DNA of 64,000 nucleotides from contig JAPPUL010000024.1 of NCBI GenBank assembly GCA_026874595.1, positions 186,001 through 250,000 on the forward strand, in the 5' to 3' direction. The notes beneath the pieces are model-generated. The model searched no databases, was not told the origin of the DNA, and worked only from the letters and a program-made list of their open reading frames with translations. Position 1 is the first letter of the stretch. Every line of letters begins with the position of its first letter. The position numbers and the translations under genes were made by a program. Positions 1-64,000 of the stretch are shown here, in pieces. This stretch comes from Sipunculus nudus. Taxonomy: Eukaryota; Annelida; Sipuncula; Golfingiida; Sipunculidae.

Positions 1-245
1 TCAGCCCGTCCCGTTTATTTATTCACAAGTTTTTACAAGGAAATGGCCGTGGCCCCCGCTACGCCAATTGATTCATCCGGTCGGCTGCGGGCCTGAATTG
101 ACATTTGGCCCGATGGACCCTACACAAAACGAGCAAACTGCGCTGATTGTCGCTCATACCTACACGTGTCTTTGTCTTACTAAAACGCGTGTCATCGTGC
201 ATTCCTGCATGACTCTGTGCATTCAGTTTTCCCTCCGTTTATAAA
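1..245. other. Low-copy segment at unit junction, no gene seen
   Basis: Together with 16939-17098 this forms about 400 bp per unit that shows no similarity to the other sub-repeats in the window. It includes an imperfect inverted pair (CGGGCC and GGCCCG near 88-113) and repeated GTGCATTC words near 197-225. No open frame, splice pattern or RNA fold that I recognise is present. The same segment recurs at 17099, 27927, 45029 and 55856. Confidence 0.6.
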
Positions 246-410
246 GTTTATATGGACATACTGACAAAGTGACCCAAGACCGAGACCAGATGACTTTACC
301 AGGTTATGGAGAAGACTCAGAGTAAGAACATAAGCTATAGTTTATGTAATTGAGGCTTTGGGTTTTAGAGATATGGCCAAATTAATGATATGTGTGTGAG
401 GGTCATGTGC

Positions 411-427
411 AGCGCCCCCTAGCGGCG
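411..427 (-). promoter_or_regulatory. CTCF-like motif in first 330-bp copy
   Basis: The forward strand reads AGCGCCCCCTAGCGGCG; the reverse complement CGCCGCTAGGGGGCGCT fits the bilaterian CTCF core (CC[AG][CG][CT]AG[AG][GT]GGC). Equivalent sites start at 17509, 28337, 45439 and 56266. Binding is not shown; this is a motif match only. Confidence 0.5.
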
Positions 428-740
428 AATTCTGGAAAATGAAAAATCGGTTTCGAGATATTAGTGTACGACATAAGATGTAACAGTTTTAAAAGGATTC
501 TTTCAAAACTGTGACCTGTAGAATGCTATATGTGAGACGCCAGAACCGGTAAGCAGGCGAATTTGATGAAAACTGAGAAACAGACGGACACACTGACAAA
601 GTGACTCAAGATTGAGTCGAAATGACTACACCAGGATTTAGGAAAGACTCAGAGGATGAAAATAAGCTTTAGTTTATGTAATTTAGGCTCACAGTTTTGG
701 AGATATGGCCAAAACATGATATGTTGGGGAGGTTTGCATA

Positions 741-760
741 CAGCGCCACCTAGCGGCTGC
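741..760 (-). promoter_or_regulatory. CTCF-like motif in second 330-bp copy
   Basis: The forward strand reads CAGCGCCACCTAGCGGCTGC; on the reverse strand the core is CCGCTAGGTGGCGCT, a good CTCF-type match. It sits 330 bp after the motif at 411, as expected for the tandem duplication. Equivalent sites start at 17839, 28667, 45769 and 56596. Confidence 0.5.
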
Positions 761-879
761 ATTCAAAAAATGGAAAAACCGTTTCGAGATAATAGTGTAG
801 GACTTATGATATGTCAGTTTCAAAATGATTCCTGCAATAATGTGGCCTTTGGCGCAAGATGAATGAAATCACGAAATAT

Positions 880-1330
880 CTCTATTCACGAGATATTTTA
901 CGAGATACTGCAAGACTTGTTATGAAATCTTGTAGTACTAGTTGAATGCTACCTGATGCAAAAAACTAGGTCTCTCTAGCTTTAGCACTGACAAAGTTAG
1001 AAAAATAAGACCCCTTAATTTCGAATATCATGACTTTTCCCCCAAAATTTATAACCATGGTTACGGCAAATTTGAGTCAGCTACACACCAGATGACAGGC
1101 CTTGGAATGACAATTAAAATGAGCTATTGTTGAAGTAGATACAACTAATAGTCACAAAGATATGAAGAAAAAACCGTTTTGATAGGTTTGATGACCTTGA
1201 CCTTGACCTTTCACTTATTTTGACCAAAAACAATAAGGCACCTAGAATTTTGGTTGTTTATCATCCCTGAAAGTTTCAAGGTGATTGTGGCAAAATTGTG
1301 GCCAGGAGAGTGATGACAAACAAACAAATG
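880..1330 (+). repeat. Module relic with X-box and nuclear-receptor-type string
   Basis: This is a diverged copy of the right half of the 2.4-kb module. It has short inverted TCTC/GAGA words near 893-905, an X-box-like palindrome ATAACCATGGTTAC (1051-1064), the TGACCTTGACCTTGACC string (1192-1214), and the tail word GTTTCAAGGTGATTGTGGC near 1273. The X-box to receptor-string spacing is 147 bp, against 148 in complete modules. It passes into the ~325-bp tandem repeats that follow. Confidence 0.7.
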
Positions 1331-2166
1331 AGGTTGATACGACCATATTTGACCAAGTGATGAAGAAAAGAAAATTTCGAGGTTTTTCGATGACCTTGTC
1401 CTTGACCTATATTGACGAAAAACGATAGAGCACCTTGCATTTTATTTTTTCGTCATCTCTGTAAGTTTCAAGGTGATTGCGGCAAAACTGTGGCTTGTAG
1501 TGTCGTAAATGTGAGACAGAACAACAAGGCCGTTGACAAAATTGACAACAACAGAGGAACAGACAGACATACTGACAAGGTGACACATGGCCAGCAAAGG
1601 CTGAGCACCCTTTGATATGGGGAATGGAAAGACGAACAAAATGAGGTAAGAATGAGGTTGATACGACAATTTGTGACAAAGTTTTGAGGAAAATACGGTT
1701 TCGAGGTTTTTTGAGGGTCTTGACCTTGACCTTTGACCTATTTCAATAAAAAACAAAAGACTGCCTAGAATTTTGCTTGTCCATCATCTCTAAAAGTTTC
1801 AAGGTTATTGCTGCAAAACTATGGCCTGTAGTGTCGTAAATGTCCGAAAGAACAACAAGGCCGTTAAAAAAATTGACAACAACCCTGAAACAGACAGACA
1901 TACTGACAAGGTGACACAAGGCCAACAAAGGATCATCATACCAGGATATGGGCAATGGAAAGACGAACAAAATGAGGTAAGAATGAGGTTGATACGACAA
2001 TTTTTAACCAAGTTATGAGGAAAATAAAATTTTGAGGTTTTTTGATGACCTTGACCTTAACCGTTTACCTTCATTAACCAAAAACAATAGGGCACCTAGA
2101 AATTTAATTCTCCATCATCTCTGAAAGTTTCAAGGTGATTGTGGCAAAATTGTGGCCAGGAGAGTG
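1330..2166 (+). repeat. Three tandem copies of a ~325-bp repeat
   Basis: Copies begin with GAGGTTGATACGAC at 1330, 1654 and 1985 (periods 324 and 331); the third is truncated and runs into (CAGA)n. Each contains a TGACCTTGACC-type string (1388, 1721, 2046) and the tail TTTCAAGGTGATTG with TGTGGC. The first two copies also share an AACAACAAGGCCGTT block and AGACAGACATACTGACAAGG. The reverse strand stays open across the first two copies, but the peptides match nothing I recognise and I do not call a gene. Confidence 0.85.
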
Positions 2167-2197
2167 CAGACAGACAGACGGACAGACAGACAGACAG

Positions 2198-2236
<39 letters not shown>
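2167..2236 (+). repeat. (CAGA)n microsatellite with CGGA interruptions
   Basis: About 70 bp of CAGA repeats with GACG interruptions, directly after the repeat tail and before a hairpin. Counterparts start at 19265, 30093, 47195 and 58022. Read on the reverse strand it gives spurious CLSVCLSV peptides. Confidence 0.95.
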
Positions 2237-2254
2237 TACGCAACTGAGCAATAT

Positions 2255-2283
2255 GCTTGCCGAAATCTTTGATTCCGGCAAGC
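2255..2283 (+). repeat. Single ~30-nt hairpin after the microsatellite
   Basis: GCTTGCCGAAATC and GATTCCGGCAAGC are near-complementary arms. This is the same palindrome as in the hairpin minisatellites at 15311 and 16768, here as a single copy. The recurring order microsatellite then hairpin suggests this is the right end of a mobile-element-like module. Confidence 0.7.
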
Positions 2284-2312
2284 AACTAGCTGCAAAAGTC
2301 GCGGTGTTATCA

Positions 2313-3201
2313 GCAGTTACGTGAAATCATGTTTTTTTCTCGCTTGACGAGATATAGTACGAGATTTGGCAAGACGAGCAGTTTTATTATGTCAAGACGG
2401 CCAAACGTTACGAAATGGCGAAAACTAGATCCGTCTAGCTGTAAAATCGCCGAGTTATAAGCATTTCCGTGTACTCTCGTGTTTTCTCGTTTGACGAGAT
2501 ATGGTGCAGGATTTGGCCAGTCTTGTAGATTTGTCATATCAAACTCTCTAAATGTTATGAAATGGCGAAAACTACATCTGTCTAGCTGTAAAAGTTGCCG
2601 AGTTATTAGCATTTCTGTGAAATCTCCTTTTTTATCGTTTGACGAGATATGGTGCGAGATTTGGCCAGTCTTGCAGGTTTGTCATGTCAAGCCGTCCAAA
2701 TGTTAATGAATGCCAAAAACTAGACCTGTCTAGCCGTGAAAGTCGCCGACTTATATGCATTTCTGTGAAATCTCGTTTTTCCACATTTGACCAGATGTAG
2801 TGCGAGATTTCGCCAAGTATCGCAGTTTTACTATGTCAAGTTGGCCAAATGTTACCAAATGCCAAAAACTAGACCTGAGTAGCTGTAAAAGTCGCCTAGT
2901 TATAAGCATTTCCATGATATCTCGTTTTTTTCTCGCTTGACGAGATATGGTGCGAGATTTGGCCTGATTTCTTTTCTGGCGTGTCAAGCTGGTCATATGT
3001 TATGAAATGCCGAAAACTAGACCTGTGTAGCTGTAAAAGTCGCCGAGTTATAAGCATTTCCGTGAAATCTCGGTTTTTCTCGTTTGACGATAAACCGAGC
3101 GAAATTTGACGAGACTTGCAATTGAATGACTTATAACCAAGGGGAAGCAGCCTTATGCAAAAAACTAGACCCTTGAAACATAAATATTAACCGAGATAGA
3201 A
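2313..3201 (+). repeat. Six tandem monomers of ~148 bp
   Basis: Monomers start with GCATTTC(C/T)GTGAAATCTCG-like words at 2313, 2461, 2609, 2757, 2906 and 3054 (periods 148, 148, 148, 149, 148). Each holds the small hairpin TCTCG-TTTGA-CGAGA or a variant, then GGTGCGAGATTTGG, a CAAATGTTA word, AAAACTAGA and a CTGTAAAAGTCGCCGAGTTA end. The monomers are clearly diverged, so this array is old. The 148-bp length is close to the DNA length of one nucleosome core. Confidence 0.9.
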
Positions 3202-3249
3202 GCCAAAAACTGCATATTTTCAGATCGTCAAGTTTAACCCACAAATTTG

Positions 3250-3411
3250 GTAACCATGGTAACGGCAGCACACAGCTACATGTGCGGAGGAATAAGCCAA
3301 TGTTCCTAGTTTAAGATACAACGATAAAAATTGTGCCATGTTTAAAATTATTGTAGATATTGCAGAAAAATGATATGTGTTAGTGTTTCAGGTACCACGC
3401 CCCCTGGTGGC
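3250..3411 (-). promoter_or_regulatory. X-box plus CTCF-like motif pair
   Basis: GTAACCATGGTAAC at 3250-3263 resembles the RFX X-box palindrome GTTGCCATGGCAAC. CCACGCCCCCTGGTGGC at 3395-3411 is, on the reverse strand, GCCACCAGGGGGCGTGG, a near-perfect CTCF core. The 145-bp spacing is the same as in the four complete modules. Copies of the CTCF-like site start at 20493, 31321, 48423 and 59250. Confidence 0.5.
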
Positions 3412-3849
3412 TATTTCCAAAAAATGAAAAACTGATTTCGAGATATTTATAAATAACACAAAATATATCAATTTCAAAGCCATTGTTAAAAAAATGCAAC
3501 CTGTAGGTCATATTTAATGAAATCTCGAAGACTCTCGTTTGACGAGAAACGGTGCGAGATTTTGCAAGATTTTTGATTGGATCACCGAGAGCTCACCAAG
3601 GGCTACAAGATGCAAAAAATTGACCTCTCCAGCATAAAAACTGACAGAGTTAGAAGCTGAAAACTGCATATTTTCAAAATTCAAAAGTTTTACCCCAAAA
3701 ATAGAGAAATCTGGCAATAGCGCACTTTGGCACCTATGCGCAAAAATAAGCCCATGGTACCCAGTTGAAGGTGCTGTGATGGAAATGGCCCAATGTTTAA
3801 TAGTTCTGGAGGTATAGCACCAAAACAAATTTTCATGTTTTTTCATCTG

Positions 3850-4157
3850 CAACGCCCCCTGGCGGCCATTTCCAAAATCTGAAAAAACAATTTCGAGATA
3901 TTCTTGTGTTACATAAAATATCTCAGAATCAGTACGATTGCTGCAAATTTGAAAAATATCAGGAAATTCCATGATTTCTCCCTGAAATTGCGTAACCATG
4001 GTAACAGCAAATTTAAGTAAGCTACATGTCAAAAGAAAGGCCAGGTGATGACGAAATAAATGAGCTATTGCAGAAGTGGATAAGCCTATTTATGGCGAAG
4101 TTATAGTGCAAAAACCGTTAACCATACCTGTCGTGACCTTGACCTTGACCTTTGACC
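3850..4157 (-). promoter_or_regulatory. CTCF-like, X-box and nuclear-receptor-type cassette
   Basis: CAACGCCCCCTGGCGGCC (3850-3867) reads GGCCGCCAGGGGGCG on the reverse strand. GTAACCATGGTAAC lies at 3992-4005. The string TGACCTTGACCTTGACC continuing to 4157 contains, on the reverse strand, GGTCAAAGGTCA (a DR1-type pair) and TCAAGGTCA (an extended half-site of the ERR/SF-1 type). Motif evidence only. Confidence 0.5.
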
Positions 4158-4254
4158 TATTTTAACCAAAAACAATAGGGCACCTAGAAATTATGTTTTT
4201 CATCATCCCTGTAAGTTTCAAGGTGATTGTGGCAAAATTGTGGCCAGGAGAGTG

Positions 4255-4278
4255 CAGACAAACAAACAAACAGACTAG
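4255..4278 (+). repeat. CAGA/CAAA microsatellite
   Basis: A short CAGACAAACAAACAAACAGA tract between the preceding tail and the module head CTAGACGACCATAGGTCG. The head has a small inverted repeat, CGACC-ATA-GGTCG. The same junction recurs at 6606-6660 and 9000-9060. Confidence 0.85.
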
Positions 4279-4740
4279 ACGACCATAGGTCGGGACTTGC
4301 CGGAAGTAGAAATTAGAAAGTCAAACTAACAGACAACAAACAGCAGAAAGGCAAAAAACATTTGGAACAGGTCAAATGACCAACCCCTATTGTTTAGAAA
4401 ACATAAGCACATCTTTATGTGGTTTTACTGATTTTCAAAAGTCGCAGACGAGTAGACAGACAAACAGACAGACAGACAGAAAAAAAACTCCAGGTGAAGG
4501 TCGTGTACTCATGCCATACAAAATTGAAAGCATGAATAAAATAAGCCACAGTCTATTCGAATAAAAATTCTTCATACTTTGAATTTCATGAATTGTAACC
4601 TACATAAGGTCACTATGGTAAAGGAAGAATATGAAAGAGTAACCAAGAGGATAAACGCATTAAATCTAGTTTCAGATGCTACAATCAAAGTTGTGACACA
4701 GTTTATAGTTTTGGAGATATGGTACAATAATGGTTACTGC

Positions 4741-4756
4741 AGCGGCATCTGGGTGG
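4741..4756 (-). promoter_or_regulatory. Decayed CTCF-like site of module A
   Basis: Module A reads CAGCGGCATCTGGGTGG where module B has CAGCGCCATCTGGTGG, a good CTCF-type match. A C-to-G change and an inserted G spoil the core. All five macrosatellite units share this decay, so it predates the amplification. Confidence 0.5.
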
Positions 4757-4803
4757 TTATTTTCCAAAATGATAAAAGTAAGCTTCGCGAAATTTTATTA
4801 GTA

Positions 4804-4805
<2 letters not shown>

Positions 4806-4835
<30 letters not shown>
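4806..4835 (+). repeat. (TTA)10 microsatellite
   Basis: Thirty bases of TTA repeats in module A; the same length is seen at 21904, 32732, 49834 and 60661. The matching tract of module B has 19 or 20 copies, so module A is stable while module B varies. Confidence 0.95.
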
Positions 4836-4838
<3 letters not shown>

Positions 4839-5008
4839 GATGTATAATTTATATTTAACCCCTACCCCTAATTGCAAACCGGATATCCGTCCCTGATTTG
4901 ACACACCCAACTGCAAATCGGATCCGTCCCTGATATTAAAGTTGTGATTGTGCTTACCAGCAACACTATCTCTGCATTCCGTAACATTTGGGGGAGCCTC
5001 TCTCTTTG

Positions 5009-5034
5009 TTTTTTTTTTTTTTTTTTTTTTTTTT
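5009..5034 (+). repeat. Poly-T tract, 26 T in L1
   Basis: A homopolymer whose length separates the unit types: 26 here, 46 at 22107-22152 (S2), 27 at 32935-32961 (L3), 46 at 50037-50082 (S4) and 29 at 60864-60892 (unit 5). Homopolymer lengths are prone to sequencing error, but the two classes are well apart. Confidence 0.9.
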
Positions 5035-5068
5035 AAGGGATTATCCTTTACAACAGGTCATTAAGCTC

Positions 5069-5227
5069 TCAATGCATTGAAATCCTCAAAGTGCAGCCAC
5101 ACAAAGAATGAAAAGAGGCCACCACCAAAAGCACAGGTGGGATCAATCCGGATTGTGTCTTTTCATGGACCATCGCACATCCATAGAACAAAGCTCCAAC
5201 TGTCAAATGTAATGCCCCTGCCGACAT
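5069..5227 (-). other. Small reverse-strand open frame, 52 codons, exon-like relic or chance
   Basis: Reading from an ATG at 5227 to a TGA at 5069, the peptide begins MSAGALHLTVGALFYGCAMV and holds two hydrophobic stretches. Module B (7460-7618 region) keeps the frame open with three amino-acid changes and no silent ones. The third module (about 13816-13883) keeps only the first 22 codons, with three silent and two replacement changes, before a different sequence follows. An in-frame stop precedes the ATG. I do not recognise a protein family. It may be a captured exon fragment, or chance. Confidence 0.2.
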
Positions 5228-5261
5228 TTACTATTACATACTGCCATCGCTTATGGTCATG

Positions 5262-6000
5262 GCAATTGGATGTACTTTTTTTATTTGAAGAAAAACGATG
5301 CAAGATTCGAAGAAACTTACAATATAATCATATAATGTGACCGAGAATGTTAGACGCTATCAAATGCTGAAAACTATAAGTCTTCCACATAAAAATAACA
5401 CAATTATAGGCGTTTCTTTGAATGGTCCCATGTTCTCGTTTGACAAGAAATGGTGCGAGATATGACGAGATATTCACTTTTATCACTTAAAACTAGTCAA
5501 ATGATTCTTGAACAATAGAAAAATAAAATATCTAGCATGAAAATGACCGACATAAAGACATTTGTTTGAAATCTAAAATATTCTCGTTTGGCGGGAGATG
5601 ATACGAGATGTGGCGAGATTTGCAGTGTAATCATGTCCAGCTTCTGAAATACTACCAAATGCTGAAAACTACTCCATTTTAGCATTAACCGTGATCAAGT
5701 TATAAGCATTTCTGTGAAATCTCGTAATTTCGCGTTTGGTAAAATCCGAGCGTGATTTGACGAGAATTGCAATGGAATGGCTTAGAACCAAGAGAAAGCA
5801 GTCTTATGATAAAAACTAGACCCTTAAAGCATAAATATTAACCGAGATAGAAGCCAAAAACTACATATTTTCAGATCGTCAAGTTTAACCCCAAAATTTG
5901 GTAACCATGGTAACGGCAGCACAAGGCTATATGTAGGAAGGAATAAGGCAATGATCCTAGTTTTAGATGCGACAAAGAAAATTGTTATATGCTTAATATT
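5262..6000 (+). repeat. 148-bp monomers of module A
   Basis: Monomer starts at 5262, 5410, 5558, 5706 and 5853, with steps of 148, 148, 148 and 147. The hairpin word TTCTCGTTTGACAAGAAA and its variants, AAAATGCTGAAAACT, and a TATAAGCATTTC-type junction recur. The fifth monomer carries the first X-box at offset 48. Confidence 0.85.
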
Positions 6001-6511
6001 TTTTTAGATATTGCGGAAAAATGAAAAGTTGTAGTGTTTCCGGTACCACGCCCCCTGGTGGCTATTTTCGAAAAATGAAAAAACAAGTTCGAGATAATAC
6101 AGAAAAACAGAAAATATGTCACTTTTAGAACATAAGCTGTAAAACTGCCACCTCTAAATCGTATTTAATGAAATCTCGAAAAATCTCGTTTGACGAAAAA
6201 TGGCACGAGATTTTGCGAGACTTGCATTAATTTTCCATAGAGCATATAAAATGCTACACAATGCAAAAAACTAGACCTCACTAACTTAAAAAATGAGAAA
6301 TTTGGAGTGAAATTTTCGAATTTTCCAATTTCCCCCCAAAAATACGTTACCATGGTAACAATTGAACGGAAAAATTTGATAGCAATTGGAAAGCTAACAT
6401 AAAGAGGAGTAAAATGAGCTACAGATTATGCGGCTACGATTATTATTGACGAAGATATGAAGAAAATAAAAATTTTAGGTGTTTTGGTGACACTGACCTT
6501 GACCTTTCACC
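5901..6511 (-). promoter_or_regulatory. Motif cassette of module A: X-box, CTCF-like, X-box, receptor string
   Basis: GTAACCATGGTAAC at 5901, CCACGCCCCCTGGTGGC at 6046, GTTACCATGGTAAC at 6346 and TGACCTTGACCTTTCACC at 6494. Start-to-start spacings are 145, 300 and 148. Relative to the monomer start at 5853 the offsets are 48, 193, 493 and 641, which are 48, 45, 49 and 49 modulo 148. The CTCF-like core is on the reverse strand. Function is inferred from motif similarity only. Confidence 0.5.
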
Positions 6512-6605
6512 GATCATGACCAAAAACAATAGGCTCCGAGAAGAATCGATTTTACACTTAATGTAAAAGTTTCAGAGCGATTGCTTTAAAATTGTGGCTT
6601 GTAGC

Positions 6606-6648
6606 GCACAGACATACAGACAGACAGACAGACAAACAAACAAACAAA
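6606..6648 (+). repeat. CAGA/CAAA microsatellite between modules A and B
   Basis: ACAGACATACAGACAGACAG followed by CAAA repeats, directly before the module B head. It marks the junction of the two tandem modules. Confidence 0.9.
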
Positions 6649-7110
6649 CTAGACGACCATAGGTCGGGACTTGCCGGAAGTAGAAATTAGAAAGTCAAAC
6701 TAACAGACAACAAACAGTAGAAAGGCAAAAAACATTTGGAACAGGTCAAATGACCAACCCCTATTGTTTGGAAAACATAAACACATCTTTATGTGGTTTT
6801 ACTGAATTTCAAAAGTCGCAGACGAGTAGACAGACAAACAGCCAGACAGACAGAAAAAAAAACTCCAGGTGAAGGTCGTGTACTCATGCCATACAAAATT
6901 GAAAGCATGAATAAAATAAGCCACAGTCTATTCGAATAATTCTTCATACTTTGAATTTCATGAATTGTAACCTACACAAGGTCACCATGGTAAGGGAAGA
7001 ATATGAAAGAGCAACCAAGAGGATAAACCGTTAAATCTAGTTTCAGATGCTACAATCAAAGTTGTGACACAGTTTATAGTTTTGGAGATATGGTACAATA
7101 ATGATTACTG

Positions 7111-7126
7111 CAGCGCCATCTGGTGG
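7111..7126 (-). promoter_or_regulatory. Intact CTCF-like site of module B
   Basis: CAGCGCCATCTGGTGG reads CCACCAGATGGCGCTG on the reverse strand, a strong CTCF-type core. Counterparts start at 24229, 35038, 52159 and 62969. The module A copy of this site (4741) is decayed. Confidence 0.5.
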
Positions 7127-7173
7127 TTATTTTCCAAAATGATAAAAGTAAGCTTCGCGAAATTTTATTAGTA

Positions 7174-7175
<2 letters not shown>

Positions 7176-7232
<57 letters not shown>
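7176..7232 (+). repeat. (TTA)19 microsatellite
   Basis: Nineteen TTA copies here and in S2 (24294-24350) and S4 (52224-52280), but twenty in L3 (35103-35162) and unit 5 (63034-63093). Confidence 0.95.
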
Positions 7233-7234
<2 letters not shown>

Positions 7235-8292
7235 TTTATATGATGTATAATTTATATTTAACCCCTACCCCCAACTGCAAACCGGATATCCGTCCCTGAT
7301 TTGACACACCCAACTGCAAATCGGGGATCCGTCCCTGATATTATAGTTGTGATTGTGCTTACCAGCAACACTATCTCTGCATTCAGTAACATTTCGGGGA
7401 GCCTCTCTCTTTGTTTTTTTTTTTAAAGGGATTATCCTTTACAACAGGTCATTAAGCTCTCAATGCATTGAAATCCTCAAAGTGCGGCCATACAAACCAT
7501 GAAAAGAGGCCACCACCAAAAGCACAGGTGGGATCAATCCGAATTGTGTCTTTTCATGGACCATCGCACATCCATAGAACAAAGCTCCAACTGTCAAATG
7601 TAATGCCCCTGCCGACATTTACTATCACATACTGCCATCGCCTATGGTCATGGCAATTGGATGTAATTTTTTTATTTGAAGAAAAACGATGCAAGATTTG
7701 AAGAAACTTACAATATAATCATATAATGTGACCGAGAATGTTAGACGCTATCAAATGCTGAAAACTTTAAGTCTTCCACATAAAAATAACACAATTATAG
7801 GCGTTTCTTTGAATGGTCCCATGTTCTCGTTTGACAAGAAATGGTGCGAGATATGACGAGACATTCACTTTTGTCACTTAAAACTAGTCAAATGATTCTT
7901 GAACAATAGAAAAATAAAATATCTAGCATGAAAATGACCGAGATAAAGACATTTGTTTGAAATCTAAAATATTCTCGTTTGGCGGGAGATGATACGAGAT
8001 GTGGCGAGATTTGCAGTGTAATCATGTCCAGCTTCTGAAATGCTTCCAAATGCTGAAAACTACTCCATTTTAGCATTAACCGTGATCAAGCTATAAGCAT
8101 TTCTGTGAAATCTCGTAATTTCTCGTTTGGCAATAAACCGAGCGAGATTTGACGAGACTTGCAATTAAATGGCTTAGAACCAAGAGAAAGCAGCCTTATG
8201 CAAAAAACTAGACCCTTAAAACATAAATATTAACCGAGATAGAAGCCAAAAACTACATATTTTCAGATCGTCAAGTTTAACCCAAAAATTTG

Positions 8293-8903
8293 GTAACCAT
8301 GGCAACGGCCGCACAAGGCTATATGTCGGATGGAATAAGGCAATGATCCTAGTTTTAGATGCGACAAAAAAAATTGTTATTTGCTTAATATTTTTTAAGA
8401 TATTGCGGAAAAATGATAAGTTGTAGTGTTTCCAGTACCACGCCCCCTGGTGGCTATTTTCGAAAAATGAAAAAACAAGTTCGAGATAATACAGAACAAC
8501 AGAAAATTTGTCACTTTCAGAACCTCAGCTGTAAAACTGCGACCTCTAGATCGTATTTAATGAAATCTCGAAAAGTCTCATTTGACGACAAATGGCACGA
8601 GATTTTGCGAGACTTGCATTAATTTAGCACAGAGCGTATAAAATGCTACACAATGCAAAAAACTAGAGCTCTCTAACTTAAAAATTGAGAAATTTGGAGG
8701 GAAATTTTCGAATTTTCTGATTTTCCCCCAAAAATACGTTACCATGGTAACCATTGACCGGACATATTTTCTAGCACATGGAAAGCTAACATAATGAGGA
8801 ATAAAATGAGCTACAGATTTAGCAGCTACGATTATTATTGACGAAGATATGAAGAAAAATCTGTTTTAAGAGTTTTTGGTAACCCTGACCTTGACCTTTG
8901 AAC
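8293..8903 (-). promoter_or_regulatory. Motif cassette of module B
   Basis: GTAACCATGGCAAC at 8293 (closest of all copies to the RFX X-box consensus), CCACGCCCCCTGGTGGC at 8438, GTTACCATGGTAAC at 8738 and TGACCTTGACCTTTGAAC at 8886. Spacings are again 145, 300 and 148; offsets from the monomer start at 8245 are 48, 193, 493 and 641. The receptor-type pair is weakened at its end (GAAC instead of GACC). Confidence 0.5.
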
Positions 8904-9044
8904 GGTCATGGCCAAAAACAATAGGCTCCGAGAAGAACCGATTTTACACTTAATGTAAAATTTTCAGAGCGATTGCTTTAAAATTGTGGCTTGTAGCGCG
9001 CAGACATACAGACAGACAAACAAACAAACAAACAAACAAACAAA

Positions 9045-9241
9045 CTAGACGACCTGAGGTCGAACGCTTGCCGGAAGTGACCGGAAATAAGACAGCGAAA
9101 TAGATGGACAGTTACTAGGCAGACAGACAGGGAACATTTGGATCTGATCAAATGAAAAACCTCTATCATGGGGAAAACAGTAGCACATATGAATAAGGTC
9201 TTGCTGATTTTCAAAAGTCAAAGAGGAGTAGACAGAGAGAC

Positions 9242-9281
<40 letters not shown>

Positions 9282-9295
9282 GGATAGAGAGACAT
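9045..9295 (+). repeat. Diverged module head, present only in L units
   Basis: CTAGACGACCTGAGGTCG, CTTGCCGGAAGT, then CTGATTTTCAAAAGTC and AGGAGTAGACAGA match the start of modules A and B with many changes. A GACAGAGA/CAGA tract lies at 9229-9294. After this the module similarity stops and low-copy sequence begins. This is the left end of the segment missing from S units. Confidence 0.75.
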
Positions 9296-11300
9296 TAATA
9301 GTGTTGTTATTAGTAGCCATCCTATACAAGATAATCCATTTTTGGACAGAAATAAAAATAAAGGAAGTCCAACTGAATCCTTGGCAGTTCTCCTATTCTT
9401 GAGTGCTGGAAATAAGAAAAGCACTGAAAATGAAACTTGAAGAGTTGAACGTCCAGAATGCCGAAATGCAAGCGAAGCCGCGTTCGTGTTAGACAGAGAC
9501 CCGACCTCTGGGTAAGGGAGACGTGACCTTTCATTCCTGGACAAATAGGTCGGCCTGAGGACATCTTCAAGTCTGATGATGGCTTAAATTAGGGCTGTCC
9601 TTGAAGAAAAAAGGCAGTCGGTCAGCCTGCGTCCGGGAATTATAAAATTCCAAGAAGTCCTGCCCATCACGGATTAACTGTAATGTCCCCTTCGTGTAAT
9701 GTGAAATTTAATATATGTTAAAAATTGGAATCTTTGGTTAAAAAAGGAAAGCAGGGATTTTTAAGGAGTCTGAAGTAGTAAGTAATAAGATAAAAAATTG
9801 TGAGGCCCTAGTTCCGTGGTGGGTTAGGACTTTATATATAAAACTATTTACTGGCATGAGAAAGGGGTGCTGTCAAATTTTTTGGCGCCTGCCGCACGTT
9901 TGTGAATAAAACGGTACACTTGACACGGGCGCGATGGAAATTTAAGAGGAAAGGTAGTAATCCCAAGCCGTAGTTGAGTTGTTTTGACCCCAGAGTTTGC
10001 AGTCCTAGCTGAAATAGGCATGGGACGGGCTCTTTTTTAAACCCGGAACGCCAGAAGAGGCTGGAGATTGAATGAAGGATTGGGCCATTTTTTTATCCGA
10101 AAAACCTGGGAATTGACAATTAAAAAAAATGACAGGGACCTTCTTAGCCCGTTCCAGCTCAGGGAACGGTCATTAGAATATTGTCGGGAATCCATATTAT
10201 CCTACCTGTGGGCTGGGACGGTCCAGAAAACCGCAATTATACGGGTATCCATAAAATTGTATGTCAATTTTTGTCATTAATAAATACATATACATCTATA
10301 ACGCGGACAGCTGGAGAATTCGCGGAGAATTCATCATGATGATATTATTAAATGTGAGCAAAGGTACAATTTATGTTTTGTATCATATTTCCTTAAGAAC
10401 CTGTAATTTTGATATCCTGCATGGTTTTGTTACGGTTTGCACAGTAAACTGTTGAAAAAATATATAGTGTTTAGCGTTTTCGTCTGATGTAAGATCGGTA
10501 GTCAATGTTAGCTGGTGATCCAGATTGGTGTTAGTGGCAGTCCCACATTGTTTGCGCTGGTTATTATTTCGGTAATTTAACAGTGAATAAATGTCTTTAG
10601 AGTAATATAGTGGTAGATTTTAAATGATTTTAACGTGTAATTAAAAGTATCATTGCATATAAAATCTCTCCGTGAATTGTCCGGGAATTCCCCGCGTTTA
10701 CATATAAACGCATTTACCAGCCGTATGAATGTTTTTGTCCGCTTTCATAATGTTTGCCGTGCCCCGGACACAAATTTAAGACGAGATGGACTAAACCCCG
10801 CCCCTGTAGGATTGTTTGGACTCTGAAGAAACGAACCCTCGCAGGAAATGCGGTGGGACGGGCTCTTTCTTATTCGATGAACGCTCGAAAAGAGTGGTGA
10901 ATGATTGAAAAAATAGGGTCATTTTCACTGTCATCTTGAATAACGGAATAAATATTTTTTTTTAAATTCATAGAGACTTGGTCATCCAATAACAGCAGAA
11001 AAAAATGTTCTTTCAAATGTTGTGTGGTGTCCATTGTACCCTCGCCCACCGCCGGGATCCAAAGAGAAGCCTGGATTTTACTGCAAAAAAAACACAAACA
11101 CCCCCCCCCCCAAAAAAAAAAACAAAAACAAAAAAACTTTTATTCATTTTATTTTTATTTTTTATTACTGGATGTAATTGAATATCATGGTTTATTTATT
11201 GAAAAAATAAGATGCAATTCATTGGATGAAAAGAGATTTTATTAAATATATTGATACATGTTTATAACAGTTTGATATTTGATTTTTTTTAATTTATAGA
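9296..11300. other. L-only low-copy region, no gene seen
   Basis: About 2 kb without the module motifs. An old, weak internal duplication is visible: GGGACGGGCTCTTT occurs at about 10022 and 10856, each followed by a similar 'GAATGA...GGNCATTTT' stretch. The longest open frames are about 70-108 codons, without family features. A C-run followed by an A-rich stretch lies at 11100-11127. I see no splice-site series, promoter or RNA gene. Its copy in L3 is 37226-39230. Confidence 0.6.
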
Positions 11301-11315
11301 CAGACAGTTTGTTAC

Positions 11316-13566
11316 CTCAAATCTGTACTCATGGTCCAACATGCATGTATTTGGTGTTCTTAGACCCATTTTAGGGTGTATATCCATGATAACAAGATAA
11401 TATTACCTTGTTCCCACCAGCAAACATTTCAAGCCCCCAGAAAGCTGATTTCAGCTGAGGACAGTATATGGCTTATTATACACAGGCAAATAGTGTTTTG
11501 GACCACCTCATCTCCACCAGACTCATCACACACACCTGGTTTGGCTATCATTGCAATCCATTTACACCCACTGGCTGGAATCTCAAAGCATTGGGTTCAA
11601 ATCCCTCAGAAAAAAAATTAGGGCCAGTTTGAATTTCCAAATCTGGACACAGTGGACATAGATATATACAGAAAAAATCCATTTTTTCCCCTCAAATCTG
11701 TACTGATGGTCCCACAAACCTGGTTTTGGTGTCATTAGGCCCACTAAAGTGTGTATATACAGGGAAACAAGATAATATTACCCTGTTCCCACAAACAAAA
11801 ATTTCATGCCCCCAGAAACCTGATTTCAGGCCAGTTTATGCTTATACACAGTCAAATAGGTTCTGGCCCCCCTCATCCCCACAAAACTCAACACACACTC
11901 CTGGTTTGGGTATCATTGCAATCCATTTACACCCACTGGCTGGCATCACCAAGCATTTGGCTCAACTCCCTCAGAAAAAAAATTAGGGCCAGTTTGAATT
12001 TCCAAATCTGGACACAGTGAACATAGTGATATACAGAGAAAATCCATTTCCCCCCCCCCCCCCCCTCAAATCTGTACTGATGGTCCCACAAACCTGGTTT
12101 TGGTGTCATTAGGCCCAGTTTAGGGTGTATATACAGGGAAACAAGATAATATTACCCTGTTCCCACAAACAAAAATTTCATGCCCCCAGAAACCTGATTT
12201 CAGGCCAGTTTATGCTTATACACAGTCAAATAGGTTCTGGCCCCCCTCATCCCCACAAAACTCAACACACACTCCTGGTTTGGGTATCATTGCAATCCAT
12301 TTACACCCACTGGCTGGCATCACCAAGCATTTGGCTCAACTCCCTCAGAAAAAAAATTAGGGCCTGTTTAAATTCCCAAATCTGGACACAGTGAACATAG
12401 TGATATACAGGGAAAATCCATTTTTTTTTTACCTCAAATCTGTAATGATGGTCCCTAAAACATGGTTTAGGTGTCATTAGGCCCAATTCAAGGTGTATAT
12501 ACAGGGAAACAAGATAATATTACCCTGTTGACACAAACAAGAATTTCAAGCCCCCAGAAAGCTGATTTCAGGCCAGTTTATGCTTATACACAGTCAAATA
12601 GGTTCTGGCCCCCCTCATCCCCACAAAACTCAACACACACTCCTGGTTTGGGTATCATTGCAATCCATTTACACCCACTGGCTGGCATCACCAAGCATTT
12701 GGCTCAACTCCCTCAGAAAAAAAATTAGGGCCAGTTTGAATTTCCAAATCTGGACACAGTGAACATAGTGATATACAGAGAAAATCTATTTCCCCCCCCC
12801 CTCAAATCTGTACTGATGGTCCCACAAACCTGGTTTTGGTGTCATTAGGCCCAGTTTAGGGTGTATATACAGGGAAACAAGATAATATTACCCTGTTCCC
12901 ACAAACAAAAATTTCATGCCCCCAGAAACCTGATTTCAGGCCAGTTTATGCTTATACACAGTCAAATAGGTTCTGGCCCCCCTCATCCCCACAAAACTCA
13001 ACACACACTCCTGGTTTGGGTATCATTGCAATCCATTTACACCCACTGGCTGGCATCACCAAGCATTTGGCTCAACTCCCTCAGAAAAAAAATTAGGGCC
13101 TGTTTGAATTCCCAAATCTCGACACAGTGAACATAGTGATATACAGGGAAAATCCATTTTTCCCCCTCAAATCTGTACTGATAGTCCCACAAACCTGGTT
13201 TTGGTGTCATTAGGCCCAGTTTAGGGTGTATATACAGGGAAACAAGATAATATTACCCTGTTCCCACAAACAAAAATTTCATGCCCCCAGAAACCTGATT
13301 TCAGGCCAGTTTATGCTTATACACAGTCAAATAGGTTTTGGCCCCCTTCATCTCCACCAGACTCTTCACAAACACCTGGCTTGGGTTTCATTGCAATCCA
13401 TTCACACCCACTGGCTGGCATCTCCAAGCATATAGCTCAACTTCTCCAGAAAAAAATATAGACCACTTTAAAGTTTATCAAATCTGGTCATAGTGGTTTA
13501 TGCAGAAATCAATTGTTCTGATCTCAAATCTGAAATAGTGGTCATAGAACATTGGTTGGTTCTTGT
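11316..13566 (+). repeat. ~370-bp tandem satellite, six full copies plus a partial
   Basis: Copies begin with CTCAAATCTGTACT at 11316, 11691, 12065, 12433, 12801, 13166 and a partial at 13523 (periods 375, 374, 368, 368, 365, 357). Each has GATAATATTACC, a TTTCAAGCCCCCAGAAA or TTTCATGCCCCCAGAAA word, CACCCACTGGCTGG and a variable C or T run. Copies 2 to 5 are almost identical; the first and last are diverged, as expected when unequal exchange homogenises the middle. The repeated 86-89-codon frames are a by-product. In L3 the array is 39246-41496; S units lack it. Confidence 0.95.
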
Positions 13567-13815
13567 ATGATTTTATTCAATTTACAATCAATATGCAGGA
13601 AAACCTGGCATTTTATTTTACTTCAATACACCAACAATAAACAATCTAAGGACAAGTGAACAGGCTACCATACATATCTTAGGGAAAGGAAAACAGCAAA
13701 GGTTGTTTACATTGAGGACACATGGCAACTAGGTGGTTGGCGCTGGTCTGTGAAGCTTACGAAGCAGCAATCAAAGGAAGACGATAACAACACAATAGAA
13801 GTCTTCTTCATGGGC
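13567..13815. other. L-only low-copy stretch between satellite and third module
   Basis: About 250 bp from the satellite end to the block CATGGGCCATCGCACACCC, where module similarity starts. No gene or repeat partner is seen in the window. Confidence 0.55.
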
Positions 13816-15292
13816 CATCGCACACCCATAGAACACGGCTCCAACTGTCAAGTGTAATGCCCCTGCCGACATTTACTATCACATACTGCCGCCACTTATG
13901 GTCACGGCAATAGGATGTACTTTTTTATTTGAAGAAAAAACGATCCCAGATTTGACGAAACTTACAATATAAACACATAATGTGACCGAGAGTGTTAGAC
14001 GCTATCGAATGCTGAAAACTAAAGGTCTTCAGCATTAAAATAACAGAATTATAGGCGTATCTTTGAATGGTCCCATGTTCTCGTTTGACAAGAAATGATG
14101 CGAGATATGACGAGATATTCAATTTTGTCACTTCAAACTAGTCAAGTGAATTTCGAACAATAGAAAAATAAAATCTCTGGCATTCAAATGACAGAGATAT
14201 TGACATTTGTTCGAATTCTCGAATATTCTCGTTTGGCGGGAGATGGTACGAGATGTGGCGAGATATAAGTTATTATCTTGTTAAGCTCCCAAAACGCAAC
14301 AAAATGCTGAAAACTGCTCCTCTTTAGCCGAAAAGGTGACCAAGTTATATGCATTTCTGTGAAATCTCGTAATTTCTCGTTTGACGGAAAACAGAGCGAG
14401 ATTCTACGAGACTTGCAATTAACTGCATTAGTGGCAAGGGAATGCTACCTCATGCAGAAAACTAGACACTTGTAGTATAAATATTAACAGAGATAGAAGC
14501 AAAAAACTTATTATTTTCAGATTGCCAAGTTTTACCCCAAAATTTGGTTACCATGGTAACAGCAGCGCAAAGCTACATGTACGCAGGAATAAGCCGACGA
14601 TCCTAGTTTCAGATAAGACAGTAAACATTGTGCCACGTTTAATATTTTTTTTGGTATTGCAGAAAAATGGTAAGTTGCAGTGTTTCCAGTACCACGCCCC
14701 CTGGTGGCTAATTTAAAAAAATGAAAAAACAAGTTCGAGATAATACAGAAAAACAGAAAATATGTCACTTTTAGAACCTTAGCTGTAAAACTGACACCTC
14801 TAAATCGTTTTTAATGAAATCTCGAAAAGTCTCATTTGGCGACAAATGGCACGAGATTTTGCGAGACTCCCGTTAATTTTCCATAGAGCATATTAAATGC
14901 TACACAATGCAAAAAACTAGACCTCTCTAACTTAAAAAATGAAAAATTTTTAGTGAAATTTTCGAATTTTCTGATTTTCCCCCAAAAATACGTTACGATG
15001 GTAACAATCGACCAGAAAAATTTGCTAGCACTTGGAAAGCTAACATAAAGAGGAATAAAATGAGCTACAGATTATGCGGCTACGATTATTATTGACAAAG
15101 ATATGAAGAAAGTAAAAATGTTAGGTTTTTTGGTGACCCTGACCTTGACCTTTGACCGATCATGACCAAAAACAATAGGCTCCGAGGAGAACCAATCTTA
15201 CACTTAATGTATAAGTTTCAGAGCGATTGCTTAAAAACTGTGGCCTGTAGCGCGTGTACATACAGACAAACAGACAGACAGACAAACAAACA
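13816..15292 (+). repeat. Third module (diverged, L units only)
   Basis: It starts inside the block shared with modules A and B (CCAACTGTCAAGTGTAATGC at 13849). The 148-bp monomers start at 14055, 14203, 14351 and 14499. The cassette is 14547-15157, and the CAGA/CAAA tract (15265-15290) closes it. It lacks the head, TTA and poly-T part of modules A and B. Its copy in L3 is 41746-43222. Confidence 0.85.
14547..15157 (-). promoter_or_regulatory. Motif cassette of third module
   Basis: GTTACCATGGTAAC at 14547, CCACGCCCCCTGGTGGC at 14692, a one-base-decayed second X-box GTTACGATGGTAAC at 14992 and TGACCTTGACCTTTGACC at 15140. Spacings are 145, 300 and 148, as in the other complete modules, despite many substitutions between them. 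Confidence 0.5.
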
Positions 15293-15310
15293 TACGCGGG
15301 TGACCAACAT

Positions 15311-15527
15311 GCTTGCGAAAATCGAAGATTTCCGGCAAGCAACAAACATACGGAACTGACCAACATACTTGCCGAAATCTTTGATTCCGGCAAGTAACAA
15401 ACAGACAGACAAACAGACATACGCAACTGACCAATATGCTTGCGGAAATCGAAGATTTCCGGCAAGCAACAAACAAACATACGCGGGTGATCAACATGCT
15501 TGCGAAAATCGAAGATTTCCGGCAAGC
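15311..15527 (+). repeat. Hairpin minisatellite, four palindromes
   Basis: Near-perfect 29-30-nt palindromes (arms GCTTGCGAAAATC and GATTTCCGGCAAGC or variants, three-base loop) start at 15311, 15367, 15438 and 15498. They are separated by spacers of 26-42 nt built from CAAACATACG and ACTGACCAACAT words. The first palindrome is lost in S units. The L3 copy is 43241-43457. Confidence 0.85.
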
Positions 15528-15660
15528 AATAAAGTCTGGACTGTGCCTCCAACATGTATGATAATAGATAGGGCCCGGAAAGGCCGACACGCACCGCTGC
15601 ACACGCCGGCCGCCCCCCGTAAGGACCCTGCCAGCACTTGCGGCGACGGCACTTGACTTG
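15528..15660. other. GC-rich low-copy stretch
   Basis: A short GC-rich island (about 15570-15650, with CACACGCCGGCCGCCCCCCG) in otherwise AT-rich DNA, present in L and S units (26356-26488, 43458-43590, 54286-54418). It contains several CpG sites. I see no gene. It could be a remnant of another element. Confidence 0.5.
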
Positions 15661-16750
15661 GTGGTTTGGTGAAACACGGCGCGAGATCTGACGAAACTTA
15701 CAATATGACCCCTGAATGTGACTGCGAGTGTCAGGCGCTACCCAACGCTGAAAACCATGTGTATGTAGCGTAAAAAATGACAGAATTATAGGCATTTCTT
15801 TGAATGGTCCCGTGTTCTCGTTTCACGAGAAACGTAGCGAGATATGACGAGACTTTCTATTGAATGACTAAGAAGTAAACTAATGCTATCTAACGCCAAA
15901 AACCAGAGCTTTCTATCGCAAATATTGACAGAGATAGAAGCAGGAAAACTCCGTATTTCAGATTGTCAAGTTTTACCCCAAAATTCGGTAACCATGGTAA
16001 CGGCAGCACAAGGCTAAATGTACGAAGGAATAAGGCAATGATCCTAGTTTTAGATGCGACAAAAATTATTGTTATATGCTAAATATTTTTTTAGATATTG
16101 CGGAAAAATGATATGTTACAGTGTTTCCAGTACCACGCCCCCTGGTGGCTATTTCCGAAAAATGAAAAAACAAGTTCGAGATAATACAAAACAACAGAAA
16201 ATATGTCACTTTCAGAACCTTAGCTGTAAAACTGCGACCTGTAAATCGTATTTAATGAAATCTCGAAAAGTCCCATTTGACGACAAATGGCACGAGATTT
16301 TGCGAGACTTACATTAATTTCGCATAGAGCATATTAAATGCTACGCATTGCAAAAAACTAGGCCTCTCTAACTTAAAAAATGAGAAATTTGGAGGGAAAT
16401 TTTCGAATTTTCTGATTTTCCCCCAAAAATACGTTACCATGGTAACCATTGACCGGAAAAATTTGCCAGCACTTGGATAGCTAACATAGTGAGGAATAAA
16501 ATGAGCTACAGATTATGCGGCTACGATTATTATTGACGAAGATATGAAGAAAATAAAGATTTTAGGTTTTTTGGTGACCCTGACCTTGACCTTTGACCGA
16601 TCATGACCAAAAACAATAGGCTCCGAGGAGAACAGATCTTACAGTTTATGGATAAGTTTCAGAGCGATTGCTTAAAAACTGTGGCCTGTAGCGCGTGTAC
16701 ATACAGACAAACAAACAGACAGACAAACAAACAAACAAACAAACAAACAT
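15661..16750 (+). repeat. Fourth module
   Basis: Right half of the 2.4-kb module: 148-bp monomers at 15792 and 15940, cassette at 15988-16598, the tail with TTTCAGAGCGATTGCTT and a CAGA/CAAA tract (about 16704-16749). Present in all complete units: 26489-27578, 43591-44680 and 54419-55508. Confidence 0.85.
15988..16598 (-). promoter_or_regulatory. Motif cassette of fourth module
   Basis: GTAACCATGGTAAC at 15988, CCACGCCCCCTGGTGGC at 16133, GTTACCATGGTAAC at 16433 and TGACCTTGACCTTTGACC at 16581. All four motifs are intact, and offsets from the monomer start at 15940 are 48, 193, 493 and 641. Confidence 0.5.
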
Positions 16751-16767
16751 ACGCGGGTGATCAACAT

Positions 16768-16917
16768 GCTTGCGAAAATCGAAGATTTCCGGCAAGCAAC
16801 AAACAGACATACGCAACTGACCAACATGCTTGCCGAAATCGAAGATTTCCGGCAAGCAATAAACAGACATTTGCGACTGGCGAACCTGCCTGCAGAAATC
16901 GAAGATATCCGGCAAGC
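16768..16917 (+). repeat. 60-bp hairpin minisatellite, three palindromes
   Basis: Palindromes start at 16768, 16828 and 16888, exactly 60 bp apart: a 30-nt palindrome and a 30-nt spacer. Arms are GCTTGCCGAAATC and GATTTCCGGCAAGC. The third copy is altered (CTGCAGAAATC, GATATCC). Counterparts are at 27596-27745, 44698-44847 and 55526-55675. Confidence 0.9.
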
Positions 16918-16921
16918 AATG

Positions 16922-16938
16922 AAAAAAAAAAAAAAAAA
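16922..16938 (+). repeat. Poly-A tract
   Basis: Seventeen A in L1, S2 and L3, sixteen in S4. This one base is the whole length difference between S2 and S4. The tract follows the hairpin minisatellite and could be a tail of an inserted element. Confidence 0.9.
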
Positions 16939-17098
16939 CGGTTCGGGTCCTTTCCTGAAGGACACAACGACTGAAACTTTGGACAGCAATCACCTGCATG
17001 CGCACAGACGTGCAGGCACGCGTTTTAGGTCTGACCAGGTCTGACCAGGTCTGAGGGCACACTGGAATGGTGACGTTCCTATGGCCCTGAGAAAATGG
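16939..17098. other. Low-copy segment at unit end with 10-bp repeat
   Basis: It joins the segment at the next unit start to make about 400 bp of non-modular DNA. It holds AGGTCTGACC repeated (17027-17055, about 2.8 copies), CTGCATGCGCACAGACGTGC with near-inverted parts, and CGGTTCGGGTCC. No gene is seen. Confidence 0.6.
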
Positions 17099-19295
17099 TC
17101 AGCCCGTCCCGTTTATTTATTCACAAGTTTTTACAAGGAAATGGCCGTGGCCCCCGCTACGCCAATTGATTCATCCGGTCGGCTGCGGGCCTGAATTGAC
17201 ATTTGGCCCGATGGACCCTACACAAAACGAGCAAACTGCGCTGATTGTCGCTCATACCTACACGTGTCTTTGTCTTACTAAAACGCGTGTCATCGTGCAT
17301 TCCTGCATGACTCTGTGCATTCAGTTTTCCCTCCGTTTATAAAGTTTATATGGACATACTGACAAAGTGACCCAAGACCGAGACCAGATGACTTTACCAG
17401 GTTATGGAGAAGACTCAGAGTAAGAACATAAGCTATAGTTTATGTAATTGAGGCTTTGGGTTTTAGAGATATGGCCAAATTAATGATATGTGTGTGAGGG
17501 TCATGTGCAGCGCCCCCTAGCGGCGAATTCTGGAAAATGAAAAATCGGTTTCGAGATATTAGTGTACGACATAAGATGTAACAGTTTTAAAAGGATTCTT
17601 TCAAAACTGTGACCTGTAGAATGCTATATGTGAGACGCCAGAACCGGTAAGCAGGCGAATTTGATGAAAACTGAGAAACAGACGGACACACTGACAAAGT
17701 GACTCAAGATTGAGTCGAAATGACTACACCAGGATTTAGGAAAGACTCAGAGGATGAAAATAAGCTTTAGTTTATGTAATTTAGGCTCACAGTTTTGGAG
17801 ATATGGCCAAAACATGATATGTTGGGGAGGTTTGCATACAGCGCCACCTAGCGGCTGCATTCAAAAAATGGAAAAACCGTTTCGAGATAATAGTGTAGGA
17901 CTTATGATATGTCAGTTTCAAAATGATTCCTGCAATAATGTGGCCTTTGGCGCAAGATGAATGAAATCACGAAATATCTCTATTCACGAGATATTTTACG
18001 AGATACTGCAAGACTTGTTATGAAATCTTGTAGTACTAGTTGAATGCTACCTGATGCAAAAAACTAGGTCTCTCTAGCTTTAGCACTGACAAAGTTAGAA
18101 AAATAAGACCCCTTAATTTCGAATATCATGACTTTTCCCCCAAAATTTATAACCATGGTTACGGCAAATTTGAGTCAGCTACACACCAGATGACAGGCCT
18201 TGGAATGACAATTAAAATGAGCTATTGTTGAAGTAGATACAACTAATAGTCACAAAGATATGAAGAAAAAACCGTTTTGATAGGTTTGATGACCTTGACC
18301 TTGACCTTTCACTTATTTTGACCAAAAACAATAAGGCACCTAGAATTTTGGTTGTTTATCATCCCTGAAAGTTTCAAGGTGATTGTGGCAAAATTGTGGC
18401 CAGGAGAGTGATGACAAACAAACAAATGAGGTTGATACGACCATATTTGACCAAGTGATGAAGAAAAGAAAATTTCGAGGTTTTTCGATGACCTTGTCCT
18501 TGACCTATATTGACGAAAAACGATAGAGCACCTTGCATTTTATTTTTTCGTCATCTCTGTAAGTTTCAAGGTGATTGCGGCAAAACTGTGGCTTGTAGTG
18601 TCGTAAATGTGAGACAGAACAACAAGGCCGTTGACAAAATTGACAACAACAGAGGAACAGACAGACATACTGACAAGGTGACACATGGCCAGCAAAGGCT
18701 GAGCACCCTTTGATATGGGGAATGGAAAGACGAACAAAATGAGGTAAGAATGAGGTTGATACGACAATTTGTGACAAAGTTTTGAGGAAAATACGGTTTC
18801 GAGGTTTTTTGAGGGTCTTGACCTTGACCTTTGACCTATTTCAATAAAAAACAAAAGACTGCCTAGAATTTTGCTTGTCCATCATCTCTAAAAGTTTCAA
18901 GGTTATTGCTGCAAAACTATGGCCTGTAGTGTCGTAAATGTCCGAAAGAACAACAAGGCCGTTAAAAAAATTGACAACAACCCTGAAACAGACAGACATA
19001 CTGACAAGGTGACACAAGGCCAACAAAGGATCATCATACCAGGATATGGGCAATGGAAAGACGAACAAAATGAGGTAAGAATGAGGTTGATACGACAATT
19101 TTTAACCAAGTTATGAGGAAAATAAAATTTTGAGGTTTTTTGATGACCTTGACCTTAACCGTTTACCTTCATTAACCAAAAACAATAGGGCACCTAGAAA
19201 TTTAATTCTCCATCATCTCTGAAAGTTTCAAGGTGATTGTGGCAAAATTGTGGCCAGGAGAGTGCAGACAGACAGACGGACAGACAGACAGACAG

Positions 19296-19334
<39 letters not shown>

Positions 19335-19410
19335 TACGCAACTGAGCAATATGCTTGCCGAAATCTTTGATTCCGGCAAGCAACTAGCTGCAAAAGTCGC
19401 GGTGTTATCA

Positions 19411-20299
19411 GCAGTTACGTGAAATCATGTTTTTTTCTCGCTTGACGAGATATAGTACGAGATTTGGCAAGACGAGCAGTTTTATTATGTCAAGACGGCC
19501 AAACGTTACGAAATGGCGAAAACTAGATCCGTCTAGCTGTAAAATCGCCGAGTTATAAGCATTTCCGTGTACTCTCGTGTTTTCTCGTTTGACGAGATAT
19601 GGTGCAGGATTTGGCCAGTCTTGTAGATTTGTCATATCAAACTCTCTAAATGTTATGAAATGGCGAAAACTACATCTGTCTAGCTGTAAAAGTTGCCGAG
19701 TTATTAGCATTTCTGTGAAATCTCCTTTTTTATCGTTTGACGAGATATGGTGCGAGATTTGGCCAGTCTTGCAGGTTTGTCATGTCAAGCCGTCCAAATG
19801 TTAATGAATGCCAAAAACTAGACCTGTCTAGCCGTGAAAGTCGCCGACTTATATGCATTTCTGTGAAATCTCGTTTTTCCACATTTGACCAGATGTAGTG
19901 CGAGATTTCGCCAAGTATCGCAGTTTTACTATGTCAAGTTGGCCAAATGTTACCAAATGCCAAAAACTAGACCTGAGTAGCTGTAAAAGTCGCCTAGTTA
20001 TAAGCATTTCCATGATATCTCGTTTTTTTCTCGCTTGACGAGATATGGTGCGAGATTTGGCCTGATTTCTTTTCTGGCGTGTCAAGCTGGTCATATGTTA
20101 TGAAATGCCGAAAACTAGACCTGTGTAGCTGTAAAAGTCGCCGAGTTATAAGCATTTCCGTGAAATCTCGGTTTTTCTCGTTTGACGATAAACCGAGCGA
20201 AATTTGACGAGACTTGCAATTGAATGACTTATAACCAAGGGGAAGCAGCCTTATGCAAAAAACTAGACCCTTGAAACATAAATATTAACCGAGATAGAA
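19411..20299 (+). repeat. 148-bp monomer array of S2
   Basis: Same six monomers as at 2313-3201, shifted by 17098. Modules A and B of this unit follow at 21373-23766 and 23767-26174. Confidence 0.9.
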
Positions 20300-21901
20300 G
20301 CCAAAAACTGCATATTTTCAGATCGTCAAGTTTAACCCACAAATTTGGTAACCATGGTAACGGCAGCACACAGCTACATGTGCGGAGGAATAAGCCAATG
20401 TTCCTAGTTTAAGATACAACGATAAAAATTGTGCCATGTTTAAAATTATTGTAGATATTGCAGAAAAATGATATGTGTTAGTGTTTCAGGTACCACGCCC
20501 CCTGGTGGCTATTTCCAAAAAATGAAAAACTGATTTCGAGATATTTATAAATAACACAAAATATATCAATTTCAAAGCCATTGTTAAAAAAATGCAACCT
20601 GTAGGTCATATTTAATGAAATCTCGAAGACTCTCGTTTGACGAGAAACGGTGCGAGATTTTGCAAGATTTTTGATTGGATCACCGAGAGCTCACCAAGGG
20701 CTACAAGATGCAAAAAATTGACCTCTCCAGCATAAAAACTGACAGAGTTAGAAGCTGAAAACTGCATATTTTCAAAATTCAAAAGTTTTACCCCAAAAAT
20801 AGAGAAATCTGGCAATAGCGCACTTTGGCACCTATGCGCAAAAATAAGCCCATGGTACCCAGTTGAAGGTGCTGTGATGGAAATGGCCCAATGTTTAATA
20901 GTTCTGGAGGTATAGCACCAAAACAAATTTTCATGTTTTTTCATCTGCAACGCCCCCTGGCGGCCATTTCCAAAATCTGAAAAAACAATTTCGAGATATT
21001 CTTGTGTTACATAAAATATCTCAGAATCAGTACGATTGCTGCAAATTTGAAAAATATCAGGAAATTCCATGATTTCTCCCTGAAATTGCGTAACCATGGT
21101 AACAGCAAATTTAAGTAAGCTACATGTCAAAAGAAAGGCCAGGTGATGACGAAATAAATGAGCTATTGCAGAAGTGGATAAGCCTATTTATGGCGAAGTT
21201 ATAGTGCAAAAACCGTTAACCATACCTGTCGTGACCTTGACCTTGACCTTTGACCTATTTTAACCAAAAACAATAGGGCACCTAGAAATTATGTTTTTCA
21301 TCATCCCTGTAAGTTTCAAGGTGATTGTGGCAAAATTGTGGCCAGGAGAGTGCAGACAAACAAACAAACAGACTAGACGACCATAGGTCGGGACTTGCCG
21401 GAAGTAGAAATTAGAAAGTCAAACTAACAGACAACAAACAGCAGAAAGGCAAAAAACATTTGGAACAGGTCAAATGACCAACCCCTATTGTTTAGAAAAC
21501 ATAAGCACATCTTTATGTGGTTTTACTGATTTTCAAAAGTCGCAGACGAGTAGACAGACAAACAGACAGACAGACAGAAAAAAAACTCCAGGTGAAGGTC
21601 GTGTACTCATGCCATACAAAATTGAAAGCATGAATAAAATAAGCCACAGTCTATTCGAATAAAAATTCTTCATACTTTGAATTTCATGAATTGTAACCTA
21701 CATAAGGTCACTATGGTAAAGGAAGAATATGAAAGAGTAACCAAGAGGATAAACGCATTAAATCTAGTTTCAGATGCTACAATCAAAGTTGTGACACAGT
21801 TTATAGTTTTGGAGATATGGTACAATAATGGTTACTGCAGCGGCATCTGGGTGGTTATTTTCCAAAATGATAAAAGTAAGCTTCGCGAAATTTTATTAGT
21901 A

Positions 21902-21936
<35 letters not shown>

Positions 21937-22105
21937 GATGTATAATTTATATTTAACCCCTACCCCTAATTGCAAACCGGATATCCGTCCCTGATTTGAC
22001 ACACCCAACTGCAAATCGGATCCGTCCCTGATATTAAAGTTGTGATTGTGCTTACCAGCAACACTATCTCTGCATTCCGTAACATTTGGGGGAGCCTCTC
22101 TCTTT

Positions 22106-22106
<1 letters not shown>

Positions 22107-22152
<46 letters not shown>
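22107..22152 (+). repeat. Poly-T tract, 46 T, S-type
   Basis: Twenty bases longer than in L1, and the same length as in S4. It is a diagnostic marker of the short unit type. Confidence 0.85.
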
Positions 22153-22155
<3 letters not shown>

Positions 22156-24291
22156 GGATTATCCTTTACAACAGGTCATTAAGCTCTCAATGCATTGAAA
22201 TCCTCAAAGTGCGGCCACACAAAGAATGAAAAGAGGCCACCACCAAAAGCACAGGTGGGATCAATCCGGATTGTGTCTTTTCATGGACCATCGCACATCC
22301 ATAGAACAAAGCTCCAACTGTCAAATGTAATGCCCCTGCCGACATTTACTATTACATACTGCCATCGCTTATGGTCATGGCAATTGGATGTACTTTTTTT
22401 ATTTGAAGAAAAACGATGCAAGATTCGAAGAAACTTACAATATAATCATATAATGTGACCGAGAATGTTAGACGCTATCAAATGCTGAAAACTATAAGTC
22501 TTCCACATAAAAATAACACAATTATAGGCGTTTCTTTGAATGGTCCCATGTTCTCGTTTGACAAGAAATGGTGCGAGATATGACGAGATATTCACTTTTA
22601 TCACTTAAAACTAGTCAAATGATTCTTGAACAATAGAAAAATAAAATATCTAGCATGAAAATGACCGACATAAAGACATTTGTTTGAAATCTAAAATATT
22701 CTCGTTTGGCGGGAGATGATACGAGATGTGGCGAGATTTGCAGTGTAATCATGTCCAGCTTCTGAAATACTACCAAATGCTGAAAACTACTCCATTTTAG
22801 CATTAACCGTGATCAAGTTATAAGCATTTCTGTGAAATCTCGTAATTTCGCGTTTGGTAAAATCCGAGCGTGATTTGACGAGAATTGCAATGGAATGGCT
22901 TAGAACCAAGAGAAAGCAGCCTTATGCTAAAAACTAGACCCTTAAAGCATAAATATTAACCGAGATAGAAGCCAAAAACTACATATTTTCAGATCGTCAA
23001 GTTTAACCCCAAAATTTGGTAACCATGGTAACGGCAGCACAAGGCTATATGTAGGAAGGAATAAGGCAATGATCCTAGTTTTAGATGCGACAAAGAAAAT
23101 TGTTATATGCTTAATATTTTTTTAGATATTGCGGAAAAATGAAAAGTTGTAGTGTTTCCGGTACCACGCCCCCTGGTGGCTATTTTCGAAAAATGAAAAA
23201 ACAAGTTCGAGATAATACAGAAAAACAGAAAATATGTCACTTTTAGAACATAAGCTGTAAAACTGCCACCTCTAAATCGTATTTAATGAAATCTCGAAAA
23301 ATCTCGTTTGACGAAAAATGGCACGAGATTTTGCGAGACTTGCATTAATTTTCCATAGAGCATATAAAATGCTACACAATGCAAAAAACTAGACCTCACT
23401 AACTTAAAAAATGAGAAATTTGGAGTGAAATTTTCGAATTTTCCAATTTCCCCCCAAAAATACGTTACCATGGTAACAATTGAACGGAAAAATTTGATAG
23501 CAATTGGAAAGCTAACATAAAGAGGAGTAAAATGAGCTACAGATTATGCGGCTACGATTATTATTGACGAAGATATGAAGAAAATAAAAATTTTAGGTGT
23601 TTTGGTGACACTGACCTTGACCTTTCACCGATCATGACCAAAAACAATAGGCTCCGAGAAGAATCGATTTTACACTTAATGTAAAAGTTTCAGAGCGATT
23701 GCTTTAAAATTGTGGCTTGTAGCGCACAGACATACAGACAGACAGACAGACAAACAAACAAACAAACTAGACGACCATAGGTCGGGACTTGCCGGAAGTA
23801 GAAATTAGAAAGTCAAACTAACAGACAACAAACAGTAGAAAGGCAAAAAACATTTGGAACAGGTCAAATGACCAACCCCTATTGTTTGGAAAACATAAAC
23901 ACATCTTTATGTGGTTTTACTGAATTTCAAAAGTCGCAGACGAGTAGACAGACAAACAGCCAGACAGACAGAAAAAAAAACTCCAGGTGAAGGTCGTGTA
24001 CTCATGCCATACAAAATTGAAAGCATGAATAAAATAAGCCACAGTCTATTCGAATAATTCTTCATACTTTGAATTTCATGAATTGTAACCTACACAAGGT
24101 CACCATGGTAAGGGAAGAATATGAAAGAGCAACCAAGAGGATAAACCGTTAAATCTAGTTTCAGATGCTACAATCAAAGTTGTGACACAGTTTATAGTTT
24201 TGGAGATATGGTACAATAATGATTACTGCAGCGCCATCTGGTGGTTATTTTCCAAAATGATAAAAGTAAGCTTCGCGAAATTTTATTAGTA

Positions 24292-24352
<61 letters not shown>

Positions 24353-26134
24353 TTTATATGATGTATAATTTATATTTAACCCCTACCCCCAACTGCAAAC
24401 CGGATATCCGTCCCTGATTTGACACACCCAACTGCAAATCGGGGATCCGTCCCTGATATTATAGTTGTGATTGTGCTTACCAGCAACACTATCTCTGCAT
24501 TCAGTAACATTTCGGGGAGCCTCTCTCTTTGTTTTTTTTTTTAAAGGGATTATCCTTTACAACAGGTCATTAAGCTCTCAATGCATTGAAATCCTCAAAG
24601 TGCGGCCATACAAACCATGAAAAGAGGCCACCACCAAAAGCACAGGTGGGATCAATCCGAATTGTGTCTTTTCATGGACCATCGCACATCCATAGAACAA
24701 AGCTCCAACTGTCAAATGTAATGCCCCTGCCGACATTTACTATCACATACTGCCATCGCCTATGGTCATGGCAATTGGATGTAATTTTTTTATTTGAAGA
24801 AAAACGATGCAAGATTTGAAGAAACTTACAATATAATCATATAATGTGACCGAGAATGTTAGACGCTATCAAATGCTGAAAACTTTAAGTCTTCCACATA
24901 AAAATAACACAATTATAGGCGTTTCTTTGAATGGTCCCATGTTCTCGTTTGACAAGAAATGGTGCGAGATATGACGAGACATTCACTTTTGTCACTTAAA
25001 ACTAGTCAAATGATTCTTGAACAATAGAAAAATAAAATATCTAGCATGAAAATGACCGAGATAAAGACATTTGTTTGAAATCTAAAATATTCTCGTTTGG
25101 CGGGAGATGATACGAGATGTGGCGAGATTTGCAGTGTAATCATGTCCAGCTTCTGAAATGCTTCCAAATGCTGAAAACTACTCCATTTTAGCATTAACCG
25201 TGATCAAGCTATAAGCATTTCTGTGAAATCTCGTAATTTCTCGTTTGGCAATAAACCGAGCGAGATTTGACGAGACTTGCAATTAAATGGCTTAGAACCA
25301 AGAGAAAGCAGCCTTATGCAAAAAACTAGACCCTTAAAACATAAATATTAACCGAGATAGAAGCCAAAAACTACATATTTTCAGATCGTCAAGTTTAACC
25401 CAAAAATTTGGTAACCATGGCAACGGCCGCACAAGGCTATATGTCGGATGGAATAAGGCAATGATCCTAGTTTTAGATGCGACAAAAAAAATTGTTATTT
25501 GCTTAATATTTTTTAAGATATTGCGGAAAAATGATAAGTTGTAGTGTTTCCAGTACCACGCCCCCTGGTGGCTTTTTTCGAAAAATGAAAAAACAAGTTC
25601 GAGATAATACAGAACAACAGAAAATTTGTCACTTTCAGAACCTCAGCTGTAAAACTGCGACCTCTAGATCGTATTTAATGAAATCTCGAAAAGTCTCATT
25701 TGACGACAAATGGCACGAGATTTTGCGAGACTTGCATTAATTTAGCACAGAGCGTATAAAATGCTACACAATGCAAAAAACTAGAGCTCTCTAACTTAAA
25801 AATTGAGAAATTTGGAGGGAAATTTTCGAATTTTCTGATTTTCCCCCAAAAATACGTTACCATGGTAACCATTGACCGGACATATTTTCTAGCACATGGA
25901 AAGCTAACATAATGAGGAATAAAATGAGCTACAGATTTAGCAGCTACGATTATTATTGACGAAGATATGAAGAAAAATCTGTTTTAAGAGTTTTTGGTAA
26001 CCCTGACCTTGACCTTTGAACGGTCATGGCCAAAAACAATAGGCTCCGAGAAGAACCGATTTTACACTTAATGTAAAATTTTCAGAGCGATTGCTTTAAA
26101 ATTGTGGCTTGTAGCGCGCAGACATACAGACAGA

Positions 26135-26174
26135 CAAACAAACAAACAAACAAACAAACAAACAAACAAACAAA
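26135..26174 (+). repeat. (CAAA)10 at the S-type deletion junction, S2
   Basis: Ten CAAA copies join the end of module B to the hairpin minisatellite (palindromes at 26195, 26266 and 26326). L1 has seven CAAA at the left breakpoint and one at the right. Everything matching 9045-15346 of L1 is gone. Confidence 0.9.
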
Positions 26175-29100
26175 CATACGGAACTGACCAACATACTTGC
26201 CGAAATCTTTGATTCCGGCAAGTAACAAACAGACAGACAAACAGACATACGCAACTGACCAATATGCTTGCGGAAATCGAAGATTTCCGGCAAGCAACAA
26301 ACAAACATACGCGGGTGATCAACATGCTTGCGAAAATCGAAGATTTCCGGCAAGCAATAAAGTCTGGACTGTGCCTCCAACATGTATGATAATAGATAGG
26401 GCCCGGAAAGGCCGACACGCACCGCTGCACACGCCGGCCGCCCCCCGTAAGGACCCTGCCAGCACTTGCGGCGACGGCACTTGACTTGGTGGTTTGGTGA
26501 AACACGGCGCGAGATCTGACGAAACTTACAATATGACCCCTGAATGTGACTGCGAGTGTCAGGCGCTACCCAACGCTGAAAACCATGTGTCTGTAGCGTA
26601 AAAAATGACAGAATTATAGGCATTTCTTTGAATGGTCCCGTGTTCTCGTTTCACGAGAAACGTAGCGAGATATGACGAGACTTTCTATTGAATGACTAAG
26701 AAGTAAACTAATGCTATCTAACGCCAAAAACCAGAGCTTTCTATCGCAAATATTGACAGAGATAGAAGCAGGAAAACTCCGTATTTCAGATTGTCAAGTT
26801 TTACCCCAAAATTCGGTAACCATGGTAACGGCAGCACAAGGCTAAATGTACGAAGGAATAAGGCAATGATCCTAGTTTTAGATGCGACAAAAATTATTGT
26901 TATATGCTAAATATTTTTTTAGATATTGCGGAAAAATGATATGTTACAGTGTTTCCAGTACCACGCCCCCTGGTGGCTATTTCCGAAAAATGAAAAAACA
27001 AGTTCGAGATAATACAAAACAACAGAAAATATGTCACTTTCAGAACCTTAGCTGTAAAACTGCGACCTGTAAATCGTATTTAATGAAATCTCGAAAAGTC
27101 CCATTTGACGACAAATGGCACGAGATTTTGCGAGACTTACATTAATTTCGCATAGAGCATATTAAATGCTACGCATTGCAAAAAACTAGGCCTCTCTAAC
27201 TTAAAAAATGAGAAATTTGGAGGGAAATTTTCGAATTTTCTGATTTTCCCCCAAAAATACGTTACCATGGTAACCATTGACCGGAAAAATTTGCCAGCAC
27301 TTGGATAGCTAACATAGTGAGGAATAAAATGAGCTACAGATTATGCGGCTACGATTATTATTGACGAAGATATGAAGAAAATAAAGATTTTAGGTTTTTT
27401 GGTGACCCTGACCTTGACCTTTGACCGATCATGACCAAAAACAATAGGCTCCGAGGAGAACAGATCTTACAGTTTATGGATAAGTTTCAGAGCGATTGCT
27501 TAAAAACTGTGGCCTGTAGCGCGTGTACATACAGACAAACAAACAGACAGACAAACAAACAAACAAACAAACAAACATACGCGGGTGATCAACATGCTTG
27601 CGAAAATCGAAGATTTCCGGCAAGCAACAAACAGACATACGCAACTGACCAACATGCTTGCCGAAATCGAAGATTTCCGGCAAGCAATAAACAGACATTT
27701 GCGACTGGCGAACCTGCCTGCAGAAATCGAAGATATCCGGCAAGCAATGAAAAAAAAAAAAAAAAACGGTTCGGGTCCTTTCCTGAAGGACACAACGACT
27801 GAAACTTTGGACAGCAATCACCTGCATGCGCACAGACGTGCAGGCACGCGTTTTAGGTCTGACCAGGTCTGACCAGGTCTGAGGGCACACTGGAATGGTG
27901 ACGTTCCTATGGCCCTGAGAAAATGGTCAGCCCGTCCCGTTTATTTATTCACAAGTTTTTACAAGGAAATGGCCGTGGCCCCCGCTACGCCAATTGATTC
28001 ATCCGGTCGGCTGCGGGCCTGAATTGACATTTGGCCCGATGGACCCTACACAAAACGAGCAAACTGCGCTGATTGTCGCTCATACCTACACGTGTCTTTG
28101 TCTTACTAAAACGCGTGTCATCGTGCATTCCTGCATGACTCTGTGCATTCAGTTTTCCCTCCGTTTATAAAGTTTATATGGACATACTGACAAAGTGACC
28201 CAAGACCGAGACCAGATGACTTTACCAGGTTATGGAGAAGACTCAGAGTAAGAACATAAGCTATAGTTTATGTAATTGAGGCTTTGGGTTTTAGAGATAT
28301 GGCCAAATTAATGATATGTGTGTGAGGGTCATGTGCAGCGCCCCCTAGCGGCGAATTCTGGAAAATGAAAAATCGGTTTCGAGATATTAGTGTACGACAT
28401 AAGATGTAACAGTTTTAAAAGGATTCTTTCAAAACTGTGACCTGTAGAATGCTATATGTGAGACGCCAGAACCGGTAAGCAGGCGAATTTGATGAAAACT
28501 GAGAAACAGACGGACACACTGACAAAGTGACTCAAGATTGAGTCGAAATGACTACACCAGGATTTAGGAAAGACTCAGAGGATGAAAATAAGCTTTAGTT
28601 TATGTAATTTAGGCTCACAGTTTTGGAGATATGGCCAAAACATGATATGTTGGGGAGGTTTGCATACAGCGCCACCTAGCGGCTGCATTCAAAAAATGGA
28701 AAAACCGTTTCGAGATAATAGTGTAGGACTTATGATATGTCAGTTTCAAAATGATTCCTGCAATAATGTGGCCTTTGGCGCAAGATGAATGAAATCACGA
28801 AATATCTCTATTCACGAGATATTTTACGAGATACTGCAAGACTTGTTATGAAATCTTGTAGTACTAGTTGAATGCTACCTGATGCAAAAAACTAGGTCTC
28901 TCTAGCTTTAGCACTGACAAAGTTAGAAAAATAAGACCCCTTAATTTCGAATATCATGACTTTTCCCCCAAAATTTATAACCATGGTTACGGCAAATTTG
29001 AGTCAGCTACACACCAGATGACAGGCCTTGGAATGACAATTAAAATGAGCTATTGTTGAAGTAGATACAACTAATAGTCACAAAGATATGAAGAAAAAAC

Positions 29101-30123
29101 CGTTTTGATAGGTTTGATGACCTTGACCTTGACCTTTCACTTATTTTGACCAAAAACAATAAGGCACCTAGAATTTTGGTTGTTTATCATCCCTGAAAGT
29201 TTCAAGGTGATTGTGGCAAAATTGTGGCCAGGAGAGTGATGACAAACAAACAAATGAGGTTGATACGACCATATTTGACCAAGTGATGAAGAAAAGAAAA
29301 TTTCGAGGTTTTTCGATGACCTTGTCCTTGACCTATATTGACGAAAAACGATAGAGCACCTTGCATTTTATTTTTTCGTCATCTCTGTAAGTTTCAAGGT
29401 GATTGCGGCAAAACTGTGGCTTGTAGTGTCGTAAATGTGAGACAGAACAACAAGGCCGTTGACAAAATTGACAACAACAGAGGAACAGACAGACATACTG
29501 ACAAGGTGACACATGGCCAGCAAAGGCTGAGCACCCTTTGATATGGGGAATGGAAAGACGAACAAAATGAGGTAAGAATGAGGTTGATACGACAATTTGT
29601 GACAAAGTTTTGAGGAAAATACGGTTTCGAGGTTTTTTGAGGGTCTTGACCTTGACCTTTGACCTATTTCAATAAAAAACAAAAGACTGCCTAGAATTTT
29701 GCTTGTCCATCATCTCTAAAAGTTTCAAGGTTATTGCTGCAAAACTATGGCCTGTAGTGTCGTAAATGTCCGAAAGAACAACAAGGCCGTTAAAAAAATT
29801 GACAACAACCCTGAAACAGACAGACATACTGACAAGGTGACACAAGGCCAACAAAGGATCATCATACCAGGATATGGGCAATGGAAAGACGAACAAAATG
29901 AGGTAAGAATGAGGTTGATACGACAATTTTTAACCAAGTTATGAGGAAAATAAAATTTTGAGGTTTTTTGATGACCTTGACCTTAACCGTTTACCTTCAT
30001 TAACCAAAAACAATAGGGCACCTAGAAATTTAATTCTCCATCATCTCTGAAAGTTTCAAGGTGATTGTGGCAAAATTGTGGCCAGGAGGGTGCAGACAGA
30101 CAGACGGACAGACAGACAGACAG

Positions 30124-30162
<39 letters not shown>

Positions 30163-30238
30163 TACGCAACTGAGCAATATGCTTGCCGAAATCTTTGATT
30201 CCGGCAAGCAACTAGCTGCAAAAGTCGCGGTGTTATCA

Positions 30239-31127
30239 GCAGTTACGTGAAATCATGTTTTTTTCTCGCTTGACGAGATATAGTACGAGATTTGGCAAGA
30301 CGAGCAGTTTTATTATGTCAAGACGGCCAAACGTTACGAAATGGCGAAAACTAGATCCGTCTAGCTGTAAAATCGCCGAGTTATAAGCATTTCCGTGTAC
30401 TCTCGTGTTTTCTCGTTTGACGAGATATGGTGCAGGATTTGGCCAGTCTTGTAGATTTGTCATATCAAACTCTCTAAATGTTATGAAATGGCGAAAACTA
30501 CATCTGTCTAGCTGTAAAAGTTGCCGAGTTATTAGCATTTCTGTGAAATCTCCTTTTTTATCGTTTGACGAGATATGGTGCGAGATTTGGCCAGTCTTGC
30601 AGGTTTGTCATGTCAAGCCGTCCAAATGTTAATGAATGCCAAAAACTAGACCTGTCTAGCCGTGAAAGTCGCCGACTTATATGCATTTCTGTGAAATCTC
30701 GTTTTTCCACATTTGACCAGATGTAGTGCGAGATTTCGCCAAGTATCGCAGTTTTACTATGTCAAGTTGGCCAAATGTTACCAAATGCCAAAAACTAGAC
30801 CTGAGTAGCTGTAAAAGTCGCCTAGTTATAAGCATTTCCATGATATCTCGTTTTTTTCTCGCTTGACGAGATATGGTGCGAGATTTGGCCTGATTTCTTT
30901 TCTGGCGTGTCAAGCTGGTCATATGTTATGAAATGCCGAAAACTAGACCTGTGTAGCTGTAAAAGTCGCCGAGTTATAAGCATTTCCGTGAAATCTCGGT
31001 TTTTCTCGTTTGACGATAAACCGAGCGAAATTTGACGAGACTTGCAATTGAATGACTTATAACCAAGGGGAAGCAGCCTTATGCAAAAAACTAGACCCTT
31101 GAAACATAAATATTAACCGAGATAGAA
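30239..31127 (+). repeat. 148-bp monomer array of L3
   Basis: Same six monomers as in L1, shifted by 27926. Modules A and B of this unit lie at 32201-34575 and 34576-36974. Confidence 0.9.
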
Positions 31128-32729
31128 GCCAAAAACTGCATATTTTCAGATCGTCAAGTTTAACCCACAAATTTGGTAACCATGGTAACGGCAGCACACA
31201 GCTACATGTGCGGAGGAATAAGCCAATGTTCCTAGTTTAAGATACAACGATAAAAATTGTGCCATGTTTAAAATTATTGTAGATATTGCAGAAAAATGAT
31301 ATGTGTTAGTGTTTCAGGTACCACGCCCCCTGGTGGCTATTTCCAAAAAATGAAAAACTGATTTCGAGATATTTATAAATAACACAAAATATATCAATTT
31401 CAAAGCCATTGTTCAAAAAATGCAACCTGTAGGTCATATTTAATGAAATCTCGAAGACTCTCGTTTGACGAGAAACGGTGCGAGATTTTGCAAGATTTTT
31501 GATTGGATCACCGAGAGCTCACCAAGGGCTACAAGATGCAAAAAATTGACCTCTCCAGCATAAAAACTGACAGAGTTAGAAGCTGAAAACTGCATATTTT
31601 CAAAATTCAAAAGTTTTACCCCAAAAATAGAGAAATCTGGCAATAGCGCACTTTGGCACCTATGCGCAAAAATAAGCCCATGGTACCCAGTTGAAGGTGC
31701 TGTGATGGAAATGGCCCAATGTTTAATAGTTCTGGAGGTATAGCACCAAAACAAATTTTCATGTTTTTTCATCTGCAACGCCCCCTGGCGGCCATTTCCA
31801 AAATCTGAAAAAACAATTTCGAGATATTCTTGTGTTACATAAAATATCTCAGAATCAGTACGATTGCTGCAAATTTGAAAAATATCAGGAAATTCCATGA
31901 TTTCTCCCTGAAATTGCGTAACCATGGTAACAGCAAATTTAAGTAAGCTACATGTCAAAAGAAAGGCCAGGTGATGACGAAATAAATGAGCTATTGCAGA
32001 AGTGGATAAGCCTATTTATGGCGAAGTTATAGTGCAAAAACCGTTAACCATACCTGTCGTGACCTTGACCTTGACCTTTGACCTATTTTAACCAAAAACA
32101 ATAGGGCACCTAGAAATTATGTTTTTCATCATCCCTGTAAGTTTCAAGGTGATTGTGGCAAAATTGTGGCCAGGAGAGTGCAGACAAACAAACAAACAGA
32201 CTAGACGACCATAGGTCGGGACTTGCCGGAAGTAGAAATTAGAAAGTCAAACTAACAGACAACAAACAGCAGAAAGGCAAAAAACATTTGGAACAGGTCA
32301 AATGACCAACCCCTATTGTTTAGAAAACATAAGCACATCTTTATGTGGTTTTACTGATTTTCAAAAGTCGCAGACGAGTAGACAGACAAACAGACAGACA
32401 GACAGAAAAAAAACTCCAGGTGAAGGTCGTGTACTCATGCCATACAAAATTGAAAGCATGAATAAAATAAGCCACAGTCTATTCGAATAAAAATTCTTCA
32501 TACTTTGAATGTCATGAATTGTAACCTACATAAGGTCACTATGGTAAAGGAAGAATATGAAAGAGTAACCAAGAGGATAAACGCATTAAATCTAGTTTCA
32601 GATGCTACAATCAAAGTTGTGACACAGTTTATAGTTTTGGAGATATGGTACAATAATGGTTACTGCAGCGGCATCTGGGTGGTTATTTTCCAAAATGATA
32701 AAAGTAAGCTTCGCGAAATTTTATTAGTA

Positions 32730-32764
<35 letters not shown>

Positions 32765-35100
32765 GATGTATAATTTATATTTAACCCCTACCCCTAATTG
32801 CAAACCGGATATCCGTCCCTGATTTGACACACCCAACTGCAAATCGGATCCGTCCCTGATATTAAAGTTGTGATTGTGCTTACCAGCAACACTATCTCTG
32901 CATTCCGTAACATTTGGGGGAGCCTCTCTCTTTGTTTTTTTTTTTTTTTTTTTTTTTTTTTAAGGGATTATCCTTTACAACAGGTCATTAAGCTCTCAAT
33001 GCATTGAAATCCTCAAAGTGCGGCCACACAAAGAATGAAAAGAGGCCACCACCAAAAGCACAGGTGGGATCAATCCGGATTGTGTCTTTTCATGGACCAT
33101 CGCACATCCATAGAACAAAGCTCCAACTGTCAAATGTAATGCCCCTGCCGACATTTACTATTACATACTGCCATCGCTTATGGTCATGGCAATTGGATGT
33201 ACTTTTTTTATTTGAAGAAAAACGATGCAAGATTCGAAGAAACTTACAATATAATCATATAATGTGACCGAGAATGTTAGACGCTATCAAATGCTGAAAA
33301 CTATAAGTCTTCCACATAAAAATAACACAATTATAGGCGTTTCTTTGAATGGTCCCATGTTCTCGTTTGACAAGAAATGGTGCGAGATATGACGAGATAT
33401 TCACTTTTATCACTTAAAACTAGTCAAATGATTCTTGAACAATAGAAAAATAAAATATCTAGCATGAAAATGACCGACATAAAGACATTTGTTTGAAATC
33501 TAAAATATTCTCGTTTGGCGGGAGATGATACGAGATGTGGCGAGATTTGCAGTGTAATCATGTCCAGCTTCTGAAATACTACCAAATGCTGAAAACTACT
33601 CCATTTTAGCATTAACCGTGATCAAGTTATAAGCATTTCTGTGAAATCTCGTAATTTCGCGTTTGGTAAAATCCGAGCGTGATTTGACGAGAATTGCAAT
33701 GGAATGGCTTAGAACCAAGAGAAAGCAGTCTTATGATAAAAACTAGACCCTTAAAGCATAAATATTAACCGAGATAGAAGCCAAAAACTACATATTTTCA
33801 GATCGTCAAGTTTAACCCCAAAATTTGGTAACCATGGTAACGGCAGCACAAGGCTATATGTAGGAAGGAATAAGGCAATGATCCTAGTTTTAGATGCGAC
33901 AAAGAAAATTGTTATATGCTTAATATTTTTTTAGATATTGCGGAAAAATGAAAAGTTGTAGTGTTTCCGGTACCACGCCCCCTGGTGGCTATTTTCGAAA
34001 AATGAAAAAACAAGTTCGAGATAATACAGAAAAACAGAAAATATGTCACTTTTAGAACATAAGCTGTAAAACTGCCACCTCTAAATCGTATTTAATGAAA
34101 TCTCGAAAAATCTCGTTTGACGAAAAATGGCACGAGATTTTGCGAGACTTGCATTAATTTTCCATAGAGCATATAAAATGCTACACAATGCAAAAAACTA
34201 GACCTCACTAACTTAAAAAATGAGAAATTTGGAGTGAAATTTTCGAATTTTCCAATTTCCCCCCAAAAATACGTTACCATGGTAACAATTGAACGGAAAA
34301 ATTTGATAGCAATTGGAAAGCTAACATAAAGAGGAGTAAAATGAGCTACAGATTATGCGGCTACGATTATTATTGACGAAGATATGAAGAAAATAAAAAT
34401 TTTAGGTGTTTTGGTGACACTGACCTTGACCTTTCACCGATCATGACCAAAAACAATAGGCTCCGAGAAGAATCGATTTTACACTTAATGTAAAAGTTTC
34501 AGAGCGATTGCTTTAAAATTGTGGCTTGTAGCGCACAGACATACAGACAGACAGACAGACAAACAAACAAACAAACTAGACGACCATAGGTCGGGACTTG
34601 CCGGAAGTAGAAATTAGAAAGTCAAACTAACAGACAACAAACAGTAGAAAGGCAAAAAACATTTGGAACAGGTCAAATGACCAACCCCTATTGTTTGGAA
34701 AACATAAACACATCTTTATGTGGTTTTACTGAATTTCAAAAGTCGCAGACGAGTAGACAGACAAACAGCCAGACAGACAGAAAAAAAAACTCCAGGTGAA
34801 GGTCGTGTACTCATGCCATACAAAATTGAAAGCATGAATAAAATAAGCCACAGTCTATTCGAATAATTCTTCATACTTTGAATTTCATGAATTGTAACCT
34901 ACACAAGGTCACCATGGTAAGGGAAGAATATGAAAGAGCAACCAAGAGGATAAACCGTTAAATCTAGTTTCAGATGCTACAATCAAAGTTGTGACACAGT
35001 TTATAGTTTTGGAGATATGGTACAATAATGATTACTGCAGCGCCATCTGGTGGTTATTTTCCAAAATGATAAAAGTAAGCTTCGCGAAATTTTATTAGTA

Positions 35101-35164
<64 letters not shown>

Positions 35165-36974
35165 TTTATATGATGTATAATTTATATTTAACCCCTACCC
35201 CCAACTGCAAACCGGATATCCGTCCCTGATTTGACACACCCAACTGCAAATCGGGGATCCGTCCCTGATATTATAGTTGTGATTGTGCTTACCAGCAACA
35301 CTATCTCTGCATTCAGTAACATTTCGGGGAGCCTCTCTCTTTGTTTTTTTTTTTAAAGGGATTATCCTTTACAACAGGTCATTAAGCTCTCAATGCATTG
35401 AAATCCTCAAAGTGCGGCCATACAAACCATGAAAAGAGGCCACCACCAAAAGCACAGGTGGGATCAATCCGAATTGTGTCTTTTCATGGACCATCGCACA
35501 TCCATAGAACAAAGCTCCAACTGTCAAATGTAATGCCCCTGCCGACATTTACTATCACATACTGCCATCGCCTATGGTCATGGCAATTGGATGTAATTTT
35601 TTTATTTGAAGAAAAACGATGCAAGATTTGAAGAAACTTACAATATAATCATATAATGTGACCGAGAATGTTAGACGCTATCAAATGCTGAAAACTTTAA
35701 GTCTTCCACATAAAAATAACACAATTATAGGCGTTTCTTTGAATGGTCCCATGTTCTCGTTTGACAAGAAATGGTGCGAGATATGACGAGACATTCACTT
35801 TTGTCACTTAAAACTAGTCAAATGATTCTTGAACAATAGAAAAATAAAATATCTAGCATGAAAATGACCGAGATAAAGACATTTGTTTGAAATCTAAAAT
35901 ATTCTCGTTTGGCGGGAGATGATACGAGATGTGGCGAGATTTGCAGTGTAATCATGTCCAGCTTCTGAAATGCTTCCAAATGCTGAAAACTACTCCATTT
36001 TAGCATTAACCGTGATCAAGCTATAAGCATTTCTGTGAAATCTCGTAATTTCTCGTTTGGCAATAAACCGAGCGAGATTTGACGAGACTTGCAATTAAAT
36101 GGCTTAGAACCAAGAGAAAGCAGCCTTATGCAAAAAACTAGACCCTTAAAACATAAATATTAACCGAGATAGAAGCCAAAAACTACATATTTTCAGATCG
36201 TCAAGTTTAACCCAAAAATTTGGTAACCATGGCAACGGCCGCACAAGGCTATATGTCGGATGGAATAAGGCAATGATCCTAGTTTTAGATGCGACAAAAA
36301 AAATTGTTATTTGCTTAATATTTTTTAAGATATTGCGGAAAAATGATAAGTTGTAGTGTTTCCAGTACCACGCCCCCTGGTGGCTATTTTCGAAAAATGA
36401 AAAAACAAGTTCGAGATAATACAGAACAACAGAAAATTTGTCACTTTCAGAACCTCAGCTGTAAAACTGCGACCTCTAGATCGTATTTAATGAAATCTCG
36501 AAAAGTCTCATTTGACGACAAATGGCACGAGATTTTGCGAGACTTGCATTAATTTAGCACAGAGCGTATAAAATGCTACACAATGCAAAAAACTAGAGCT
36601 CTCTAACTTAAAAATTGAGAAATTTGGAGGGAAATTTTCGAATTTTCTGATTTTCCCCCAAAAATACGTTACCATGGTAACCATTGACCGGACATATTTT
36701 CTAGCACATGGAAAGCTAACATAATGAGGAATAAAATGAGCTACAGATTTAGCAGCTACGATTATTATTGACGAAGATATGAAGAAAAATCTGTTTTAAG
36801 AGTTTTTGGTAACCCTGACCTTGACCTTTGAACGGTCATGGCCAAAAACAATAGGCTCCGAGAAGAACCGATTTTACACTTAATGTAAAATTTTCAGAGC
36901 GATTGCTTTAAAATTGTGGCTTGTAGCGCGCAGACATACAGACAGACAAACAAACAAACAAACAAACAAACAAA

Positions 36975-37171
36975 CTAGACGACCTGAGGTCGAACGCTTG
37001 CCGGAAGTGACCGGAAATAAGACAGCGAAATAGATGGACAGTTACTAGGCAGACAGACAGGGAACATTTGGATCTGATCAAATGAAAAACCTCTATCATG
37101 GGGAAAACAGTAGCACATATGAATAAGGTCTTGCTGATTTTCAAAAGTCAAAGAGGAGTAGACAGAGAGAC

Positions 37172-37211
<40 letters not shown>

Positions 37212-40200
37212 GGATAGAGAGACATTAATAGTGTTGTTATTAGTAGCCATCCTATACAAGATAATCCATTTTTGGACAGAAATAAAAATAAAGGAAGTCC
37301 AACTGAATCCTTGGCAGTTCTCCTATTCTTGAGTGCTGGAAATAAGAAAAGCACTGAAAATGAAACTTGAAGAGTTGAACGTCCAGAATGCCGAAATGCA
37401 AGCGAAGCCGCGTTCGTGTTAGACAGAGACCCGACCTCTGGGTAAGGGAGACGTGACCTTTCATTCCTGGACAAATAGGTCGGCCTGAGGACATCTTCAA
37501 GTCTGATGATGGCTTAAATTAGGGCTGTCCTTGAAGAAAAAAGGCAGTCGGTCAGCCTGCGTCCGGGAATTATAAAATTCCAAGAAGTCCTGCCCATCAC
37601 GGATTAACTGTAATGTCCCCTTCGTGTAATGTGAAATTTAATATATGTTAAAAATTGGAATCTTTGGTTAAAAAAGGAAAGCAGGGATTTTTAAGGAGTC
37701 TGAAGTAGTAAGTAATAAGATAAAAAATTGTGAGGCCCTAGTTCCGTGGTGGGTTAGGACTTTATATATAAAACTATTTACTGGCATGAGAAAGGGGTGC
37801 TGTCAAATTTTTTGGCGCCTGCCGCACGTTTGTGAATAAAACGGTACACTTGACACGGGCGCGATGGAAATTTAAGAGGAAAGGTAGTAATCCCAAGCCG
37901 TAGTTGAGTTGTTTTGACCCCAGAGTTTGCAGTCCTAGCTGAAATAGGCATGGGACGGGCTCTTTTTTAAACCCGGAACGCCAGAAGAGGCTGGAGATTG
38001 AATGAAGGATTGGGCCATTTTTTTATCCGAAAAACCTGGGAATTGACAATTAAAAAAAATGACAGGGACCTTCTTAGCCCGTTCCAGCTCAGGGAACGGT
38101 CATTAGAATATTGTCGGGAATCCATATTATCCTACCTGTGGGCTGGGACGGTCCAGAAAACCGCAATTATACGGGTATCCATAAAATTGTATGTCAATTT
38201 TTGTCATTAATAAATACATATACATCTATAACGCGGACAGCTGGAGAATTCGCGGAGAATTCATCATGATGATATTATTAAATGTGAGCAAAGGTACAAT
38301 TTATGTTTTGTATCATATTTCCTTAAGAACCTGTAATTTTGATATCCTGCATGGTTTTGTTACGGTTTGCACAGTAAACTGTTGAAAAAATATATAGTGT
38401 TTAGCGTTTTCGTCTGATGTAAGATCGGTAGTCAATGTTAGCTGGTGATCCAGATTGGTGTTAGTGGCAGTCCCACATTGTTTGCGCTGGTTATTATTTC
38501 GGTAATTTAACAGTGAATAAATGTCTTTAGAGTAATATAGTGGTAGATTTTAAATGATTTTAACGTGTAATTAAAAGTATCATTGCATATAAAATCTCTC
38601 CGTGAATTGTCCGGGAATTCCCCGCGTTTACATATAAACGCATTTACCAGCCGTATGAATGTTTTTGTCCGCTTTCATAATGTTTGCCGTGCCCCGGACA
38701 CAAATTTAAGACGAGATGGACTAAACCCCGCCCCTGTAGGATTGTTTGGACTCTGAAGAAACGAACCCTCGCAGGAAATGCGGTGGGACGGGCTCTTTCT
38801 TATTCGATGAACGCTCGAAAAGAGTGGTGAATGATTGAAAAAATAGGGTCATTTTCACTGTCATCTTGAATAACGGAATAAATATTTTTTTTTAAATTCA
38901 TAGAGACTTGGTCATCCAATAACAGCAGAAAAAAATGTTCTTTCAAATGTTGTGTGGTGTCCATTGTACCCTCGCCCACCGCCGGGATCCAAAGAGAAGC
39001 CTGGATTTTACTGCAAAAAAAACACAAACACCCCCCCCCCCAAAAAAAAAAACAAAAACAAAAAAACTTTTATTCATTTTATTTTTATTTTTTATTACTG
39101 GATGTAATTGAATATCATGGTTTATTTATTGAAAAAATAAGATGCAATTCATTGGATGAAAAGAGATTTTATTAAATATATTGATACATGTTTATAACAG
39201 TTTGATATTTGATTTTTTTTAATTTATAGACAGACAGTTTGTTACCTCAAATCTGTACTCATGGTCCAACATGCATGTATTTGGTGTTCTTAGACCCATT
39301 TTAGGGTGTATATCCATGATAACAAGATAATATTACCTTGTTCCCACCAGCAAACATTTCAAGCCCCCAGAAAGCTGATTTCAGCTGAGGACAGTATATG
39401 GCTTATTATACACAGGCAAATAGTGTTTTGGACCACCTCATCTCCACCAGACTCATCACACACACCTGGTTTGGCTATCATTGCAATCCATTTACACCCA
39501 CTGGCTGGAATCTCAAAGCATTGGGTTCAAATCCCTCAGAAAAAAAATTAGGGCCAGTTTGAATTTCCAAATCTGGACACAGTGGACATAGATATATACA
39601 GAAAAAATCCATTTTTTCCCCTCAAATCTGTACTGATGGTCCCACAAACCTGGTTTTGGTGTCATTAGGCCCACTAAAGTGTGTATATACAGGGAAACAA
39701 GATAATATTACCCTGTTCCCACAAACAAAAATTTCATGCCCCCAGAAACCTGATTTCAGGCCAGTTTATGCTTATACACAGTCAAATAGGTTCTGGCCCC
39801 CCTCATCCCCACAAAACTCAACACACACTCCTGGTTTGGGTATCATTGCAATCCATTTACACCCACTGGCTGGCATCACCAAGCATTTGGCTCAACTCCC
39901 TCAGAAAAAAAATTAGGGCCAGTTTGAATTTCCAAATCTGGACACAGTGAACATAGTGATATACAGAGAAAATCCATTTCCCCCCCCCCCCCCCCTCAAA
40001 TCTGTACTGATGGTCCCACAAACCTGGTTTTGGTGTCATTAGGCCCAGTTTAGGGTGTATATACAGGGAAACAAGATAATATTACCCTGTTCCCACAAAC
40101 AAAAATTTCATGCCCCCAGAAACCTGATTTCAGGCCAGTTTATGCTTATACACAGTCAAATAGGTTCTGGCCCCCCTCATCCCCACAAAACTCAACACAC

Positions 40201-43200
40201 ACTCCTGGTTTGGGTATCATTGCAATCCATTTACACCCACTGGCTGGCATCACCAAGCATTTGGCTCAACTCCCTCAGAAAAAAAATTAGGGCCTGTTTA
40301 AATTCCCAAATCTGGACACAGTGAACATAGTGATATACAGGGAAAATCCATTTTTTTTTTACCTCAAATCTGTAATGATGGTCCCTAAAACATGGTTTAG
40401 GTGTCATTAGGCCCAATTCAAGGTGTATATACAGGGAAACAAGATAATATTACCCTGTTGACACAAACAAGAATTTCAAGCCCCCAGAAAGCTGATTTCA
40501 GGCCAGTTTATGCTTATACACAGTCAAATAGGTTCTGGCCCCCCTCATCCCCACAAAACTCAACACACACTCCTGGTTTGGGTATCATTGCAATCCATTT
40601 ACACCCACTGGCTGGCATCACCAAGCATTTGGCTCAACTCCCTCAGAAAAAAAATTAGGGCCAGTTTGAATTTCCAAATCTGGACACAGTGAACATAGTG
40701 ATATACAGAGAAAATCTATTTCCCCCCCCCCTCAAATCTGTACTGATGGTCCCACAAACCTGGTTTTGGTGTCATTAGGCCCAGTTTAGGGTGTATATAC
40801 AGGGAAACAAGATAATATTACCCTGTTCCCACAAACAAAAATTTCATGCCCCCAGAAACCTGATTTCAGGCCAGTTTATGCTTATACACAGTCAAATAGG
40901 TTCTGGCCCCCCTCATCCCCACAAAACTCAACACACACTCCTGGTTTGGGTATCATTGCAATCCATTTACACCCACTGGCTGGCATCACCAAGCATTTGG
41001 CTCAACTCCCTCAGAAAAAAAATTAGGGCCTGTTTGAATTCCCAAATCTCGACACAGTGAACATAGTGATATACAGGGAAAATCCATTTTTCCCCCTCAA
41101 ATCTGTACTGATAGTCCCACAAACCTGGTTTTGGTGTCATTAGGCCCAGTTTAGGGTGTATATACAGGGAAACAAGATAATATTACCCTGTTCCCACAAA
41201 CAAAAATTTCATGCCCCCAGAAACCTGATTTCAGGCCAGTTTATGCTTATACACAGTCAAATAGGTTTTGGCCCCCTTCATCTCCACCAGACTCTTCACA
41301 AACACCTGGCTTGGGTTTCATTGCAATCCATTCACACCCACTGGCTGGCATCTCCAAGCATATAGCTCAACTTCTCCAGAAAAAAATATAGACCACTTTA
41401 AAGTTTATCAAATCTGGTCATAGTGGTTTATGCAGAAATCAATTGTTCTGATCTCAAATCTGAAATAGTGGTCATAGAACATTGGTTGGTTCTTGTATGA
41501 TTTTATTCAATTTACAATCAATATGCAGGAAAACCTGGCATTTTATTTTACTTCAATACACCAACAATAAACAATCTAAGGACAAGTGAACAGGCTACCA
41601 TACATATCTTAGGGAAAGGAAAACAGCAAAGGTTGTTTACATTGAGGACACATGGCAACTAGGTGGTTGGCGCTGGTCTGTGAAGCTTACGAAGCAGCAA
41701 TCAAAGGAAGACGATAACAACACAATAGAAGTCTTCTTCATGGGCCATCGCACACCCATAGAACACGGCTCCAACTGTCAAGTGTAATGCCCCTGCCGAC
41801 ATTTACTATCACATACTGCCGCCACTTATGGTCACGGCAATAGGATGTACTTTTTTATTTGAAGAAAAAACGATCCCAGATTTGACGAAACTTACAATAT
41901 AAACACATAATGTGACCGAGAGTGTTAGACGCTATCGAATGCTGAAAACTAAAGGTCTTCAGCATTAAAATAACAGAATTATAGGCGTATCTTTGAATGG
42001 TCCCATGTTCTCGTTTGACAAGAAATGATGCGAGATATGACGAGATATTCAATTTTGTCACTTCAAACTAGTCAAGTGAATTTCGAACAATAGAAAAATA
42101 AAATCTCTGGCATTCAAATGACAGAGATATTGACATTTGTTCGAATTCTCGAATATTCTCGTTTGGCGGGAGATGGTACGAGATGTGGCGAGATATAAGT
42201 TATTATCTTGTTAAGCTCCCAAAACGCAACAAAATGCTGAAAACTGCTCCTCTTTAGCCGAAAAGGTGACCAAGTTATATGCATTTCTGTGAAATCTCGT
42301 AATTTCTCGTTTGACGGAAAACAGAGCGAGATTCTACGAGACTTGCAATTAACTGCATTAGTGGCAAGGGAATGCTACCTCATGCAGAAAACTAGACACT
42401 TGTAGTATAAATATTAACAGAGATAGAAGCAAAAAACTTATTATTTTCAGATTGCCAAGTTTTACCCCAAAATTTGGTTACCATGGTAACAGCAGCGCAA
42501 AGCTACATGTACGCAGGAATAAGCCGACGATCCTAGTTTCAGATAAGACAGTAAACATTGTGCCACGTTTAATATTTTTTTTGGTATTGCAGAAAAATGG
42601 TAAGTTGCAGTGTTTCCAGTACCACGCCCCCTGGTGGCTAATTTAAAAAAATGAAAAAACAAGTTCGAGATAATACAGAAAAACAGAAAATATGTCACTT
42701 TTAGAACCTTAGCTGTAAAACTGACACCTCTAAATCGTTTTTAATGAAATCTCGAAAAGTCTCATTTGGCGACAAATGGCACGAGATTTTGCGAGACTCC
42801 CGTTAATTTTCCATAGAGCATATTAAATGCTACACAATGCAAAAAACTAGACCTCTCTAACTTAAAAAATGAAAAATTTTTAGTGAAATTTTCGAATTTT
42901 CTGATTTTCCCCCAAAAATACGTTACGATGGTAACAATCGACCAGAAAAATTTGCTAGCACTTGGAAAGCTAACATAAAGAGGAATAAAATGAGCTACAG
43001 ATTATGCGGCTACGATTATTATTGACAAAGATATGAAGAAAGTAAAAATGTTAGGTTTTTTGGTGACCCTGACCTTGACCTTTGACCGATCATGACCAAA
43101 AACAATAGGCTCCGAGGAGAACCAATCTTACACTTAATGTATAAGTTTCAGAGCGATTGCTTAAAAACTGTGGCCTGTAGCGCGTGTACATACAGACAAA

Positions 43201-43276
43201 CAGACAGACAGACAAACAAACATACGCGGGTGACCAACATGCTTGCGAAAATCGAAGATTTCCGGCAAGCAACAAA
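36975..43276 (+). other. L-only segment of L3
   Basis: Counterpart of 9045-15346, apparently identical on reading: diverged head, low-copy region, 370-bp satellite (39246-41496), third module with its cassette (42477-43087) and the first hairpin. Confidence 0.9.
39246..41496 (+). repeat. ~370-bp satellite of L3
   Basis: Same number and order of copies as at 11316-13566, with the same homopolymer lengths as far as I can read. Exact retention of a variable array in two units argues for very recent duplication. Confidence 0.95.
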
Positions 43277-46200
43277 CATACGGAACTGACCAACATACTT
43301 GCCGAAATCTTTGATTCCGGCAAGTAACAAACAGACAGACAAACAGACATACGCAACTGACCAATATGCTTGCGGAAATCGAAGATTTCCGGCAAGCAAC
43401 AAACAAACATACGCGGGTGATCAACATGCTTGCGAAAATCGAAGATTTCCGGCAAGCAATAAAGTCTGGACTGTGCCTCCAACATGTATGATAATAGATA
43501 GGGCCCGGAAAGGCCGACACGCACCGCTGCACACGCCGGCCGCCCCCCGTAAGGACCCTGCCAGCACTTGCGGCGACGGCACTTGACTTGGTGGTTTGGT
43601 GAAACACGGCGCGAGATCTGACGAAACTTACAATATGACCCCTGAATGTGACTGCGAGTGTCAGGCGCTACCCAACGCTGAAAACCATGTGTATGTAGCG
43701 TAAAAAATGACAGAATTATAGGCATTTCTTTGAATGGTCCCGTGTTCTCGTTTCACGAGAAACGTAGCGAGATATGACGAGACTTTCTATTGAATGACTA
43801 AGAAGTAAACTAATGCTATCTAACGCCAAAAACCAGAGCTTTCTATCGCAAATATTGACAGAGATAGAAGCAGGAAAACTCCGTATTTCAGATTGTCAAG
43901 TTTTACCCCAAAATTCGGTAACCATGGTAACGGCAGCACAAGGCTAAATGTACGAAGGAATAAGGCAATGATCCTAGTTTTAGATGCGACAAAAATTATT
44001 GTTATATGCTAAATATTTTTTTAGATATTGCGGAAAAATGATATGTTACAGTGTTTCCAGTACCACGCCCCCTGGTGGCTATTTCCGAAAAATGAAAAAA
44101 CAAGTTCGAGATAATACAAAACAACAGAAAATATGTCACTTTCAGAACCTTAGCTGTAAAACTGCGACCTGTAAATCGTATTTAATGAAATCTCGAAAAG
44201 TCCCATTTGACGACAAATGGCACGAGATTTTGCGAGACTTACATTAATTTCGCATAGAGCATATTAAATGCTACGCATTGCAAAAAACTAGGCCTCTCTA
44301 ACTTAAAAAATGAGAAATTTGGAGGGAAATTTTCGAATTTTCTGATTTTCCCCCAAAAATACGTTACCATGGTAACCATTGACCGGAAAAATTTGCCAGC
44401 ACTTGGATAGCTAACATAGTGAGGAATAAAATGAGCTACAGATTATGCGGCTACGATTATTATTGACGAAGATATGAAGAAAATAAAGATTTTAGGTTTT
44501 TTGGTGACCCTGACCTTGACCTTTGACCGATCATGACCAAAAACAATAGGCTCCGAGGAGAACAGATCTTACAGTTTATGGATAAGTTTCAGAGCGATTG
44601 CTTAAAAACTGTGGCCTGTAGCGCGTGTACATACAGACAAACAAACAGACAGACAAACAAACAAACAAACAAACAAACATACGCGGGTGATCAACATGCT
44701 TGCGAAAATCGAAGATTTCCGGCAAGCAACAAACAGACATACGCAACTGACCAACATGCTTGCCGAAATCGAAGATTTCCGGCAAGCAATAAACAGACAT
44801 TTGCGACTGGCGAACCTGCCTGCAGAAATCGAAGATATCCGGCAAGCAATGAAAAAAAAAAAAAAAAACGGTTCGGGTCCTTTCCTGAAGGACACAACGA
44901 CTGAAACTTTGGACAGCAATCACCTGCATGCGCACAGACGTGCAGGCACGCGTTTTAGGTCTGACCAGGTCTGACCAGGTCTGAGGGCACACTGGAATGG
45001 TGACGTTCCTATGGCCCTGAGAAAATGGTCAGCCCGTCCCGTTTATTTATTCACAAGTTTTTACAAGGAAATGGCCGTGGCCCCCGCTACGCCAATTGAT
45101 TCATCCGGTCGGCTGCGGGCCTGAATTGACATTTGGCCCGATGGACCCTACACAAAACGAGCAAACTGCGCTGATTGTCGCTCATACCTACACGTGTCTT
45201 TGTCTTACTAAAACGCGTGTCATCGTGCATTCCTGCATGACTCTGTGCATTCAGTTTTCCCTCCGTTTATAAAGTTTATATGGACATACTGACAAAGTGA
45301 CCCAAGACCGAGACCAGATGACTTTACCAGGTTATGGAGAAGACTCAGAGTAAGAACATAAGCTATAGTTTATGTAATTGAGGCTTTGGGTTTTAGAGAT
45401 ATGGCCAAATTAATGATATGTGTGTGAGGGTCATGTGCAGCGCCCCCTAGCGGCGAATTCTGGAAAATGAAAAATCGGTTTCGAGATATTAGTGTACGAC
45501 ATAAGATGTAACAGTTTTAAAAGGATTCTTTCAAAACTGTGACCTGTAGAATGCTATATGTGAGACGCCAGAACCGGTAAGCAGGCGAATTTGATGAAAA
45601 CTGAGAAACAGACGGACACACTGACAAAGTGACTCAAGATTGAGTCGAAATGACTACACCAGGATTTAGGAAAGACTCAGAGGATGAAAATAAGCTTTAG
45701 TTTATGTAATTTAGGCTCACAGTTTTGGAGATATGGCCAAAACATGATATGTTGGGGAGGTTTGCATACAGCGCCACCTAGCGGCTGCATTCAAAAAATG
45801 GAAAAACCGTTTCGAGATAATAGTGTAGGACTTATGATATGTCAGTTTCAAAATGATTCCTGCAATAATGTGGCCTTTGGCGCAAGATGAATGAAATCAC
45901 GAAATATCTCTATTCACGAGATATTTTACGAGATACTGCAAGACTTGTTATGAAATCTTGTAGTACTAGTTGAATGCTACCTGATGCAAAAAACTAGGTC
46001 TCTCTAGCTTTAGCACTGACAAAGTTAGAAAAATAAGACCCCTTAATTTCGAATATCATGACTTTTCCCCCAAAATTTATAACCATGGTTACGGCAAATT
46101 TGAGTCAGCTACACACCAGATGACAGGCCTTGGAATGACAATTAAAATGAGCTATTGTTGAAGTAGATACAACTAATAGTCACAAAGATATGAAGAAAAA

Positions 46201-47225
46201 ACCGTTTTGATAGGTTTGATGACCTTGACCTTGACCTTTCACTTATTTTGACCAAAAACAATAAGGCACCTAGAATTTTGGTTGTTTATCATCCCTGAAA
46301 GTTTCAAGGTGATTGTGGCAAAATTGTGGCCAGGAGAGTGATGACAAACAAACAAATGAGGTTGATACGACCATATTTGACCAAGTGATGAAGAAAAGAA
46401 AATTTCGAGGTTTTTCGATGACCTTGTCCTTGACCTATATTGACGAAAAACGATAGAGCACCTTGCATTTTATTTTTTCGTCATCTCTGTAAGTTTCAAG
46501 GTGATTGCGGCAAAACTGTGGCTTGTAGTGTCGTAAATGTGAGACAGAACAACAAGGCCGTTGACAAAATTGACAACAACAGAGGAACAGACAGACATAC
46601 TGACAAGGTGACACATGGCCAGCAAAGGCTGAGCACCCTTTGATATGGGGAATGGAAAGACGAACAAAATGAGGTAAGAATGAGGTTGATACGACAATTT
46701 GTGACAAAGTTTTGAGGAAAATACGGTTTCGAGGTTTTTTGAGGGTCTTGACCTTGACCTTTGACCTATTTCAATAAAAAACAAAAGACTGCCTAGAATT
46801 TTGCTTGTCCATCATCTCTAAAAGTTTCAAGGTTATTGCTGCAAAACTATGGCCTGTAGTGTCGTAAATGTCCGAAAGAACAACAAGGCCGTTAAAAAAA
46901 TTGACAACAACCCTGAAACAGACAGACATACTGACAAGGTGACACAAGGCCAACAAAGGATCATCATACCAGGATATGGGCAATGGAAAGACGAACAAAA
47001 TGAGGTAAGAATGAGGTTGATACGACAATTTTTAACCAAGTTATGAGGAAAATAAAATTTTGAGGTTTTTTGATGACCTTGACCTTAACCGTTTACCTTC
47101 ATTAACCAAAAACAATAGGGCACCTAGAAATTTAATTCTCCATCATCTCTGAAAGTTTCAAGGTGATTGTGGCAAAATTGTGGCCAGGAGAGTGCAGACA
47201 GACAGACGGACAGACAGACAGACAG

Positions 47226-47264
<39 letters not shown>

Positions 47265-47340
47265 TACGCAACTGAGCAATATGCTTGCCGAAATCTTTGA
47301 TTCCGGCAAGCAACTAGCTGCAAAAGTCGCGGTGTTATCA

Positions 47341-48229
47341 GCAGTTACGTGAAATCATGTTTTTTTCTCGCTTGACGAGATATAGTACGAGATTTGGCAA
47401 GACGAGCAGTTTTATTATGTCAAGACGGCCAAACGTTACGAAATGGCGAAAACTAGATCCGTCTAGCTGTAAAATCGCCGAGTTATAAGCATTTCCGTGT
47501 ACTCTCGTGTTTTCTCGTTTGACGAGATATGGTGCAGGATTTGGCCAGTCTTGTAGATTTGTCATATCAAACTCTCTAAATGTTATGAAATGGCGAAAAC
47601 TACATCTGTCTAGCTGTAAAAGTTGCCGAGTTATTAGCATTTCTGTGAAATCTCCTTTTTTATCGTTTGACGAGATATGGTGCGAGATTTGGCCAGTCTT
47701 GCAGGTTTGTCATGTCAAGCCGTCCAAATGTTAATGAATGCCAAAAACTAGACCTGTCTAGCCGTGAAAGTCGCCGACTTATATGCATTTCTGTGAAATC
47801 TCGTTTTTCCACATTTGACCAGATGTAGTGCGAGATTTCGCCAAGTATCGCAGTTTTACTATGTCAAGTTGGCCAAATGTTACCAAATGCCAAAAACTAG
47901 ACCTGAGTAGCTGTAAAAGTCGCCTAGTTATAAGCATTTCCATGATATCTCGTTTTTTTCTCGCTTGACGAGATATGGTGCGAGATTTGGCCTGATTTCT
48001 TTTCTGGCGTGTCAAGCTGGTCATATGTTATGAAATGCCGAAAACTAGACCTGTGTAGCTGTAAAAGTCGCCGAGTTATAAGCATTTCCGTGAAATCTCG
48101 GTTTTTCTCGTTTGACGATAAACCGAGCGAAATTTGACGAGACTTGCAATTGAATGACTTATAACCAAGGGGAAGCAGCCTTATGCAAAAAACTAGACCC
48201 TTGAAACATAAATATTAACCGAGATAGAA
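47341..48229 (+). repeat. 148-bp monomer array of S4
   Basis: Same monomers as in L1, shifted by 45028. Modules A and B of this unit lie at 49303-51696 and 51697-54104. Confidence 0.9.
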
Positions 48230-49831
48230 GCCAAAAACTGCATATTTTCAGATCGTCAAGTTTAACCCACAAATTTGGTAACCATGGTAACGGCAGCACA
48301 CAGCTACATGTGCGGAGGAATAAGCCAATGTTCCTAGTTTAAGATACAACGATAAAAATTGTGCCATGTTTAAAATTATTGTAGATATTGCAGAAAAATG
48401 ATATGTGTTAGTGTTTCAGGTACCACGCCCCCTGGTGGCTATTTCCAAAAAATGAAAAACTGATTTCGAGATATTTATAAATAACACAAAATATATCAAT
48501 TTCAAAGCCATTGTTAAAAAAATGCAACCTGTAGGTCATATTTAATGAAATCTCGAAGACTCTCGTTTGACGAGAAACGGTGCGAGATTTTGCAAGATTT
48601 TTGATTGGATCACCGAGAGCTCACCAAGGGCTACAAGATGCAAAAAATTGACCTCTCCAGCATAAAAACTGACAGAGTTAGAAGCTGAAAACTGCATATT
48701 TTCAAAATTCAAAAGTTTTACCCCAAAAATAGAGAAATCTGGCAATAGCGCACTTTGGCACCTATGCGCAAAAATAAGCCCATGGTACCCAGTTGAAGGT
48801 GCTGTGATGGAAATGGCCCAATGTTTAATAGTTCTGGAGGTATAGCACCAAAACAAATTTTCATGTTTTTTCATCTGCAACGCCCCCTGGCGGCCATTTC
48901 CAAAATCTGAAAAAACAATTTCGAGATATTCTTGTGTTACATAAAATATCTCAGAATCAGTACGATTGCTGCAAATTTGAAAAATATCAGGAAATTCCAT
49001 GATTTCTCCCTGAAATTGCGTAACCATGGTAACAGCAAATTTAAGTAAGCTACATGTCAAAAGAAAGGCCAGGTGATGACGAAATAAATGAGCTATTGCA
49101 GAAGTGGATAAGCCTATTTATGGCGAAGTTATAGTGCAAAAACCGTTAACCATACCTGTCGTGACCTTGACCTTGACCTTTGACCTATTTTAACCAAAAA
49201 CAATAGGGCACCTAGAAATTATGTTTTTCATCATCCCTGTAAGTTTCAAGGTGATTGTGGCAAAATTGTGGCCAGGAGAGTGCAGACAAACAAACAAACA
49301 GACTAGACGACCATAGGTCGGGACTTGCCGGAAGTAGAAATTAGAAAGTCAAACTAACAGACAACAAACAGCAGAAAGGCAAAAAACATTTGGAACAGGT
49401 CAAATGACCAACCCCTATTGTTTAGAAAACATAAGCACATCTTTATGTGGTTTTACTGATTTTCAAAAGTCGCAGACGAGTAGACAGACAAACAGACAGA
49501 CAGACAGAAAAAAAACTCCAGGTGAAGGTCGTGTACTCATGCCATACAAAATTGAAAGCATGAATAAAATAAGCCACAGTCTATTCGAATAAAAATTCTT
49601 CATACTTTGAATTTCATGAATTGTAACCTACATAAGGTCACTATGGTAAAGGAAGAATATGAAAGAGTAACCAAGAGGATAAACGCATTAAATCTAGTTT
49701 CAGATGCTACAATCAAAGTTGTGACACAGTTTATAGTTTTGGAGATATGGTACAATAATGGTTACTGCAGCGGCATCTGGGTGGTTATTTTCCAAAATGA
49801 TAAAAGTAAGCTTCGCGAAATTTTATTAGTA

Positions 49832-49866
<35 letters not shown>

Positions 49867-50035
49867 GATGTATAATTTATATTTAACCCCTACCCCTAAT
49901 TGCAAACCGGATATCCGTCCCTGATTTGACACACCCAACTGCAAATCGGATCCGTCCCTGATATTAAAGTTGTGATTGTGCTTACCAGCAACACTATCTC
50001 TGCATTCCGTAACATTTGGGGGAGCCTCTCTCTTT

Positions 50036-50085
<50 letters not shown>

Positions 50086-52221
50086 GGATTATCCTTTACA
50101 ACAGGTCATTAAGCTCTCAATGCATTGAAATCCTCAAAGTGCGGCCACACAAAGAATGAAAAGAGGCCACCACCAAAAGCACAGGTGGGATCAATCCGGA
50201 TTGTGTCTTTTCATGGACCATCGCACATCCATAGAACAAAGCTCCAACTGTCAAATGTAATGCCCCTGCCGACATTTACTATTACATACTGCCATCGCTT
50301 ATGGTCATGGCAATTGGATGTACTTTTTTTATTTGAAGAAAAACGATGCAAGATTCGAAGAAACTTACAATATAATCATATAATGTGACCGAGAATGTTA
50401 GACGCTATCAAATGCTGAAAACTATAAGTCTTCCACATAAAAATAACACAATTATAGGCGTTTCTTTGAATGGTCCCATGTTCTCGTTTGACAAGAAATG
50501 GTGCGAGATATGACGAGATATTCACTTTTATCACTTAAAACTAGTCAAATGATTCTTGAACAATAGAAAAATAAAATATCTAGCATGAAAATGACCGACA
50601 TAAAGACATTTGTTTGAAATCTAAAATATTCTCGTTTGGCGGGAGATGATACGAGATGTGGCGAGATTTGCAGTGTAATCATGTCCAGCTTCTGAAATAC
50701 TACCAAATGCTGAAAACTACTCCATTTTAGCATTAACCGTGATCAAGTTATAAGCATTTCTGTGAAATCTCGTAATTTCGCGTTTGGTAAAATCCGAGCG
50801 TGATTTGACGAGAATTGCAATGGAATGGCTTAGAACCAAGAGAAAGCAGCCTTATGCTAAAAACTAGACCCTTAAAGCATAAATATTAACCGAGATAGAA
50901 GCCAAAAACTACATATTTTCAGATCGTCAAGTTTAACCCCAAAATTTGGTAACCATGGTAACGGCAGCACAAGGCTATATGTAGGAAGGAATAAGGCAAT
51001 GATCCTAGTTTTAGATGCGACAAAGAAAATTGTTATATGCTTAATATTTTTTTAGATATTGCGGAAAAATGAAAAGTTGTAGTGTTTCCGGTACCACGCC
51101 CCCTGGTGGCTATTTTCGAAAAATGAAAAAACAAGTTCGAGATAATACAGAAAAACAGAAAATATGTCACTTTTAGAACATAAGCTGTAAAACTGCCACC
51201 TCTAAATCGTATTTAATGAAATCTCGAAAAATCTCGTTTGACGAAAAATGGCACGAGATTTTGCGAGACTTGCATTAATTTTCCATAGAGCATATAAAAT
51301 GCTACACAATGCAAAAAACTAGACCTCACTAACTTAAAAAATGAGAAATTTGGAGTGAAATTTTCGAATTTTCCAATTTCCCCCCAAAAATACGTTACCA
51401 TGGTAACAATTGAACGGAAAAATTTGATAGCAATTGGAAAGCTAACATAAAGAGGAGTAAAATGAGCTACAGATTATGCGGCTACGATTATTATTGACGA
51501 AGATATGAAGAAAATAAAAATTTTAGGTGTTTTGGTGACACTGACCTTGACCTTTCACCGATCATGACCAAAAACAATAGGCTCCGAGAAGAATCGATTT
51601 TACACTTAATGTAAAAGTTTCAGAGCGATTGCTTTAAAATTGTGGCTTGTAGCGCACAGACATACAGACAGACAGACAGACAAACAAACAAACAAACTAG
51701 ACGACCATAGGTCGGGACTTGCCGGAAGTAGAAATTAGAAAGTCAAACTAACAGACAACAAACAGTAGAAAGGCAAAAAACATTTGGAACAGGTCAAATG
51801 ACCAACCCCTATTGTTTGGAAAACATAAACACATCTTTATGTGGTTTTACTGAATTTCAAAAGTCGCAGACGAGTAGACAGACAAACAGCCAGACAGACA
51901 GAAAAAAAAACTCCAGGTGAAGGTCGTGTACTCATGCCATACAAAATTGAAAGCATGAATAAAATAAGCCACAGTCTATTCGAATAATTCTTCATACTTT
52001 GAATTTCATGAATTGTAACCTACACAAGGTCACCATGGTAAGGGAAGAATATGAAAGAGCAACCAAGAGGATAAACCGTTAAATCTAGTTTCAGATGCTA
52101 CAATCAAAGTTGTGACACAGTTTATAGTTTTGGAGATATGGTACAATAATGATTACTGCAGCGCCATCTGGTGGTTATTTTCCAAAATGATAAAAGTAAG
52201 CTTCGCGAAATTTTATTAGTA

Positions 52222-52282
<61 letters not shown>

Positions 52283-54064
52283 TTTATATGATGTATAATT
52301 TATATTTAACCCCTACCCCCAACTGCAAACCGGATATCCGTCCCTGATTTGACACACCCAACTGCAAATCGGGGATCCGTCCCTGATATTATAGTTGTGA
52401 TTGTGCTTACCAGCAACACTATCTCTGCATTCAGTAACATTTCGGGGAGCCTCTCTCTTTGTTTTTTTTTTTAAAGGGATTATCCTTTACAACAGGTCAT
52501 TAAGCTCTCAATGCATTGAAATCCTCAAAGTGCGGCCATACAAACCATGAAAAGAGGCCACCACCAAAAGCACAGGTGGGATCAATCCGAATTGTGTCTT
52601 TTCATGGACCATCGCACATCCATAGAACAAAGCTCCAACTGTCAAATGTAATGCCCCTGCCGACATTTACTATCACATACTGCCATCGCCTATGGTCATG
52701 GCAATTGGATGTAATTTTTTTATTTGAAGAAAAACGATGCAAGATTTGAAGAAACTTACAATATAATCATATAATGTGACCGAGAATGTTAGACGCTATC
52801 AAATGCTGAAAACTTTAAGTCTTCCACATAAAAATAACACAATTATAGGCGTTTCTTTGAATGGTCCCATGTTCTCGTTTGACAAGAAATGGTGCGAGAT
52901 ATGACGAGACATTCACTTTTGTCACTTAAAACTAGTCAAATGATTCTTGAACAATAGAAAAATAAAATATCTAGCATGAAAATGACCGAGATAAAGACAT
53001 TTGTTTGAAATCTAAAATATTCTCGTTTGGCGGGAGATGATACGAGATGTGGCGAGATTTGCAGTGTAATCATGTCCAGCTTCTGAAATGCTTCCAAATG
53101 CTGAAAACTACTCCATTTTAGCATTAACCGTGATCAAGCTATAAGCATTTCTGTGAAATCTCGTAATTTCTCGTTTGGCAATAAACCGAGCGAGATTTGA
53201 CGAGACTTGCAATTAAATGGCTTAGAACCAAGAGAAAGCAGCCTTATGCAAAAAACTAGACCCTTAAAACATAAATATTAACCGAGATAGAAGCCAAAAA
53301 CTACATATTTTCAGATCGTCAAGTTTAACCCAAAAATTTGGTAACCATGGCAACGGCCGCACAAGGCTATATGTCGGATGGAATAAGGCAATGATCCTAG
53401 TTTTAGATGCGACAAAAAAAATTGTTATTTGCTTAATATTTTTTAAGATATTGCGGAAAAATGATAAGTTGTAGTGTTTCCAGTACCACGCCCCCTGGTG
53501 GCTTTTTTCGAAAAATGAAAAAACAAGTTCGAGATAATACAGAACAACAGAAAATTTGTCACTTTCAGAACCTCAGCTGTAAAACTGCGACCTCTAGATC
53601 GTATTTAATGAAATCTCGAAAAGTCTCATTTGACGACAAATGGCACGAGATTTTGCGAGACTTGCATTAATTTAGCACAGAGCGTATAAAATGCTACACA
53701 ATGCAAAAAACTAGAGCTCTCTAACTTAAAAATTGAGAAATTTGGAGGGAAATTTTCGAATTTTCTGATTTTCCCCCAAAAATACGTTACCATGGTAACC
53801 ATTGACCGGACATATTTTCTAGCACATGGAAAGCTAACATAATGAGGAATAAAATGAGCTACAGATTTAGCAGCTACGATTATTATTGACGAAGATATGA
53901 AGAAAAATCTGTTTTAAGAGTTTTTGGTAACCCTGACCTTGACCTTTGAACGGTCATGGCCAAAAACAATAGGCTCCGAGAAGAACCGATTTTACACTTA
54001 ATGTAAAATTTTCAGAGCGATTGCTTTAAAATTGTGGCTTGTAGCGCGCAGACATACAGACAGA

Positions 54065-54104
54065 CAAACAAACAAACAAACAAACAAACAAACAAACAAA
54101 CAAA
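54065..54104 (+). repeat. (CAAA)10 at the S-type deletion junction, S4
   Basis: Identical to the junction at 26135-26174, including the copy number, followed by palindromes at 54125, 54196 and 54256. Confidence 0.9.
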
Positions 54105-57100
54105 CATACGGAACTGACCAACATACTTGCCGAAATCTTTGATTCCGGCAAGTAACAAACAGACAGACAAACAGACATACGCAACTGACCAATATGCTTG
54201 CGGAAATCGAAGATTTCCGGCAAGCAACAAACAAACATACGCGGGTGATCAACATGCTTGCGAAAATCGAAGATTTCCGGCAAGCAATAAAGTCTGGACT
54301 GTGCCTCCAACATGTATGATAATAGATAGGGCCCGGAAAGGCCGACACGCACCGCTGCACACGCCGGCCGCCCCCCGTAAGGACCCTGCCAGCACTTGCG
54401 GCGACGGCACTTGACTTGGTGGTTTGGTGAAACACGGCGCGAGATCTGACGAAACTTACAATATGACCCCTGAATGTGACTGCGAGTGTCAGGCGCTACC
54501 CAACGCTGAAAACCATGTGTCTGTAGCGTAAAAAATGACAGAATTATAGGCATTTCTTTGAATGGTCCCGTGTTCTCGTTTCACGAGAAACGTAGCGAGA
54601 TATGACGAGACTTTCTATTGAATGACTAAGAAGTAAACTAATGCTATCTAACGCCAAAAACCAGAGCTTTCTATCGCAAATATTGACAGAGATAGAAGCA
54701 GGAAAACTCCGTATTTCAGATTGTCAAGTTTTACCCCAAAATTCGGTAACCATGGTAACGGCAGCACAAGGCTAAATGTACGAAGGAATAAGGCAATGAT
54801 CCTAGTTTTAGATGCGACAAAAATTATTGTTATATGCTAAATATTTTTTTAGATATTGCGGAAAAATGATATGTTACAGTGTTTCCAGTACCACGCCCCC
54901 TGGTGGCTATTTCCGAAAAATGAAAAAACAAGTTCGAGATAATACAAAACAACAGAAAATATGTCACTTTCAGAACCTTAGCTGTAAAACTGCGACCTGT
55001 AAATCGTATTTAATGAAATCTCGAAAAGTCCCATTTGACGACAAATGGCACGAGATTTTGCGAGACTTACATTAATTTCGCATAGAGCATATTAAATGCT
55101 ACGCATTGCAAAAAACTAGGCCTCTCTAACTTAAAAAATGAGAAATTTGGAGGGAAATTTTCGAATTTTCTGATTTTCCCCCAAAAATACGTTACCATGG
55201 TAACCATTGACCGGAAAAATTTGCCAGCACTTGGATAGCTAACATAGTGAGGAATAAAATGAGCTACAGATTATGCGGCTACGATTATTATTGACGAAGA
55301 TATGAAGAAAATAAAGATTTTAGGTTTTTTGGTGACCCTGACCTTGACCTTTGACCGATCATGACCAAAAACAATAGGCTCCGAGGAGAACAGATCTTAC
55401 AGTTTATGGATAAGTTTCAGAGCGATTGCTTAAAAACTGTGGCCTGTAGCGCGTGTACATACAGACAAACAAACAGACAGACAAACAAACAAACAAACAA
55501 ACAAACATACGCGGGTGATCAACATGCTTGCGAAAATCGAAGATTTCCGGCAAGCAACAAACAGACATACGCAACTGACCAACATGCTTGCCGAAATCGA
55601 AGATTTCCGGCAAGCAATAAACAGACATTTGCGACTGGCGAACCTGCCTGCAGAAATCGAAGATATCCGGCAAGCAATGAAAAAAAAAAAAAAAACGGTT
55701 CGGGTCCTTTCCTGAAGGACACAACGACTGAAACTTTGGACAGCAATCACCTGCATGCGCACAGACGTGCAGGCACGCGTTTTAGGTCTGACCAGGTCTG
55801 ACCAGGTCTGAGGGCACACTGGAATGGTGACGTTCCTATGGCCCTGAGAAAATGGTCAGCCCGTCCCGTTTATTTATTCACAAGTTTTTACAAGGAAATG
55901 GCCGTGGCCCCCGCTACGCCAATTGATTCATCCGGTCGGCTGCGGGCCTGAATTGACATTTGGCCCGATGGACCCTACACAAAACGAGCAAACTGCGCTG
56001 ATTGTCGCTCATACCTACACGTGTCTTTGTCTTACTAAAACGCGTGTCATCGTGCATTCCTGCATGACTCTGTGCATTCAGTTTTCCCTCCGTTTATAAA
56101 GTTTATATGGACATACTGACAAAGTGACCCAAGACCGAGACCAGATGACTTTACCAGGTTATGGAGAAGACTCAGAGTAAGAACATAAGCTATAGTTTAT
56201 GTAATTGAGGCTTTGGGTTTTAGAGATATGGCCAAATTAATGATATGTGTGTGAGGGTCATGTGCAGCGCCCCCTAGCGGCGAATTCTGGAAAATGAAAA
56301 ATCGGTTTCGAGATATTAGTGTACGACATAAGATGTAACAGTTTTAAAAGGATTCTTTCAAAACTGTGACCTGTAGAATGCTATATGTGAGACGCCAGAA
56401 CCGGTAAGCAGGCGAATTTGATGAAAACTGAGAAACAGACGGACACACTGACAAAGTGACTCAAGATTGAGTCGAAATGACTACACCAGGATTTAGGAAA
56501 GACTCAGAGGATGAAAATAAGCTTTAGTTTATGTAATTTAGGCTCACAGTTTTGGAGATATGGCCAAAACATGATATGTTGGGGAGGTTTGCATACAGCG
56601 CCACCTAGCGGCTGCATTCAAAAAATGGAAAAACCGTTTCGAGATAATAGTGTAGGACTTATGATATGTCAGTTTCAAAATGATTCCTGCAATAATGTGG
56701 CCTTTGGCGCAAGATGAATGAAATCACGAAATATCTCTATTCACGAGATATTTTACGAGATACTGCAAGACTTGTTATGAAATCTTGTAGTACTAGTTGA
56801 ATGCTACCTGATGCAAAAAACTAGGTCTCTCTAGCTTTAGCACTGACAAAGTTAGAAAAATAAGACCCCTTAATTTCGAATATCATGACTTTTCCCCCAA
56901 AATTTATAACCATGGTTACGGCAAATTTGAGTCAGCTACACACCAGATGACAGGCCTTGGAATGACAATTAAAATGAGCTATTGTTGAAGTAGATACAAC
57001 TAATAGTCACAAAGATATGAAGAAAAAACCGTTTTGATAGGTTTGATGACCTTGACCTTGACCTTTCACTTATTTTGACCAAAAACAATAAGGCACCTAG

Positions 57101-58052
57101 AATTTTGGTTGTTTATCATCCCTGAAAGTTTCAAGGTGATTGTGGCAAAATTGTGGCCAGGAGAGTGATGACAAACAAACAAATGAGGTTGATACGACCA
57201 TATTTGACCAAGTGATGAAGAAAAGAAAATTTCGAGGTTTTTCGATGACCTTGTCCTTGACCTATATTGACGAAAAACGATAGAGCACCTTGCATTTTAT
57301 TTTTTCGTCATCTCTGTAAGTTTCAAGGTGATTGCGGCAAAACTGTGGCTTGTAGTGTCGTAAATGTGAGACAGAACAACAAGGCCGTTGACAAAATTGA
57401 CAACAACAGAGGAACAGACAGACATACTGACAAGGTGACACATGGCCAGCAAAGGCTGAGCACCCTTTGATATGGGGAATGGAAAGACGAACAAAATGAG
57501 GTAAGAATGAGGTTGATACGACAATTTGTGACAAAGTTTTGAGGAAAATACGGTTTCGAGGTTTTTTGAGGGTCTTGACCTTGACCTTTGACCTATTTCA
57601 ATAAAAAACAAAAGACTGCCTAGAATTTTGCTTGTCCATCATCTCTAAAAGTTTCAAGGTTATTGCTGCAAAACTATGGCCTGTAGTGTCGTAAATGTCC
57701 GAAAGAACAACAAGGCCGTTAAAAAAATTGACAACAACCCTGAAACAGACAGACATACTGACAAGGTGACACAAGGCCAACAAAGGATCATCATACCAGG
57801 ATATGGGCAATGGAAAGACGAACAAAATGAGGTAAGAATGAGGTTGATACGACAATTTTTAACCAAGTTATGAGGAAAATAAAATTTTGAGGTTTTTTGA
57901 TGACCTTGACCTTAACCGTTTACCTTCATTAACCAAAAACAATAGGGCACCTAGAAATTTAATTCTCCATCATCTCTGAAAGTTTCAAGGTGATTGTGGC
58001 AAAATTGTGGCCAGGAGGGTGCAGACAGACAGACGGACAGACAGACAGACAG

Positions 58053-58091
<39 letters not shown>

Positions 58092-58167
58092 TACGCAACT
58101 GAGCAATATGCTTGCCGAAATCTTTGATTCCGGCAAGCAACTAGCTGCAAAAGTCGCGGTGTTATCA

Positions 58168-59056
58168 GCAGTTACGTGAAATCATGTTTTTTTCTCGCTT
58201 GACGAGATATAGTACGAGATTTGGCAAGACGAGCAGTTTTATTATGTCAAGACGGCCAAACGTTACGAAATGGCGAAAACTAGATCCGTCTAGCTGTAAA
58301 ATCGCCGAGTTATAAGCATTTCCGTGTACTCTCGTGTTTTCTCGTTTGACGAGATATGGTGCAGGATTTGGCCAGTCTTGTAGATTTGTCATATCAAACT
58401 CTCTAAATGTTATGAAATGGCGAAAACTACATCTGTCTAGCTGTAAAAGTTGCCGAGTTATTAGCATTTCTGTGAAATCTCCTTTTTTATCGTTTGACGA
58501 GATATGGTGCGAGATTTGGCCAGTCTTGCAGGTTTGTCATGTCAAGCCGTCCAAATGTTAATGAATGCCAAAAACTAGACCTGTCTAGCCGTGAAAGTCG
58601 CCGACTTATATGCATTTCTGTGAAATCTCGTTTTTCCACATTTGACCAGATGTAGTGCGAGATTTCGCCAAGTATCGCAGTTTTACTATGTCAAGTTGGC
58701 CAAATGTTACCAAATGCCAAAAACTAGACCTGAGTAGCTGTAAAAGTCGCCTAGTTATAAGCATTTCCATGATATCTCGTTTTTTTCTCGCTTGACGAGA
58801 TATGGTGCGAGATTTGGCCTGATTTCTTTTCTGGCGTGTCAAGCTGGTCATATGTTATGAAATGCCGAAAACTAGACCTGTGTAGCTGTAAAAGTCGCCG
58901 AGTTATAAGCATTTCCGTGAAATCTCGGTTTTTCTCGTTTGACGATAAACCGAGCGAAATTTGACGAGACTTGCAATTGAATGACTTATAACCAAGGGGA
59001 AGCAGCCTTATGCAAAAAACTAGACCCTTGAAACATAAATATTAACCGAGATAGAA
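58168..59056 (+). repeat. 148-bp monomer array of unit 5
   Basis: Same monomers, shifted by 55855. Module A of this unit is 60130-62506 and module B starts at 62507, cut by the window end in its monomer part. Confidence 0.9.
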
Positions 59057-60658
59057 GCCAAAAACTGCATATTTTCAGATCGTCAAGTTTAACCCACAAA
59101 TTTGGTAACCATGGTAACGGCAGCACACAGCTACATGTGCGGAGGAATAAGCCAATGTTCCTAGTTTAAGATACAACGATAAAAATTGTGCCATGTTTAA
59201 AATTATTGTAGATATTGCAGAAAAATGATATGTGTTAGTGTTTCAGGTACCACGCCCCCTGGTGGCTATTTCCAAAAAATGAAAAACTGATTTCGAGATA
59301 TTTATAAATAACACAAAATATATCAATTTCAAAGCCATTGTTCAAAAAATGCAACCTGTAGGTCATATTTAATGAAATCTCGAAGACTCTCGTTTGACGA
59401 GAAACGGTGCGAGATTTTGCAAGATTTTTGATTGGATCACCGAGAGCTCACCAAGGGCTACAAGATGCAAAAAATTGACCTCTCCAGCATAAAAACAGAC
59501 AGAGTTAGAAGCTGAAAACTGCATATTTTCAAAATTCAAAAGTTTTACCCCAAAAATAGAGAAATCTGGCAATAGCGCACTTTGGCACCTATGCGCAAAA
59601 ATAAGCCCATGGTACCCAGTTGAAGGTGCTGTGATGGAAATGGCCCAATGTTTAATAGTTCTGGAGGTATAGCACCAAAACAAATTTTCATGTTTTTTCA
59701 TCTGCAACGCCCCCTGGCGGCCATTTCCAAAATCTGAAAAAACAATTTCGAGATATTCTTGTGTTACATAAAATATCTCAGAATCAGTACGATTGCTGCA
59801 AATTTGAAAAATATCAGGAAATTCCATGATTTCTCCCTGAAATTGCGTAACCATGGTAACAGCAAATTTAAGTAAGCTACATGTCAAAAGAAAGGCCAGG
59901 TGATGACGAAATAAATGAGCTATTGCAGAAGTGGATAAGCCTATTTATGGCGAAGTTATAGTGCAAAAACCGTTAACCATACCTGTCGTGACCTTGACCT
60001 TGACCTTTGACCTATTTTAACCAAAAACAATAGGGCACCTAGAAATTATGTTTTTCATCATCCCTGTAAGTTTCAAGGTGATTGTGGCAAAATTGTGGCC
60101 AGGAGAGTGCAGACAAACAAACAAACAGACTAGACGACCATAGGTCGGGACTTGCCGGAAGTAGAAATTAGAAAGTCAAACTAACAGACAACAAACAGCA
60201 GAAAGGCAAAAAACATTTGGAACAGGTCAAATGACCAACCCCTATTGTTTAGAAAACATAAGCACATCTTTATGTGGTTTTACTGATTTTCAAAAGTCGC
60301 AGACGAGTAGACAGACAAACAGACAGACAGACAGAAAAAAAACTCCAGGTGAAGGTCGTGTACTCATGCCATACAAAATTGAAAGCATGAATAAAATAAG
60401 CCACAGTCTATTCGAATAAAAATTCTTCATACTTTGAATGTCATGAATTGTAACCTACATAAGGTCACTATGGTAAAGGAAGAATATGAAAGAGTAACCA
60501 AGAGGATAAACGCATTAAATCTAGTTTCAGATGCTACAATCAAAGTTGTGACACAGTTTATAGTTTTGGAGATATGGTACAATAATGGTTACTGCAGCGG
60601 CATCTGGGTGGTTATTTTCCAAAATGATAAAAGTAAGCTTCGCGAAATTTTATTAGTA

Positions 60659-60693
<35 letters not shown>

Positions 60694-60863
60694 GATGTAT
60701 AATTTATATTTAACCCCTACCCCTAATTGCAAACCGGATATCCGTCCCTGATTTGACACACCCAACTGCAAATCGGATCCGTCCCTGATATTAAAGTTGT
60801 GATTGTGCTTACCAGCAACACTATCTCTGCATTCCGTAACATTTGGGGGAGCCTCTCTCTTTG

Positions 60864-60895
<32 letters not shown>

Positions 60896-61659
60896 GGATT
60901 ATCCTTTACAACAGGTCATTAAGCTCTCAATGCATTGAAATCCTCAAAGTGCGGCCACACAAAGAATGAAAAGAGGCCACCACCAAAAGCACAGGTGGGA
61001 TCAATCCGGATTGTGTCTTTTCATGGACCATCGCACATCCATAGAACAAAGCTCCAACTGTCAAATGTAATGCCCCTGCCGACATTTACTATTACATACT
61101 GCCATCGCTTATGGTCATGGCAATTGGATGTACTTTTTTTATTTGAAGAAAAACGATGCAAGATTCGAAGAAACTTACAATATAATCATATAATGTGACC
61201 GAGAATGTTAGACGCTATCAAATGCTGAAAACTATAAGTCTTCCACATAAAAATAACACAATTATAGGCGTTTCTTTGAATGGTCCCATGTTCTCGTTTG
61301 ACAAGAAATGGTGCGAGATATGACGAGATATTCACTTTTATCACTTAAAACTAGTCAAATGATTCTTGAACAATAGAAAAATAAAATATCTAGCATGAAA
61401 ATGACCGACATAAAGACATTTGTTTGAAATCTAAAATATTCTCGTTTGGCGGGAGATGATACGAGATGTGGCGAGATTTGCAGTGTAATCATGTCCAGCT
61501 TCTGAAATACTACCAAATGCTGAAAACTACTCCATTTTAGCATTAACCGTGATCAAGTTATAAGCATTTCTGTGAAATCTCGTAATTTCGCGTTTGGTAA
61601 AATCCGAGCGTGATTTGACGAGAATTGCAATGGAATGGCTTAGAACCAAGAGAAAGCAG

Positions 61660-61667
61660 CCTTATGC
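61660..61667 (+). other. S-type variant pair inside an L-like unit
   Basis: Both diagnostic bases are C here, as in S2 and S4. L1 (5802, 5809) and L3 have T and A. Flanking markers on both sides (poly-T of 29, (TTA)20 at 63034) are L3-like, so a short S-type tract seems to lie within unit 5. Confidence 0.7.
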
Positions 61668-63031
61668 TAAAAACTAGACCCTTAAAGCATAAATATTAAC
61701 CGAGATAGAAGCCAAAAACTACATATTTTCAGATCGTCAAGTTTAACCCCAAAATTTGGTAACCATGGTAACGGCAGCACAAGGCTATATGTAGGAAGGA
61801 ATAAGGCAATGATCCTAGTTTTAGATGCGACAAAGAAAATTGTTATATGCTTAATATTTTTTTAGATATTGCGGAAAAATGAAAAGTTGTAGTGTTTCCG
61901 GTACCACGCCCCCTGGTGGCTATTTTCGAAAAATGAAAAAACAAGTTCGAGATAATACAGAAAAACAGAAAATATGTCACTTTTAGAACATAAGCTGTAA
62001 AACTGCCACCTCTAAATCGTATTTAATGAAATCTCGAAAAATCTCGTTTGACGAAAAATGGCACGAGATTTTGCGAGACTTGCATTAATTTTCCATAGAG
62101 CATATAAAATGCTACACAATGCAAAAAACTAGACCTCACTAACTTAAAAAATGAGAAATTTGGAGTGAAATTTTCGAATTTTCCAATTTCCCCCCAAAAA
62201 TACGTTACCATGGTAACAATTGAACGGAAAAATTTGATAGCAATTGGAAAGCTAACATAAAGAGGAGTAAAATGAGCTACAGATTATGCGGCTACGATTA
62301 TTATTGACGAAGATATGAAGAAAATAAAAATTTTAGGTGTTTTGGTGACACTGACCTTGACCTTTCACCGATCATGACCAAAAACAATAGGCTCCGAGAA
62401 GAATCGATTTTACACTTAATGTAAAAGTTTCAGAGCGATTGCTTTAAAATTGTGGCTTGTAGCGCACAGACATACAGACAGACAGACAGACAAACAAACA
62501 AACAAACTAGACGACCATAGGTCGGGACTTGCCGGAAGTAGAAATTAGAAAGTCAAACTAACAGACAACAAACAGTAGAAAGGCAAAAAACATTTGGAAC
62601 AGGTCAAATGACCAACCCCTATTGTTTGGAAAACATAAACACATCTTTATGTGGTTTTACTGAATTTCAAAAGTCGCAGACGAGTAGACAGACAAACAGC
62701 CAGACAGACAGAAAAAAAAACTCCAGGTGAAGGTCGTGTACTCATGCCATACAAAATTGAAAGCATGAATAAAATAAGCCACAGTCTATTCGAATAATTC
62801 TTCATACTTTGAATTTCATGAATTGTAACCTACACAAGGTCACCATGGTAAGGGAAGAATATGAAAGAGCAACCAAGAGGATAAACCGTTAAATCTAGTT
62901 TCAGATGCTACAATCAAAGTTGTGACACAGTTTATAGTTTTGGAGATATGGTACAATAATGATTACTGCAGCGCCATCTGGTGGTTATTTTCCAAAATGA
63001 TAAAAGTAAGCTTCGCGAAATTTTATTAGTA

Positions 63032-63095
<64 letters not shown>

Positions 63096-64000
63096 TTTAT
63101 ATGATGTATAATTTATATTTAACCCCTACCCCCAACTGCAAACCGGATATCCGTCCCTGATTTGACACACCCAACTGCAAATCGGGGATCCGTCCCTGAT
63201 ATTATAGTTGTGATTGTGCTTACCAGCAACACTATCTCTGCATTCAGTAACATTTCGGGGAGCCTCTCTCTTTGTTTTTTTTTTTAAAGGGATTATCCTT
63301 TACAACAGGTCATTAAGCTCTCAATGCATTGAAATCCTCAAAGTGCGGCCATACAAACCATGAAAAGAGGCCACCACCAAAAGCACAGGTGGGATCAATC
63401 CGAATTGTGTCTTTTCATGGACCATCGCACATCCATAGAACAAAGCTCCAACTGTCAAATGTAATGCCCCTGCCGACATTTACTATCACATACTGCCATC
63501 GCCTATGGTCATGGCAATTGGATGTAATTTTTTTATTTGAAGAAAAACGATGCAAGATTTGAAGAAACTTACAATATAATCATATAATGTGACCGAGAAT
63601 GTTAGACGCTATCAAATGCTGAAAACTTTAAGTCTTCCACATAAAAATAACACAATTATAGGCGTTTCTTTGAATGGTCCCATGTTCTCGTTTGACAAGA
63701 AATGGTGCGAGATATGACGAGACATTCACTTTTGTCACTTAAAACTAGTCAAATGATTCTTGAACAATAGAAAAATAAAATATCTAGCATGAAAATGACC
63801 GAGATAAAGACATTTGTTTGAAATCTAAAATATTCTCGTTTGGCGGGAGATGATACGAGATGTGGCGAGATTTGCAGTGTAATCATGTCCAGCTTCTGAA
63901 ATGCTTCCAAATGCTGAAAACTACTCCATTTTAGCATTAACCGTGATCAAGCTATAAGCATTTCTGTGAAATCTCGTAATTTCTCGTTTGGCAATAAACC

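Follow-up and report, generated by a model that had tools for sequence, protein, structure and literature searches.

The motif-bearing modules in this stretch of Sipunculus nudus DNA form the central repeats in an extensive, dispersed family of non-autonomous Helentrons (HINEs), with elements of 4.4-7.0 kb and perhaps 8.5 kb, and core-masked alignments show the CTCF-type and receptor-type modules to be paralogues in which the core was swapped in place on one ancestral scaffold. The motif "grammar" described in the initial annotation is the arrangement of one subfamily within this wider HINE family. Our preferred explanation, to which we give a probability of about 0.5, is that of HINE modules with swappable cores whose predicted sites are bound by host factors that favour copying, single copies decaying neutrally; of this explanation we infer the binding, the germline action and the effect on copying. 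Host factors would bind the CTCF-like, receptor-like, X-box and SOX-like sites of the element and, once bound, would keep its DNA accessible or insulated in germline cells. Lineages with working sites would be copied more, by rolling-circle machinery or a Helentron Rep protein supplied elsewhere, and the individual copies would then decay neutrally. The names receptor, SOX and RFX would suggest gonad-type factors.

Composite modules in a tandem array

The window, the whole 64-kb stretch analysed (positions 186001-250000 of contig C78), belongs to a 1.4265-Gb assembly of 153 contigs, in which 12 contigs among C1-C17 measure 61-111 Mb. Self-alignment shows it to be a single tandem array with units beginning at 1, 17099, 27927, 45029 and 55856, which come in 17.1-kb and 10.8-kb forms; the 27.9-kb period has 99.96% identity across 36 kb of the window. 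Because the later modules are near-identical duplicates, independent modules come from unit 1 only, and its features are as follows.

1..17098, no strand: first 17.1-kb array unit (self-alignment)
252..534, + strand: 330-bp-type CTCF unit without X-box, site at 410-428, 20.0 bits (ad hoc CTCF matrix)
580..862, + strand: 330-bp-type CTCF unit, site at 741-759, 19.0 bits (ad hoc CTCF matrix)
1559..1841, + strand: 330-bp-type unit with a receptor core instead (core swap), homologous to the units at 252..534 and 580..862 (alignment)
3250..3411, + strand: partial module, X-box / CTCF-like (motif search)
3852..4157, + strand: CTCF-like site, X-box and receptor string in another arrangement (motif search)
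5901..5914, no strand: X-box-like palindrome 1, GTAACCATGGTAAC (motif search)
6046..6064, - strand: CTCF-like site, 18.0 bits (ad hoc CTCF matrix)
6346..6359, no strand: X-box-like palindrome 2, GTTACCATGGTAAC (motif search)
6494..6511, - strand: nuclear-receptor-like direct repeats, with AGGTCA half-sites on the - strand (motif search)
6520..6533, - strand: CCAAAAACAATAGG, the least-changed window of the receptor-type module (conservation analysis)
6608..6654, - strand: ACAG/ACAA (GTCT/GTTT) microsatellite (tandem-repeat analysis)
6648..6666, - strand: end motif of the element, CGACCTATGGTCG-TCTAGT (ACTAGACGACCATAGGTCG in + sense), recurring at 4274 and, in variant form, at 9044 (pattern search)
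7111..7129, - strand: CTCF-like site, 22.1 bits, in a divergent unit (ad hoc CTCF matrix)
8293..8903, + strand: second complete module, X-box / CTCF-like / X-box / receptor (motif search)
14547..15157, + strand: third complete module (motif search)
15312..15526, no strand: tandem hairpin units CTTGCCG..CGGCAAG, the subterminal inverted repeat with its own complement (sequence, fold)
15988..16598, + strand: fourth complete module (motif search)

In the first complete module, the X-box 15-mer, the CTCF-like 15-mer, the second X-box and the receptor 18-mer start at 5900, 6048, 6345 and 6494, and the same order recurs at 8292/8440/8737/8886, 14546/14694/14991/15140 and 15987/16135/16432/16581. The gaps are 148, 297 and 149 in all four modules, which bears out the equal spacing of the initial annotation (145/300/148 when counted from other start letters), and the partial modules preserve the spacing as claimed, from X-box to CTCF-like site (3249 to 3397) and from X-box to receptor string (3991 to 4140). 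The "fixed grammar" is exact within these four modules, whereas among other genome copies the spacing varies with indels: across unit 1 and the 23 loci L009-L031, the X-box to CTCF distance is 148 in 49 of 60 pairs (range 147-150), the X-box to receptor distance is 148 in 62 of 83 pairs and 142 in 13, and the X-box to X-box distance is 445 in 72 of 104 strand-doubled pairs and 455 in 12. The accompanying remark that shared descent yields equal spacing is upheld, and fixed spacing as a sign of function was rejected, since shared descent accounts for a spacing that varies genome-wide.

Chance origin of each motif in the window is excluded by shuffles, as X-box, CTCF-like and receptor matches number 96, 30 and 35 against shuffle means of 1.12, 0.38 and 0.06, the X-box count being partly doubled by its palindromic form and most matches being duplicates of unit 1. 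Unit 1 holds nine CTCF-like sites of 18.0-22.1 bits by an ad hoc CTCF matrix. CTCF-like sites that the initial annotation leaves out here lie at 412, 741, 3852 and 7111. Sites of at least 14 bits number 40 in the window, or about one per 1.6 kb, on one strand only, against a shuffle mean of 0.35. A subset of modules has an X-box (RFX-like) about 148 bp from the core, and the receptor type also has CCAAAAACAATAGG, which we take to be SOX-like. In element orientation, the CTCF-like, AGGTCA-type and ATTGTT-type motifs presumably all stand in their usual sense.

Other repeats accompany the modules. Tandem periods of 148, 297, 331 and 445 bp occur in the window together with ACAG/GTCT tracts. The 10.8-kb units lack approximately 9046-15340, and the junction (9045/15341) lies inside ACAA/hairpin repeats common to the modules, which is what unequal recombination between modules predicts. 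A 368-bp tandem repeat of about 5.8 copies, at 11315-13456 and 39245-41386, occurs in the long unit form and not in the 10.8-kb form. Ahead of the X-box modules lies an additional periodic unit of about 148 bp with TCTCGTTTGACGAGA and GCGAGA motifs, at 2286-3090 and, by eye, at 5433-5630, with a period near nucleosome length. The units at 4740 and 7111 form a further class with a TTA-repeat tail; the CTCF-like site at 7111 scores 22.1 bits, and in the sister unit at 4740 the site is altered by one inserted base and one substitution.

Helentron-type ends and a shared scaffold

The 659-bp query has 15 copies on C78 between 49,284 and 248,369, in steps of approximately 10.8, 17.1 or (twice) 18.6 kb, and 25 more full-length places on 11 other contigs at 97-98% identity. 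These 40 are the best of 3501 candidates and are 97-100% identical over the query; as only they were scored, the identities describe the top copies. Twenty loci of about 10 kb each around the off-array matches were used to see the module context, and in these loci the modules sit within larger dispersed elements. The sample for module statistics, unit 1 and L009-L031, is small and neighbourhood-biased, coming from around 97-98%-identical matches in one genome. One DNA pattern searched against viral_contigs and against genome_contigs gave 0 matches in each. A protein-coding reading was rejected, the 21 frames of at least 170 aa in unit 1 and L009-L031 resembling, by eye, repeat read-through or other mobile-element proteins. 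Among frames near the elements (L027, L026, L021, - strand), some resemble by eye the end of a hAT transposase or parts of a LINE endonuclease/reverse transcriptase.

Read on the - strand of the module, an element opens with TTGCTTGCCGGAA(A)TC, after which come the complement of this repeat, a GTCT/GTTT microsatellite and the modules, and its 3' part consists of GATTTCCGGCAAGC (GAATTCCGGCAAGC in L015), GTT, the palindrome CGACCTATGGTCG and TCTAGT. HINE-type ends were found in L010, L027, L026 and L015, and elements with both ends read measure 4432, 6906, 6981 and 8541 bp, the last with an uncertain end pairing, as L015 offers three candidate ends. HINEs are characterized, in the passages drawn on from PMC4067079 and PMC7492417, by subterminal inverted repeats, an adjoining inverted repeat, a microsatellite, central repeats and a 3' palindrome, and it is on these features that the assignment rests. 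Subterminal inverted repeats of 11-15 bp are present in 4/4 two-ended elements, with TTGCTTGCCGGAA(A)TC at one end and a near-complement by the other. The 5' hairpin folds at -13.5 kcal/mol (z -6.5), with 0/200 shuffles as stable for the one sequence folded. Microsatellite and central tandem repeats are represented by the ACAG/GTCT tracts and the repeat periods of the window. The 3' palindrome CGACC-TAT-GGTCG precedes TCTAGT in 4/4, with a weak fold (z -1.2), and is partly built into the search pattern.

Insertion may be at T-rich or TT sites, as in HINEs. The 5' flank ends in TTTA or TTCA in 6/6 cases and the 3' flank starts with TT in 4/5 (AT in L014). The A of the 5' flank and the T after CTAG also match the Helitron A/T rule, that T being imposed by the search pattern. 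The canonical Helitron 5' TC end is absent, the 5' end being TTGC in 6/6, and the canonical 3' CTRR end appears as CTAG in 4/4, as the search pattern demanded. No target-site duplication was seen by eye in the four elements, the pairing in L015 being uncertain. Of the outer flanks, ten were compared, taken from six loci, and none matches any of the other sampled loci.

The shared scaffold is apparent when the cores are masked. A core-masked profile built from two CTCF-type 330-bp units (412 and 742) matches the X-box CTCF modules with E values down to 1.4e-13, and matches 5/9 receptor-type units of unit 1 (E 2.9e-9, 8.3e-9, 1.4e-8, 3.8e-8 and 4.2e-7). Pairwise masked alignments support homology in many pairs (z up to 8.1) and not in all, the units at 4740 and 7111 hardly aligning. 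The CTCF-type unit C742 and the receptor-type unit N1721 align over 309 bp at 48.5% identity with two single-base gaps, one of them terminal, and their cores lie in register, flanked by well-matched blocks. Among 275 core-spanning modules found with the cores masked in the search (67 modules whose match did not span the core were left out), 141 carry a strong and 18 a weak CTCF-like core, 96 carry a receptor core and 20 neither; with near-copies removed, these become 51, 11, 40 and 8 (n=110). Equal-length control segments from the same modules contain a CTCF-like or receptor core in 0/951 cases. Within the 330-bp class a receptor core is present in 6/83 modules, a count for which the second-round profile may itself contain such rows.

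Conservation of the cores and the level of selection

Alignments took long matches only (73, 83 and 65 of 123, 108 and 96 assigned modules), obtained by searches in which the core motifs were masked, and classes were compared after dropping copies more than 95% identical, at a mean pairwise identity of 0.69-0.75. In the X-box CTCF class (20 modules), changes in the CTCF 19-mer number 1.3 per module, compared with a median of 3.35, and 0/329 non-overlapping windows are as low. The receptor 18-mer of the receptor class (34 modules) has 0.88 changes against 4.03 (0/332 windows as low), and CCAAAAACAATAGG, picked from the same data, has 0.24 against 3.09 (0/344). The X-box was rejected as a specially conserved motif, having 1.6 changes against a median of 2.35 in the first class and 1.53 against 3.07 in the second, where 55/344 and 38/344 windows, respectively, are as low or lower. 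For the 330-bp CTCF class (22 modules, with 3 receptor-core rows set aside, or 5 in the fixed/private counts below), the CTCF 14-mer has 1.14 changes against 2.23 (10/275 windows) and the 19-mer 1.91 against 2.95 (25/260). Some non-motif windows are almost as conserved as the motifs, and in the 330-bp class many exceed the CTCF core. The initial annotation had noted that the motifs survive with at most one or two changes while the spacers change, had thought this apparent conservation worth testing, and had proposed the comparison made here; on this sample, the CTCF-like and receptor motifs do change far more slowly than spacers in the X-box classes, contrary to the refuting outcome it had named, but the X-box is unexceptional and the least-changed window is CCAAAAACAATAGG, which had gone unnamed.

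Simulations were made for the CTCF core in both classes. Core changes are 1.32 against 3.79 expected in the X-box class (one gapped row of 20 omitted) and 1.91 against 3.43 in the 330-bp class, and the cores reach 16.0 and 17.6 bits on average, whereas simulation at flank-derived rates gives 6.2 and 9.1, with 0/400 replicates as extreme in each comparison; since the copies share ancestry, the simulated nulls are too narrow and these conservation figures optimistic. When as many changes are placed at random, the 8 and 13 distinct CTCF-core variants, taken together, outscore all 1000 placements in both classes and, by the ad hoc matrix, show a variation that appears to follow the known tolerance of CTCF.

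Changes private to single copies were then set beside those fixed between subfamilies. In subfamilies of recent copies, private changes strike the CTCF core and flank at 5/893 against 85/13995 bases and at 8/646 against 121/8336, and the receptor core and flank at 5/768 against 60/9019; CCAAAAACAATAGG has 2/448 and the X-box 3/658 and 3/448. Judged from these raw rates, private changes strike the motifs at about the flank rate in young subfamilies, which suggests that selection acts on those lineages of the element that propagate, and not through use of individual copies by the host. The fixed changes, with p values given per test and uncorrected for the number of tests, are 3 against 8.9 expected for CTCF in the X-box class (p 0.13; 0/278 control windows as low), 11 against 12.9 for CTCF in the 330-bp class (p 0.44; 102/209), 9 against 20.2 for the receptor string (p 0.077; 2/263) and 1 against 13.4 for CCAAAAACAATAGG (p 0.005), a motif chosen post hoc for being conserved. 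For the X-box, the two classes give 7 against 5.3 and 3 against 9.0 (pooled p 0.32), and CTCF pooled over classes gives p 0.14. Left out of these counts are 15, 28 and 17 copies that stand singly or in pairs, and a group that has fewer than three distinct rows. No pre-chosen motif is significant in the sampled subfamilies, and the effect of a change on the CTCF score is not significantly different between private and fixed changes (p 0.21, n=16 and 15). The direction of these results suggests a possible fit with lineage-level selection and neutral decay of copies, short of proof.

Plain shared descent would make the family a radiation of HINEs whose spacing and motifs agree through kinship, the conserved windows arising from uneven recombination or gene conversion between modules. 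This account agrees with the 97-100% identity of the best 40 of 3501 candidates and the duplicate nature of the window copies, with spacing that differs among copies, with non-motif windows nearly as or more conserved, and with private motif changes near the flank rate and named motifs that are not significant in the fixed/private tests. We nevertheless consider it doubtful, as the low core change persists after copies above 95% identity are dropped, at class identities of 0.69-0.75, and as the agreement of the CTCF-core variants with CTCF tolerance is equalled by 0/1000 simulations in either class. If instead the host had co-opted copies as insulators, as in CTCF macrosatellites such as DXZ4, selection would act on copies in place. 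The dense single-strand CTCF-like sites of the window and the 15 repeats of the query in the C78 array are in keeping with this, but host-kept sites would not be expected to take private changes in their CTCF and receptor cores about as often as the flanks do, and scored copies are also present on 11 other contigs, so that we regard host insulation as very improbable.

The conserved motifs may also serve replication or recombination proteins of the element itself, as signals that only resemble host-factor sites. Related bivalve satellites are reported to have a pair of conserved motifs in common, to which the portion of PMC5139131 consulted assigns no binding factor, and the present element has a strong terminal hairpin, both of which would suit such signals; two unrelated well-known host motifs at one scaffold position, with changes that track CTCF specificity, would not, and we think this explanation unlikely. 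Returning to host factors that favour copying, a broader form of the preferred explanation would make this rolling-circle family a modular carrier of host regulatory sites, with one position swapped between CTCF and receptor, in which lineage-level, non-host selection keeps binding specificity and the host's chromatin architecture and gonad-type factors (receptor, SOX, RFX) are used for propagation; we advance this form tentatively, with distinctly less than even confidence.

Relation to known elements and RFX proteins

Known from earlier work are the ends and layout of HINEs, mammalian mobile elements that spread CTCF sites, and CTCF macrosatellites; a HINE with CTCF-like and receptor-like cores swapped on one scaffold is new, and is so called because no such description appears among the matches listed. 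Among those matches from the open literature, judged by titles and abstract openings, there was no HINE with CTCF or receptor sites and no swapped cores on one scaffold, and a literature search for the receptor string gave no match. Cg_HINE of the Pacific oyster, in the sections of PMC7492417 drawn on, has in common with the present element subterminal inverted repeats, a complementary inverted repeat beside the 5' one, a GTCY-type microsatellite, central repeats mostly of 140-180 bp, a 3' palindrome and many scattered copies. Its centre consists of one, exceptionally two, monomer clusters, whereas the present centre is a composite of CTCF-like, receptor-like and X-box sites with core-swapped paralogues, and the term "transcription factor" is absent from the text of that paper. 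The DINE-1/HINE elements of insects and mites share the end layout, microsatellite and optional central repeats and perhaps the T-rich insertion sites, but no such regulatory modules are described in the parts of PMC4067079 consulted. In the same parts, the proto-Helentron of Phytophthora has a 5' TT, a 3' CTAG and insertion between A and T, in which the present element appears alike; the proto-Helentron is a coding element of about 14 kb in an oomycete, and the present element additionally has subterminal inverted repeats.

Mouse B2 SINEs, as outlined in the material consulted, are mobile elements dispersing CTCF sites, as the present family disperses CTCF-like ones, but they are mammalian retrotransposons, whereas the present family is of Helentron type with several predicted factor sites per copy. 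The DXZ4 macrosatellite, as outlined there, is likewise a long tandem array of kilobase units, with CTCF sites where ours has CTCF-like ones, but it is an X-linked mammalian locus where CTCF binding has been shown, and ours is an amplified mobile-element cluster with dispersed relatives. The BIV160/Cg170 bivalve satellites, likened to the present family by description, are diverged repeats partly tied to Helitron-type elements, and their two shared conserved motifs are not tied to host factors in the portion of PMC5139131 consulted. CTCF is reported to have originated in the bilaterian ancestor, and its sites to be enriched at domain borders in a squid (PMC10658181, in part), and HINEs occur in large numbers in oysters and flies (PMC7492417, PMC4067079, in part). 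If proteins do bind the cores, HINEs could supply invertebrates with CTCF sites on a large scale, and comparing private with fixed mutations gives a general way to test whether the element or its host benefits from sites in mobile DNA.

The X-box palindrome is present with ordinary conservation, and the genome encodes an RFX DNA-binding domain that scores above the family cut-off. The corresponding exon we take to be RFX1/2/3-like. Weak RFX-domain matches were also seen in open frames of 214-659 aa at C8:24497900, C1:62563936, C10:28537034 and C2:79844454 (L035, L036), and these frames could represent a mobile-element protein with an RFX-like domain. One of the weak matches adjoins a frame that by eye resembles a PIF1-type helicase.
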